Part shown: one piece after another, positions 1 through 51,274 of the stretch
How positions within the stretch are numbered: the stretch's first letter is position 1
Layout of the letters: each line of letters begins with the position of its first letter
Assembly: GCA_028820505.1 (NCBI GenBank)
Contig: JAPPIT010000218.1
Coordinates: 1-51,274 of the forward strand
DNA from: Defluviicoccus sp.
GTDB taxonomy: Bacteria > Pseudomonadota > Alphaproteobacteria > MPNO01
Reading direction: 5' to 3'
Length of the DNA: 51,274 nucleotides
The notes under the pieces: model-generated
Databases searched by the model: none
Told to the model about the DNA's origin: nothing
Seen by the model: the letters and a program-made list of their open reading frames with translations, nothing else
Translations under genes and position numbers: made by a program

Positions 1-38
1 ATCCTGATGATCACCCTCTTCGGCGCAACGGCCTGCAT

Positions 39-362
39 TTGGGAACGGTAGAACGGCAGTCGGGCGAGCGGGTCGACAAGACCGAGTGGCACCGGGTGGT
101 GACCTTCCAGGACGGGCTGATCGAGATGTTCGAGAAGCACGCCGCGAAGGGCCGGCTGGTCTACGTCGCGGGCAAGCTGCAGACCCGCCGCTGGAAGAAG
201 GACGGCGAGGAGAGCGACCGCTTCTCGACCGAGATCCTGCTGGTCCCGGGCAGCGTGATCCAGTTCCTCGACAAGCCGAACGGCGCCCCGGCGTCGGCCG
301 CGCAGCCGCCCACCGAGCAGCCCGCCGCCGCGCCCGGGAACGGGTCCGAGATCCCCTTCTAG
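39..362 (+). CDS. ssb: Single-stranded DNA-binding protein, 5'-truncated
   Basis: This is the C-terminal two thirds of a bacterial SSB, which coats single-stranded DNA during replication, repair and conjugative entry. The fragment RQSGERVDKTEWHRVV followed by VYVAGKLQTRRW is the second half of the OB fold. A proline/alanine-rich linker leads to the tip GSEIPF, the family's protein-interaction tail. The N-terminal half of the OB fold is missing: the first ~40 bases of the window do not read as SSB in this frame, so the TTG at 39 is only a formal start. Either the gene begins outside the window and the edge sequence is faulty, or it was cut by a rearrangement. A second, complete ssb lies at 48306-48731. 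Confidence 0.85.
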   Translation: MGTVERQSGERVDKTEWHRVVTFQDGLIEMFEKHAAKGRLVYVAGKLQTRRWKKDGEESDRFSTEILLVPGSVIQFLDKPNGAPASAAQPPTEQPAAAPGNGSEIPF

Positions 363-396
363 GGTCCCCTCCCAGCCTCTCCTCCCGCCTCGGCAG

Positions 397-440
397 GGGC
401 CGGCCCGCGTCTTCCCCGACGCGGCGCCGGCCCTTTTTTT
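397..440 (+). terminator. Rho-independent terminator after ssb
   Basis: A near-perfect GC stem (arms 397-411 and 418-433, one bulge) is followed by seven T residues. It sits 35 nt after the ssb stop codon and isolates ssb from the next gene. Confidence 0.85.
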
Positions 441-465
441 GCCGGCCGGTCGAGGCCGCGCCAAA

Positions 466-480
466 AGTGGAGACAAGCTT
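466..480 (+). promoter_or_regulatory. Recurrent upstream box, copy 1 (AGTGGAGACAAGCTT)
   Basis: First of five near-identical 14-15 nt boxes in the left 3 kb. This one lies just after the ssb terminator and 54 nt before the next start codon. Function unknown; it may be a promoter element, an operator or a leader motif. Confidence 0.5.
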
Positions 481-519
481 CGATGACGTCGCCCCACGGA
501 GCCAACAAGGAGACCGTCA

Positions 520-762
520 ATGGAGCCCGAATTCGAGGTCACCTACACCGACCGCCAAGGCACGCGGCTACAGATCTTCTCGGAAACCCTCGAAACCATC
601 GTCAAGTACACCGCCATTCACGACTGGCGCGACGTCGAGATCGTCTCCCGCTTCAACAGGGACATGCGCTACTCGATCGTCGACGGAGAGCTGATCCCCG
701 CCGACAGCGCCAGGAAATGGCTGTCTCCCAACACCTGCCCGCCGTGGCCGCCCGCGCGGTAG
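520..762 (+). CDS. Hypothetical protein, 80 aa
   Basis: I do not recognise this gene. It encodes a small soluble acidic protein with alternating beta-like and helix-like stretches (EFEVTYTDRQG near the start, DWRDVEIVSRF in the middle). An AAGGAG-type ribosome binding site sits just before the ATG. It is the first of a run of short, separately transcribed genes between ssb and the relaxase locus, an arrangement seen in the establishment regions of conjugative elements, where small unknown proteins are common. It has no signal peptide or membrane segment. Confidence 0.65.
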   Translation: MEPEFEVTYTDRQGTRLQIFSETLETIVKYTAIHDWRDVEIVSRFNRDMRYSIVDGELIPADSARKWLSPNTCPPWPPAR

Positions 763-843
763 GAGTTCCGCGCCCGCGCCGCCAACACCGACCCCCGGCG
801 AGACGAGAAAAGCCATCAAGGCTCGAACATGGAGGGCATGAGA

Positions 844-1143
844 ATGGCGCACGTCATCAACATGAAGCGCACAAGCGGCCTCGCCGGCGCGGTCCGTATC
901 GACCGGAGGACGGTCTGGGGCAATCCGTTCCGGATCGGAACCCACGGCGACCGCGCGGCGGTGATCGCGCTCTACCGCCGCGAGCTGTGGCGCCGCATCG
1001 AGGCCGGCGAGATCGCGCTCGCGGACCTCGCCGCGCTCTCGGGCAAGAGCCTGGCGTGCTGGTGCGCGCCCGAGCCGTGCCACGGCGACGTGCTCGCCCG
1101 CGCCGCCGACTGGGCCGCCCGACGCCTCCGCGAGCAGGAGTAG
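844..1143 (+). CDS. DUF4326 domain protein
   Basis: The 99-aa product carries the whole DUF4326 signature: an N-terminal basic strand, VWGNPFRIG, the central helix DRAAVIALYRREL, then the LACWCAPEPCHGDVL motif with two cysteines and a histidine near the C-terminus. The family is frequent on phages and plasmids and its biochemical role is not established; the conserved Cys/His motif suggests a metal or catalytic site. I chose ATG 844 rather than ATG 829 because GGAGGG at 831-836 is well spaced for it. The third box copy of this region overlaps its stop codon, so the next gene may be started from inside this one. Confidence 0.85.
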   Translation: MAHVINMKRTSGLAGAVRIDRRTVWGNPFRIGTHGDRAAVIALYRRELWRRIEAGEIALADLAALSGKSLACWCAPEPCHGDVLARAADWAARRLREQE

Positions 1144-1153
1144 AGACAAGCTT
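1139..1153 (+). promoter_or_regulatory. Recurrent upstream box, copy 2 (AGTAGAGACAAGCTT)
   Basis: Differs from copy 1 by one base. It overlaps the stop codon of the DUF4326 gene and lies 49 nt before the start of the zinc-ribbon gene. Confidence 0.5.
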
Positions 1154-1187
1154 CGGGACAGCGAACCGTTCAGCAGGGAGAACCGGC

Positions 1188-1571
1188 ATGGGCTGGAAAT
1201 GCGCCGAGTGCGGCGACCGCGGTCCCGAGAACTACGCGATCTGCTGCCCCTCATGCGGGCATGAAGCGCCGACCCCCGCCGACGACAAGGGCTTCACGGC
1301 CGCCGACTGGCTCGCACTCGGCACCGACTACGGAAACCGCATGTACGAGCAGGCCCGCAAGCGCATCCGCTTCGCCAACATCGACCCTGAAATCACCCTC
1401 GTCTTTCGCGGCGACTACGTGATCGGCCGGGTGTTCGACATCGACCATCACGCCGGCGCCGGCTTCGACCTCAAGTTCGACCACCACCCCACCGTCTACG
1501 GCCTCGACGACTGGGATCAGGTCGAATTCATCGTCAAGAGCGTCACCGCCACCGACCCGCACTTCGCCTGA
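1188..1571 (+). CDS. Small zinc-ribbon protein, 127 aa
   Basis: The N-terminus has CAEC and, 10 residues later, CCPSCG, a rubredoxin-like zinc ribbon. The remaining ~100 residues are a soluble alpha/beta region with an HH-rich stretch (DIDHHAGAGF, then FDHHPTV). I cannot assign a family. GGGAG at 1176-1180 supports ATG 1188; the frame is open far upstream but that part has no ribosome binding site and overlaps two other genes. Zinc ribbons often bind nucleic acid or partner proteins, but nothing more specific can be read. A terminator follows directly. Confidence 0.7.
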   Translation: MGWKCAECGDRGPENYAICCPSCGHEAPTPADDKGFTAADWLALGTDYGNRMYEQARKRIRFANIDPEITLVFRGDYVIGRVFDIDHHAGAGFDLKFDHHPTVYGLDDWDQVEFIVKSVTATDPHFA

Positions 1572-1578
1572 CCCCTGC

Positions 1579-1619
1579 GGCCGGTCCGCTTCCCCCGGGA
1601 CGCGCGACCGGCCTTTTTT
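1579..1619 (+). terminator. Rho-independent terminator
   Basis: GGCCGGTC (1579-1586) pairs with GACCGGCC (1606-1613) and is followed by six T residues, 8 nt after the zinc-ribbon gene's stop codon. Confidence 0.8.
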
Positions 1620-1648
1620 CGCCCGCCGTTCCAGCCCCCCGCGAAGCG

Positions 1649-1662
1649 AGTTGAGAGAGCTT
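1649..1662 (+). promoter_or_regulatory. Recurrent upstream box, copy 3 (AGTTGAGAGAGCTT)
   Basis: One base shorter than the other copies and more diverged. It lies after the terminator at 1579-1619, with an unusually long 82 nt to the next start codon. Confidence 0.4.
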
Positions 1663-1730
1663 CGAGAGGGACGGGCCGGGAGGGATCGAGTCGCTATCCC
1701 GGACCGGAATTCCGACACGGGGAGAGGCAC

Positions 1731-1955
1731 ATGACCTCCATCGACATCACCGCGATCGCGCCCGAGCAGACGCGGCTCCACGAAGACAGCGAGCTCGTCG
1801 CCGAACTGTTCCGCGACGAGAACGAATTCGACGAGGAACCCGCCGTCTACGTCGTCGATCTTTCCGACGACCCCCACGGCCCGAAGCGCATCTGCCTCCG
1901 CGAGCAGCGCCTCGACGCCGCCCGCTGGATCGTCGATCCGCACATCGTCCGGTAG
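1731..1955 (+). CDS. Hypothetical acidic protein, 74 aa
   Basis: I do not recognise this gene. The product is strongly acidic in its first half (EDSELVAELFRDENEFDEEP) and ends in a short alpha/beta segment; it has no cysteines, signal peptide or membrane segment. GGGGAGAGG precedes the ATG. Its stop is only 4 nt before the next small gene, so the two are probably co-translated. Very acidic small proteins on mobile elements include DNA mimics and anti-restriction proteins, but at this length the resemblance is compositional only. Confidence 0.65.
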   Translation: MTSIDITAIAPEQTRLHEDSELVAELFRDENEFDEEPAVYVVDLSDDPHGPKRICLREQRLDAARWIVDPHIVR

Positions 1956-1959
1956 CGCC

Positions 1960-2118
1960 ATGACGCGGGTCTTCCTTGCATCCGCCGCCATTACCGCCCC
2001 GGCCGGGATCGTCGGTCTCATCGCCGAAGGGGCCGGCCTCGCCGACGCATGGGCGGTCGCCACCGGCATCGTCGCCCTCTTCGCCTGGATCGCCTTCGAA
2101 CGGTTCTCGCGGCGCTGA
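1960..2118 (+). CDS. Two-helix small membrane protein, 52 aa
   Basis: The translation begins MTRVFLASAAITAPAGIVGL and ends IAFERFSRR. It has two hydrophobic stretches (about residues 4-22 and 30-47) and a basic C-terminus, as in a two-pass inner-membrane protein with a cytoplasmic tail. It has no ribosome binding site of its own but starts 4 nt after the stop of the preceding gene, consistent with translational coupling. A terminator-like hairpin follows. Function unknown; entry exclusion or a holin-like role would fit the shape but there is no direct support. Confidence 0.6.
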   Translation: MTRVFLASAAITAPAGIVGLIAEGAGLADAWAVATGIVALFAWIAFERFSRR

Positions 2119-2125
2119 CAACACC

Positions 2126-2159
2126 GGCCGGCTTCCGCGACAGCGGGGCCGGCCTGTTT
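2126..2159 (+). terminator. Probable terminator hairpin
   Basis: GGCCGGC (2126-2132) pairs with GCCGGCC (2148-2154), followed by the weak T tract TGTTTCGTT. Less convincing than the other terminators in this region. Confidence 0.6.
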
Positions 2160-2169
2160 CGTTCGCGTT

Positions 2170-2184
2170 AGTGGAGAACAGCTT
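2170..2184 (+). promoter_or_regulatory. Recurrent upstream box, copy 4 (AGTGGAGAACAGCTT)
   Basis: Differs from copy 1 only by an AC/CA swap. It lies after a hairpin terminator and 50 nt before the next ATG. Confidence 0.5.
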
Positions 2185-2219
2185 GAGGAGGGCAAACGAA
2201 CCCTCGAAGGAGCAGGCCG

Positions 2220-2651
2220 ATGACCGCCCGCTACGTCATCCGCACCGTCGACGAGGACTGGATCGACGTTCACGACGAGCCCTCCCGCATCGACGACCGC
2301 CGCGCCGCCTGGGAAGAGGCAAGGCGCCGCGTCCGCGCGTATCCCGAGCTCATGACCGTCGTCATCTGCCGCGACACCGGACGCATCCTCTGGCAGAGCG
2401 AGCCCGACATCCCGCGCCGCTTCCGCGTGGTCGCCGCCGACCCCGCGAGCTTCAGCCACCTTCGCCCGGACGAACGCGCCGTCACCCGCGTGATCTCCGC
2501 GCACAGGCGCCGCGACGACGCCCTCACCGCGTTCTACGACGCGATCGAGGACCCCACCGCCGACCTCCTGGTCGTGCTGGAAACCATCGACGGGCACCCG
2601 CCGCGCATCGTCGCCACCTCCGAAGACTTCTCCCGCGCCGTCCCGGCGTGA
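2220..2651 (+). CDS. Hypothetical protein, 143 aa
   Basis: I do not recognise a family. The protein is soluble and charged: an N-terminal strand-helix unit (TARYVIRTVDEDWIDV, then RRAAWEEARRRVRAYPELM), a short strand pair ending ILWQSEPD, and a C-terminal helix-strand part. The first 60 residues recall a small alpha/beta unit that recurs in plasmid proteins. AAGGAG precedes the ATG. The following 62-aa gene is 44 nt downstream with no terminator between, so they probably form one transcript. Confidence 0.65.
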   Translation: MTARYVIRTVDEDWIDVHDEPSRIDDRRAAWEEARRRVRAYPELMTVVICRDTGRILWQSEPDIPRRFRVVAADPASFSHLRPDERAVTRVISAHRRRDDALTAFYDAIEDPTADLLVVLETIDGHPPRIVATSEDFSRAVPA

Positions 2652-2695
2652 CCGCGACCGCGCCCTTGTCCATCGCCCTCCCGGGAGCAACCGCC

Positions 2696-2884
2696 ATGCC
2701 AGGCACCTTCACCATCGCCGCGGCCGACCTCCCCCTGATCGAAGTCGCCAGCGAAGCCGCGGCATGGATCCTGATCCGCCACTACCGCCGCGACTTCCCC
2801 GCCAAGCCGATCAGCCTCTACCGCTCCGACCGGACCCCGATCTGGTCGAACGACCCCTACGTCATCCTCAGCCAGATCGGCTGA
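2696..2884 (+). CDS. Hypothetical protein, 62 aa
   Basis: A small gene with a good GGGAG ribosome binding site before ATG 2696. The product has a central amphipathic helix (EAAAWILIRHYRRDF) and ends PYVILSQIG. No family recognised. It lies between the 143-aa gene and a strong terminator, so it is likely the last gene of that transcript. The frame is open upstream, but the longer version would run through the 143-aa gene in another frame and is rejected. Confidence 0.6.
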   Translation: MPGTFTIAAADLPLIEVASEAAAWILIRHYRRDFPAKPISLYRSDRTPIWSNDPYVILSQIG

Positions 2885-2906
2885 CGCCTCTCCCGCTCCT
2901 CCGCAC

Positions 2907-2944
2907 GGGCCGTTCCCGCATCGCCGGGCGACGGCCCTTTTTTT
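2907..2944 (+). terminator. Rho-independent terminator
   Basis: GGGCCGT (2907-2913) pairs with ACGGCCC (2931-2937), followed by seven T residues, 22 nt after the preceding stop codon. Confidence 0.8.
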
Positions 2945-2957
2945 GCCGGCATCCCGG

Positions 2958-2972
2958 AGTGGAGACCAGCCC
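2958..2972 (+). promoter_or_regulatory. Recurrent upstream box, copy 5 (AGTGGAGACCAGCCC)
   Basis: The first eight bases match copy 1 exactly; the second half is diverged. It follows a terminator and lies 53 nt before ATG 3011. Confidence 0.45.
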
Positions 2973-3010
2973 TGAGATGGGCAAGCACGCTCCACAGGAG
3001 GACTCCCCCG

Positions 3011-3319
3011 ATGTCGCCATTGCCCGCGATCTCGCCTCGCGGCCGCCCCCTCCAGCCATCGCAGCGCGCCCCGCGCCCTGAGCGGCTCGCCCGCGCGCGG
3101 CGCCGCATCCGCGACGGTTTGTGGAGCCCGGCCACGCACGCCGCCGATCATGACGGCAACCGGATCGTCTCCATGACTCACGCCGACGGGCACAGCGTCG
3201 TCTGGCGGCCTCGCTCCACAGCCGCCGCCGCGCTCCTCGACCCGGAAGGCCGCGTGGTCGACACGCCCGCCGCGTGGCGCGAGGCCCATGCCTTCGCGTT
3301 CCACTGGGCGGAACCCTGA
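3011..3319 (+). CDS. Hypothetical basic protein, 102 aa
   Basis: The first third is proline- and arginine-rich and probably disordered (SPRGRPLQPSQRAPRPERLA). It is followed by a helix and a short beta-rich part with HDGNRIVSMTHADGHSVVW. I recognise no family. AGGAGG precedes the ATG at good spacing. The gene converges with the minus-strand accessory gene at 3414-3725, and a perfect hairpin terminator lies between them. The basic tail could bind DNA; this is composition only. Confidence 0.6.
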   Translation: MSPLPAISPRGRPLQPSQRAPRPERLARARRRIRDGLWSPATHAADHDGNRIVSMTHADGHSVVWRPRSTAAAALLDPEGRVVDTPAAWREAHAFAFHWAEP

Positions 3320-3355
3320 CGCCATGGCCCACATCCCGCGTCCCACTCAAAACAC

Positions 3356-3393
3356 GGGGCCGCCCCGCGACACTGCGGGGCGGCCCCCTTTTT
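3356..3393. terminator. Bidirectional terminator between convergent genes
   Basis: A perfect 13-bp stem (3356-3368 with 3375-3387) has a T run on the plus-strand side and an A run before it, so it can end transcripts from both sides. Confidence 0.85.
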
Positions 3394-3413
3394 GCGGACA
3401 GTCGGAGTTCGGG

Positions 3414-3725
3414 CTATCCCGGAGTCGCTCCGCCCGTCGGCGCCGGCCCCGCCTCGGCGCCCCGCGCCGGCGCTGCCCGCGGCCGCGGCAGCTCGCCCTT
3501 TTCCAGATAGCTCTTCAGACTGCGTTCGCCGATCTCGACGCCGCGCGCCTTCAACACCTCGCGAATCTGTGCCAGAGACACGCCCTGGCGCCGCTTCTCC
3601 AGCATCGGCTCGCGCAGCCGCGCCAGCACGTCCTCCAGCGTCAGCCGGGGCGGCCTGAGCTTCGCCAGGTCCCCGGCTATCGCGTCGAAATCGACATCGG
3701 CTTCGTAGAAACTCCGCCCCGCCAT
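3414..3725 (-). CDS. HTH-type conjugation accessory protein (MobC/TraC-like)
   Basis: The 103-aa product has a predicted helical N-terminus and a helix-turn-helix-like core QGVSLAQIREVLKARGVEIG followed by SLKSYL, then a disordered Pro/Ala-rich tail. This pattern is common in small proteins encoded opposite a relaxase gene, where they bind near oriT and help relaxosome assembly. Start chosen at 3725 because a GGGGGAGAGAGGAG tract lies directly before it; the frame extends to 3815 but without a ribosome binding site. It is divergent from the relaxase, with the candidate oriT in the ~370 nt between. Role inferred from position and the HTH pattern; it could instead be only a repressor. Confidence 0.6.
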   Translation of the reverse strand: MAGRSFYEADVDFDAIAGDLAKLRPPRLTLEDVLARLREPMLEKRRQGVSLAQIREVLKARGVEIGERSLKSYLEKGELPRPRAAPARGAEAGPAPTGGATPG

Positions 3726-3913
3726 CTCCTCTCTCCCCCTCGCAGTTCCCGGTCGAACCCACATCCCGTCAACCGGCCCGACCGCGCCTTGCGACATACG
3801 ATAGGAGCCCGACATGCCGCCAACAAGTGCCGCCGCTCACCCAATACCCGACCCGGACAGCTACCGGGGCCGGGCTGGCCACAGCCCGCATCCACGCTAT
3901 GCGTCAATCCCAC

Positions 3914-3986
3914 GTTCGCGCGAACAGCATCGCCACGACGCCATGTGGCGGGAAGTTTGCCGGTTTGTACCTTTGCACCATGGTGC
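3914..3986. other. Candidate oriT: cluster of three dyads
   Basis: The 370 nt between the divergent accessory gene and the relaxase holds no credible gene. It contains a perfect 12-bp palindrome GTTCGCGCGAAC (3914-3925), a 6-bp inverted repeat CGCCAC/GTGGCG with an 8-nt loop (3931-3950) and a second 12-bp palindrome GCACCATGGTGC (3975-3986). Dyads just upstream of the relaxase gene are the expected anatomy of a MobF oriT. The nick site itself cannot be read from the sequence. Confidence 0.5.
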
Positions 3987-4094
3987 TTGACCGAACGCGG
4001 ACGGACATGCCATCGTCGCGGTCCTGGTCCCACTCGTGAGCGAACAAAGGCCGAATCCGACCGGCGTTTCACCCCGAACCGACCCCGCACAGAG

Positions 4095-7000
4095 ATGGTC
4101 GCCACTCTCGCCAAAGCCGCCAGCGCCGATTACTACATCCAGTCCCAGGCATCCTATCGGCCGGTCGACGAGTACTACGCATCGGGAGAGGAACCGGACG
4201 GGCTGTGGTGGAACCCCTCGGCGCTTACCGGGCAGCGAGACTCTCCGATCGCGAACGGTCGGGTCATCGACTCGGCGGACTTCTACAGGCTCTACAACGG
4301 TTTCCATCCGAAGACGGGCGAGAAGCTCACGCAGAACGCGGGCAGTCCGCAACGCTGTCCCGCCTACGATCTCACCTTCAACGCGGACAAGAGCGTCTCC
4401 GCCCTGTGGGCGATCGCGCCGCCCGAGCTTCGCTCCCGGATCGAAGACGCGCATAACGACGCGGTCCGCACCGCGCTCGCCGACACCATCGCAAAGCATT
4501 GCAGCTACACCCGGATCCGCGACAGGGACCGGAACATCCGCATCGTTCCGGCCGATCTCATGGGCGCCCTGTTCCAGCACGGCGCGGCCCGATCGGGAGA
4601 CCCTCACCTCCATACCCACTGCGTCATACTGAACGTCGCCCGCGCGCATCACGACGGGCAGTACCGCGCGGTCCACGGCGGTCCGCTCTATTGCTGGCAA
4701 AAGGCCGCCGGCGCCGTCTACCGCGCCGAGGTGGCGTGGCTGCTGCGCGAGCGCCTCGGTATCGAGATGGAGGTCCACGGGAAGAAGAACGCCTACACCC
4801 GGATCGCCGGGATTCCCGAGGAGCTGGTCAAGGACTGGTCCAAGCGGAACATCCACATCACCGACACCGCCGCCCGCATGGGAGTCGTCCTCGACGGCAA
4901 CGGCGCGCTCAGGGAGGCCGTCCAGCGCTTCACCCGCGATCCCAAGCAGGAGGGAATCGATCCCGAGGAACGCCATCTCGGCTGGCTCGAGAGGGCCGCC
5001 ACCTTCGTCGCCAGCATCCCGGCGCTCATCCAGTCCATCGCCGGCAAGGCGCGGGATATCACGCCGGAGCAGATCCGCGAGGTAACCCGGAACCTCGACG
5101 ATCTTCCCGACAGGATGACGCATCACGACGCGGTGTTCCGCTACACCGACATCGTCGAGCAGACCGCGAACGCATGCATCGGGCTGCTCTCGCGGGAAGC
5201 GCGCAACACCGCCATTTCAAGGGTGCTGCACAGCCCAAAGCTGATCCGCCTGGACAAGCCCCGACCTTCCCCCGACGCCGCGATCGATCTTGCGCACACG
5301 AGAGCCTTCACCTCGGCCGACAACCTCCAGGCCGAGAAGGACATCCACGCGCTCACCGCCGAACTCGCGGCCGCCCAACGGTTCGCGGTCCCGCGCGACG
5401 CCATCGACGCCAGGCTCGCGCTCCTCGCCGCGCAAGGCTATCCGCTGTCGGACGAGCAGGCCGATGCCATACGGTTCGCCGCAGCTCCGGGACGCATCGC
5501 GATCATCGAGGGCGCGGCCGGCAGCGGGAAGACCACGACGCTCCGGCCGCTCGCCGATCTCTACAGGGAACAGGGTTGCACGGTGATCGCGACCGGCGTG
5601 CCCTGGACGGTCGCCGATGCGCTCGGCAACGACCTCGAAGCCGCCAAGTACTCGGTCGCCAAGCTCATCTCGATGATCGAACACGACCAGATCGCGATCG
5701 ACTCCAACACCGTCATCGTGGTCGACGAGGCCGGCATGCTGTCCTCGCAGCAGGCCCGCCGGATCCTCAGGATCGGTACCGAGAACGGCGCCAAGCTCAT
5801 CTTCGCCGGCGATACCGAACAGCAGCAGCCGGTCACCGCCGGGCCCGGGCTCCGCCTGATCCGAGACGTCGCCGGCTCCATACGGGTGGACCAGATGCGG
5901 CGTCAGGAGCCCGACATCGAAGATGTCCTGGTGGCGCTGCGCGGCGACGACCGCGAAAGCGCGCGTCTCAGCGCCTCCCTCATGACGCCCTCCGAAACAG
6001 AGGAGCTCGTCGCCGAGTACCGGGCGCTCCCTGAAGATCGCCGTCCCCATGTCGAGCCATGGCAAGTCAGCGCTTCCGACGCGTTCCGGCGCGCCGACGC
6101 CGGTGCCGGCATCGAAGCCTACGCCGCGCGCGGACGCTTCCACATGGGGCGCGACCTCGAAGCCACGCTCAGCCGTCTTGTCGACGACTGGGACGAGTAC
6201 CGGAAGACCAGTCCGGACAAGAGCGCGCTCGTCATCGCCCAGAGCAACGCCGAAGTGTCCACGCTTTCGTTCATGATGCGCGAGCGGTCCATCCAGAGCG
6301 GCGAGGTCCGCCGCGTCACCGTTCAGGCATGCCGCGGCCGCGATCCTGACGCCAAGCCGACTCCGCTCGAAATCGCGGTCGGAGACCGCATCCGGATCGG
6401 CGCGCTCCACTGGCGGAAGCAGCTCTTCAACGGCACCGTCGTCACCGTGGACGAGCTCCGCCAGAGCACGAGAAAGCGAGACGGCAACGTCCGCGCCTGG
6501 ATCCGCGGACACACGGACCGCGGCCAGGAGGTCTCCTTCTGGCACGACGAGATCACGTCCTACCCGGACGGCAAGATTCGGCTCGACTACGGGTATGCGA
6601 TCACCATGGCGAGCAGCCAGGGCATGACGGTCGACCGCGCCTTCGTGCTCGCCAATCAGAAGCCGGCGAGGGAGACCATCTACCCGGCCGCGACGCGGCA
6701 CCGCGAACGCCTCGACTTCTACATCGACCGCAAGCCGCTCGAATTCGAGATCCGCGAGCAGCGCCCGGAAGACGAGGCGGGCGATCCCGTGACCGACAGG
6801 GACGTGCGCGAACACCTCGCCCAACGCTGGTCCCGCCTCCAGCCGAAGGAGGCCGCGAAGGACTATATGAGCGAGGACATGCTGGCCGACATCCGCTCAC
6901 GAACGGCCGGGACCCTCTCCCCGGACCGGCGCAGCGGACCGTCCTGGCTCGGCGCCAACGACAACGGCAACGGCGCGCTCGCCGCGACCGCCTCGCGCAT

Positions 7001-8834
7001 GCGATACGGCGAGCTCGCCACCGCGCAGGGCGCGACCGCTGAGAAGCTCGGCGAGGCCTACCGCGAGCTCGCACCCGCGCTCGAGACCTGGCAGGGGATC
7101 GATGCCAGCGACGGAAACGCCGCCTTCGCTCTCGACCCGGCGTTCGAAGCCGACTTCCAGCGGAGCCTGGAGGCGATCGGCGCGGCAAGGCCGTTCATGG
7201 AAGGCGGGGCGCGTCACGAACAGCTCCTCCGCGACCGCGGCGGGATTACCACACGCGACCTCGCGCAGCTCGCCGACAAGCACCGCGTGATCGATGCGAT
7301 CCGGACACGCCAGCGGGCAAACGGGCATGACGCATCCGAGCACGCGCCCAGGAAGCGGTCGCACACACCACGGCCGGCGGACCCCGAAGAGCTCGCCGCG
7401 GAAATTCTCACCGAGCTGGATCGGCTCACCCCCGCCGAGGATCCCGAAACCTCCGAACCGGCGATCGAGTCCGCGCCCGATCACCCGGAGCCCGCCGACC
7501 TGGTTCCTCCCCGGTTCGAGACCGGTCCCGGCCCCCTCCGGGCCTACGAAGGGGACCTCTCACGGACGCACGGCCCCGCGGAGGCGGAACCGCACGCCGC
7601 GCCGGACGAGACCGTCGAACCCGCGATCGACACCGCCGTGACGCCGGCGCGGGCGAAGTCCGAACCTCGGCAGAAGCCATCCGCGGCCGAAACGAGTGCG
7701 ACCGCGCTCTCCGCCAGCGAAGTAGAGGCGCACCACAGCAAGTTCCTCGCGGACGCGCTGCGGAACCAGCAGGCCGCACGGGGCAGGGGACTCCATCCCT
7801 ACCAGACCGAAGAGGCGCCCAGGCTCATCCAGCGCGCCCGCGATCTGCTGCGCCTCCAAGCCCTCCCCGCCGCCAAGGCGCGGGCGTTGCACGACGCGGT
7901 CGCGGCCTACGACGACTGGCTCAGGACGCGCCGGCGGGCTCCCGGGCCGGCGCCGGGCGCGGAACGACCCCGCCGCCGCCGCAAGAGCCGCGCCCAGGCC
8001 GAATTCGACGCGCTCTACGACAAGTTCCTCACCGACGCCGCCGCCAACCGGTCCTCCGCCCGGCGCCAGAACATCCACCCCTACATGACCGAGGACGCCC
8101 CCCGCATCATCCGCCAGGCGCGTGAGCTGATCCGCCTGGGACGTCTCCCCGGTGCAGCCGCACGGACCCTGGCCGACACCATCGCCGAATACGAACGCAT
8201 GCGAGCCCGTGCGGCACGGACCCGCGCCCGCGGCGAGCGCGACGTCCGCCGGACCCCTCGCGCCGCGCCGCCCACACCCACGGAGCCCCGCCGCGTGGCC
8301 CAATCTTCCGCCGCCCGACCGACCCAGGACCGCGCTCCGCAACCCCGTACTCAATCCGGAGCGACGCCTGCGACGCCGCCCACCACGGCCCCGCCGCCCA
8401 ATCGCCAACCCGCTCGACCCATGCCCGATCCGCTCGAAGAACACCGCGCGTGGATCGAGAAGACCGAGGCCGAGCTCAAACAGCTCTTCGCCACCCGGCC
8501 CATCCCGCCAAACCGCCAACCGCCCGTTCTCGGCCCCACTTCGCCAACACCCCAGCCCGCGCCCCGCGAGCTCACCCCGGTGGAGCTGTTCGAGAACCTC
8601 CAGCGGCGGTGCGACGCCAACCGCGAAGCGGCCCGCGCCCGCAACCTCGAACCCTACGAGACCGATGACTGGCGCTCGATCCACGAGGCGGCCAGGCATC
8701 TCGTCAACCGCGACGACGTCCCCGACGAGGCGCGGCCCTACATCCGCGAGCTGGTCTCGGGCTACTACCGCTGGGAATCGCGGCAGCGCCCGCGCCACGA
8801 CCCCCCGACCCAATCCCACCGCATCCGCTATTGA
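4095..8834 (+). CDS. MobF-family relaxase-helicase (TrwC/TraI-like)
   Basis: This 1579-aa protein would nick oriT, bind the 5' end covalently and unwind the transferred strand. Residues 1-300 are the TrwC relaxase domain: paired tyrosines at 13-14 and 27-28, PAYDLTFNADKSVSALWA, and the metal-binding HLHTH at 171-175. Residues ~440-960 are a RecD/TraI-type helicase with Walker A GAAGSGKT (473-480) and Walker B VVDEAG around D544-E545. From ~1100 on it is proline-rich and disordered, with three diverged copies of a ~65-aa helical module (about 1211-1276, 1304-1370, 1496-1560). Start ATG 4095 is the first that fits the short N-terminus of the family; the frame is open to 3288 but that part crosses the accessory gene on the other strand and the oriT. 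The tail ends SHRIRY, basic like many T4SS export signals. Confidence 0.95.
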   Translation: MVATLAKAASADYYIQSQASYRPVDEYYASGEEPDGLWWNPSALTGQRDSPIANGRVIDSADFYRLYNGFHPKTGEKLTQNAGSPQRCPAYDLTFNADKSVSALWAIAPPELRSRIEDAHNDAVRTALADTIAKHCSYTRIRDRDRNIRIVPADLMGALFQHGAARSGDPHLHTHCVILNVARAHHDGQYRAVHGGPLYCWQKAAGAVYRAEVAWLLRERLGIEMEVHGKKNAYTRIAGIPEELVKDWSKRNIHITDTAARMGVVLDGNGALREAVQRFTRDPKQEGIDPEERHLGWLERAATFVASIPALIQSIAGKARDITPEQIREVTRNLDDLPDRMTHHDAVFRYTDIVEQTANACIGLLSREARNTAISRVLHSPKLIRLDKPRPSPDAAIDLAHTRAFTSADNLQAEKDIHALTAELAAAQRFAVPRDAIDARLALLAAQGYPLSDEQADAIRFAAAPGRIAIIEGAAGSGKTTTLRPLADLYREQGCTVIATGVPWTVADALGNDLEAAKYSVAKLISMIEHDQIAIDSNTVIVVDEAGMLSSQQARRILRIGTENGAKLIFAGDTEQQQPVTAGPGLRLIRDVAGSIRVDQMRRQEPDIEDVLVALRGDDRESARLSASLMTPSETEELVAEYRALPEDRRPHVEPWQVSASDAFRRADAGAGIEAYAARGRFHMGRDLEATLSRLVDDWDEYRKTSPDKSALVIAQSNAEVSTLSFMMRERSIQSGEVRRVTVQACRGRDPDAKPTPLEIAVGDRIRIGALHWRKQLFNGTVVTVDELRQSTRKRDGNVRAWIRGHTDRGQEVSFWHDEITSYPDGKIRLDYGYAITMASSQGMTVDRAFVLANQKPARETIYPAATRHRERLDFYIDRKPLEFEIREQRPEDEAGDPVTDRDVREHLAQRWSRLQPKEAAKDYMSEDMLADIRSRTAGTLSPDRRSGPSWLGANDNGNGALAATASRMRYGELATAQGATAEKLGEAYRELAPALETWQGIDASDGNAAFALDPAFEADFQRSLEAIGAARPFMEGGARHEQLLRDRGGITTRDLAQLADKHRVIDAIRTRQRANGHDASEHAPRKRSHTPRPADPEELAAEILTELDRLTPAEDPETSEPAIESAPDHPEPADLVPPRFETGPGPLRAYEGDLSRTHGPAEAEPHAAPDETVEPAIDTAVTPARAKSEPRQKPSAAETSATALSASEVEAHHSKFLADALRNQQAARGRGLHPYQTEEAPRLIQRARDLLRLQALPAAKARALHDAVAAYDDWLRTRRRAPGPAPGAERPRRRRKSRAQAEFDALYDKFLTDAAANRSSARRQNIHPYMTEDAPRIIRQARELIRLGRLPGAAARTLADTIAEYERMRARAARTRARGERDVRRTPRAAPPTPTEPRRVAQSSAARPTQDRAPQPRTQSGATPATPPTTAPPPNRQPARPMPDPLEEHRAWIEKTEAELKQLFATRPIPPNRQPPVLGPTSPTPQPAPRELTPVELFENLQRRCDANREAARARNLEPYETDDWRSIHEAARHLVNRDDVPDEARPYIRELVSGYYRWESRQRPRHDPPTQSHRIRY
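7725..8780 (+). repeat. Triplicated ~65-aa module in the relaxase tail
   Basis: Three protein-level repeats lie at about 7725-7923, 8004-8205 and 8580-8775. They share a helix ending in N..AAR.R.I/L.PY.TED, an APR.I..AR.L.RL block and a final Y..W/M. The DNA copies are diverged, so the duplication is old. The spacers are Pro/Arg-rich. Confidence 0.75.
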
Positions 8835-9119
8835 GCAGGCACAATCGAGCGCCGGGCGCCGAACGCTGGCAGACAATCAGTGTCAGCGAGCCGGAGCGAC
8901 GCCGGATACACGCCGTCAGAGAGAAGCTCGACCGAGAACAAGAGGCCCCGAACGGCCTCGGTGAGGATCGGCGAGGCCGAGCAGTCTGTCGATGTCGAGC
9001 ACCCTCCCGCTCTGCCGCAGCGCCATGCTGGCTCGACGTTCCGAGACCTGACGACAAACCGCACGACCCGGCGGAGTAGAGAGCGGCTAACCGTCGTGGA
9101 ACATCCCCGGGCCGCCCCG
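8835..9119. other. Gene-free interval after the relaxase
   Basis: Short open frames exist here on both strands, but none has a ribosome binding site, family resemblance or typical codon use. No clear terminator follows the relaxase. The interval ends at the promoter of the first SLOG gene. Confidence 0.5.
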
Positions 9120-9147
9120 TTGACGGCGGTTCCCCGGCTGCTAGACT
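9120..9147 (+). promoter_or_regulatory. Sigma-70-type promoter of the first triple-SLOG gene
   Basis: TTGACG (9120-9125) and TAGACT (9142-9147) are separated by 16 nt. The identical arrangement TTGACC-16-TAGACT precedes the paralogous gene at 17037-17064, and CGGCTGCTAGACTCCC/CGCCTGCTAGACTCCC is shared. Confidence 0.7.
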
Positions 9148-9157
9148 CCCCCGGCCA

Positions 9158-9226
9158 CTCCGACGCATAGCCCGCGCGCGCCCCACGGCCGCTCGCCGGG
9201 AGCTGCGGCCCAAGGCCGCGTCGGAG
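9158..9226 (+). promoter_or_regulatory. Leader hairpin burying the ribosome binding site, copy 1
   Basis: CTCCGACGC (9158-9166) is perfectly complementary to GCGTCGGAG (9218-9226). The right arm contains the GGAG ribosome binding site, 6 nt before ATG 9233. A second hairpin, GCGGCC-caa-GGCCGC (9205-9219), overlaps the right arm by two bases, so the two stems may compete. The leader from the predicted +1 is essentially all hairpin. Confidence 0.65.
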
Positions 9227-9232
9227 AACGGT

Positions 9233-10903
9233 ATGGCCCAGCAAACACCGAAGGCCCCCGCCCGTTACGAGAATTCGGACGGTCCGCAAGTCGCTGACGA
9301 GCTCTTCGATTTTTCGGAGACCGAGGCGCGCATCCACAATATCTACGACCGCCTTCGTGGGAGCGCTCCCGAGAAAACCCACGCGGGCACACCGCCGATC
9401 ATGACCATCCCCGAGAACCAACCGCTCGCTCACGGCACCAAGATCCTCATCGCTGGCGCGGCCATGCCGCTCTCCGGCGCATCGATGTTTCGCTTCCTGG
9501 ACGACCAGCGCGCGGCAATTCCCGACCTGGTCCTCGTCCACACCGGAGGCAGCGGGCCGGCAAGTATTGCCGAGGAATGGGCGATCGACCGCAACGTCCC
9601 CCAGATCATCTACCCCCCGGATCCCTACGGGGAAACCGACCGGCAACGTTCCAAGCGCCAACTCGCCATCTTCGACGTGACCCCGCCCGAGCACGTCTAC
9701 GACTTCAGTCACACCGGCCGGAGAACACCCCTCTCCGAAATCGCCGACACCAGGAACGTGCCGGTCACCGTCATGCGCCACATGCTGCAATACGCCTACA
9801 CCCGCGCGATCGAGAACGACCCGATCCATCCGCGACCCACCGTCGCACCCGGAATTCCCGCCACCAGAGGCGAGATGCGCGAACTCGCCCAGACCGACCA
9901 TCAATACGACCTCGACCAGCTCCGGGCTCAACCGAGCCGTCGCATACACCCCCTCGCGATGCAGGATCCGAGGGCGCTCGGTCCGACATTCATCGAAGGC
10001 GCCCGGCCGCCCTTCGACGGCCACTATTTCGTCGTCACGGGTTCGACCACGTCCCCCGACCCGGCCGCCATCTTCTGCTATCTGGACCGGAAATTTCCCG
10101 TCGACGAACCCGATTCCCCCCGCCCGGACCTCATCTTCATCCATACCGGGGAGAGTCCCGCCGAGCGCGCCGCCAGCGATTGGGCCGCAGCGAACGCCAT
10201 CCCGCAGATCGTCTACGCGCGCCACCCGAACGGCGAAACGCTCGATCAGCGAAGCGCCCGCCTCCACACGCTGCTCGACCACGCCTTCCCGCGCACGGTT
10301 TACGACTTCAGCGCCCCCGGCGAACGCTCCGACCTCGCCATCATCGCCCGCAATCACCATCATCTCGTGATCCGGTCCGCCGAGCGCATCCACCACGCGC
10401 TCGCCCAGGCCAGCGATCGCGCCCGGCACGACCGAATTTCAACCGGAACCCCGATCCTCGTCACCGGCGCCGGCACGCCGCCGAACCGTGAGGCCCTCTT
10501 CGGTCTTCTCGACCGGGTCAGGAAGAGCATCCCCGACATGACGCTGGTCCACACCGATCAACCCGGCCCGCCGACCCTCGCGCGCGAATGGGCCGAAAAC
10601 CGGAACGTGCCGCAGCTGATCTCCCCGCCGGACCCCGCCGGCGAGACCCGCGATCAGCGCACCAAGCGGTACAATTCCATCCTCAACGGCATCAAGCCGG
10701 TCCGCATCTACGATTTCACCGAACCGGGGCAACATTCCGAACTCGCTGAGCACGCGAAGCGCCGGGAGCGGTTCGTCTCCGAATCGCGGAGCGTCGTCGA
10801 GCAGGCCCCCGAAGCGGATCGGGACGCTTCTATCTCCCAAGGAGTCTCGCCGGGAGGGGACGTCGACATGGCCAACCGGTCGCGGATTTCGCACTCCTAC
10901 TAG
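9233..10903 (+). CDS. Triple SLOG-domain protein (three DUF2493-like repeats), paralog 1
   Basis: The 556-aa protein has three tandem Rossmann-like domains (about residues 68-180, 263-380, 404-516). Each follows one pattern: a strand such as GTKILIAGA, a helix, IPDLVLVHTGG, EEWA..NVPQI, PDP.GET..QR, a short helix, and YDFS..G..S.LAEIA. The order matches DUF2493/YspA-type SLOG proteins, which bind nucleotides or nucleotide-derived ligands. The usual G-G-A-x-G-x-D loop has lost its Asp. The N-terminus has ELFDFSETEARIHNIYDRL, also present in paralog 2, and the C-terminus ends RISHSY, again shared. No effector, membrane or nuclease domain is attached. The protein is probably cytosolic. Ligand and function are unknown; sensing or sequestering a nucleotide signal is an inference from the family. 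Confidence 0.8.
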   Translation: MAQQTPKAPARYENSDGPQVADELFDFSETEARIHNIYDRLRGSAPEKTHAGTPPIMTIPENQPLAHGTKILIAGAAMPLSGASMFRFLDDQRAAIPDLVLVHTGGSGPASIAEEWAIDRNVPQIIYPPDPYGETDRQRSKRQLAIFDVTPPEHVYDFSHTGRRTPLSEIADTRNVPVTVMRHMLQYAYTRAIENDPIHPRPTVAPGIPATRGEMRELAQTDHQYDLDQLRAQPSRRIHPLAMQDPRALGPTFIEGARPPFDGHYFVVTGSTTSPDPAAIFCYLDRKFPVDEPDSPRPDLIFIHTGESPAERAASDWAAANAIPQIVYARHPNGETLDQRSARLHTLLDHAFPRTVYDFSAPGERSDLAIIARNHHHLVIRSAERIHHALAQASDRARHDRISTGTPILVTGAGTPPNREALFGLLDRVRKSIPDMTLVHTDQPGPPTLAREWAENRNVPQLISPPDPAGETRDQRTKRYNSILNGIKPVRIYDFTEPGQHSELAEHAKRRERFVSESRSVVEQAPEADRDASISQGVSPGGDVDMANRSRISHSY

Positions 10904-10979
10904 AGCTTACACACCCAGCCGCCCCCGTCATGATAAGGAATGCCGCCGAGACCGTCGGCGACGCGCTAGGGCCTGAACT

Positions 10980-11123
10980 GTGACGCAGCGCATCCGCCCC
11001 ACCGACGCCGCCGTTCCTCGTCTCCACCCCCGGGAGCAGGAATATACCGGCTGGGACAGGAACCTGCCTGGCCTCGGGATCCGGGTGCGTCCGACCGGCG
11101 GGAAGAGCTTTGTCCTGCCGCGC
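10980..11123 (+). pseudogene. Tyrosine integrase N-terminal remnant (Arm DNA-binding domain)
   Basis: The first 48 residues (RIRPTDAAVPRL, then WDRNLPGLGIRVRPTGGKSF) match the N-terminal DUF4102/Arm-type DNA-binding domain of site-specific integrases. The gene is then cut by an IS3 fragment; no catalytic domain follows. A C-terminal integrase remnant on the same strand lies at 30615-30828, and the two may be halves of one ancestral gene. Confidence 0.7.
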
Positions 11124-11392
11124 GTCGCTGGCTGGCAGGTCAGCGACAAGCGGATCGAGCGCCTGTGGGAGCGCGAGGGGCCGAAGGTACAGGAAGAGGA
11201 GCCGAGGCGGGGCCGTCTGTGGTTCAACGACGGCTCTTGCATTGGCCTGCCCAACGTCCCTGACGAGTTGACTTGGGAGAGCCTGGAAATCTGGGTTCAG
11301 CGCATGTTCAGCTCCTCACTGAGCCTTGGCGGCTTCACTACGGCACCGTAACGACCATACGGCAGCCTGGGATACCGGCAACCGGCCCTGAA
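11124..11392 (+). pseudogene. IS3-family transposase (OrfB) remnant
   Basis: GWQVSDKRIERLWEREG and RRGRLWFNDGSCI are the OrfB segment before the DDE domain. They jump directly to VPDELTWESLEIW (the usual S.RDELL region) and, after a frameshift near 11313, to WRLHYGTVTTIRQPG, the decayed RxHYNTxRPHSSLGY C-terminus. The catalytic core is deleted. It is joined in frame to the integrase fragment at 11124. Confidence 0.75.
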
Positions 11393-11404
11393 AACGATCG
11401 TCAT

Positions 11405-11477
11405 GCCGAGCTAGTCGCGCGGCTTCGCTGGGCTGCCAGCTGGGCGGAGCTTAGCGGAGCCGGGCGACTAGCTCGGC
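11405..11477. repeat. Large imperfect inverted repeat at the island edge
   Basis: GCCGAGCTAGTCGC (11405-11418) is perfectly complementary to GCGACTAGCTCGGC (11464-11477). The pairing continues inward for about 11 more bases with two mismatches, giving a ~25-bp stem around a ~23-nt loop. It lies between the IS3 remnant and the end of the nuclease gene. It may be a transposon end, a MITE-like relic or a strong terminator; it lacks a long T run. Confidence 0.6.
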
Positions 11478-11570
11478 GGAGAAATCGTCTATCCACTAAC
11501 ATCCGAAGCGGACCAGTCGCCGCGGGCAGGGCGTCGTCAATTAGGGCGGGGACCCCGGAGAGTTGCGAGG

Positions 11571-13052
11571 TCAAAGAGCTCGGACACCGTCGAGCACTAC
11601 TCGTGTTGCGAGGCAATCGTCCTCATTGTAGTCGAGTATTCGCTGCTTGATGGTGTTATCGCCGGTCCGCGTCCATCGATCGAACCACTCGATCGAAGCA
11701 GCTCCCGAGGGATCCATGTCACGCCAGTTGAAGCCGAGAAACTTAGCGAGCGTCTTGATGGAATGATCGCGTGTCGGCCATTCTGTGGCCTTTCGGACAA
11801 CATCGAAGTACAAGTCAACGGATTGACTTGGGTCGAACAGGGTCTCGATGTCATTTTCACTGCAGACAGTGGGATACTTTACTTGCAATTTACGCCAGAT
11901 CGTGCGTTCGTATTTTGAATAATAGTAAATCACGCAGGGTTGATTTTCGCAGATGTACCGCCAGGCATCTGCAAAAGCACGTTCTTCTTCCTCTGCAGTT
12001 ACATCATCTGTAAAGAAGGGGTTATATTTCTCGCTGGACACTTCGCCATCACGTCGCTCAACGAAACCGTGCAAATAGCAATGGTCCCGCATTGGATCGA
12101 CTTCAATATCGAAGAAGAGTTCAGTCTGAGCGTGGGGAAGGTGCAGGGATGCTGTCAGGTAGGGCCTGGCGCCCTTCGTCTTGGTGAGATTGGCTCTGTC
12201 GTGGAATTTACGAAGCGTATCGGGACCGATCCCTCGGAAATCGCTCCTCTTTCCGGAGATGAACATCTCCACGTCGGCAGATGCGAGCTCGGAGATCGTC
12301 GAAATGCGGTCACTCATGACATCTCGTTTGGCACGCCCCAGTTCGGGCAACAGGGTTAGATCATCCGATCCTTCAAGATCGGCAACGCAAGCGGTGTACC
12401 AATGGCAGAGTTTGCAAGGCCCGCTATATGCCGGCGAGGTCACCTCGGTCCGCGCCACAATACCTCGCGCGCGCTTCAAGGTTTCTTGGTACACCTGCCA
12501 CATGGTCCAAGGGTTCCTCTTGCCCTGCGCCTCATCGAGGTCGTAGACAATTTCGGCCCCGTGAATGTCCCATACAAAAGGACGCCTAGAACTCGCGAAG
12601 CCTTGCTGATCAAGGATATCCGTGTAAAGTGAGAGCTGAACGCCATAGTGTTTCTTTAGTTGCGCGTCCTCGCCGTCGCCGTACTCTCCCGAACCGGACT
12701 TAATGTCCCCCGCCACATAGCCCCCGTCTTCGTAGCGTAACAAATCGGGGTCACCGAGGAGATCACCTGTTGTTATACGCGCGCTATAAATCAGCGGCTC
12801 CCCTCGTTGCATGGCCTCCAAGGTTTCGCGTTCCTTCTCTTCCCCGGCATAGCGTGTAAGATCAAGAATAGGCTGTTCAAGACCTTCGATCACTTCAACC
12901 TCAAATGCCGTACCTTTTTCCCAGAGAAGTTGAACAAAGGCATTGACCTTGTCTCGTTTGGTTCGATCACCATAGAGATCCATCGTCGGTCGATGAGGGC
13001 ACTGGATCAAATCGTAGAGTAGGGCAGCAGTTATCTTCGGAGCCACACTCAT
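11571..13052 (-). CDS. TM0106-type RecB-like nuclease with Cas4-like Cys cluster
   Basis: The 493-aa protein has an N-terminal PD-(D/E)XK nuclease unit (GDPDLLRYEDGGYVAGDIKSG, about residues 100-125), with one cysteine near the N-terminus (LIQCPHRP) and CKLCHWYTAC near residue 215. This spacing matches the 4Fe-4S cluster of Cas4/AddB nucleases. The second half is an RNase H-like 3'-5' exonuclease fold: ELFFDIEVDPMRD, then DYNEDDCLATR near the end. It would degrade DNA. It is the last gene of the minus-strand SIR2-HerA-KTSC operon, so it probably belongs to that defence system. I prefer ATG 13052, with AAGGTG six bases before it, over GTG 13061. The gene is visibly less GC-rich than the backbone. 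Confidence 0.85.
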   Translation of the reverse strand: MSVAPKITAALLYDLIQCPHRPTMDLYGDRTKRDKVNAFVQLLWEKGTAFEVEVIEGLEQPILDLTRYAGEEKERETLEAMQRGEPLIYSARITTGDLLGDPDLLRYEDGGYVAGDIKSGSGEYGDGEDAQLKKHYGVQLSLYTDILDQQGFASSRRPFVWDIHGAEIVYDLDEAQGKRNPWTMWQVYQETLKRARGIVARTEVTSPAYSGPCKLCHWYTACVADLEGSDDLTLLPELGRAKRDVMSDRISTISELASADVEMFISGKRSDFRGIGPDTLRKFHDRANLTKTKGARPYLTASLHLPHAQTELFFDIEVDPMRDHCYLHGFVERRDGEVSSEKYNPFFTDDVTAEEEERAFADAWRYICENQPCVIYYYSKYERTIWRKLQVKYPTVCSENDIETLFDPSQSVDLYFDVVRKATEWPTRDHSIKTLAKFLGFNWRDMDPSGAASIEWFDRWTRTGDNTIKQRILDYNEDDCLATRVVLDGVRAL

Positions 13053-13134
13053 TTCTCCCACCTTTTGCTTGGTCCGATAGCCAGCGTCAAGGGTTCATCA
13101 ACTCCTTTAGATATTTCTATCGAGCGTCTCGGCC

Positions 13135-13347
13135 TTAGCCAACACGCGAATATGGATATGCGTTCTTTATGTAGGCATTTAAGAACCGTCCCTTGGAACC
13201 TTCTGCCATCAACTGGTCGTACATATTTTGCGGTACATTGTAATACTGATAAAGTGAGCCATTCAGGAACTCGACTTCAAGCGTTTCCGTGTTTGCGTCG
13301 TAGCCGATGGAAGCGATGTTGGACGATGCGACGGAATACCTTTGCAT
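13135..13347 (-). CDS. KTSC-domain protein, 70 aa
   Basis: The whole protein is one KTSC domain: VASSNIASIGYDANTETLEV, then FLNGSLYQYYNVP and a C-terminal helix ending LNAYIKNAYPYSRVG. The domain is small, widespread and of unknown function; it often occurs beside nucleic-acid enzymes. AGGAG precedes the ATG, 9 nt after the herA stop codon, so it is co-transcribed with sir2-herA. The tight linkage suggests it is a third component or regulator of the SIR2-HerA system. Confidence 0.85.
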   Translation of the reverse strand: MQRYSVASSNIASIGYDANTETLEVEFLNGSLYQYYNVPQNMYDQLMAEGSKGRFLNAYIKNAYPYSRVG

Positions 13348-13356
13348 AGCAGTCTC

Positions 13357-15195
13357 CTAGCTATCCTCTGATACGTCTTCGACATTCTGGCGTCTAATGT
13401 CAAGCTCATGCACTACCGCCCGTGACCGCTGAGCACGCCACGATGCTATGACGCGATCATAGCCTTCGCGTCTACGGGGTATGGACCATTGCGCGACGAT
13501 GTCGGGATCGATACTCTGTGGTAGACGGTCTTCTGGCGGCAGCGTGATGCGACAGCGCATAGGCAGCTTGGCCGCTTCACCCATGACGATCGCTTCACCG
13601 GTTCGAAGAACGGGCAGCACCTCAAGAAGGCCTACAAGGCCATCTGGAAGCGTTCCTCGTACCCGCTCACGATCCCTTGGATTGGATAGCCTGAGAGCAA
13701 AGAAGGTACCGCACTGCGAAAGGATTGTTTCGTCCACTTCAGATGGACGCTGGCTAATTACCATAGCACCCACACCATACTTGCGACCTTCTTTGGCAAT
13801 GCGCTGAACGGTCTCAGATGCCAAACTAATCTTGCCGCTTTCCAGATATCGGTGAGCTTCCTCCATAACGACCAGCAAAGGTCGGTCAATGCCACCTTCC
13901 GACTTTTCCCGCGACCAGAATAGTGATTCATATACGATTTTGAGAATTGATCCGATGAGGCGTTCAAGTACCGAACTCGGCACTCCGGAAAGATCTAAGA
14001 TAGTGATCGGATTCGAGCTACCGATCCAACCCGCGAGCAGTGCGTCGAGGTCACTCTGAGTCCGACCCGATAGATCTGGCTCCCAAGGGCCAGGATGAAG
14101 CAGGAAATCGTACCTGCGATCCAGCAGTCGAGACCGAAGTAGGTTCAGTTGTCGTCGAATTCCGACAGCCTGGGTATTCAGAAACGGTCCCTGTGCACCC
14201 ATCGCATGCGGCTTATATTGAGGAGCCACTAACGCATCTGCATCTCCAGGATCCTGAATAGCAGGTTGATCTCGGTCAGCTCCCTCGAATGTGGTAAGTT
14301 CAAAATCAATCAAATCGTACCAAAGCGTTTTCAAGCTAAAGGGAAGCGGGGTATCAACTGTAATTGATCCTTCCTCCACGCCTGGGAACGGTGTGGCATT
14401 ATGAGATTGGACCTTCAACGAGAATATCTTGTCAGTGAACGCCGTTTCTCGTGGCCCATCATCTAAACCTCCCGTCAAGAAGTCTAGCAAATCGGACCCA
14501 TTAAGGGCCCAATACGGAATAAACAGCTGTTGTTCGCCAAATTGTGGATCCACTGAGTAAATTGTGGCGACGTCCGAGAGGGCGTTCCTATACTCGCCGT
14601 GTATATCAAGCATCAAGACCCTGGCACTCGGGTAGCCACCATTATCTTGTGAACTGGCGGTAATCGCTTGTAGCAAACTCGCTATCGTCGTCGACTTTCC
14701 AGACCCGGTTGAGCCGAGGACAGCTGAGTGGCGTGTTACCAGCTCGTTGAGAGCCACCTTTGCGGGAATACTCTCAGCGCTTGACAGTGAGCCAATAGCG
14801 ACCTGTCCATGATCGTCAGCGCCATAGACGCGCGCGAGATTAGTCTCTGTCGCGATGTGTACACTATCGTCGACATTTGGATATTGACTGATCCCGCGTT
14901 CGAATACATCACCGATTGACTCCCCAATCAGCTGAACTTCCATCCAACGACCCGTATCCGGATCGCTGGCCTCCGAGGGTTGAGGGGCTGCCTGAGCACC
15001 CACCTGCGATATCACCCCAAACAGATCCTGATAGCCCTGCGGGATACGAACAAAGCCAGCCACTTGACCAATCCGATAGGTACGACCCTCGATAATGGTT
15101 AAGCCCGAGGCTACTGATTGAGCCATACGAACGCTGACGGATGAGCCCGAAACCGATGCAACAGTGCCCAAGTACGTTGGATCGCGGCTAAGCAT
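13357..15195 (-). CDS. herA: HerA-type ATPase/translocase of a SIR2-HerA system
   Basis: The 612-aa protein starts with a HAS-barrel (YLGTVASVSGSSVSVRMAQ) followed by a FtsK/HerA RecA-like motor. Walker A is HSAVLGSTGSGKSTT, Walker B is LLVVMEEAHRYL, and the sensor/arginine region is VISQRPSEVDETILSQC. HerA hexamers pump DNA; in described SIR2-HerA defence pairs the hexamer binds and activates SIR2 NAD+ hydrolysis. I prefer start ATG 15195, whose ATGCTTAG overlaps the sir2 stop codon by 8 nt and which begins right before the HAS-barrel; upstream starts at 15222 and 15237 would overlap sir2 more. The sir2 gene is immediately upstream. Confidence 0.9.
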   Translation of the reverse strand: MLSRDPTYLGTVASVSGSSVSVRMAQSVASGLTIIEGRTYRIGQVAGFVRIPQGYQDLFGVISQVGAQAAPQPSEASDPDTGRWMEVQLIGESIGDVFERGISQYPNVDDSVHIATETNLARVYGADDHGQVAIGSLSSAESIPAKVALNELVTRHSAVLGSTGSGKSTTIASLLQAITASSQDNGGYPSARVLMLDIHGEYRNALSDVATIYSVDPQFGEQQLFIPYWALNGSDLLDFLTGGLDDGPRETAFTDKIFSLKVQSHNATPFPGVEEGSITVDTPLPFSLKTLWYDLIDFELTTFEGADRDQPAIQDPGDADALVAPQYKPHAMGAQGPFLNTQAVGIRRQLNLLRSRLLDRRYDFLLHPGPWEPDLSGRTQSDLDALLAGWIGSSNPITILDLSGVPSSVLERLIGSILKIVYESLFWSREKSEGGIDRPLLVVMEEAHRYLESGKISLASETVQRIAKEGRKYGVGAMVISQRPSEVDETILSQCGTFFALRLSNPRDRERVRGTLPDGLVGLLEVLPVLRTGEAIVMGEAAKLPMRCRITLPPEDRLPQSIDPDIVAQWSIPRRREGYDRVIASWRAQRSRAVVHELDIRRQNVEDVSEDS

Positions 15196-16462
15196 CGGCA
15201 CCAGAAACCATGGGTCCAGCATTACCTGCAGCCGCAACCGTGGCTGTGGCCGGCTCTTCCTCCGGCTCAGACTGTTCTCCTTCCTCTCCGGGTCTCAATG
15301 CCGTGGCCTGTGCCAAAGCACAGAACCGGGCAAGCAAGGCGAAATCTCCCAACAGAAACTCGCCTCGACCGTCTCCTGCCCCGAACTTCCAAAAGGTGCT
15401 ACGGATCGAGGCCCACTCATCGCTCAATGGCCGTCCTGGCTGCCACGGTCCCGGAACCCCGAATATCACAGCCCCATCTCGTGCATATACGCTAAGATTG
15501 GGGCGCCGAAGTGCAAGATTGGCCGCCGCATATTCTTGATCAAGAGCACGAAACTGAAATGCGAAGATGGCTGAATGTGTATTGGCAGCGAGCGCCTCAT
15601 CTAGTACGGCGGATATCTGAGCATCTCCGAACGAAAAACCAACGCAGAGCAGTAAACTGTCTGGTGTCATCAGGAAGGTACGAAGGCGCTCATAAAGTGC
15701 AGAAAAGGGTTGGCGCGTGATTTGGTCGTACTTGAGGTGATCAGGATAAATGAGTATGGCGGCCTCGCGACTACCAGTCCTGATAATTGCGTCACCGGAG
15801 AATTCCCAGCCAAGCGACCCGTGTATTTTCCAAAGCCTTGTCCAGCGCGGCGGGAGCACGTCATCTGATACGCTCGCCGGATCAAAGAAGGGCTTATGTG
15901 AACCTGTGAAACCATCGAAATAGGGAAGTCGAGCACGTTCGAATGCTTCTTCTAACAGCAGATCATAGTTGGGGGTGAATACTTCGATCGCGTGATCGCG
16001 GTGAGTACCGCCGATCCACGAAACGAGTTCCGTGAAGGGATTCGGCTCGTTCGGAAGCGATGGCCCGACGATGCCTCCGATCTTACGACATATGCAGCTA
16101 GCTAGTTCTTCGTATCCCGCACCGTTCAGACCGTGGACTTCGGCTTTACCGATTGATTGAGAGAGTCTCCGGATACGAGTTAGGATGATTTCAATATTTG
16201 GGTTCTCTCCTAGTTCGGGTAAGAGAGCGTCTACAACTGTCTTGTCGCTTTGTTCCAGATCACCTACGACAGCCTCCGTAAGGCCTTCAACGTCGGGGAT
16301 AAGTGGCTGTCCATCGCGGTCCAGTTTTCCTTCCTCATTAACTCTCACTGCGACCGGAGCACCAGCACCTATGAGCAATCCTATGCGTTTGCGGCCCTGA
16401 GCAAGAATCTGCCGCAGGTCGGCCATAAAGCGGTCGGGATTGTGGAGTGTCGTTTGAGTCAT
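15188..16462 (-). CDS. SIR2-family NADase of a SIR2-HerA system
   Basis: The 424-aa protein carries the SIR2 NAD+-binding signatures: IGLLIGAGAPV near residue 27, EVFTPNYDLLLEEAF near 165, LWKIHGSLGW near 215 and LLLCVGFSFGDAQI near 275. The C-terminal ~90 residues are a family-specific extension ending in an acidic Pro/Ala-rich tail. In SIR2-HerA systems such proteins deplete NAD+ during phage infection, causing abortive death. It is the first gene of the operon sir2-herA-KTSC-nuclease on the minus strand. The lower GC and the flanking integrase/IS debris mark the operon as acquired. No strong ribosome binding site is visible. Confidence 0.9.
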   Translation of the reverse strand: MTQTTLHNPDRFMADLRQILAQGRKRIGLLIGAGAPVAVRVNEEGKLDRDGQPLIPDVEGLTEAVVGDLEQSDKTVVDALLPELGENPNIEIILTRIRRLSQSIGKAEVHGLNGAGYEELASCICRKIGGIVGPSLPNEPNPFTELVSWIGGTHRDHAIEVFTPNYDLLLEEAFERARLPYFDGFTGSHKPFFDPASVSDDVLPPRWTRLWKIHGSLGWEFSGDAIIRTGSREAAILIYPDHLKYDQITRQPFSALYERLRTFLMTPDSLLLCVGFSFGDAQISAVLDEALAANTHSAIFAFQFRALDQEYAAANLALRRPNLSVYARDGAVIFGVPGPWQPGRPLSDEWASIRSTFWKFGAGDGRGEFLLGDFALLARFCALAQATALRPGEEGEQSEPEEEPATATVAAAGNAGPMVSGADA

Positions 16463-17036
16463 AGCGGTTCACCAGGATCAATTTTGGTGTAGCCAACATG
16501 TAACTAAACACTTAGTATTGCTTTCGGCAATGCCTATAGTCGCCTCCCCGGCTACGAGTTCCCCGATATCCATCCTCATCATGCACCCGCATCCTGAGCT
16601 TACGGAGAATGGCCGGTACGACGTGCAATCCAACATGCCCCGCCCCTCCACATCCAGCCCGATCCCGGCGCCGCCGAAATCGTTGCCTGATCCCTATACG
16701 GACCCGCCAGCCGGGTCAATCGAGCCACCGACAGTCGTGGCGTTGGTGTCGTCAAGGGTGGCGTATCGCCTGGGCCCGCGCCATGCGGTTGAGCGCGTAG
16801 CACCAAGACGCGCGGGAACAGGCCAAGGATCACGTCGTCTCGGATGTCCTAGCACGTAGCGCGCGGTTTGGCGACGCCGACGCGCCGGGCAAAGGCGGGA
16901 TTTGGTCTGGTCGCCCATGGTCGCGGCTCCCGTTCGAACCGCGCGGCTGGGCGGCAATGCAGGAGAAAGCGCGACGGCGTTTCATCGGGGAGGCCGCACT
17001 GCGGCGTGGGATGAGACGGGCCGTATCGCCCGCCTA
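16463..17036. other. Gene-free junction between the SIR2-HerA island and the second SLOG gene
   Basis: GC content returns to backbone level near 16560. Only short unsupported open frames are present. The first ~100 nt must hold the sir2 operon promoter. No terminal repeat matching the left junction was found by eye. Confidence 0.45.
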
Positions 17037-17064
17037 TTGACCCCGAATTCCCGCCTGCTAGACT
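17037..17064 (+). promoter_or_regulatory. Sigma-70-type promoter of the second triple-SLOG gene
   Basis: TTGACC (17037-17042) and TAGACT (17059-17064) with 16-nt spacing, the same arrangement as at 9120-9147. Confidence 0.7.
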
Positions 17065-17074
17065 CCCTGCGCCA

Positions 17075-17143
17075 CTCCGACGCATAGCCCGGACGTCCGC
17101 CGCCGGCGGCCCTCCGGGACCGCGGCTCCAGGCCGCGTCGGAG
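17075..17143 (+). promoter_or_regulatory. Leader hairpin burying the ribosome binding site, copy 2
   Basis: CTCCGACGC (17075-17083) pairs with GCGTCGGAG (17135-17143), which contains GGAG 6 nt before ATG 17150. The competing stem GCGGC/GCCGC (17122-17136) is kept. The arm spacing is exactly as in copy 1 although most loop bases differ. Confidence 0.65.
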
Positions 17144-17149
17144 AACGGC

Positions 17150-18853
17150 ATGACCCAGCAAACAGCAGCGCCGCGGCCCCGCCATGAGCGGGCCGGCGAC
17201 GCGACCCTTCCCCGCAAACTGTTCGATTTCTCGGGCGTCGCGACCCGCATCGGCTCGCTCTACGACTCGCTCGGATCGCGCGCAGCCGAAGACCACGCAC
17301 AGCCCACGCCACAGCAGTCTCCCCCGCGGCCCAGGACGATCCCGGACTTGCCGCTTCTTCCCGTCGGCACACGCGTCCTGATCGCCGCCAACGGCAGCGC
17401 TCTCGACAGCCACAGCATCGCCCGCTTCCTGGACGGTTACCGCAAGGTCTTTCAGGACCTTGTCCTGATCCACACCGGCGCCGCCGGCGCCGAAGCGATC
17501 GCCGGCGAATGGGCCGGAGAGAACCGGATCCCGCAGATCGTCTACGCGCCCGATCCCGCCGGCGAAACGGCCGCACGACGCAACGCGCGCCATAAATCCA
17601 TCTTCGAGCTCACTCCGCCGGCCCGTATCTACGACTTCAGCGAAACCGGCAGGACCTCGGACATCGCCAACGTCGCGCGGGAACGACACCGCCCGGTGAC
17701 CGTCATCCAGAACCTGCCCGGTCACGCCCAGCTCGGTCCCGTTACCCACGCCGGTACATCGCAGCCCCGGCAATCCTCGCCGATCGACTCGCTGATCCGC
17801 GGCCTCCGCCAGCGTTTCTTCTCCGGACCCTCTCTCCCTGACATCCTCCCGGCAACGGCCGAGGAAGCGCGCGCCCTCGAGGAGCACGACAACTGCCATA
17901 CCCTCGCCCAACTCCGCGAAATCCGCAGCGCCGAACCCCGCTACGAGGCTCCGAGCCTCAAGCCGGTCCCGTTTCCGGAGAACGAACCCTTCGCCGAGGG
18001 GACGCGCGTTGTTGTCACCGGACCGCGCCTGCCTCCGGATCGGGAGGAGATGCTCAGGTTTCTCAACGGCCTGAAGGACGCGATTCCCGATCTGGTCCTC
18101 GTCCACGGCGGCGAAACCGGGACCGAAGCCCTCGTCGACGAATGGGCCCGGAAGAACGACATCCCCCAGATCAGCTACCCCGCCCACCCGGACGGCGAGA
18201 CCACCGAGCTCCGCGACGCGCGCTACAACGCATTGCTCGACGCCACCCAGCCCGCGCGCTTCTACGACCTGAGCGCGCCGGACCAGTCCTCCCAACTGGC
18301 CGAAATCGCCCGCCAGCGGCACCGACCCGTGATCCAGCAGCGTATGCTGATGGAGCGCTGGGCCGTGCGCCCCGCCACCTACATCGACCTCGAGCAACCG
18401 GGCTCGCGCGTCGTCATCACCGGACCCAACGCGTCGGCCGATCCCGAAGCGCTCTCAGGCGTTCTGGACCGCCTCAAGCGAAGCATCCCCGACCTCGTAC
18501 TGGTCCACAGCAACCATTCCGGCGTCGAGCAAATGACCGGCGAGTGGGCGCAGAACAACAGGATGCCGCAAATCGTTCTTCCGCGAGGCCCGGCCGAGGA
18601 CCTGCAGCACGAAGACGCCCGCATCAGCGCCATGTTCCACAAGGAGCCCGTGAGGGTCTACGACTTCACCGAGGCTGGCCAGCACTCATCGATCGCACAA
18701 AGCGCCCGAGAGCGCGGACTTGCCGTCACCGAATCCCGAAGCGCCGTCGAACGCGCCCCGGCCGAGAGCCTCGGCACCTCTTCCGGTCTTTCCGTCGAAA
18801 CCGCGGACGACCGCGACATGACCCCGCGCGCCCGCATCTCCCATTCCTTCTAG
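17150..18853 (+). CDS. Triple SLOG-domain protein (three DUF2493-like repeats), paralog 2
   Basis: A 567-aa paralog of the gene at 9233, with the same plan: an N-terminal KLFDFSGVATRIGSLYDSL segment, then DUF2493-like SLOG domains at about 73-185, 283-395 and 418-528. Each domain keeps PDLVLVH.., EWA..N.+PQI, P.GET, an R-rich helix and YDFS/YDLS..G..S.IA. Domains of the two paralogs match position by position, so a whole triple unit was duplicated. The tail ends RARISHSF. The canonical Asp of the ligand loop is Glu or absent. The NADAR-SLOG fusion starts 26 nt after its stop and is probably co-transcribed. No catalytic partner domain is attached; a sensor, scaffold or ligand-binding role is inferred from the family only. 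Confidence 0.8.
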   Translation: MTQQTAAPRPRHERAGDATLPRKLFDFSGVATRIGSLYDSLGSRAAEDHAQPTPQQSPPRPRTIPDLPLLPVGTRVLIAANGSALDSHSIARFLDGYRKVFQDLVLIHTGAAGAEAIAGEWAGENRIPQIVYAPDPAGETAARRNARHKSIFELTPPARIYDFSETGRTSDIANVARERHRPVTVIQNLPGHAQLGPVTHAGTSQPRQSSPIDSLIRGLRQRFFSGPSLPDILPATAEEARALEEHDNCHTLAQLREIRSAEPRYEAPSLKPVPFPENEPFAEGTRVVVTGPRLPPDREEMLRFLNGLKDAIPDLVLVHGGETGTEALVDEWARKNDIPQISYPAHPDGETTELRDARYNALLDATQPARFYDLSAPDQSSQLAEIARQRHRPVIQQRMLMERWAVRPATYIDLEQPGSRVVITGPNASADPEALSGVLDRLKRSIPDLVLVHSNHSGVEQMTGEWAQNNRMPQIVLPRGPAEDLQHEDARISAMFHKEPVRVYDFTEAGQHSSIAQSARERGLAVTESRSAVERAPAESLGTSSGLSVETADDRDMTPRARISHSF

Positions 18854-18879
18854 CCCGGCGTCGACACGGCACCCAGACA

Positions 18880-21800
18880 ATGCCCACCTACCTGAAATCC
18901 GTCAGCTGCGGCTTCCTCAGAACCCGAGACGCGTGGGGCGAATTCAGCAACTTCCGGGCGCTCGACAACCCGATCGCGGCCGGACCCCACCGCCTCGCCA
19001 CCTCGGAACATCTCTACCAGGCCGCGAAATACGCCTCCCGACCGGACATCCAGGAGCGCATAGCCGCAGCGGCCCGCCCGGGCGACGCCGCGCGGATCGG
19101 CCGCAACCCGGAACCCGGCCCGGACGCCGGCTGGAACGACCAGCGCGTCAATGTCATGCGCTGGGTCATCCGCATGAAGCGGGAAGCCAATCCGGACCTC
19201 ATCGACGCCGCGCTCCAGCGGACAGGTCAGCGCCCGATCGTGGAGATCTCGCGCCGCGACGCCTTCTGGGGCGCGATTCCCGCCGGCGACGTCTACGAGG
19301 GCGAGAACGTGCTCGGCCGGCTCTGGATGGAGCTCCGCCACCACATCCGCCAGAACGATCCGCTCGCGCACGCCTCGGCCTGGGTATCCCACATCAACGT
19401 CGGCGCGCTCTCCCTCGACGCACAGCGGCAAACCGCCCAAGCCGAACTGCCGGGCCCGGTCTATGCCGGTATAGGCGCACGCCGGACGCCGCCCCGGATC
19501 CTCCAGCAAATGACCGAGCTCGCATCCGAGCTCGCAAACCGCGGCTGGCATCTCCACTCGGGCGGGGCCGCCGGCGCCGACGCGGCGTTCGCATCCGGCG
19601 CCCTTGAACACGAACGAACTCTCTTCCTCCCCTGGCCCTCCTTCAACGGGCTGAACGGCCCCGACTGCCACGTCGCCCGCGACGATGTGACCGCCAGGCA
19701 CATGACCATCGCCGCCGCACTCCACCCGGCATGGGACCGCTGCGACGCGCGCGCACGGCAATTCCACGCGAGAAACGTCAGCATCCTTCTCGGACCGCAG
19801 GGCAACGTGCCGATCGACGCGGCCGTCTGCTGGACCCCCGGCGGAGAAACCGTGGGCGGCACTGGCATGGCGATTCGAATCGCCGAAGCCCATGGCATCC
19901 CGGTCATCAACCTCGCCAACACCGCGCTCGATGCGGCCCGCGCGCAGCTCGACCGGATCCTCGCAGCTCACGCCTCCCGCGCGAGCCCCAACCAGGAGAT
20001 CCGGTCCACCGCCGCCACGCGACCCCGCGACCGACTTTCCGCGGACAACCGAGCCGCGAAACAGGAGTCCACACCAATGGCCGAGGCCACCGAATCGTCA
20101 CCCATCGACCCCGCCGTCGAGCGGCGCATCGCTGAGATTTCCGAGCGTTTCCGAGGGTTCCTTCCGGAGCCGGAAGAGCGGACCGAACTCGAGACGCGCC
20201 TGGGAGCCGCGATCGACGGATTATTCACCGCCGCGCGAACCCGGCCGCAACTGCTCGAAGGTCTTGAACACCTCGCCGAACTGCGCGACGTCATGCGACC
20301 CGACGGTGTCGTGAACCAGCCCTTCCTCGAGAAGCTGGAATTGTTCGTCGCCAACCCCGATCTCGCACTGCAGCAACTCTCCGCCTCACCCGATACCGGG
20401 GAATCGGAGAACGTGAGCATGACCGGCGTCATCGCCGAGCAGGCGGCGCTCTATGGCGCTACCCCCGGACCCGACGAACCCGATCCGCGCGAGCTGTGGT
20501 TCGTCTCGCCGCAAGAGCTCATCGAGAAAGCCGAATCCGCAGTCGAAATCGCCCCGAGAGCCTTCCAGGGCCTCGCCGAGGCGATCGAGCTCATCACCGA
20601 GACCGTCACCCCCGACGGTTACCAGATGGCTTCCGAGCGCGAGCCGCTTCTCTACGGGATCGTCAACACTTTCCATTTCCAGCTCAACCGCGTCGAACGC
20701 CAGATGGCCGCGCTCGAGGAGGACATTCGCAAGACCCAGTCGTCCTATGCCGAGACCATCGAAAAGAAGGGCAGGGGCGTCGCCTCCGAGCAGCTCGAGC
20801 AGAAGACGCAGCGCTACCTCAACCTCTCCGGCAAGCGCGACCTCTACGAAATCTTCAGGGACTTCGCCGGCGGCGCCTACTACGAAAAATGCCGCAAGGC
20901 CTGGCAGCCCACCACCGGATCGCATGTCAGCCAGACTTCCACTATCGCAAGCCGCATCGACTCGCGCGACCAGCAGCGCTCCGAAAAGGCACTAGGCAAC
21001 CGCAAGAATATTCCGGAGGGAACGCGCGTCGCCGTCACCGGATACAGGCACGGCCCCGACTACACGACGATTTTCGCCACCCTCGACGCGGTCCACGCCA
21101 AGTACCCGGACATGGTTCTCCTCCACGGCGGCGCAAAGGGCGTGCAGCAGATCTGCGCGAAATGGGCGGACAACAAGGGCGTCCCCGAAGTGCCCTTCTA
21201 TCCAGAGTACAAGCACAAGAACGACAGGGGCGCCATTCCCAGACGCGACCGGGAGATTCTGAAGGCCGATCCCCGGGGCATCATCGCCTTCGCCGGACCC
21301 GACTACAAACCGACCTTCCTCCACCGGGAGGCCATCAAGCTGGGTATCAAGCCCTTCATCGTCTCCGGCGCCGATTCCCAACGCCAGGTCCCCAACCGTG
21401 CGATCGTTCTGGAAACGCCTCTCGACCGGCGCTCCACTCCCGATCCGGCACTCCGCGCGGACAGACACGCCGAGGCCGTCCTCGAACCGCGCCTCGGCCC
21501 TCTGCCTGAGCAGACCGTGGAAGTGCTGCGCGACCGGTTCCTTTCCTTCATCGAAGCGATCGCACCCGGGCACGAAACCGATCCCCGGCAGCGACAGGAC
21601 ATCATGTCCCGCATCATCCAGGCGGTGCACGACCACCAGGCCAAGCCCGGCGCACTCCAGGACCAGGCCCAGGCCCACGCGGACCGGGTGCGCGAACTCA
21701 CGCCGGCCCAGGGCCCCAGCGAAATCGTCGACATGCAACTGGCGGAAGCGGTCGACTCCGCCTACCACCTGACCGGCGCCATCGATCGGGCCGAGCAGGT

Positions 21801-22416
21801 CCGCGCTGGACTCGCCGACGTCTACAGCGACGAGCACGGCGAGCAATGGCGTCCGGCCGCCTCGTTCGGCTCCAAGCCCGACGCCACCACGACCTCGGCA
21901 TCGGCCGAGGCCTCGCGCGCCATCCAGGACAGGCGCGACAGGCACGACCTCTCCCACCAGATCAAGGGCACCCCCATTGCGATCGCCGGCACCAAGGACG
22001 ACAACGTGCCGAAGGAGACCGTGTTCGCGGTCCTCGATGCCTTCCATAAGGAAATCCCCGACATGTATCTGGTGCACGGCAACGCACCCGGCACACAGCA
22101 GATGGCGAACGAGTGGGCCACCGACCGAAACCGGCCCCAGCTCACCTTCTATCCGGACACCCGCAACGAAAGCCTGAGCCGCGCCATCCTTCTCCGCGAC
22201 AAGAAGATCATCGACCACAGCCCGCTCGCCGTGATCGACTTCAGCCCACCCGACAAGCGGACCTCGCTCGCCAGCATGGCCGACAAGAAGGGCCTCAACG
22301 TGCAACCCGCCGCTGCGCTGCTGCACGGCGCGACGCAAAGCATCGACCACGACCGGTCCATCGCGACCAGCCGACAACGCGAGAGCCAGGAGCAGAGCGG
22401 CGGCATCTCGATGTAA
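18880..22416 (+). CDS. NADAR + LOG-like SLOG + two DUF2493-like SLOG domains, fusion protein
   Basis: The 1178-aa protein begins with a complete NADAR domain (about 15-160): EFSNFRALDNP, TSEHLYQAAKY, ARIGRNPEPGPD, RDAFWGAIPAG and NVLGRLWMELR. NADAR enzymes cleave N-glycosidic bonds of ADP-ribose-linked or riboflavin-pathway compounds; some remove ADP-ribose from guanine in DNA. Residues 192-345 are a LOG/DprA-like SLOG fold (YAGIGARRTPPRIL, SGGAAGADAAFASGA, TPGGETVGGTGMAIR). Residues ~400-700 are a mostly helical linker. DUF2493-like domains follow at 713-828 and 1030-1142, closer to the canonical form (LLHGGAKGVQQICAKWA) than those in the two upstream genes. ATG 20077 (residue 400) has CAGGAG ten bases before it and may give an internal product without NADAR. 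The start at 18880 has no ribosome binding site, fitting coupling to the upstream gene. Confidence 0.85.
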   Translation: MPTYLKSVSCGFLRTRDAWGEFSNFRALDNPIAAGPHRLATSEHLYQAAKYASRPDIQERIAAAARPGDAARIGRNPEPGPDAGWNDQRVNVMRWVIRMKREANPDLIDAALQRTGQRPIVEISRRDAFWGAIPAGDVYEGENVLGRLWMELRHHIRQNDPLAHASAWVSHINVGALSLDAQRQTAQAELPGPVYAGIGARRTPPRILQQMTELASELANRGWHLHSGGAAGADAAFASGALEHERTLFLPWPSFNGLNGPDCHVARDDVTARHMTIAAALHPAWDRCDARARQFHARNVSILLGPQGNVPIDAAVCWTPGGETVGGTGMAIRIAEAHGIPVINLANTALDAARAQLDRILAAHASRASPNQEIRSTAATRPRDRLSADNRAAKQESTPMAEATESSPIDPAVERRIAEISERFRGFLPEPEERTELETRLGAAIDGLFTAARTRPQLLEGLEHLAELRDVMRPDGVVNQPFLEKLELFVANPDLALQQLSASPDTGESENVSMTGVIAEQAALYGATPGPDEPDPRELWFVSPQELIEKAESAVEIAPRAFQGLAEAIELITETVTPDGYQMASEREPLLYGIVNTFHFQLNRVERQMAALEEDIRKTQSSYAETIEKKGRGVASEQLEQKTQRYLNLSGKRDLYEIFRDFAGGAYYEKCRKAWQPTTGSHVSQTSTIASRIDSRDQQRSEKALGNRKNIPEGTRVAVTGYRHGPDYTTIFATLDAVHAKYPDMVLLHGGAKGVQQICAKWADNKGVPEVPFYPEYKHKNDRGAIPRRDREILKADPRGIIAFAGPDYKPTFLHREAIKLGIKPFIVSGADSQRQVPNRAIVLETPLDRRSTPDPALRADRHAEAVLEPRLGPLPEQTVEVLRDRFLSFIEAIAPGHETDPRQRQDIMSRIIQAVHDHQAKPGALQDQAQAHADRVRELTPAQGPSEIVDMQLAEAVDSAYHLTGAIDRAEQVRAGLADVYSDEHGEQWRPAASFGSKPDATTTSASAEASRAIQDRRDRHDLSHQIKGTPIAIAGTKDDNVPKETVFAVLDAFHKEIPDMYLVHGNAPGTQQMANEWATDRNRPQLTFYPDTRNESLSRAILLRDKKIIDHSPLAVIDFSPPDKRTSLASMADKKGLNVQPAAALLHGATQSIDHDRSIATSRQRESQEQSGGISM

Positions 22417-22767
22417 CCGGCGCCGCCCTCTCCATTACCGCTCAGATCGTCCAAGACAGCCGCTCGACGGCCCGTCCTGAATTCCGGGTGTTCCTACCGG
22501 CACAGGCTCCGAGCCCACACAGCCCTCTCGAAGCCCGCCCGCGGCCCCTATTGGCGAGAACGCCGCCGCATCTTCAAGGCTCGTCCATAGACGCCCGCAC
22601 TGAGCCGCACAGCGCCACATCGCTCACGCAACGCCGCTGTCGCAGAGAGAGGAGGGGAGCCCCTTCGAAACGAGCCGCGGAATTCCGGAGAAACCCCGCT
22701 CACCCATCCAAACCCGGTCCTCGCCGCTCCACCGGACATCCCGACAATCCAGACGAGGAGATCGACC
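22417..22767. other. Gene-free interval
   Basis: No supported gene, hairpin terminator or repeat was seen. The last ~30 nt carry the GAGGAGAT ribosome binding site of the next gene. Confidence 0.45.
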
Positions 22768-23946
22768 ATGCTCAGATTATTTTCTCTGCTCCTCATCGCC
22801 GCCGCGCTTTCATCCACGGCGCTCGCGACCGACACTCCGCGCCTGCGGCACCTGCCTCTCAACCATCCGTCGCACTCAGCCGAATTCTTCGAAGACCTCC
22901 TCACAAATCGGGTTTGGGTGTACGAGCGCTTCGGTGCCCCGGCCGCGATGTATTTCGGTCCCAACGGCGAGCTTCAAAACTGCTCGCTCCGCGCCGACCG
23001 TTCGGGATACCGCACTTCCGGACCGCAATGGGAATGGCGCATCGGCGACCGGCACACCAAATCGAACCTGCAAATCGCCCTGTACCCGAGCAGCCGCAAA
23101 ATCTCGATGGTCATTATTTACACGCCCGACACCGGACGCTTTCATGCGGAACAGTATTTCAGGTACAGCAAGAGCTGGCAGATCGTTCATGACGGCTGGA
23201 TCCAGAAGACCCTGCCCGCCGTCATAAGGGACCGGTGTCGGGAGCTCGACCTCCCGTCCACCCTCCAGGTCGAGGAATCGCAGACCCAGGATCGCTGGTC
23301 GGAATTCGCTCGTCCCGGGATGATCGTTCGCAACCACCCCGGATCCGAATACGCCTATATCGGCGCGACCGGCCTCGGCGCCTCCCGCGGCAAACCTACA
23401 ATGACCCCGAAGCAAGCAGCCGCCGCCGAGTTACGCATGCAGGGCGTTATCGGCCTAACCCCCCGCGGGCGCAGGATGGTCGGTGTCCTTACTCCGCACC
23501 GAAAGGAGACATGGCTAGTCGACGAGCACGACGACCTGATCGATGTCGGCATCGTCAACCCCGTGCCCAACCGCGACATCGTCGTCATCCGCTGGCAGGG
23601 CCGCACGCCCGACTATTCCCTGAGAACGCGTTACCCGATCCCGATCCGCCCGACGCCCCGACGCCATCCCGCCTTCCGGATGATGAAGGAAATCACCGCA
23701 GCCTCCCAAGCCGTAGCCCTCGATCTTCTTGCCGCGCGCACCGCCCCCTTGCTCTTCAGCGATGACGGCAAAGTCCGCTCAGGCTCGCTGGTGGGCGCTT
23801 GGTGGATCTCCGAAGGCGGTATCAAGATCAGGATTGCCGGCAGGACCGCCGCCTACGCCTGGCGGGATTTCGCTAGGTCGGCCGGGTGGACACCGGCGTA
23901 CGAACCCTCTCCGCCGCCCTTCGAGGAACACTACGGCGGCGACTAG
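22768..23946 (+). CDS. Secreted protein of unknown function, 392 aa
   Basis: The protein starts with a clear Sec signal peptide (MLRLFSLLLIAAALSSTALA, cleavage near residue 20-21). It is otherwise soluble, so it is periplasmic or released. The mature part is beta-rich with many Trp, Tyr and Arg residues (VWVYERFGAPAAMYFGPNGE, QWEWRIGDRHT, SLVGAWWISEGG). I recognise no family or catalytic motif. GAGGAG before the ATG supports the start. It stands alone between the SLOG cluster and the toxin-antitoxin pair. An envelope function connected with conjugation, exclusion or surface change is possible but unsupported. Confidence 0.7.
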   Translation: MLRLFSLLLIAAALSSTALATDTPRLRHLPLNHPSHSAEFFEDLLTNRVWVYERFGAPAAMYFGPNGELQNCSLRADRSGYRTSGPQWEWRIGDRHTKSNLQIALYPSSRKISMVIIYTPDTGRFHAEQYFRYSKSWQIVHDGWIQKTLPAVIRDRCRELDLPSTLQVEESQTQDRWSEFARPGMIVRNHPGSEYAYIGATGLGASRGKPTMTPKQAAAAELRMQGVIGLTPRGRRMVGVLTPHRKETWLVDEHDDLIDVGIVNPVPNRDIVVIRWQGRTPDYSLRTRYPIPIRPTPRRHPAFRMMKEITAASQAVALDLLAARTAPLLFSDDGKVRSGSLVGAWWISEGGIKIRIAGRTAAYAWRDFARSAGWTPAYEPSPPPFEEHYGGD

Positions 23947-24306
23947 CTAGGCCTCATTTTGGATTTCGGCAACTTGGCCCAGTTCCATACTGTATTGCAA
24001 TAACGCGGTAAATCACCTCCAGTTGGGAGCCTAGGAACGCGTATCGCAGGACCGGTGATCAAACCGAGTTCGATGTTCTTCAGTGTGCGGACGATCACGG
24101 GCTCCAAGTGCCGGCGGATGATCGGTTTTGCACCTGCTGGCAACTTTCGTGCGGTTACGCGGGGTGATGGCGATGAGAACAGCAGCAGTCCAGTTCGTCC
24201 AAGGTGAAGCCGTGCAGGGAACGGGCGGCTCACCTGGGGCACCATCGCCCGCCAAGCAACCGAATGCGCCGGCTGACGAGTGTCGATCATACCGTGGCGA
24301 ATGGGG
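23947..24306. other. Gene-free interval with lower GC content
   Basis: No family-level match was seen in any frame. The minus strand has a fairly long open frame running into the toxin gene's antisense, without a ribosome binding site. It may be decayed sequence. Confidence 0.4.
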
Positions 24307-24639
24307 CTACGCCAGGATCGCGGCGAGGCGGGCGAGAACTTCGTCCATGATCTGTTCCGGGACCGATTCGAGGCGTCTTCCGTTCCGAGCGGCAAGATCG
24401 AGGACGCGGGGCTGGTCGCACCGGATGACTCCGATGGTCCGGGTGCCCGCATCGTCAAGCGAGACCGCGAAGCCATGGTAGCGCGCGAAGTTTCCGCCCG
24501 TCGTGATCGGCAGAACCACCGGTGTCCCGGTCAACGCGTTGAAGGAAGCGGGGGAGACGATCACAACCGGCCGAGTCCCCCGTTGTTCATGTCCGGCCGT
24601 CGGGTCCAGGCTGACAAGCCAGATCTCGCCTCGCTCCAT
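24307..24639 (-). CDS. MazF/ChpB/PemK-type mRNA interferase toxin
   Basis: The 110-aa protein has the standard toxin plan: RGEIWLVSLDPTAGHEQRGTRPVVIVSP at the N-terminus, the LTGTPVVLPITTGG strand, and GVIRCDQPRVLDLAARNGRR near the end. The conserved acidic EIW and the RPVV and CDQ.R. motifs belong to the RNA-cutting pocket. It would cleave mRNA when the antitoxin is lost, stabilising the element. Its ATG overlaps the antitoxin stop codon by one base (TAATG), so the two are translationally coupled. Confidence 0.92.
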   Translation of the reverse strand: MERGEIWLVSLDPTAGHEQRGTRPVVIVSPASFNALTGTPVVLPITTGGNFARYHGFAVSLDDAGTRTIGVIRCDQPRVLDLAARNGRRLESVPEQIMDEVLARLAAILA

Positions 24640-24896
24640 TACAGCAGTTCGTTGCCGACCTGCCTGGCGTCAAGCCAGGCGCGGTCTTCGTGGTCAACCT
24701 CAGCGGTCTCGTCGCACTGCGCCATAAGCTCGTCGAGGGTGTAGCTCGGGCGCGTCCTGGGCGCGACGATCAGGCGGCCTTCCTCGATACCGATATCCAC
24801 GCTGGCGCCGGCCTTGAGCTCCAAGAGATCGAGAAGCGCCGGGGGCACCGCCAGCATGACTGAGCCGCCGACCCTTCGAAGATTCGTGGTGTGCAT
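24639..24896 (-). CDS. MazE/ChpS-type antitoxin
   Basis: The 85-aa protein has an AbrB/MazE-like swapped-hairpin DNA-binding N-terminus: NLRRVGGSVMLAVPPALLDLLEL, then GASVDIGIEEGRLIVAP. An acidic C-terminus (DELMAQCDETAEVDHEDRAW) should wrap the toxin. ATG 24896 is chosen because TTGGAGG lies just before it and because the upstream part of the open frame has no such site. A 7-bp dyad immediately upstream is the likely operator for autorepression. It is upstream of and coupled to the toxin. Confidence 0.9.
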   Translation of the reverse strand: MHTTNLRRVGGSVMLAVPPALLDLLELKAGASVDIGIEEGRLIVAPRTRPSYTLDELMAQCDETAEVDHEDRAWLDARQVGNELL

Positions 24897-24909
24897 GCGC
24901 GCCTCCAAG

Positions 24910-24927
24910 GTTATATCGAAATATAAC
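24910..24927 (-). promoter_or_regulatory. Dyad operator/promoter of the toxin-antitoxin pair
   Basis: GTTATAT-CGAA-ATATAAC is a perfect 7-bp inverted repeat 14 nt before the antitoxin ATG. It is AT-rich in a GC-rich region and resembles a -10 box, as expected for a MazE-type operator. Confidence 0.65.
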
Positions 24928-24997
24928 ACCACCCGGAGCAGGCCGGCAATCGCCCGCATGATCGCCGCCAAGGCGGGCGGAGTTTCTTTGCCGAGAC

Positions 24998-27900
24998 TCA
25001 CGAAACGCCATATCGATGCCCCGCCCTTCCGGGAGAAGGTGAGTGGGCTGCGCCGGGACGACGTGCGCACGGCGCTGGAGAAGGCGCTCTTGCTCCATCT
25101 CTTCGGTTCGCTGCGCGGACCTTGTCAAGATCTACGGGCTCCTTGCCGACGATACGTCCGATGGCTTCCTCGCGGGCGGCGCGCCCGGCACCCTTGCCGA
25201 CACCTGAAGGCTCGTACAGATAGAGTGGTTCGGGGATATGGACCGGGTGCTCCGCCATCTCCACGATCGGCAGCATGAAGGCCCAGTCGCTGGCGAGATC
25301 GACGTAATCGCCGTCGAGCCGCAGCGCTTCGTCCGGTATGGCGTCGAAGAGCCTCTTCCGGAACGAGCGGAGATGCTGCCACACATTGCCTCCGCGGCGT
25401 TCCCGCGGCCGCTCGAAGCACACCGGATAGTCGACCGCCTTGTCGGTGCGCAGCATCGAACCGGCGGTCACGTCGGCGCCGCGCCTGTATTCCGCCGCCA
25501 GCCGCTCGAGCACCCGCTCGCCGATCAGGGCGTCGTCCGCGTCGAGGGTCACGATCACCGTCTCGGGGTCGGCGCAAATCGTCCTTATGGCGGTCACCAT
25601 GTTGGCCAGCAGGCCGCGCCGGCGCCGGTTGCGAAGGACGGTGCAACGCTCCCCGAGCGCCGCGCATGCGGTCTCGAAGTGCTCGGCGAACATGGGGTCG
25701 GACGCGTCGTCGACTATCACCGCACCCCATCGCGGCCCTTTCTGCCGGGTCATGGATTCGAGGCACCGCCGGAACCGGCCCGGCGGCACGTTGCGGCCGG
25801 AGACGACGAAGACGAACGGCTCGCGCCGGGGCGGTCCCATCCATTCGGCGATGCCGCCCGTCCAGTCCGGTCTTCCCGTCTGAACCCGCGGCACCGCACC
25901 ATGCTCGATACGGTCGAGCGCCGCGAACCACGCGTCGAGGTCGTTCTTGCGCGCGTTGGGCGGATGGACATGGAAGGTCCGGCGGTCGCCGCCGCGAAAC
26001 GACCGGCCCGCCCCCGCCTCGATCGCCCGGTCGAGAGCCCTGTGCCAGGGAAGCGCCAGACGGTCTCCGTCGGTCCGGTTCGGCAACGGTCTCGCGTCGC
26101 GCAACCGGGCCAGATCGATCATCCCGGCGCGCGCTTCCGTCCGCCAGGCGCCGCGCGGTCCGCGGTCGGTCCAGGGCCGTTCACGGTCCATGGCGATGTT
26201 GAGCGCCACGGTGAGCGCGCCCGGCTCTCCGGCCAGGACGGCCAGCATCTCGGCCATGTAGTCGTGGCCCCGGTCCATCCGGGCGATCATGACGTCGGCG
26301 TCCACGTGAAGGACGTATCGCGTTTCGCACGCCTCGAACCCGGCCAGCGTGGAGGAGACCTGCGCGCCTGTCGCGGCGTGCGCGCGCTCGGAGGGAATGC
26401 CGAACCACCGCCGGTTGAGCGCAGCGGCGGCTTCGCCGTCGCCGGGACCTTCGACGATCCGGTCGATCCACCCGACATCCTTCAGCCGGCGCGCTTCCCG
26501 GCGAAGGCCGCTCAGGCTGCCGCGCGCGTGCTGCCTGAGAAACCCGTCCTCGCGGGAATCGATCGCCAGGACCCGCTCGGCGAACGCCCGCGGCCCCTCG
26601 AGTTGCGAGACCAGGTGGCGCACCTGCACGTCGAGCGTGGCCGCTTCCATGGCGCAGGCCTTGATCAGCAGCGTGACCTCACCGGGCAGCGGCGCGAGCG
26701 GACGGAGTTCGAACGTCAGATGCTCCGACATCGGCTCGAAGCGCTCCAGATTGACCGACGGCTCCTCCACGCGCCGGCATACCGCCAGGCCCGCGCGGGC
26801 GAACTCCCGCCGCAGCGCCCGTTCGGGACGATGCACGTCCTGGCGCACCCGGCCCGTCGCGCGGATCCTCTTCCGCCAGGCGAAGGTGTCCTCGTAGCGG
26901 GCGCCGGGCGGCAATTGCCGGTCGACTTCGGGGCTCGGCCCGCCGAACGTGAAGTGCGGATCGCATGCCGTCACGACGACCCGGCCGTCCTCTGTCACGG
27001 AGGCGCGCAGGTCGGCCAGGACCGTGCGCAGCTCGGCGTCGTCCTCGATGGTGCAGAGCACCCGGCGGCATACCACGAGATCGAACGGTCCCGCGGCCAG
27101 GGTCTCGACCCGCTCGTGGGTGAAGCGGAGATTGCCCGCTTCCCGGCAGAGCGACTCCCACCGCCGCCGATGGGCGCGGTCGGGGTCATAGCCGAGGACC
27201 CGCATCCCGCGCTTCGCCATCTCCCGGGCGATGCGGCCCTTGCCGCAGCCGTAATCGAGGACCGATCCGGTCTTGCCGATCATCCCCAGCACGATGTCTT
27301 CGGACGCTTCGTTGCGTCCCGTCACGCGCCGGACCGCCTCGCGGAACCCGTCGTACCCTTCGAGCTCGGGGATCCACGCATCGTTCAACGCGCGCCGCAT
27401 GATGTCCTTGAGGTCGGGCCGGTTCGCCCAGCGACACGAGAGCCATGCCCGCCGGCACATCGCGTCGAAGTCGCGCTCGTCTTCCAGCGGACGGATGTCG
27501 GAACCGTAGTCGATCAGCCGCACCCGCCCGTCGACCACGCGCAAATTGTCGGGATGGATGTTGCGGCAGACGACGCCATGGCGCCGGCATTCGGCAAGCA
27601 GGTCCACCATGCCCGGCCCGTGGCCGCCAATGTACGGTTCGCTGGGCTCGAACGGATAGACCAGCACCGCGCGATAGCCCGACTCATGAAAGTCGAGAAC
27701 GGGGTAGAGGCAGCGCGTGTCGCGCCAGGCGCCGACCAGCGAGCGCAGGAACGCTGGGGCATCGAAGGCATGCGACGACTTCAGGTAGTCGAAGACCTTA
27801 AACACGCGCTCCCCGTCGGAAAGCGCAACCCCTTCCGCGCCGCATCCCAACAAGGCGAGCGGACCGCCGGGCGCGGTCAGGTCCCGGGCAATCGCCCTGG

Positions 27901-30352
27901 CGTTGGCGACTCTCTCGTCCGCGAGACCGCGAAGCAGCGCCGCGGAATCCTCAAGCCGTATCCGATGGTTCTCGACCTCGCTCGGCAGCTCATCGAGATA
28001 CTCGCGGATCTGGCGGTCGGTCAGCGCCCCGGCTTCACGTTCGACGCGATGAAGGGTCTCCATCGTGTAGACCTCCGCGAGGCGTTCGGAGAACGCCCGC
28101 AGCCGGTCGAGCGCCGATCGATACTCGTCTTCCCGCCACCAGCGCCGGTCGTCTTCGACAAGCCGGTGCAGAACCCGCGAGAGGCCCCGGATACGATGGA
28201 AGGAGAGGCGGAATGCCGCCACCCGTTCGTCGAGGAACTTGCGCGCCCGATCGGTGAAGCGGTCCAGCATCCCCTCCACCGCTTCCAGGCCGAGATCGTC
28301 CGCGGCCCGGAACATGTCGGGCGTGTCCTGGAGCGCCCTGAACGCGGCATAGCCGCGAATGTCGTCGACGATGCGCTCGACATCCAGCCCACCCGCCGGG
28401 AGGCCGGCGCGGTCGTGATAGAGCGCGATGGGAAGGCTCGCGACCCTGCGGCCGAAGTAACGTTCCTGCAGCAGCGCCCAAATCATGTCCGAGCGCCGGC
28501 TCGGCCGGCCGTCGATGGCCGGCGAGGGGTTGGGGGCCAGCCTCAGGGCCTCGACGTCCAGCACGAAGGTATTGCCGCCGCGCTGGAGACCGCCGCCAAC
28601 CGGCGACAAGGGATCGGTGTCCTCGCCCACGGCAAGAGGCCGGAAGACCTGCTCCCCGGCCAATATCCGCTCCGCTTGGCGGGCCATGCGCGTGAATGCC
28701 TCGCCCACCGTCTCGCCGGGAAACCCGGGGGTGATCCAGAACGGCGTTTCCAGCCTGTCGGTCTGCTTGCGGGACAGGTCGTAATAGTAGTCGTGCCGCC
28801 GCGATCGCAGCATGGCGTTTTCCGGGGCGCGGTCCGGCAGGGCCGACCGGGGATCCAGCACCGCCAGCCATTGCAGGGACGCGGCGAGGTCCACGATCTG
28901 GACCCGGACGGTCGCCGCGAACGGCAGCGGAGGGGCTCCGGTATAGGCGCCGATGGCGATGTCGACGCCACCCGCCGCGTGGAGCCGGCGAAGCTCGCGC
29001 AACACCGGCGCGAGCCTCCGAGACCGTCGGCGCAGCCGCCCGTCCTTGCCGATGACGAGGGGATCGAGCCGCATGTCGTCATCTACGATCCAGACGATCG
29101 AACCCGGTCGGTTGCTCGCGAAGGCGTACAGATATGACTGCAATACCGTCCGGGCGGGGGCGATGGGCAGCCTGCGTCCCCCGCCCGCGCCTCCGTCTGG
29201 GACTAGGCCGTTCGCGGCGTCTTCAACGTGCCGCGCCCGATCGACTAGGTGGACCCGCAGGCCATCGGAACGCTCGCGCTCCGCGAGTTCGCGCAATGCC
29301 CTGTCGGATGTCCGCCCCGCACCGTTCTCCAGGATCAGCACGTCATGGCCCGACAGGCCGGGTTCTCCGGCAAGCTCTCGGAGATCGGAAAGCAGATTGG
29401 CGACCCGGTCCAGCCTTGCCGTGTCGGCGATCACGCCGACGATCAGATGGGGCGGCGCCGCAGGTGGCGCCGGAGGTCGCGGCGGCGATGCAGGCGGGTC
29501 CCAATGACCCGGATCATCGGCGGCCGCCGTACCGGGCGCCGCTTCCGTCCATCCGAAATACCGCGCGGCCCGGGCCCGGAACGCCGCGCGTTGGGTCTCG
29601 GACATTCGGCCGCGATACTTTCGGAAGAACCGGTCCAGCCCCTCGGTCTTGGCGAAAGAGCCGGGCGTCGACAGACGCTCGCGGGAACTGCAGGCGAAGT
29701 GATGGACGGTCGGTTCCGGGGTGGCGCCGTAGCGCAGGCCGGGCAACTCCGCGAGGCGGATGCAAAGGTCGCGGTCGGTGCAGCTCGGCAGCGATTCGTC
29801 GAACATCCCGGCTTCGAGCAGCGCGCTCAGCCGGACGACCAGGTTGCTGCCCTGAATCCCGGGATTGCCGATCATGAAATCCGCGATGTCGAGCGATGGC
29901 GGCGGCGCCACCAGGCGCGGCCCAGCCGCCTCTCCGATCCGCCGGAACGGCGCTGCGACCATGTCGAGACCGTGCTCCTCCACGGCGGCAAGACAGCTCT
30001 CCAGATGGAGCGGGTCCCAGCGGTCGTCGTCGTCGAGGATCGCGACGCGAACCCGCCGGGGATCCCGGCATGTCCGCAGCAAGTGGTCCAGGCCCGAGTT
30101 CCACGCCCCGGACGCGCCCTTCGTGCGGCGGTTGCGAAGAAAATCGACCGCGACGCCGGCGGGCTGCCAGTCCCGTACCGCCTGGCCTGACCGCGCGGCG
30201 ATTTCTTCCGATCCCGAGTCGTCGACGACGACGACCCGGGAAGGGAGCAGGGACTGGCTTGCGATGGAAGGAAGAGCCCGGCGCTCAAGCAGGGCGGGCC
30301 GATCGGCGGTGGCTACAAGGACCGCCACCGTGCCGTTCTCAGGATGTGCCAT
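24998..30352 (-). CDS. Multi-enzyme glycosyltransferase / kinase-like / methyltransferase megaprotein, 1784 aa
   Basis: One reading frame joins at least six enzyme units. A GT2 glycosyltransferase comes first (AVLVATADRPALLERR, then VAILDDDDRW near 107). A second GT-A-like unit has IVWIVDDDMRLDP near 422. A helical stretch leads to a kinase-like fold (GCGAEGVALSDGERVFKVF, VVCRNIHPDNLRVV, RLIDYGSD near 947). A SAM methyltransferase follows (VLDYGCGKGRIAREMAKRG near 1032). A third GT-A-like unit has TLLIKACAMEAATLD near 1227 and VLHVDADVMI near 1350. The protein ends with a GT2 unit (FVFVVSGRNVPPGRFRRCL near 1514, VTLDADDAL near 1602). It should build and decorate a glycan, but the acceptor cannot be read. 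ATG 30352 has GGGAGG before it. No membrane segments are visible. It ends ~100 nt before the antitoxin gene on the same strand. Confidence 0.85.
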   Translation of the reverse strand: MAHPENGTVAVLVATADRPALLERRALPSIASQSLLPSRVVVVDDSGSEEIAARSGQAVRDWQPAGVAVDFLRNRRTKGASGAWNSGLDHLLRTCRDPRRVRVAILDDDDRWDPLHLESCLAAVEEHGLDMVAAPFRRIGEAAGPRLVAPPPSLDIADFMIGNPGIQGSNLVVRLSALLEAGMFDESLPSCTDRDLCIRLAELPGLRYGATPEPTVHHFACSSRERLSTPGSFAKTEGLDRFFRKYRGRMSETQRAAFRARAARYFGWTEAAPGTAAADDPGHWDPPASPPRPPAPPAAPPHLIVGVIADTARLDRVANLLSDLRELAGEPGLSGHDVLILENGAGRTSDRALRELAERERSDGLRVHLVDRARHVEDAANGLVPDGGAGGGRRLPIAPARTVLQSYLYAFASNRPGSIVWIVDDDMRLDPLVIGKDGRLRRRSRRLAPVLRELRRLHAAGGVDIAIGAYTGAPPLPFAATVRVQIVDLAASLQWLAVLDPRSALPDRAPENAMLRSRRHDYYYDLSRKQTDRLETPFWITPGFPGETVGEAFTRMARQAERILAGEQVFRPLAVGEDTDPLSPVGGGLQRGGNTFVLDVEALRLAPNPSPAIDGRPSRRSDMIWALLQERYFGRRVASLPIALYHDRAGLPAGGLDVERIVDDIRGYAAFRALQDTPDMFRAADDLGLEAVEGMLDRFTDRARKFLDERVAAFRLSFHRIRGLSRVLHRLVEDDRRWWREDEYRSALDRLRAFSERLAEVYTMETLHRVEREAGALTDRQIREYLDELPSEVENHRIRLEDSAALLRGLADERVANARAIARDLTAPGGPLALLGCGAEGVALSDGERVFKVFDYLKSSHAFDAPAFLRSLVGAWRDTRCLYPVLDFHESGYRAVLVYPFEPSEPYIGGHGPGMVDLLAECRRHGVVCRNIHPDNLRVVDGRVRLIDYGSDIRPLEDERDFDAMCRRAWLSCRWANRPDLKDIMRRALNDAWIPELEGYDGFREAVRRVTGRNEASEDIVLGMIGKTGSVLDYGCGKGRIAREMAKRGMRVLGYDPDRAHRRRWESLCREAGNLRFTHERVETLAAGPFDLVVCRRVLCTIEDDAELRTVLADLRASVTEDGRVVVTACDPHFTFGGPSPEVDRQLPPGARYEDTFAWRKRIRATGRVRQDVHRPERALRREFARAGLAVCRRVEEPSVNLERFEPMSEHLTFELRPLAPLPGEVTLLIKACAMEAATLDVQVRHLVSQLEGPRAFAERVLAIDSREDGFLRQHARGSLSGLRREARRLKDVGWIDRIVEGPGDGEAAAALNRRWFGIPSERAHAATGAQVSSTLAGFEACETRYVLHVDADVMIARMDRGHDYMAEMLAVLAGEPGALTVALNIAMDRERPWTDRGPRGAWRTEARAGMIDLARLRDARPLPNRTDGDRLALPWHRALDRAIEAGAGRSFRGGDRRTFHVHPPNARKNDLDAWFAALDRIEHGAVPRVQTGRPDWTGGIAEWMGPPRREPFVFVVSGRNVPPGRFRRCLESMTRQKGPRWGAVIVDDASDPMFAEHFETACAALGERCTVLRNRRRRGLLANMVTAIRTICADPETVIVTLDADDALIGERVLERLAAEYRRGADVTAGSMLRTDKAVDYPVCFERPRERRGGNVWQHLRSFRKRLFDAIPDEALRLDGDYVDLASDWAFMLPIVEMAEHPVHIPEPLYLYEPSGVGKGAGRAAREEAIGRIVGKEPVDLDKVRAANRRDGARAPSPAPCARRPGAAHSPSPGRAGHRYGVS

Positions 30353-30614
30353 GATGCCTCCCGGATGATGGAAGGTGACGAGACAGCCCATCCAGTTCGC
30401 CGGGAGCAGAGGAACGCGGCGCGACGCCGGGGACTTCCTCATCCGGAATCCCCGAAGGCTATGCTCCACCGTCGCTACGAACGGAAAGGTGCAGCCAAAA
30501 ATCTGCACTGACCGTGATCGATGCAAGAGTCTTTCGCCGAGCTGGGTTCGCCAAGGATGTTCTTATGCGGGCGATGCCGATGTTCCCACGAGGCGACAAC
30601 GGCGCATCGTGCAC

Positions 30615-30828
30615 ACTCGGGACGGCCTGGAGGATGTGGGTCGTCATGACTTGCGTCAGACCCTTTGCCTCCCGTGCCCTGGCGCTCGGAGAGATCCTGT
30701 CCGTGATCGGCAAGCCGCTCGGTCACAGCGACATCGAGACGACGGCGCGCTACGTCCATCTGGCGCAGGACTCGATCGACGAGACGGCGGAGCGGATTGC
30801 AGACAGTATTGCGGTCGATATTCTGTGA
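30615..30828 (+). pseudogene. Tyrosine integrase C-terminal remnant, frameshifted
   Basis: TRDGLEDVGRHDLR (30615-30656, holding the HxxR box) and FASRALALGE, LGHSDIETTARYVHLAQDS (30664-30828, holding the second His and the nucleophile Tyr) are the catalytic C-terminus of a phage-type integrase. They are in different frames: seven bases lie between the two blocks where six are expected. No N-terminal or core part is present upstream. Confidence 0.8.
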
Positions 30829-30949
30829 CTCCATCAAGAGTGCAGTCACGCTTCTGCGCTTGACCCTTCCAGAATGGGTTCGATCGAAAACTAGGTTCGC
30901 CCACCGGCGAGCTTTCCTGTCTGACACCGAGAATATTCATGCCCCACCG

Positions 30950-32251
30950 ATGAACGACCGAACCGTCCACAGTCATCCCGATAGTGCCGAGCGGACAATT
31001 TCGCTGGCCCCCGATTTGCCGGCAATTCCCGAACGGTTGTTGTTAGCGCACGCTCGAGGAGACGTGCTTTTCCTCTGCGGCGCGGGAATCTCCATGTCGG
31101 CCGGGTTACCAGACTTCAAGCAACTTGTACTCGATGTCTATCGGATCCTCGATCCGAGCGTCTGCGAGATCTTGACCAATGCCTCCATCGATCCGGACCG
31201 CCCGACGAAACCGGATTGCCCGGCTCTCAACGATCGCCAATCGGCAGAAGTCGAATGCTTCAACGCCGGTGAATACGATGTTGTCCTCGGCATGCTGGAG
31301 CGCCGTCTCGACAGCCATACGCGAGAAGACAGCAAGGTCAGGAGCAGGGTAGTCGAGATTCTTCGCTCGCCAATCGGCAAGCCGAATCCGGCGATGTCAA
31401 GGCTCGAAGCGGGCGCAGCGCGTTCAGGCAACGCCGATGCGTCCGGCACCGCACGCCCGGCGGCGATCCACCGCACGCTCATCCGGCTTGCGGATCGCGG
31501 CGGTGCAACGACGATCATGACCACCAACTTCGACCTCTTGCTTGAGCGAGCCGCGAGAAATCTCCGGGTGCCGGCGCAGAGCTACGCGCTCGGATCGATT
31601 CCCCGACCGGCAAGGCGGCGGGAATTCGCCGGCGTGCTCCACATTCACGGAGCCTTGACCCGCAATCCCTCCCGCCATTCGGATCTGATACTTACCGACC
31701 AGGACTTCGGGGAATACTATTTGCGGCGGCGCGTCGTTCCCGACCTCGTCTACGACACCGCCCGACTGTTTCATCTCATACTGGTCGGCTACAGCGCCAA
31801 CGACCCGCCGATGCGCTACCTCCTGAATGCCGTTGCCGCGGACGAAGGCCGCTTCGACGACCTCAAGGAGCGGTTCATATTCGTCGGTTCCGACGAACCC
31901 GATGCCGTTGCGCTGCAGGGCTGGCGCGCCAGGGGAATCGTGCCGATTCGCTACGACGCTTCGGACGGGGACCATACGGTGCTGCTTCGCATGCTCCAGC
32001 GATGGGCCGATCTTTCGGCGATCAACGGCAAACAGCAGCTCGTCCACCGCGAGATCCGGCGCATCGTCAAATCGCGAAGAGCTGACGCGCCGGACGCCGA
32101 TCTGGGACTGTTCGATCATCTGTTCAGGCGAGCCAGCCCCGACGAGCGCGTGCGCCTCGCCGAGGTGGCATCCGCCGCCGGCGCCGAACCCGCCTGGCTC
32201 GATGCCATCCTGTCGGTCAGCGCCGAAAGAGAGCGTCAGAGAAACTCGTGA
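30950..32251 (+). CDS. SIR2-like predicted NADase, second system
   Basis: The 433-aa protein carries LFLCGAGISMSAGLPDF (NAD+-binding loop), TIMTTNFDLLLERAA (TxNxD motif) and VLHIHGAL, followed by LILVGYSANDPPM. This is the SIR2_2-type fold found in NAD+-depleting defence proteins. The C-terminal ~120 residues are a helical extension. The next gene starts within its stop codon (GTGA overlap), a strong sign of a two-component system. ATG 30950 has only a weak ribosome binding site; the frame is open 150 nt further upstream into the integrase remnant. It is distinct from the SIR2 at 15188-16462 in sequence and gene order. Confidence 0.88.
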   Translation: MNDRTVHSHPDSAERTISLAPDLPAIPERLLLAHARGDVLFLCGAGISMSAGLPDFKQLVLDVYRILDPSVCEILTNASIDPDRPTKPDCPALNDRQSAEVECFNAGEYDVVLGMLERRLDSHTREDSKVRSRVVEILRSPIGKPNPAMSRLEAGAARSGNADASGTARPAAIHRTLIRLADRGGATTIMTTNFDLLLERAARNLRVPAQSYALGSIPRPARRREFAGVLHIHGALTRNPSRHSDLILTDQDFGEYYLRRRVVPDLVYDTARLFHLILVGYSANDPPMRYLLNAVAADEGRFDDLKERFIFVGSDEPDAVALQGWRARGIVPIRYDASDGDHTVLLRMLQRWADLSAINGKQQLVHREIRRIVKSRRADAPDADLGLFDHLFRRASPDERVRLAEVASAAGAEPAWLDAILSVSAERERQRNS

Positions 32252-35016
32252 CCTACTCCTTGTCAGACCTGGATGTGCGGGACCGAGCACGTTTCCGGAC
32301 CGCGGCGGCGTTTCTCGAGGGCCGTCTCGAAGAACCCGGGACAGTGGACTGGGCGCTCAGGCTGAAACCCGACCGACGGGTCGAGCGGGCTGCGATCCAT
32401 AAACTCCTGGTTGGCCCTGGCGCGCCACGACTTCGGGAGCCCTACGCAACCGCATGGCCGCTCATCCTGGAGAGCTGGTCCTACCGCGCGCCGGCAGGTT
32501 TTCCCGCTTCGGAGCTTCAGCAGATCCTTAGGCGGCTGCAAGTGGGAGACCGTTCCGGCCACCTCGTCGAGGAAATCGCCGACTTTGCCGCTCCGCGCCT
32601 CGCAGTGAAGCCGCTGCAAGCCCGCCTCCGGTCGCCTGCCCGAAGATCCCGACGCCCGAGGAAGCTCGGCGACCTGCTGTCGGTAGGTCTGACCAGCGTC
32701 AGCCTCGCAATCGGTTTCCGGGAGCACCGCATAGACATCGGTCTCGACGAGATTACCGATGCCGACTTTCTCCATGCCGTGGCAAGCGCCTTGATGTCCG
32801 CGGTCGACCGGGGGCTCTACCTCGCCCACCGCATCCATGGCAGCACCGAGCGAGACTGGCCACCATTGGTGTCTCCTCTTCGCGTGTATTTCGTGCCTCC
32901 GAAGACTGCCGTGAACGAACGGGACGGATCGGGCGACCGGCTCTTCGAACCCGATGCCCTCACTCCCGGTCTCGGACCTGCCGTGAAATTGCTCCATGCG
33001 GTCCTGCAGCGCATCGCCGAACTCGACGCCGGAACGGCGAGATCGTTTCTCGGGCGTTGGCGCCATTCCGATATAGCGGTCTACCGCCGTTTGTGGGCCG
33101 CTGCCGCCCGCAACGCCGACGCGGTTTCTGCCGCTGAACCTGCCGAGTTCTTGACAGCCCTCGACGATGCCGAGTTCTGGGACTTTTGGTCCTTTCCGGA
33201 ATTCGCCGAATTGCGCGCGGCACGGTTCAAGGACTTCGAACCCGAAACGCAGGCGCTGATCCTCAGGCGTTTGCGCAAGGGACTGCCGCTCAGATCTTTC
33301 CCGAAAGATATGGACGCCGAAGAAATCCGAACGAAGAGGCGCGCATTGGCTGCCATGGAGATCAGACGAATCGAGCTCGCCGGCGGTATCTTGCCAGCCC
33401 AGGACCGCAATTGGTTGCTTGAAGCGACCGATGAGTTTCCGGGTCTCAAGAATATGGTTATGGACGGCGGTTTCCGCGATCCGTGGATCCTGCCCTATTT
33501 CCCGCCCAGCACCACTCCAAAGTCTCGCTTTGACGATCTGGAAGGCGAATCCCGGTTGCTGGCGCTTGAAGACGCGCTGTCGAGCGAGTCGTCAGAATTT
33601 AAGGCCGCGGACTGGCTCCGACAGTCCGGTCATGCTGTTCATATCCTGGGCGATCTAGAACGCGCAGCTTCGCTGGTGGACCGCTTCCCGCACCTCTGGG
33701 ATCGTTTCGGGCATGTACATTCCCATCCTCGGTCGCAGCCAGAGAGCGAAACGCTGCGCGATGTCGAGTCCGAGGCGGTTCGCGTCCTGGGCCTGATGAA
33801 CCGGCTTTCAGACACGACCTTCGAAGCCGCGAGCGACGGCATTTCCCAATGGCTCCACATGCGGTCCGAGCACGTCATCGGGAGCGAGCTTGGGCGGCAG
33901 ATCTGGCTGCGCGCATGGCCCGCAGCGGTCGAGGTTACCAATGCGACCGAAACGGGTGAAGACAAGGGCTTCGCAGATGCGAGCGTTCGCGCAGACGACG
34001 AACAGCAGGCACGCGAGGAGTCCGATGCGTTTCATCTGCCCGTCGGGAAGCTTCTCCGCGTATTCCTGGAACTGTTCCGTTTCACCGACGAAAACAGCGA
34101 TCCATTCGCCAGCGGAAGCCTGTTAACGCAGATGCGCGACCGCGCCATGGATGCACCGGGCCACAGCGGTCTCATTGCGCACTGTCAATTCACGCAGAAG
34201 CTCCCGGACTTTCTCCAGATAGACCCCGCGTGGGCGATGCAGCGTCTCGTTGACCCGCTACTGAACGACGATGACAGGTCCGTACTGCTTTGGCGTGCAG
34301 TTGCTTCCGCCTGGATCGATTCCGATATGCTGAAGATTATCGGCGAGGAGGCTGCGAACAGGGTTCTCGATGAACGACTCGGCAAGCAAGCCCGGAAAGG
34401 CCTCATCTCCTGCCTGGTCCATGAAGGATTGGCGGCGTTCACGGATCGGCGTGAGCCGTCCATTTCCCACGCCCGCATTTCACAGGTGCTGCGTACCGCT
34501 GACAGTGAGATTCGGCAAGAGGCAGCCTTGGCGATCTGGCATACTCAGGACTATGCATACAAGCAGGGCCAGGGATCGCTCCCGCCGCACACAACCTTCC
34601 TGTCGACCGTTAAACCGTTCCTTGAACATGTCTGGCCCCAGGAACGATCACTCGCGACGAGCGGCGTAAGCCATCATTTCTCTCGTCTCCCGGCAGTCTC
34701 GGGAGAAGCATTTGCACAAGCGGTCGATGAGGTCGCGCGTTTCCTCGTCCCTTTCGATTGCCAGTCGCTGCTCGCTTACGGCTTCAATGAAAGCGGTTTG
34801 TCCGAAGACTTCGGGATGCCGCGCCTATCGGACGCGGTCGATGATTCGCTGAAGGCTCATGCTCTCCTGCGGTTGCTCGACTTGACCGTCGGTGAATCGC
34901 AAGACGCTGTCATTCCCGATGACCTCAGTACCGCGCTGGACCGAATTGAAGCCAAGGCCCCGAGCCTGACATCCGACCCGGCCTTCAGGCGGCTCGCTGC
35001 GGCGGCTCGCAGATAA
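32248..35016 (+). CDS. Large helical partner protein of the second SIR2
   Basis: This 922-aa protein starts on GTG, overlapping the SIR2 stop by 4 nt. It is soluble and mainly alpha-helical, with many WxxF/LRRL-type repeats along the whole length that suggest an alpha-solenoid scaffold. I see no Walker motif, nuclease motif or zinc site. Families such as DUF4020 occur beside SIR2 genes and might match its C-terminal part, but this is from memory and unverified. The likely role is recognising a phage or plasmid cue and controlling the SIR2 NADase. Confidence 0.75.
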   Translation: MTYSLSDLDVRDRARFRTAAAFLEGRLEEPGTVDWALRLKPDRRVERAAIHKLLVGPGAPRLREPYATAWPLILESWSYRAPAGFPASELQQILRRLQVGDRSGHLVEEIADFAAPRLAVKPLQARLRSPARRSRRPRKLGDLLSVGLTSVSLAIGFREHRIDIGLDEITDADFLHAVASALMSAVDRGLYLAHRIHGSTERDWPPLVSPLRVYFVPPKTAVNERDGSGDRLFEPDALTPGLGPAVKLLHAVLQRIAELDAGTARSFLGRWRHSDIAVYRRLWAAAARNADAVSAAEPAEFLTALDDAEFWDFWSFPEFAELRAARFKDFEPETQALILRRLRKGLPLRSFPKDMDAEEIRTKRRALAAMEIRRIELAGGILPAQDRNWLLEATDEFPGLKNMVMDGGFRDPWILPYFPPSTTPKSRFDDLEGESRLLALEDALSSESSEFKAADWLRQSGHAVHILGDLERAASLVDRFPHLWDRFGHVHSHPRSQPESETLRDVESEAVRVLGLMNRLSDTTFEAASDGISQWLHMRSEHVIGSELGRQIWLRAWPAAVEVTNATETGEDKGFADASVRADDEQQAREESDAFHLPVGKLLRVFLELFRFTDENSDPFASGSLLTQMRDRAMDAPGHSGLIAHCQFTQKLPDFLQIDPAWAMQRLVDPLLNDDDRSVLLWRAVASAWIDSDMLKIIGEEAANRVLDERLGKQARKGLISCLVHEGLAAFTDRREPSISHARISQVLRTADSEIRQEAALAIWHTQDYAYKQGQGSLPPHTTFLSTVKPFLEHVWPQERSLATSGVSHHFSRLPAVSGEAFAQAVDEVARFLVPFDCQSLLAYGFNESGLSEDFGMPRLSDAVDDSLKAHALLRLLDLTVGESQDAVIPDDLSTALDRIEAKAPSLTSDPAFRRLAAAARR

Positions 35017-35367
35017 TCGTTTTTGTCGCCGCTGTCAGAATCCGCGGTCCGGGCCGCCCGGGGCGCGCGCAACCTATTGGGCTTCCTGGATTCTTCGCTC
35101 CGTCCGCGGAAACAACACGGGCGCCCGTCATGGTGACGGAAGCGTTAGCGTTCAAACTCCGGACCGCTACTGGGCGGCCGACTCGAAGGCAGCCCGTCCA
35201 CGGGCAGCCCGGCCGCTGCCCGCGTCCTTCGACGGTTGGACACGTTGGAAGCGCGTCGAACGCGGCGAAGGAACGAGCGTCGGACAAGTCTCCGGTATCT
35301 GGGCCGGAACAATCACCGCAGCCCAAACAGGTGAGTCTCGATCTAGGTCAGTGAATGGTGCTCGCCG
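35017..35367. other. Gene-free interval between convergent genes
   Basis: No supported coding frame, and no clear terminator for the plus-strand SIR2 operon. Nothing else recognised. Confidence 0.4.
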
Positions 35368-35754
35368 TCAGTCGTCGCACACGCGGAACATGGAAAGCTC
35401 GGAGGAGGATCCCGTAGAGGCTTCGAGGTTGCCTTCGCTCGAGCGGTACTCAAGCTTCTTCAGATGCGTACCGTGCAGATCGGCGCCTTCGATGCCCGGC
35501 AGGCGGCGATTCTTTATTCCAGCGGAAAGTTCCTTGGCGAGGTATTGAGCGAGAGATTGCGACGGTCCGGCATCCTTGCCGCCGATCTGCTTGCCGATGA
35601 GTCCGTGGTCGCTAGGGAAACGCTCGGCAAACGAGATCGCGATCTGGTAGGCGGTGAGGAAGGGGCGGCCAAAGTGATGGCCAGGCACATGGGACGGAAC
35701 GTCAAGAATCTCGCGGACGCGTGCTTCGATCGAGAAATCATCCCAAATGGTCAT
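35368..35754 (-). CDS. Hypothetical small partner of the TIR-like gene, 128 aa
   Basis: I do not recognise a named family. The protein begins MTIWDDFSIEARVREILDV and contains HHFGRPFLTAYQIAISFAER, then a helical SQSLAQYLAKELSAGI; the last 25 residues are Ser/Glu-rich and disordered. It lies 104 nt downstream of the TIR-like gene on the same strand with no terminator between, so the two probably form an operon. It might be a regulator or protective partner. The ribosome binding site is weak. Confidence 0.6.
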   Translation of the reverse strand: MTIWDDFSIEARVREILDVPSHVPGHHFGRPFLTAYQIAISFAERFPSDHGLIGKQIGGKDAGPSQSLAQYLAKELSAGIKNRRLPGIEGADLHGTHLKKLEYRSSEGNLEASTGSSSELSMFRVCDD

Positions 35755-35858
35755 CTGTTTCGCCGCCGAAAGTCCTTGAGTACCGCGATCGGGTGGCCGG
35801 ATGATAATAGGGTACCAGCCCTGGTGCGTGCGGCCGAAGTGGTCGCCAACGCTGCGGG

Positions 35859-37256
35859 CTATCCGCCGTCGGCTCCGTCCGTCGTGTTCAATTTAGGAAG
35901 AGACACAGGGCGGGGATGCTGAAACTCGTTCCATGCTTCGACGAAGAACGGGATCAGCTCCTTGTAGGCGTGTCTGAAATACGCGTCGTTTCTCAGGACA
36001 TAGTCTTCGTTGAACTGCAATTCAGGGCTGTGCTCAGGTTCCAGTGATACGCCGCGGATAATGGAAACAATATTGGGCTTGGCCGCGCCCCCGACCCTGT
36101 GGTGGGTCTCTGCGCCCGGCCGGGGAGGCGGCAGGTAGGTCTGAAACCCCTGAATACCGGTGAATCCCGCGATCACGGTGACGGGCGAGGTGACTTCGAG
36201 TTGCTCCTTCGCGAACCGGAGATACTCGCTCAAGGCGAGCGCAAAGGCATCCTCGAAGAACCGAACGACATGGTCCTGGGGGCGCATATCGGGATAATCC
36301 AGGCGCCTGAGCTCCTCAGCCTCGAAGTCGATGCGTCGGGCTTGAAGCCAAAAATTGTCTATTCCCCAGATCTCGCCCTGGCTTGTGATCTGGACGATGT
36401 AGTCGGCGGCAACTCGTTCCGAGCCGCCGGACTCGAAGACGACCGCGCCCCATTCGTTGCCGATGCGCCAGTGCTGACCTCGCCCGGGACTCCAGAAGGG
36501 TGTCAGCGGCGTGTTGTCGAGCATTCCATGGATCTGAAGAGCGCTGTAGGGCCCGACGGGAACGCCCGGAACGACTCTCAGGAATGCCCGGGGGCCATCT
36601 CTCCAAACGACCGGCGTGGGTTCGAGGCGGCCCACGGCGCGGGGCAGTATCCCCAGAACGTCGCCCTCCTTGAGAAAGCTCGACATGCCGGAGTTCGGTT
36701 GCAGTGGAGCGGAGGAGGAGCCGGCAGCCGGCGAAGCCGCAAGCGCGGTCCTGATTGCGTCTTCGAAGTGCTTGGTCAGGCCGCGTTTGACGGAGTTCCG
36801 TTCGTCCGGCTCAGCGTCCTCCCTTAGCGTGAAGCGATGCGGCCAACGGGTGTGTCGGATGTTGAAAGGCAGTGACGTCTCCGTGGCCCGCCCGTAAGCC
36901 TCATTCATTACCGCCACGATTCTCTCGTGACCGGGCTTTGCAAGCGCCCAGCCGTACTCGATCAGCACGTTTGCGTTCGGGATCGGCCGCTTCTCCTCGG
37001 TCAGGCCGCAGAATGTCAGATCGGGAACAAACACCGCGCATTCCTCGATCTTCCGGAAGATGGTGTCGGCGACAGGCGGGCTGCCGGGGATGCCTTTGGT
37101 GTCCTTGTCGAGTTCCAGGTCCCGCGAGGGGACGTAGATCTCGTTCTCTTCCCTGCCGAGATTTCGTATTGCCTGCACCAGGGCGTCCTCGATGAACCCC
37201 CGATTGGTCTTGTTCGGGCGGTCGCTCTGCCAGGAATAGAAGACTTTGTCGGGCAT
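35859..37256 (-). CDS. TIR-like N-terminal domain protein (FYSWQSD type)
   Basis: The 465-aa protein starts VFYSWQSDRPNKTNRGFIED and continues with DTIFRKIEECAVFVPDLTF and ANVLIEYGWALAKPGHERIV. This is the strand-helix pattern of TIR/SEFIR-like folds: an early strand with Trp-Gln-Ser-Asp, a central hydrophobic strand ending in an acidic residue, and the E-Y-G-W-A-L helix carrying the candidate catalytic Glu. Such domains often cleave or cyclise NAD+. The remaining ~300 residues are an unrecognised C-terminal region, probably the sensor. AAGGGA precedes the ATG. It is upstream of the 128-aa gene. Assignment to a TIR-like fold is by pattern, not by search. Confidence 0.7.
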   Translation of the reverse strand: MPDKVFYSWQSDRPNKTNRGFIEDALVQAIRNLGREENEIYVPSRDLELDKDTKGIPGSPPVADTIFRKIEECAVFVPDLTFCGLTEEKRPIPNANVLIEYGWALAKPGHERIVAVMNEAYGRATETSLPFNIRHTRWPHRFTLREDAEPDERNSVKRGLTKHFEDAIRTALAASPAAGSSSAPLQPNSGMSSFLKEGDVLGILPRAVGRLEPTPVVWRDGPRAFLRVVPGVPVGPYSALQIHGMLDNTPLTPFWSPGRGQHWRIGNEWGAVVFESGGSERVAADYIVQITSQGEIWGIDNFWLQARRIDFEAEELRRLDYPDMRPQDHVVRFFEDAFALALSEYLRFAKEQLEVTSPVTVIAGFTGIQGFQTYLPPPRPGAETHHRVGGAAKPNIVSIIRGVSLEPEHSPELQFNEDYVLRNDAYFRHAYKELIPFFVEAWNEFQHPRPVSLPKLNTTDGADGG

Positions 37257-37288
37257 GTTTCCCTTGGATTCCGTCAGATGAAGTTACG

Positions 37289-37477
37289 ATGCGGCAAGCA
37301 CAGCATTTATGGAGTCGATACCGTGTCCGGCACTGGCTGACCGGATTGGTCGGCCCGGTTCCCTATCGCCATTGGAAGGTGAACCTGAGCGCCGAGGCCG
37401 GCAAGTGGTACGTCCACCCCGATGACGTCTCGTTCCGGCGCCAGGAGCTCGAGATCGCCGCGCACTGGGCGTTCTGA
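37289..37477 (+). CDS. Possible small protein, 62 aa
   Basis: A short basic and aromatic-rich frame (WSRYRVRHWLTGLVGP, then WYVHPDDVSFRRQELEIAAHW) ends 2 nt before the small membrane protein gene. It has no clear ribosome binding site and overlaps the probable promoter region of the TIR-like gene. It may be the 3' end of a decayed gene. Confidence 0.35.
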   Translation: MRQAQHLWSRYRVRHWLTGLVGPVPYRHWKVNLSAEAGKWYVHPDDVSFRRQELEIAAHWAF

Positions 37478-37479
37478 AG

Positions 37480-37632
37480 ATGGACCCCTTGGCAGAGCGT
37501 ATCCTTGAGCGCCTCGGCGATCCGGAGGACCCGGTCAGGCTCGGTTACAGGATGGCCTTCTTTCTCGTGCTCTCCTGCGCTTTCGGGGCGCTCCTGCTCT
37601 GGATAGTGCTTCCTCCCACCAGGCCGGTATAA
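37480..37632 (+). CDS. Single-pass small membrane protein, 50 aa
   Basis: The product is MDPLAERILERLGDPEDPV followed by one transmembrane helix (about residues 24-45: MAFFLVLSCAFGALLLWIV) and a four-residue tail PTRPV. The N-terminal charged part should be cytoplasmic. It precedes a 76-aa gene by 11 nt and is likely co-transcribed with it. Function unknown. Confidence 0.6.
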   Translation: MDPLAERILERLGDPEDPVRLGYRMAFFLVLSCAFGALLLWIVLPPTRPV

Positions 37633-37643
37633 GGGGAGCGCCC

Positions 37644-37874
37644 ATGGCACATGGCGCCGGCCCGGCTGACCCTTACGGTATCGCCGTCAAGTTCGACTAC
37701 CGGCGCGGGGAGAAGGGCACGATAGTCAGCGGGTACACTTGGGTCGTCGAGGTCACGGACGAGGCCGGTGTCATCGTATCCGAGATCATGGCCAGCCCCA
37801 CGGTGTTCGACACCGCGGAGGATGCCGTGAAGAATTCCGAGGAAGTCATGCGCTTGTTCGGATTTGGCGACTAG
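37644..37874 (+). CDS. Hypothetical protein, 76 aa
   Basis: A compact alpha/beta protein: two beta strands (YGIAVKFDYRRG, GYTWVVEVTDEAG), a VSEIMASP turn and a C-terminal helix (DTAEDAVKNSEEVMRLFGFGD). AAGGGGAG precedes the ATG. I recognise no family. Together with the upstream membrane gene it may form a small operon. Its stop is followed at once by the tandem hairpin elements. Confidence 0.65.
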   Translation: MAHGAGPADPYGIAVKFDYRRGEKGTIVSGYTWVVEVTDEAGVIVSEIMASPTVFDTAEDAVKNSEEVMRLFGFGD

Positions 37875-37877
37875 AAA

Positions 37878-37970
37878 CGAAGCACGGGGCGGTGATGCGG
37901 TTAGGCCGACCGAGCCCGCTCCGCCCCTTGCGGCCCCCGGCCCGTTTAACGCAGCGGCGGGCCGGGGGTT
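37878..37970 (+). repeat. Two-hairpin structured element, copy 1
   Basis: GAAGCACGGGGCGG opens the unit. Stem 1 is GGGGCGG (37886-37892) with CCGCCCC (37921-37927). Stem 2 is CCCCCGGCCCG (37934-37944) with CGGGCCGGGGG (37958-37968), followed by TTCC. There is no long T run. Confidence 0.6.
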
Positions 37971-37979
37971 CCTGATCGA

Positions 37980-38084
37980 CGAAGCACGGGGCGGCTTGCG
38001 TCCCTTCCGGTGTCTGCTGGAAGCACCGCCCCTGCGGCCCCCGGCTCGTCGCGGACGTCATGGGCGCGACGGGTCGGGGGTTCC
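37980..38084 (+). repeat. Two-hairpin structured element, copy 2
   Basis: Starts with the same GAAGCACGGGGCGG. Stem 1 is GGGGCGG (37988-37994) with CCGCCCC (38026-38032). Stem 2 is CCCCCGGCTCGTCGCG (38038-38053) with CGCGACGGGTCGGGGG (38065-38080), where two base changes relative to copy 1 are kept as G-U pairs. Loop sequences differ from copy 1, so the structure appears to be what is conserved. Confidence 0.6.
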
Positions 38085-38114
38085 GTAGCAGGCGTTCGGC
38101 AACCGGGAGGGGAA

Positions 38115-38318
38115 ATGGCTCAAGGCAAACCGTATTTCTCCATCGTCTCGGTCGGCGGGCGCGATCCCAGCTTCATGTTCCGCTTCCACGGCCCCGACGG
38201 TTCCGTGCTCGCCGCTTCGCTGGGCCATCCCTCGGTCGAGGAAGTGCGGGCCGCGATCGTCCTTCTCAAGGAGACCGCCGCGGAGGCGGACGTCATGGAG
38301 TGGATCGTCGGCCCATGA
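38115..38318 (+). CDS. DUF1508-like small protein, 67 aa
   Basis: The core YFSIVSVGGRDPSFMFRFHG, PDGSVLAASLGHPSVEEVRAAI resembles one copy of the YegP/DUF1508 beta-beta-alpha repeat, in which a small sheet packs on one helix. Members are usually single- or double-repeat proteins of unknown role. GGGAGGGGA precedes ATG 38115. Its stop overlaps the start of the SNase gene (ATGA), so the two are co-translated. Assignment by pattern only. Confidence 0.55.
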   Translation: MAQGKPYFSIVSVGGRDPSFMFRFHGPDGSVLAASLGHPSVEEVRAAIVLLKETAAEADVMEWIVGP

Positions 38319-38740
38319 TTCGCTCAACCCTCCCAGCGATCGCCGCGGTGCTGCTGGCGGCGCCCGTCGAAGCCGCGGACTATTCGTGGCCGGTCGTTTG
38401 GGTGATCGACGGCGACACGGTGGCGGTGGACGCTTCGGTCGATATTCCGCCGGAGCTTGCGAAGCTCCGCCTCCGACTGCGCGGCGTGGACACCCCGGAG
38501 AAGGGCCACCGGGCGAAGTGTTCCGAGGAGCGCGAAGCGGGCGAGGCGGCAACGGCTTTCACCGAAGCGGCGGTCGCCAAGGCGCAGGTGTTCCTGGTGC
38601 GGGATCCGGAATGGGGCAAATGGGGCGGGCGCGTGGTGGCGGACCTGATGCTTGACGGCGAATCGCTGGCCGCGCTGCTGATAGGATCAGGCCACGGGCG
38701 AGCGTATGACGGCGGACGGCGCGGGAGCTGGTGCGATTGA
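38315..38740 (+). CDS. Secreted thermonuclease (SNase) family nuclease
   Basis: The 141-aa protein has a signal peptide (MIRSTLPAIAAVLLAAPVEA) and the staphylococcal-nuclease OB fold: VWVIDGDTVAVDA, LRLRGVDTPEKG, GKWGGRVVADLMLDGESLA. The catalytic Arg of RLRGVDTPE, the Glu of the same motif and the Arg of GGRVVAD are present. It would cut DNA or RNA in the periplasm or outside. Such nucleases recur on conjugative plasmids. The ATG overlaps the preceding stop. Confidence 0.88.
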   Translation: MIRSTLPAIAAVLLAAPVEAADYSWPVVWVIDGDTVAVDASVDIPPELAKLRLRLRGVDTPEKGHRAKCSEEREAGEAATAFTEAAVAKAQVFLVRDPEWGKWGGRVVADLMLDGESLAALLIGSGHGRAYDGGRRGSWCD

Positions 38741-38777
38741 CAGGGTTGTGAGCGAGGGCGACAACGTGAAGGGGGGG

Positions 38778-39788
38778 CTACACTAAGGGGATAGTCGATG
38801 TGCGCACATCGATTCTGTCAAGTTTGCGAACGCGCAAGAAAAACTCCAATGATCGCGCTCTTATGTAAGCGTCCGGGCTAGGCCCAACGATAACGGCTTT
38901 GATCGAATTCAAGAGAAGGGTTTTTTGTTCATCCGTCACGGCAGTTGGTGTAGTCACATAAGGAACGAGCGCGCTATCCCTTACAAAAGCTCGCACCGGA
39001 CTAGGTTTGGGCAGTTCAGACAACAAACTCTCTTGGCTAAGCCTCACCTCCTCCTCTTCCTTGAATGCGGGGTGCTTCGTATACCGGAGGAAGCGGCTGT
39101 AGGTTTTGAATACATCCCAAGCGCTGTCCCCGAGTGTATCGTCGGTCACGGAGCAAAATGCTGCTTCTCCTCTCTCATTCGATTCGCCTTTTTTTTCCAC
39201 CCGCTTTTCGACGTATGTGGTGAACATGGTGCTGATGCTAGCAGCCGTATGCATAATTTCTTGCTTGATCGGGTTTTCCTGCCCGTAGTGCACGTCCTCT
39301 AGAACGGGTTTAGGGCCATCGCCTTCTATGTCGTCTAACCAAGTCGAAAGTGCATTCCTGCTGAATTGAATCGCGTACCCATGTGTGCCGCCATATGCTC
39401 GCCATTGGCTTAGCAAGCCGCCTTGAAAAATGGCCGGATCGGATGTCTTGCAAAATGATGTTATGAAGGTGACGAAATGAGTGGTCAGCAAAGCCTCTAG
39501 ATCCTCGTCGTAGTCGTGCGTCGCCGCGAATGGAGGGAGGCGCAAAGATTCCAATGCAGCATCAATTCTCCTTTGCTCTGAGGCATTCTTGGGAATCGTG
39601 TTGAGCACGGATGCAATTACACCCTTGCCATACTGCTGTTCAGTCGCGTCGTTCGACGCGACGCTGGCTGTGCTCCATAGTTGTCCCGATTCCAAAATGC
39701 CGAGCAGGCCGTTGGCGTTCGTATAGTGAAAGAGCGCATCTGCCATTTCCTCGTAGCTTGGGAAAAATTTGGACAATAAGCCAGCCAT
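38778..39788 (-). CDS. DUF2971-family protein
   Basis: The 336-aa product carries the family's N-terminal LFHYTNANGLLGILESGQLW and NDATEQQYG and the later LLSQWRAYGGTHGYAIQFSR block, with KAVIVGP near the C-terminus. DUF2971 proteins are common in defence islands; their biochemical activity is not settled. The gene is clearly AT-richer than its neighbours, has a strong AAGGAGG ribosome binding site before ATG 39788 and stands alone, so it looks recently acquired. It is soluble, with no signal peptide. Confidence 0.85.
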   Translation of the reverse strand: MAGLLSKFFPSYEEMADALFHYTNANGLLGILESGQLWSTASVASNDATEQQYGKGVIASVLNTIPKNASEQRRIDAALESLRLPPFAATHDYDEDLEALLTTHFVTFITSFCKTSDPAIFQGGLLSQWRAYGGTHGYAIQFSRNALSTWLDDIEGDGPKPVLEDVHYGQENPIKQEIMHTAASISTMFTTYVEKRVEKKGESNERGEAAFCSVTDDTLGDSAWDVFKTYSRFLRYTKHPAFKEEEEVRLSQESLLSELPKPSPVRAFVRDSALVPYVTTPTAVTDEQKTLLLNSIKAVIVGPSPDAYIRARSLEFFLRVRKLDRIDVRTSTIPLV

Positions 39789-39829
39789 TGGAAGCCTCCT
39801 TCGCTAGCGCCGGACACAACTAGCCGCGG

Positions 39830-40003
39830 TCACTGTGTCGCCCGCCATTCCGCCATTGTCTTGTCGCCCTTGCTCCGGTTGCAGCCGGAGCAGAGCAGTT
39901 GCAGGTTGGCGAAGTTCGGTTCGCCCATTCGTCCCTGACCCTGTTTGTACCATTTTGGTTGTCGAGAACATGCGGGGCAAGGGTTCCGCCTGCCCGAACC
40001 CAC
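39830..40003 (-). pseudogene. HNH endonuclease C-terminal remnant
   Basis: A 57-codon minus-strand frame reads PCPACSRQPKWYKQ, then EPNFANLQLLCSGCNRSKG. This is the zinc-knuckle and NLQLLC..CN..KG half of an HNH nuclease. The upstream D-H-I/V core with the catalytic His is missing. The formal start is GTG 40003. It most likely is the tail of a decayed gene. Confidence 0.55.
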
Positions 40004-40146
40004 CCCCGCGAATCCCCTCTTGACCGATCCCCCCGTTCCGTCCTAGCTTTTCCCTGTCAGGCGGTGCGATGCCGCCAGCACGCCGCGCGAGGCGGCACTG
40101 ACTCGGCCGCGATGGCTTCCCCGAAACCGAATTTGGGAGCCGTCCC

Positions 40147-40545
40147 GTGGCCAACACACTCACCGGCCTTTACCAGACCGTCTACGCCGCCCTGAACGTC
40201 GTCAGCCGCGAGCTGATCGGCATGATCCCGGCGGTCTCCAAGGACAGCCGCGCCGAGCAGGTGACGCTCAACCAGCCGATCCGCTCGCCCGTCGTCCCCT
40301 CCGCGACGATCAGCGACATCACCCCGAGCAACGTCTCCTCGACGGGAGGACGATCAGGTCGTCGGCATCATCGACCTCAACATCACCAAGCAGCGCAAGG
40401 TCGCCTTCCACCTTACCGCGGAGGAGGAGCAGCGGCTGATGGCCGGCGGCACCATGCTCGACATCACCATGCAGCGTTTCATCCAGGCGTTCCGCACGTT
40501 CGGCAACGAGATCGAGGCCGACCTCGCCGGCCTCCATCGTAAGTT
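40147..40545 (+). pseudogene. P22-like phage major capsid protein, truncated and frameshifted
   Basis: The first frame reads MANTLTGLYQTVYAALNVVS, RELIGMIPAVSKDSRAEQV, SPVVPSATISDITP. This matches the N-terminus of P22-type coat proteins. Near 40340 the frame shifts by one base, and the next frame continues DQVVGIIDLNITKQRKVAFH and QAFRTFGNEIEADLAGLH. The family's following domains are absent; sequence similarity stops near 40545. GGGAG precedes GTG 40147. No other phage structural gene is nearby. Confidence 0.75.
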
Positions 40546-40635
40546 CGACCAGGACCTGGTTGGGGGAACGCGGGGCGCTCTGCGCCGTCTATTCGATCCG
40601 TTCCTACTAAACGCCGGAGCCCCGGATGTGCTCAC

Positions 40636-42129
40636 TTATCTCGGCCGCACCCTGAGCGGACAATGTACAAGACTACGGGACTGAGAGGCCCGGCGCATGC
40701 ACGTGGCGACTTCGATCCCATGTGTTTCCCATACGAGCGTCTTCCAGCCATTCGTCCCGTCCGGCACGATGTCGAACTGCTGCTGACCGAACAGTCCCAC
40801 TGCGACCAGCATTGGCACCGTGACGACCGCCCCCACCCAGTGGCGCCAGCGACCGCCTTCCTTCTCCATTTCGCGGGCCCAGTTGAAATCGCTCACATGC
40901 GCATTCAGCTTCTCCGAGAACTCCTTCAGCACCGCGATCAACGCGGGAACATCGCCCTCCCTGACCGCCGGCAGCTTCGCACTCAACTCCGCCACGCTCT
41001 CCTTCAATCCACCGACCGACCCGGCCAATCCCGCCACCTCCCCCTTCTCGAACACCGGAATCAGGGCCTCGAGTCCCTTAACGCCCTCGACGAGCGCCCG
41101 CAGCATCATATTGCTGCTTTCCCGGTTCCCCTCCGCCAGCCCATCCATGCGCATCGCTATCTCCGAGCGCACCGTTTCGTTCATTCCTGCCGCCAGACCT
41201 TCCACCGCACCCCTCACCTCGGCGATCGCCGCCTCATACGCTCCCGCCTCCGACGACGCCTGGGCGACACCCGCTCCACCGCCCGCCTTCGTCTCCCCAG
41301 CCCTCGCTCCGGCCCCCGTCTCGGATACCGCCTTCGCCACGGTCCCAGTTTCATCCTCACCGCGAGTCGCGCCGTCCTCCGGCTCGCGCCTCGCTCCCAC
41401 TGCGCCGCGCTCACGCCCGACATGGGCATCCCCAGCGACAACCGCCTCACTTACGGCCGAGTCCCCTACACCGGACCCAGCGGCCCCATCGGACGGCTCT
41501 TCCTCCTCCGACTCCGGGTCGCCCGCATCGTCCAGTGGGTCCTCCGCACCCTCAGCGGTTCCGCCAACAGCCACACCCTCGGCCGCCGCCCGCGCCTCCC
41601 GCGCCATAGCAACAGCCTCCAGATAGGACACCGGCAGGTTCTCGAAAGCCTTTCCCCACCAGATCATCCCGAACGACTGTGGCGTCTCAAGCGCGTGCGG
41701 CTCCCGTCTCTGCCCGGTGACCGGGTCGAGCATCCCGAGCGCTTCCTCCTCGCGTCTGATCGACGCGACGATCTCGGTATCGTTCTGGAACTCCTCGATG
41801 CCCCGTCCTTCCGCCAGGCGCCGGCGCTGGTAGTCAAGGTTCACCTTGCTCATCTCGTGCAGGGCCTCGGCGATCTTTACCGGATCGACCTCCCCCTGCC
41901 GCGTCTCCGGCACCACGATCCCGAGCTCAGCCGATTGGCCTTCGGAACTCGTTTCATCCTGTCGTTCCGGATCCTCGACCTCGGACCCGGCAGTGCTCTC
42001 TTCCGCCCCCTCCGACGACCGTCGATCCTCAGTCTCCGCAGGCTGCTCCTGGCTCTCCTCCTCTGCTGCTTCGTCCGGGTCATGCTGCGACGATCGGCCT
42101 CTCTTCCTACGACGCCTCTTTCTCGACAT
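40636..42129 (-). CDS. Conjugation-operon membrane-anchored protein, 497 aa
   Basis: The protein has a strongly basic N-terminus (RKRRRRKRGR), a long acidic Glu/Ser-rich region to about residue 80, a short conserved-looking block (YQRRRLAEGRGIEEFQNDTE, SFGMIWWGKAFENLPVSYLE), an Ala/Gly-rich acidic linker, helical stretches and one transmembrane segment near residue 440 (HWVGAVVTVPMLVAVGLF). No family was recognised. AGGAGG supports ATG 42129, 17 nt after the coupling-protein stop, so it is the last gene of the transfer operon. It may link the coupling protein to the relaxosome. Its C-terminal ~20 residues lie at the junction with the phage capsid remnant and could be altered. Confidence 0.65.
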   Translation of the reverse strand: MSRKRRRRKRGRSSQHDPDEAAEEESQEQPAETEDRRSSEGAEESTAGSEVEDPERQDETSSEGQSAELGIVVPETRQGEVDPVKIAEALHEMSKVNLDYQRRRLAEGRGIEEFQNDTEIVASIRREEEALGMLDPVTGQRREPHALETPQSFGMIWWGKAFENLPVSYLEAVAMAREARAAAEGVAVGGTAEGAEDPLDDAGDPESEEEEPSDGAAGSGVGDSAVSEAVVAGDAHVGRERGAVGARREPEDGATRGEDETGTVAKAVSETGAGARAGETKAGGGAGVAQASSEAGAYEAAIAEVRGAVEGLAAGMNETVRSEIAMRMDGLAEGNRESSNMMLRALVEGVKGLEALIPVFEKGEVAGLAGSVGGLKESVAELSAKLPAVREGDVPALIAVLKEFSEKLNAHVSDFNWAREMEKEGGRWRHWVGAVVTVPMLVAVGLFGQQQFDIVPDGTNGWKTLVWETHGIEVATCMRRASQSRSLVHCPLRVRPR

Positions 42130-42145
42130 CCGACCTCTCCTCCTG

Positions 42146-44191
42146 TTAACCCACTTGCTCCACGCCAACCTCCGCGACCGTCCGACTCGGCTTCGCGAAC
42201 ATCCCGAACCTCCCGGGGTCCGACGCCTCCTGCTTTCTCAGCACCAACGGGTTGGGATCGGCCAGCCCCTTCGCGTCGCTCCGGTTCCAGTACCGTGCGT
42301 GGTAGAGCCCGAACGCATCGCGCGGCATGTCCTTCGGCGACGCCACCACGAACTGACGCTCCGGCCCCATCGTCAGGATCTCATCCGCCATGACGATGCG
42401 TTCCTTCACCACGCTCACATTGTCTCCCACCTGGAGCTGGCTAGCGCCGGCAAACACCCGCGCGGTCGAGCTCCGACCCGAGTGCGACTCCGACCGGTTC
42501 TCGAAGCTCGCCGAGCCCATCGCCGCGGAGAGCTTTTCGGCGCCGTCGACATCCGTCCTCGGGAATCCGAGGATCTGCACCACCTCCGCCAGATCCATCA
42601 GCACCTGCCGGTTCCCCGCCCCCCAGCTCTCGTCCAGAACCGAGATCGACTGCGCGAAGCCCCAGAAGTGAACCCCCCGGCCCGCCGACATCGTGTAGCT
42701 GTCCATCATCGGCTTCAGGAGCCCGAGCGCCGGCATCTCGTCCACGATGATCAGCAGGTCCCGTTCCATGCGCCGGACCGCCGACACCGCGTTCGGGATC
42801 GTCACCCAGAGACGCAGCCAGGGCCGCGCCTGCTCGACCATGTCCTCCGGCACCACCACGAAAATGTCCATGTTCCCCGAGGCCAGCTCGCGCGGATCGA
42901 AATCCGACCCGGCCGTGTGCTCGGCAAGCTCCGGGTACTGGAGGAACGACATCTGGTTCGCGATTGTCGAAAACAGCGACCCTCCTTCGTCCTTGCCCAC
43001 CTGCTCCATGCGCTCGACCGCCATCAGCGGAAGACCGCCCGCCGCGCGCGGGCAATCGCGCACCTCCTTCATGAACTGCGTCCTGTCGTCGCCGGAAAGG
43101 GAGAGGAGGTCCGAGACCTTCTTCAGCGTCTGGTCCTTGCCGGCATACATGAACTTCACCCAGGCCACGTAGCCGGCGATCACGGCACGCGCCGAATGGT
43201 AGAAATGCATGCTGGCATCGTGCCCGCCCGCCGGCGGCGTGAGCAGCGCGTCGAGCAGCGCGTTCACGTCGCGGCCGACGAACTCGGTGTCCTTCCGAAC
43301 GAAGTCCATCGGGTTGTAGCGGCGGCTCCGGAATTCCGGCAGGTTGAGCAGCTCGCGGGTCTTGTCGCCCTCGCGCTCGACGAAATTCTCCTTGTACCGC
43401 CGGACGACGCCGAAGGGATCGAGCAGCACCGTCTCGCGTCCCATCGCCCGCCGCCTCCGCGCGACGATGCACCAGGTCTCCCCGCGGGGATCCAGCAGCA
43501 CCGTCGAGCCCGGCCAACCCCGCCCGCGAGGGGCCAGATAGTTCAACGCGATCGTCGCGCCCTTGCCGGTCCTGGGCGGTGCGAACGTCATCGCCGAGCC
43601 TTCCAGCCCCCAGCCGACGAGAGGCGAATTCGCTCTTCCTCCCGATTGCCCGAGCAGGATGCCCTGGCGCGCCTCGAGCTCCCGGATATGCTGCCGGCCC
43701 AGCAGCCTGGCCTTACCGAAGAGCTCGGACTCCGCAAGTTTGCGCTTCTCCCGTCCCGTCCAGCCCGCCGCCTTGCCGAACCACTCCACCCAGACCCAGG
43801 ACAGTGGCAGTAGAGCAACGCCCGGCCCCAGGACGAGAAACGCATCGGCCACGCTCAGCCCGCCCACCACCTGCGCGAACCGGACGACGCCAAGCTCCCG
43901 CGCGGGCACCACCGCCTCCAGCCACAGCGCGACCGCGCACAAGCCGAGCACGGCGGTATAGACCCCGCCGCAAAGCGCCTGCCATTTGCGATCGCCGTCC
44001 ATGAACAGATAGACGAGCACCGCCGTCGTCACCGCGCCCCCGACCGCCCACAGACGGCCATCGCGGTCCACGTCGAACGACGTCATCCCCCAGAACCAGA
44101 GCGCCACGAGGATCGTCGGCGCCGCAAAGACCGAAACCTTCACCACCAGGCGTCTCTGCTCCGCTTCCAGGCGCACATTCTTCAGCGACAT
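42146..44191 (-). CDS. Type IV coupling protein (VirD4/TraG family)
   Basis: The 681-aa ATPase delivers the relaxase-DNA complex to the secretion channel at the inner membrane. It has three N-terminal transmembrane segments (about 20-38, 48-64, 75-95). Walker A is APPRTGKGAT (204-213, Lys210) and Walker B LLIIVDEMPALG (Asp484, Glu485), followed by GRGVHFWGFAQSISVLDE. The last ~90 residues are a C-terminal extension of the kind that contacts substrates. GGAGG precedes the ATG, 3 nt after the DotA/TraY stop. It is VirD4/TraG-like although the channel genes are of Dot/Icm-IncI type. Confidence 0.93.
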   Translation of the reverse strand: MSLKNVRLEAEQRRLVVKVSVFAAPTILVALWFWGMTSFDVDRDGRLWAVGGAVTTAVLVYLFMDGDRKWQALCGGVYTAVLGLCAVALWLEAVVPARELGVVRFAQVVGGLSVADAFLVLGPGVALLPLSWVWVEWFGKAAGWTGREKRKLAESELFGKARLLGRQHIRELEARQGILLGQSGGRANSPLVGWGLEGSAMTFAPPRTGKGATIALNYLAPRGRGWPGSTVLLDPRGETWCIVARRRRAMGRETVLLDPFGVVRRYKENFVEREGDKTRELLNLPEFRSRRYNPMDFVRKDTEFVGRDVNALLDALLTPPAGGHDASMHFYHSARAVIAGYVAWVKFMYAGKDQTLKKVSDLLSLSGDDRTQFMKEVRDCPRAAGGLPLMAVERMEQVGKDEGGSLFSTIANQMSFLQYPELAEHTAGSDFDPRELASGNMDIFVVVPEDMVEQARPWLRLWVTIPNAVSAVRRMERDLLIIVDEMPALGLLKPMMDSYTMSAGRGVHFWGFAQSISVLDESWGAGNRQVLMDLAEVVQILGFPRTDVDGAEKLSAAMGSASFENRSESHSGRSSTARVFAGASQLQVGDNVSVVKERIVMADEILTMGPERQFVVASPKDMPRDAFGLYHARYWNRSDAKGLADPNPLVLRKQEASDPGRFGMFAKPSRTVAEVGVEQVG

Positions 44192-44194
44192 CGC

Positions 44195-46522
44195 TCACGA
44201 TCCTCCGTCCGCGCCGCCACCGCCGGGAACGGGAGCGCCACGCCCGCCACCGCGGCCCCGGGTGCCGAAACGGCCGGGACCCCTGAACCCGCCCGCGCGC
44301 CCGAACCCGCCCGTGGCCAGGCCGAGCACGCTCTCCCCGCCGGCATCGCCGGCGCCCTGGCCGCCGATCCACGCAAGCACCGCGTTCGGCAGCAGCTCGA
44401 TCAGCTTGAACGCCGCGTTCACCAGCCCGTAAGCCACCATCACGTAGAGCGCCAGCATCGCGATGAAATCGACGATGCTCTCGCCTCGCGCCGCGATCGT
44501 GTCCGCCATGCGCGGCAGCCAGACCTCGTTGAACATGCCCATAGCGGCGAGAAACACGTAGTAGCCGAGCACCAGACCGAACAGCATGAGCACCGGTCGC
44601 AACACCAGCGCCGGCAGGAACAGCCAGCCCTGGCGCGTCTCGGCAAGCGCCAGCCGGTTCCCTTCGCCCCTCCGGATATGCGCCGCGCAGAACACGGTGA
44701 CCGCGAGCATCGCCTCGACGATCGAGAGCAGCCACACCAGGATCCCGAACAGGAAGCGGATGAAAGGCAGGGCAGGGACCACGTATGCCAGCACCGCCCC
44801 CGCGACGAGCAGCAGCGCGATCAACGGCGTCACGAGCCCCTCGGTCACGTCCCAGCCCGCCTGGAAGACATCCGCGGAATCGATCACGCCGACCGTGTTG
44901 CTGACGATCGCCGCCCCCGTCAGAACTCCCAGCGTCGCCATCCCGGTATGGAGCATGTTGAACCCCATGTTGGTCAGGTCGAGCAGGGGATTGCCGCTGT
45001 CGGCAACGAGGATCGACTCGACGTCGATGAACCCGAGCAGCCACTCGAGCCAGCTCCCGCCGCGCCCCGTCGCCGGCGCGAGCGGCCCCGCCACGGCCGA
45101 GGCCGGCCCCAGCGACACCGCCCGGAACCGCTGGTCCTGCGCCAGCGCCTTCACCATCGCCTGCGCGGCCGCCTTGGCCTTCGGCGACCAGTCGCCGACC
45201 GCCGGCGAGAACAGCGAGGCCTGAGGCACGTTCGCCGCGGCCGACTGGATCCGCGCGGCCGAGGCCGCCAGCGTGTTGACGAAGCTCGCCGCCGCCAGCC
45301 AGCTGATCTCGTCCGCGTCCTTCGCCACCGCTTCCGTGAGCGCCCTTTGCTCCTCGGACCCCGACGCCTTGACGTGAAGCTCCATGACCGAGCGGTACGT
45401 TTCCGCGACGCCCAGGCCGTCGAGCTCGTCCGACACGTTCGGCAGCGCCTGTCCCGCCGATGCCGTGCCCTGCAGGAAGCGGTCGCCAATCGACGCCGCC
45501 ACGCGCACGATCTGCGGATGCGCGGCCCGCCACGCCTCCCTGTGCCCCCTGGCCGCGATCCCCCGGCTGCCCGTGTCGTTCGTTCCGACAAACCGGACCG
45601 CCCCGCAGAGATCCTTCGGCATCCCGCTCCCCGCCCCGTCATAGTGCCGGGCCTCCGCCGCGACCGGGTTCTTCGCCTTCCGGATCTTCCGCTGAAACCG
45701 CCTCCGTTCCGCCGCCGACGCCGTGCTGCGATCCTCGATCCAGCCGTCGCCCACCCGCCACTCCCTCGCGGACCGCACCACGATGTATGCAGGGTCTCGC
45801 GCCATCCTCGCTTCGCCGTTCGCCACGTACATGCACACCTCGGACACCAGCGTGCGGCCGATCACAGACCGCCACGCCATCTCGCGCGGCCAAGGCACCA
45901 CCGCGCGGCCCTTGCCGAGCGTCTCCACCGCGAGCGGGCGCCACACCACGTTCGCGAAATCCCCCCCGAGCCGTGCGAGCCCCAGCACGACGTGCTGCGC
46001 CCCGGACGCGCCGAGCCCCGGTATCGGCGCCATCAACGCGACCGCGATCAGGATCCGGAGGATTTCCCAGCCGCCCCACCCCCAGCGACCCTCCCGCGCG
46101 GTGTCCACCGACCCCGTGACCACCTGCCACGCCAGCAGGAACCCGGCGAGGATGAAGATCCCCCCGTTGAACATGCCGAGCATCTGGCCCAGGACCGGCG
46201 ACCCGCTGTCGCCGAAATCGCTGAGGAATGCCAGGAGCTTCCGGGTACCGCTGTCCTCCGCCGCGAACAGGTTCGGATCCACGCTCTGCCCCGCCGCCTC
46301 GCGGAGCCCGACGATCCCCTCGAGCACCGCCACCGCGCCGAGCGCCACCAGGAGCGACGCCACGGCGCCGGTCGCCCGTCCGGCCGGCAGGAGAAGGAGA
46401 CGCGGCCTGACCGGGCCTCTCCGGGGAACCAGCGCCCCGAAATACCCCGCCAAGCGACCGCCCGCGCCGCGCAGCTCGTCCAGGAACCGTCCGAACTCCG
46501 GCATGAAGAAGAAGCGGAACAT
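44195..46522 (-). CDS. DotA/TraY-family T4SS inner-membrane protein
   Basis: This 775-aa polytopic membrane protein is close in length to TraY of IncI plasmids. It has hydrophobic segments at about 50-75, 118-140 and 160-185, a long periplasmic loop, and a C-terminal membrane block (LIALLLVAGAVLAYVVPALP, FLFGILVWLLSIVEAMLAV, PVLMLFGLVLGYYVFLAAM) that holds the family's most conserved part. The tail is Gly/Arg-rich and disordered. DotA/TraY is needed for DNA transfer in the type IVB system. GAGGGG lies directly before ATG 46522. It is tightly packed upstream of the coupling protein. Confidence 0.9.
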   Translation of the reverse strand: MFRFFFMPEFGRFLDELRGAGGRLAGYFGALVPRRGPVRPRLLLLPAGRATGAVASLLVALGAVAVLEGIVGLREAAGQSVDPNLFAAEDSGTRKLLAFLSDFGDSGSPVLGQMLGMFNGGIFILAGFLLAWQVVTGSVDTAREGRWGWGGWEILRILIAVALMAPIPGLGASGAQHVVLGLARLGGDFANVVWRPLAVETLGKGRAVVPWPREMAWRSVIGRTLVSEVCMYVANGEARMARDPAYIVVRSAREWRVGDGWIEDRSTASAAERRRFQRKIRKAKNPVAAEARHYDGAGSGMPKDLCGAVRFVGTNDTGSRGIAARGHREAWRAAHPQIVRVAASIGDRFLQGTASAGQALPNVSDELDGLGVAETYRSVMELHVKASGSEEQRALTEAVAKDADEISWLAAASFVNTLAASAARIQSAAANVPQASLFSPAVGDWSPKAKAAAQAMVKALAQDQRFRAVSLGPASAVAGPLAPATGRGGSWLEWLLGFIDVESILVADSGNPLLDLTNMGFNMLHTGMATLGVLTGAAIVSNTVGVIDSADVFQAGWDVTEGLVTPLIALLLVAGAVLAYVVPALPFIRFLFGILVWLLSIVEAMLAVTVFCAAHIRRGEGNRLALAETRQGWLFLPALVLRPVLMLFGLVLGYYVFLAAMGMFNEVWLPRMADTIAARGESIVDFIAMLALYVMVAYGLVNAAFKLIELLPNAVLAWIGGQGAGDAGGESVLGLATGGFGRAGGFRGPGRFGTRGRGGGRGAPVPGGGGADGGS

Positions 46523-46573
46523 CCCCTCGGCCCGCGAAGCCCCTCTCGACGCCCTGGCGGCGACCGCCCGGGG

Positions 46574-47725
46574 TCAGTTCACCCCGGACGCCGGCTCCGC
46601 CAGCCCGGGCAACCTGCGCATCCCCTCGGCCCCGATCGCGGCCGAGACCGCATCCAGCGCGCCCCGGCGCTCGTCCATCCGATAGCGTTCCCAGTCCAGA
46701 AGCAGCGACGTCGCCAGCAGCGTCACCACCTCGCGGAGCAGGTTCGCCTCGTTCATCGCCTGCAGCTGAACGAACCAGTCGGGGTTCTCGAAGCGCCTGG
46801 CCGCAAGTATTTCGATGAGCTCGTAGCGGCTGACCGGCTGATCCGGATCGCGGCCGGGCACCAGCGCCGCAGCCCATCTTCCGAGATCCGGACCCGGCGC
46901 CCTCAGCGCCCGTGCGTGCGCGAAGAAATCCGCCGCCAGCGCCGAGCGCGCATCGGCCGACCGCGCCAGCAGCACCCTTCGCCGTTCCTGGCTCGTCTCC
47001 GCGGCCGACAGCGGAAACTGGTCATGGACCACCGGCACGGCGAGGTTCCGCGAAACCTCGATCGCTGTACGGCGGTCCTGTTCAGACACCAGCCTATTGC
47101 GGTCGAACAGGTTCCGCGGATTCAGATCGGCCGCGTGACGCCCCGCCACGCCCTTGCAGGCCTCCGCATCCTCGCCGAGCCTGCCCTGGTTACAGTACCG
47201 CGCCATCAACGCCTCGAAGCGCTGCGAATTGTCCGCCGAGCTCCCCTCGGCCACCGAACGATCGCTCGCGATGCGCCCGACGCCGGCGGCCGCGGCCCTT
47301 GCCTTTTCCCGCGCGACAGCCGCCCGGGCCGGCGCCATGCCGCGCGCTCCCGTCGCCGTCCTGCACCCCCGCCTGGTCGGCCGCCGCTCCCGCACGGCCC
47401 GGTTCTCCTCGACCTCGCGCTGCGTCTGCGCCCTCAGCTTGCTGTGATTGCCGAGCGCCTCGACGATCGCCTTCGCCGACTGCGCCTGGTAGCCAGAAAC
47501 CTGCCCCGCATGCTTCCGCAGCGTCTCGACGATCGACGTCTCCATCGCGTCCAGCCTGCCGGCGATGTTCCGGATCACCCGGCTTGCCTCCTGCCGGTCG
47601 TTGTCCGTCCGGTCGCACTTGCCGCTGCTGCCGCCGAACAGAGCCCACGCCGGCGAACTCGCCAGCACAACGCCCGCTCCCACCGCCAGCACTGCGCCGC
47701 GTACCGCAGCCCACCGTCCGATCAT
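46574..47725 (-). CDS. Exported conjugation protein, 383 aa (TraW-like position)
   Basis: It begins with a signal sequence (AVRGAVLAVGAGVVLASSPAWA) and is otherwise soluble, hence periplasmic. The mature part has one cysteine pair region (KCDRTDNDRQEASRVIRNI), a central Lys/Arg/Ala-rich helical stretch and a C-terminal helical domain (ELIEILAARRFENPDWFVQL, LREVVTLLATSLLLDWERYR). I cannot assign a family with certainty. Its place just upstream of traY matches traW/traX in IncI operons. GGAGG precedes the ATG, 2 nt after the previous stop. Confidence 0.65.
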   Translation of the reverse strand: MIGRWAAVRGAVLAVGAGVVLASSPAWALFGGSSGKCDRTDNDRQEASRVIRNIAGRLDAMETSIVETLRKHAGQVSGYQAQSAKAIVEALGNHSKLRAQTQREVEENRAVRERRPTRRGCRTATGARGMAPARAAVAREKARAAAAGVGRIASDRSVAEGSSADNSQRFEALMARYCNQGRLGEDAEACKGVAGRHAADLNPRNLFDRNRLVSEQDRRTAIEVSRNLAVPVVHDQFPLSAAETSQERRRVLLARSADARSALAADFFAHARALRAPGPDLGRWAAALVPGRDPDQPVSRYELIEILAARRFENPDWFVQLQAMNEANLLREVVTLLATSLLLDWERYRMDERRGALDAVSAAIGAEGMRRLPGLAEPASGVN

Positions 47726-47727
47726 CG

Positions 47728-48309
47728 CTATCCTCCGCTTCCCCCGAGAATGTCCCTGAACAGCTCCCTCCGAGACGGCCTAGGCGGCGCCACGCCTGGT
47801 ACCGGCGCTTCCGGACGCGGCGCCGCGCTCGGCTGCCGCAGCCACGGCAGATCGTCGACCTCGCGCTGGGACTCGGGACGCCCACGCCCCTCCCGCTGGG
47901 CCTCATCCAGAATGTTTCCGCCCTGCGTGAGCACCCTCAACCCGGGCAGCCTCGGCAGGTCCCGCGCGAACACCGAGAGATCGAGAGACCGTCCGACATA
48001 GCGCCCATAGGCATCCCGCGCCGCCGAGCAGATCTCCCTCCGCAGCAGATCGAAGATGTCGCCCGGATCGAACAGGATGTTGGCGGTCCGATAATTGAAC
48101 ATCCGCTCGATGCAGGAGAAGTCGAGGATCGACTCCGGATCCCGCACCCCGTGCTCCGGGTGCCGCACGATCACCAGGTCGTCCATCGTCCCGCGTTCCG
48201 CATTGGCGATCAGCGCCTGTTCGACCTCGGGATCGCAGTCGTCCTGGGCCGCGGCGGGCAGCGTGAGCAGCGCCGCCGCCGCGACCGCCGCCGCCAGCCG
48301 GCGCATCAC
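47728..48309 (-). CDS. Exported conjugation protein, 193 aa
   Basis: A signal peptide (RRLAAAVAAAALLTLPAAAQ) precedes a ~120-residue cysteine-containing region (DDCDPEVEQALIANAERG, DFSCIERMFNYRTANILFDP, REICSAARDAYGRYVG), whose three or more Cys suggest disulfides, and a Pro-rich tail. I recognise no family. The start is GTG 48309 or ATG 48306, both overlapping the ssb stop codon. It is packed between ssb and the next exported protein, so it is probably a periplasmic part of the T4SS. Confidence 0.65.
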   Translation of the reverse strand: MMRRLAAAVAAAALLTLPAAAQDDCDPEVEQALIANAERGTMDDLVIVRHPEHGVRDPESILDFSCIERMFNYRTANILFDPGDIFDLLRREICSAARDAYGRYVGRSLDLSVFARDLPRLPGLRVLTQGGNILDEAQREGRGRPESQREVDDLPWLRQPSAAPRPEAPVPGVAPPRPSRRELFRDILGGSGG

Positions 48310-48731
48310 GTCCCCGCCGCGGCGACCTCGCCCCCGCCCGCGTCGGCCGCGGCAACCTCCGCCGCCGCGCTCTCCTGCGCATCCGCCGCGCCCCGATCGA
48401 GCACATTCACCATGCCATGACCACCCGCGACCCGAATCTCGACGATGCGCTGCTGCTTGCCCTCACCATCCGTCCACTCGCGCTGCTCGATCTTGCCCTC
48501 CACCAACACCCGCGAGCCCTTCCTCACGAAACGGCCCGCCGCTACCGCGTGATGCCTGAACGCCACCACGTTGTGCCACTGGGTCCGCTCCTGCTGGCGG
48601 CCCTCGCCGTCCGTCCACCGCTCCGTCGTCGCGAGCGAGAACCGCGCCATGTCGTCGCCCTGGCTGGTCTTCGACAGCTCCGCGTCCTTGCCCGCATTGC
48701 CGACAAGCGTCACCCGGTTCACGTGCAGCAT
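48306..48731 (-). CDS. ssb: Single-stranded DNA-binding protein without acidic tip
   Basis: The 141-aa protein carries a complete SSB OB fold: VNRVTLVGNAGKDAELSKTS, MARFSLATTERWTD, RTQWHNVVAFRHHAV, GSRVLVEGKIEQREWTD. The C-terminal ~30 residues are Ala/Gly-rich and end AAAGT; the usual D-D-x-I-P-F tip, which recruits repair and replication proteins, is absent. It sits inside the T4SS operon, between the IcmB-like ATPase and two exported proteins, with a strong AAGGAGG ribosome binding site. It probably coats the transferred strand. The ssb part at the left edge keeps a tip. Confidence 0.92.
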   Translation of the reverse strand: MLHVNRVTLVGNAGKDAELSKTSQGDDMARFSLATTERWTDGEGRQQERTQWHNVVAFRHHAVAAGRFVRKGSRVLVEGKIEQREWTDGEGKQQRIVEIRVAGGHGMVNVLDRGAADAQESAAAEVAAADAGGGEVAAAGT

Positions 48732-48761
48732 CTCAACCTCCTTCCGGATACGCCGGGGAAT

Positions 48762-51274
48762 TCACGCGGCCGCCCCCGACATGCGGCCTTCCGGCGCTCG
48801 CCGCGCCGTCTCCACGACTTCCGCCGCGATCCTGTCCACGAAGTCGCGCTCCCCCCGCTTCTCCGCGTCCCGCATCTCCCCGACCGCCGTACCGCCCGGA
48901 AACCGGAGCGCCAGCGCCGCCCTGGTCGCCGACGGAGACAGCTGGCGAGACACCCTGTCCCGCAGCGCGACGTCGCGCGGACCGGTGTTGAGCGCCCAGA
49001 GCTCGACCGGCCCGAGCGCGTTCACCAGGACCTGCTCGAAACGGCCCCGCTCGTCCTCCGCGATCAACAGGGCAGGGGACCCGCCAGGACCGGGCCCGTT
49101 GAGCTCGTGACGCACCACCTCGGCCGCTGTCTCCGACAGCCCGAACACCTCCGACAGCTCGCTGAACTCCGCGGCCTCGCCGCCGACACCCAGGATCCAG
49201 TAGCGGTTGGCCCGCTCGACCAGCCCGTGCCCGAAATCCGAGAGACTCTGCGAGGCGAGCACGACGCGGACGCGCATCTTGCGCGCCTCCCTCACGTCGC
49301 GGTCGACCTGCGCACGCACCGCCGGCGCGCCCGCCGTCCGGTGGAATTCGTCATAAGCGATCCGCTTCGGCGCCTCGCGCAGCTCGCGCGCCCGCGCCAC
49401 GTGCCATTCCCGGTAGAGCGGCGGCACGCCCTCCATCTCGTCCGGATGGGTCCACCAGTCCCGCGTCAGCATCTCGCGGGCCACCATGTAGAACACCGCC
49501 GACTGGCGGTCGGACTCGGCCGAGCCGGTCGGCGCGACCTCCGAGAGGTCGATCGCCGCCACTCTGGCGCCCCCCGTCTCGAACGCCGTCGGGTGGAACA
49601 GGGCCGGCCAGGACGACGCCAGACCCGTCACCACGCGGATGAAGGCATCCGTCACGGGTTCCCCGCCGCCGCCGTAACGCGCCTCCTTCACGACGCCCAG
49701 GACCGCCGGCTCGCGGACCGCCGAGATCAGGTCCGACAGCACCGGGACCGCGTAACGCTGCGCCCGCGCGGCGGTCTCCGGCTCGCCCGCCATGAACAGC
49801 GCGTCGACGACGTCCCACCAGAGCGCGCGTTCCGGCAGGCGGCAGCCATGAGACCGCAACGCCTCGTCGACCTCGCCGTCGCGGCCCTCGGTGTAGAGAT
49901 GCGGCTCCGATCCCGCGCGCTCGTCCGACCGCATCGCGTAGGCCGCCTCGATCAGCGGCCCGACGAGCTCCCGCATGCCGTCCGGCACGCCCTCGCCCCT
50001 GGGCGGCGTCAGCAGCACCCCCAGGAAGTTCTCCAGAAAGGCGCGTCCCGCCGCCAGCGGAGAACGGCACCCGAGAGGGGTATCCAGCGGGTTGATCGCG
50101 AACGCGGCCGACATCCTCAGGCGGAACCACCCCGCCTCGCGCCTGCGGCGCTCCGGAAGCGCCTCGCGGATCATCGAGATCAGCCCGGCCGAGCTCGGCC
50201 CGATATCGATCGTCACCGCGAGCGGCAGCCTTTCGCCCTGCAGCACGTGAGCCAGCGTGAGGCAGTTCATCAGCACCGACTTGCCGCGCCCGGGCAGCCC
50301 GTGGATGAGCTCGAACAGGTAATCCCCGCCCGTCGCGTAGGAAAACGGCAGCATCTTGTTGTCGAGCGAGCGGAACACATGGTCCGTGCTGTCCGACAGC
50401 GGGGCAGGGCGCCCCACCGGCCACAGCCCCAGGACCTCGCGGAACGGCACGTAGGCCGCGGGCGCCGTGCCGCCGCAGGCGAACCCGGCGATCGTCCCCG
50501 CCAGCGCCTGCAGCGGATCGCCCACCAGCGGCGAGAAGACGCACTCGCCCCAGCCCTCGGCGAGCTGCTGCACCTGGCTCAGCCGGCGCACCAGCGCGTC
50601 GGGACCCTCTTCACGCGGCACCCACGTCACGAGCGAAACCCGCAGCCTGACGACCGCCTGCGCATCCGCCGCGACCCTGCCGACCTCGTCGAACCCGTCC
50701 CGCACCGCGCGCGTATCCTCCGACGAGAACGCGAGGAACGCCGACCCGATCCGCGCCGCCTTCGCGCCCACCGTTCCCAGACCGCCGCCCTCGAGCAACA
50801 GGGACAGCCGGAAGGGGAGGCCCGACAGCCTCTCCAGGAACTCCGAGAAGGGGCGCGGGTTTCTCGGACCGAGGCACATGTCGAGCGTGCCGTACAGCCT
50901 CTCGCCGAGCGCCACCCCGCCGCCGATGCATTCCGGTTCGCGATCGAGGATCTGCGGCGCGAGCGCCGGCGGGAACGCTCCCCACTCCGCGGGCTCCGTC
51001 ACCCGGGGATGCGCCTCGTCATCCGCCACGCACCCCCGCCACCCGGCCGGCGTGACCCCGTCCACGCCCCTGCGCACCGCGGCCACCGCCTCCTCCGACG
51101 ACAGCCGCGCCGCGATCAGCCCGCATTCCCCAAACATCGAGTCCAGCGCTTCCAGCACCGCATCGTGGCGCGGCGCCAGGCTCTCAAGCCCGGCGTCTGC
51201 GCACTGCGACTCCCCCGTATTGTTGTTTCGCAGATTGTCTGAGGTCGGATTTGCCGGATTATTTCGCGTCCTGA
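48762..51274 (-). CDS. IcmB/DotO/TraU-type T4SS ATPase, 5' end outside the window
   Basis: At least 798 residues from GTG 51158, and the frame stays open to the right edge, so the true start is probably outside. It belongs to the VirB4/IcmB class that powers the channel. Walker A is GLPGRGKSV (residues 287-295 from 51158). The second half has RVAAIDLSEVAPTG, KRIAYDEFHRTAG (Walker B-like) and VRVVLASQSLSDFG. TraU of IncI plasmids is about 1000 aa, which fits a missing N-terminus. The open frame between 51158 and the edge is Asn-rich and atypical (NNPANPTSDNLRNNN), so the edge sequence may be faulty. It is the first visible gene of the minus-strand transfer operon. Confidence 0.85.
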   Translation of the reverse strand, partial: RTRNNPANPTSDNLRNNNTGESQCADAGLESLAPRHDAVLEALDSMFGECGLIAARLSSEEAVAAVRRGVDGVTPAGWRGCVADDEAHPRVTEPAEWGAFPPALAPQILDREPECIGGGVALGERLYGTLDMCLGPRNPRPFSEFLERLSGLPFRLSLLLEGGGLGTVGAKAARIGSAFLAFSSEDTRAVRDGFDEVGRVAADAQAVVRLRVSLVTWVPREEGPDALVRRLSQVQQLAEGWGECVFSPLVGDPLQALAGTIAGFACGGTAPAAYVPFREVLGLWPVGRPAPLSDSTDHVFRSLDNKMLPFSYATGGDYLFELIHGLPGRGKSVLMNCLTLAHVLQGERLPLAVTIDIGPSSAGLISMIREALPERRRREAGWFRLRMSAAFAINPLDTPLGCRSPLAAGRAFLENFLGVLLTPPRGEGVPDGMRELVGPLIEAAYAMRSDERAGSEPHLYTEGRDGEVDEALRSHGCRLPERALWWDVVDALFMAGEPETAARAQRYAVPVLSDLISAVREPAVLGVVKEARYGGGGEPVTDAFIRVVTGLASSWPALFHPTAFETGGARVAAIDLSEVAPTGSAESDRQSAVFYMVAREMLTRDWWTHPDEMEGVPPLYREWHVARARELREAPKRIAYDEFHRTAGAPAVRAQVDRDVREARKMRVRVVLASQSLSDFGHGLVERANRYWILGVGGEAAEFSELSEVFGLSETAAEVVRHELNGPGPGGSPALLIAEDERGRFEQVLVNALGPVELWALNTGPRDVALRDRVSRQLSPSATRAALALRFPGGTAVGEMRDAEKRGERDFVDRIAAEVVETARRAPEGRMSGAAA

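Follow-up and report, generated by a model that had tools for sequence, protein, structure and literature searches.

A SIR2 gene and its helical-solenoid partner as a probable two-gene relative of the defence protein DSR1

We describe a SIR2-family gene joined by a four-nucleotide overlap to a gene for a very large helical protein, a pair that we class with DSR1 as its two-gene form and that very likely works like a DSR system. By their sequences, the two genes correspond to the front and the back of one known protein, DSR1, and the pair is probably an antiviral alarm system, a two-protein relative of what DSR1 does in one protein. DSR1 and DSR2 have been described as single-gene systems (PMC10973363), and we found no description of a two-gene or split DSR1 in the open-access literature, subscription literature being outside the search. 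The pair lies in a contig stretch of 51,274 nucleotides from Defluviicoccus sp., called here the window (Table 1).

Table 1. Features of the window discussed in the text.
Feature	Position	Strand	Remarks
TrwC-type relaxase	3288-8834	+
YspA/cpYpsA-type SLOG (YAcAr) domain protein	9233-10903	+	near the SIR2-HerA pair
SIR2-HerA defence pair	13357-16462	-	same element; PADLOC HerA E 1e-158, SIR2 E 6e-153
YspA/cpYpsA-type SLOG (YAcAr) domain protein	17150-18853	+	near the SIR2-HerA pair
1842-aa ORF	24998-30526	-	immediately upstream of the pair; carries a methyltransferase domain along with two glycosyltransferase-2 stretches
Remnant of a tyrosine recombinase C-terminus	30514..30828	+	just upstream of the pair; weak, E 0.007, below Pfam cut-off
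SIR2-family (SIR2_2) NADase-type subunit, 433 aa	30950..32251	+	core ~14-355, C-terminal helical extension 362-432
GAGIS nucleotide-binding motif	31079..31093	+	residues 44-48; G44, A45, G46 and S48 invariant in 27 split homologues
TTNFD motif	31520..31534	+	residues 191-195, catalytic-type Asn193; invariant in 27 split homologues
HIHG motif	31640..31651	+	residues 231-234; invariant in 27 split homologues
GTGA stop/start overlap	32248..32251	+	seen in the DNA; -1 frame relation
Partner, 922-aa alpha-solenoid protein	32248..35016	+	collinear with the C-terminal part of DSR1
465-aa ORF	35859-37256	-	adjoins the pair; weak CAP12/Pycsar-type TIR match (E 0.01, below cut-off)
DUF2971 protein	38778-39788	-	very weak HYD1/ADP-ribosyltransferase-like match
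TraG/VirD4 coupling protein	42146-44191	-

Results

Two overlapping genes and their junction

The original prediction, made from the DNA letters, was of a second SIR2 gene overlapping a 922-aa gene by GTGA, and both open reading frames and the overlap are indeed there; the first SIR2 gene of the window is that of the SIR2-HerA pair. The SIR2 frame opens mechanically at TTG 30797 and closes with the TGA ending at 32251. An ATG is available downstream at 30950 and is the likely start, because a close relative (locus L011) starts at the same residue, in agreement with the start that had been proposed. The partner begins with GTG, and the overlap presumably couples its translation to that of the SIR2 gene. 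Compared with L011, dN/dS is about 0.24 for the SIR2 gene and about 0.32 for the partner, values that point to purifying selection on both.

A search of 84,980 species genomes with an alignment of the partner yielded 25 related loci, and a SIR2 gene lies immediately upstream in every one (25/25), with no orphan partner found among them. Over these 25 loci and six plasmids, the latter also with a SIR2 gene immediately before the partner, the likely partner start falls between -4 and +1 nt relative to the SIR2 stop, which is beyond chance. It lies at -4 nt (ATGA or GTGA) in most, at -1 in one, at 0 in one and at +1 in the others. The partner starts at the SIR2 stop with ATG, GTG or TTG, and the frame relation is -1, +1 or an in-frame stop followed by ATG. 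With the frame differing among loci, the split can be put down neither to sequencing error nor to a programmed frameshift that is conserved. Programmed frameshifting to a fused product is ruled out by 31 conserved junctions with differing frame relations. That we are looking at an ordinary single-chain DSR1, interrupted by a frameshift from sequencing or assembly or decayed to a pseudogene, is extremely improbable. Overlapping frames can arise in this way, and one single-chain Dsr1 homologue (L073) looks broken like this, but the junction recurs in all 31 loci with its different frames and start codons, both genes are under purifying selection, and the split forms make up a separate clade.

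The homologue just mentioned (G620:C20, 3597-7431) is of the single-chain type and lies in overlapping open reading frames of 880 and 413 codons. Its break differs in place from the conserved split, and may be a frameshift or a second kind of split.

Distribution and phylogeny

Hosts of the split pair are mostly Alphaproteobacteria, with further occurrences in Pseudomonas, Xanthomonas, Stenotrophomonas and Desulfuromonas. The six plasmids that carry it, all typed as conjugative, are Bradyrhizobium p1S06B, Rhizobium Q54 plasmid 6, S. meliloti psymA and three Agrobacterium plasmids, two of them named pTi. No relatives were found in phage records or in viral contigs, the viral scan having used close-relative patterns only.

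Single-chain Dsr1 homologues are common in the phylum sample, and a single branch separates them from the split forms, with a support of 100 for the joined proteins and of 99/100 for the SIR2 part alone. All split forms lie on one side of this branch, so that a single origin suffices to account for them. The branch is long; SIR2 outgroups intended to root the division had branches too long for the purpose, and the tree is left unrooted as to fission versus fusion. In one genome (L069, G000:C155, 5020-8889) the split pair coexists with a single-chain Dsr1-like protein of ~1289 aa.

The pairwise identities and distances of the two subunits are correlated with r = 0.97, and the partner has diverged faster (median pairwise identity of 31% versus 44% for SIR2), as expected of a sensor. 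This last feature would suit an arrangement of interchangeable adaptors, in which a shared SIR2 serves different sensors in trans and the split evolved for sensor exchange. We find such an arrangement very unlikely, given the close agreement of subunit trees and distances and the fact that each of the 25 partners adjoins its own SIR2 gene.

Both genes match DSR1

The best match of the SIR2 subunit is the NCBIfam Dsr1 model NF041818 (185.3 bits, E 1e-54, model positions 55-306 of 1263), which is also the only NCBIfam model that the partner matches (89.6 bits, E 1e-25, positions 640-1262 of 1263); both scores are far under the curated cut-off of 1400 bits and each covers the model in part. The Dsr1 models of PADLOC are likewise the best match, recovered by 26/26 SIR2 and 24/24 partner homologues in the alignments of relatives. 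Aligned with a single-chain protein (L030, G443), the split SIR2 profile falls at residues 12-340 and the partner profile, from position 53 to its last position, 890, at 405-1197. When 27 split pairs are aligned with 16 fused proteins, the gene boundary comes to lie at fused residues ~350-425, behind the SIR2 fold. The first ~250 residues of the partner are outside the Dsr1 HMM match and are aligned only via the profile and collinearity.

The likeness to DSR1 thus consists of a SIR2 NADase-type N-terminal part and a long helical C-terminal part in collinear order, with the catalytic motifs GAGxS, TTNxD and His in common. The differences are that DSR1 is one chain, broken here into two genes at about its residues 350-425, and that the split pairs form a separate long-branched clade scoring far below the curated cut-off. 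It is because the architecture is split that the Dsr1 matches are partial and below cut-off, and since the pair lacks both the single chain and the score, it is not filed as Dsr1. A match to an already characterised subtype had been named in the original prediction as the outcome that would count against it; what we find is that the DSR1 family is recognised, but through two partial matches far below its threshold.

Sequence motifs and predicted structures

The SIR2 gene matches Pfam SIR2_2 (E 9e-20). We assigned the TTNFD motif following PMC12931631, and H233 of the HIHG motif is probably the catalytic histidine, the counterpart, in our assignment, of H171 in DSR2, for which the residues N133/H171 are given in PMC11087589. 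An AlphaFold2 model built on 26 SIR2 sequences (mean pLDDT 75) has a SIR2 fold. Among solved structures it is matched best by DSR2, ThsA and KomC in their SIR2 domains, with Z 16-18 and an rmsd of about 3.0-3.6 A across about 255-275 residues; SIR2-HerA matches less well (Z about 9-11). The C-terminal helical extension is confidently predicted, with pLDDT mostly above 90 in this block, and it may dock on the partner.

For the partner, no Pfam family is matched up to E = 1, DUF4020 included, and there are no matches to HerA, SLOG or Argonaute/APAZ models in Pfam and PADLOC. The original description of it as a protein with no recognised enzymatic motif is right, and the HMM comparison that had been proposed, with DUF4020 among the models, returned Dsr1 as the NCBIfam and PADLOC match. 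Its solenoid-like character also holds: the AlphaFold2 model on 24 partner sequences (mean pLDDT 81, pTM only 0.55) is a long solenoid, helical almost throughout. The structural matches listed (Foldseek, VIA) are generic HEAT/ARM proteins such as importins, CAND1 and PP2A-A, with Z at most 9.4, a range common for repeats, so that we read no function from them. A sequence search against solved structures gave no match of note. The helical order, which includes a short pair of beta strands close to the N-terminus (117-149), is reminiscent of the succession of helix-turn-helix/beta-hairpin, helix bundle and HEAT repeats in DSR2 (PMC11263360), as a resemblance only. DSR2 is absent among the structural matches listed for the partner, an absence that excludes nothing.

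Genetic context

The window encodes a TrwC-type relaxase as well as a TraG/VirD4 coupling protein and probably belongs to a conjugative element, on which the SIR2-HerA pair also resides. Strong PADLOC matches to defence genes occur within 7 kb in 7/13 related loci with sampled flanks, a raw count taken without a baseline. These neighbours are an MmeI-type restriction gene (L045), Zorya ZorA (L049), MkoA/MkoB (L058), a TIR-Argonaute partner (L061), mad3 (L063), HerA (L068) and a IIG-like methylase (L007).

Some further genes of the window are recorded in Table 1 as observations. To judge from its weak TIR match, the ORF adjoining the pair possibly encodes another NADase-type defence protein. 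An ORF similar in size to the DUF2971 gene of the window is found upstream of the pair in L011 (1312-2310).

Discussion

We consider it likely that the pair is a split DSR1, in which a SIR2 NADase effector and a solenoid partner acting as scaffold, restraint and sensor form a hetero-oligomer, and this is our best explanation. The model for it is DSR2, in which the C-terminal/HEAT region both senses the tail tube protein of the phage and holds SIR2 back (PMC10973363, PMC11087589, PMC11263360). Upon tail tube binding the SIR2 tetramer of DSR2 opens and NAD+ is consumed (PMC10973363, PMC11087589), and the SIR2 domain on its own is monomeric and inactive (PMC10973363, PMC11087589). By analogy, the partner most likely scaffolds, restrains and triggers the SIR2 NADase as the C-terminal part of DSR1 or DSR2 does. 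Complex formation, autoinhibition, sensing, NADase activity and an anti-phage effect are all predicted on this model. The first gene would supply the SIR2 effector together with the first few helices of a region that is continuous in DSR1, and the second gene the remainder, the long alpha-solenoid. Termination and reinitiation at the GTGA overlap would give near-equal amounts of the two proteins, which would assemble into a hetero-oligomer equivalent to the homo-oligomer of DSR1 and DSR2. In the uninfected cell, the solenoid subunit would hold the SIR2 assembly in an inactive state. Once a phage protein (a structural one, such as the tail tube in the case of DSR2) or another invasion signal is bound, the SIR2 pocket would open, NAD+ would be depleted and phage growth stopped. 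According to a review (PMC10952713), the restriction of phage by DSR1 does not entail death of the cell, and abortive infection should therefore not be assumed.

A sensor or inhibitor had been proposed as the role of the partner. It is still the most plausible one, although inhibition of the antitoxin type has lost ground, since in some strains the partner is disrupted and the SIR2 gene next to it is intact. If the system were toxin-antitoxin-like, SIR2 would be a constitutively active NADase toxin, and the partner its essential inhibitor (or a chaperone), which would disappear or be blocked when the cell is infected or loses the plasmid. Adjacent coupled genes, the frequent location on conjugative plasmids and a partner devoid of enzymatic domain are what one would expect from this. 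We nevertheless hold it to be unlikely. In pTiAg57 (L010, 7933) the partner is broken by a one-base deletion in an A run, a change that could be a sequencing error, and the SIR2 DNA is identical to that of pTi_CFBP2407. In A. tumefaciens MEJ076 (L067, 9199) SIR2 is intact and an IS66-type insertion interrupts the partner after ~740 of its ~884 residues. Even in truncated form the partner may go on restraining the enzyme, but living strains that keep the SIR2 gene beside a disrupted partner make a strict antitoxin role less likely. Moreover, the partner corresponds by homology to DSR1's sensor half, is more than twice the size of the enzyme and comes second in the operon, and the SIR2 of DSR2 is inactive by itself (PMC10973363).

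The split DSR1 that we favour has to be set against the other SIR2 systems. The original prediction held the pair to be unlike those known, which is right with respect to SIR2-HerA, Thoeris and SIR2-DUF4020, but goes too far for the single-gene systems, the pair being collinear with DSR1. With DSR2 it shares the fold of the SIR2 core, which matches structures of DSR2 with Z about 18, and, as a working model, a helical/HEAT C-terminal sensor, but DSR2 is a single chain, and the Dsr2 models (NF041819, PADLOC Dsr2) give no sequence match for the partner and a marginal 11.5 bits for SIR2. The core fold is also that of Thoeris ThsA (Z about 17), but a SLOG domain is absent from both proteins of the pair (Pfam) and no ThsB was identified alongside; the TIR-like ORF next to the pair runs in the other direction, gives no match in PADLOC and was not identified as one. 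SIR2-HerA is, like our pair, a two-gene SIR2 defence operon, with a HerA ATPase in place of the solenoid and a different SIR2 subfamily. SPARSA (SIR2-APAZ and short Argonaute) is another two-gene SIR2 system, and differs in that our partner matches neither Argonaute nor APAZ. SIR2-DUF4020 is set apart by the lack of DUF4020 in the partner.

More tentatively, the split pairs could represent a distinct heteromeric class of DSR with separate effector and sensor and a trigger of its own. Conjugative plasmids and ICE-like elements would have spread it among proteobacteria, plant-associated ones included, it might act in defence between plasmids besides defence against phages, and current annotation probably does not call it. 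That such pairs are probably missed follows from each half being under the single-chain thresholds. On Ti and symbiosis plasmids, whose records label the partner gene 'hypothetical protein', the pair is a likely defence locus. The mechanism itself is predictable; the value of the system lies in the roles of enzyme and sensor being separately testable. Enzyme and sensor can be made and mixed separately, and this natural split would offer a clean test of which half restrains, which senses and which assembles.
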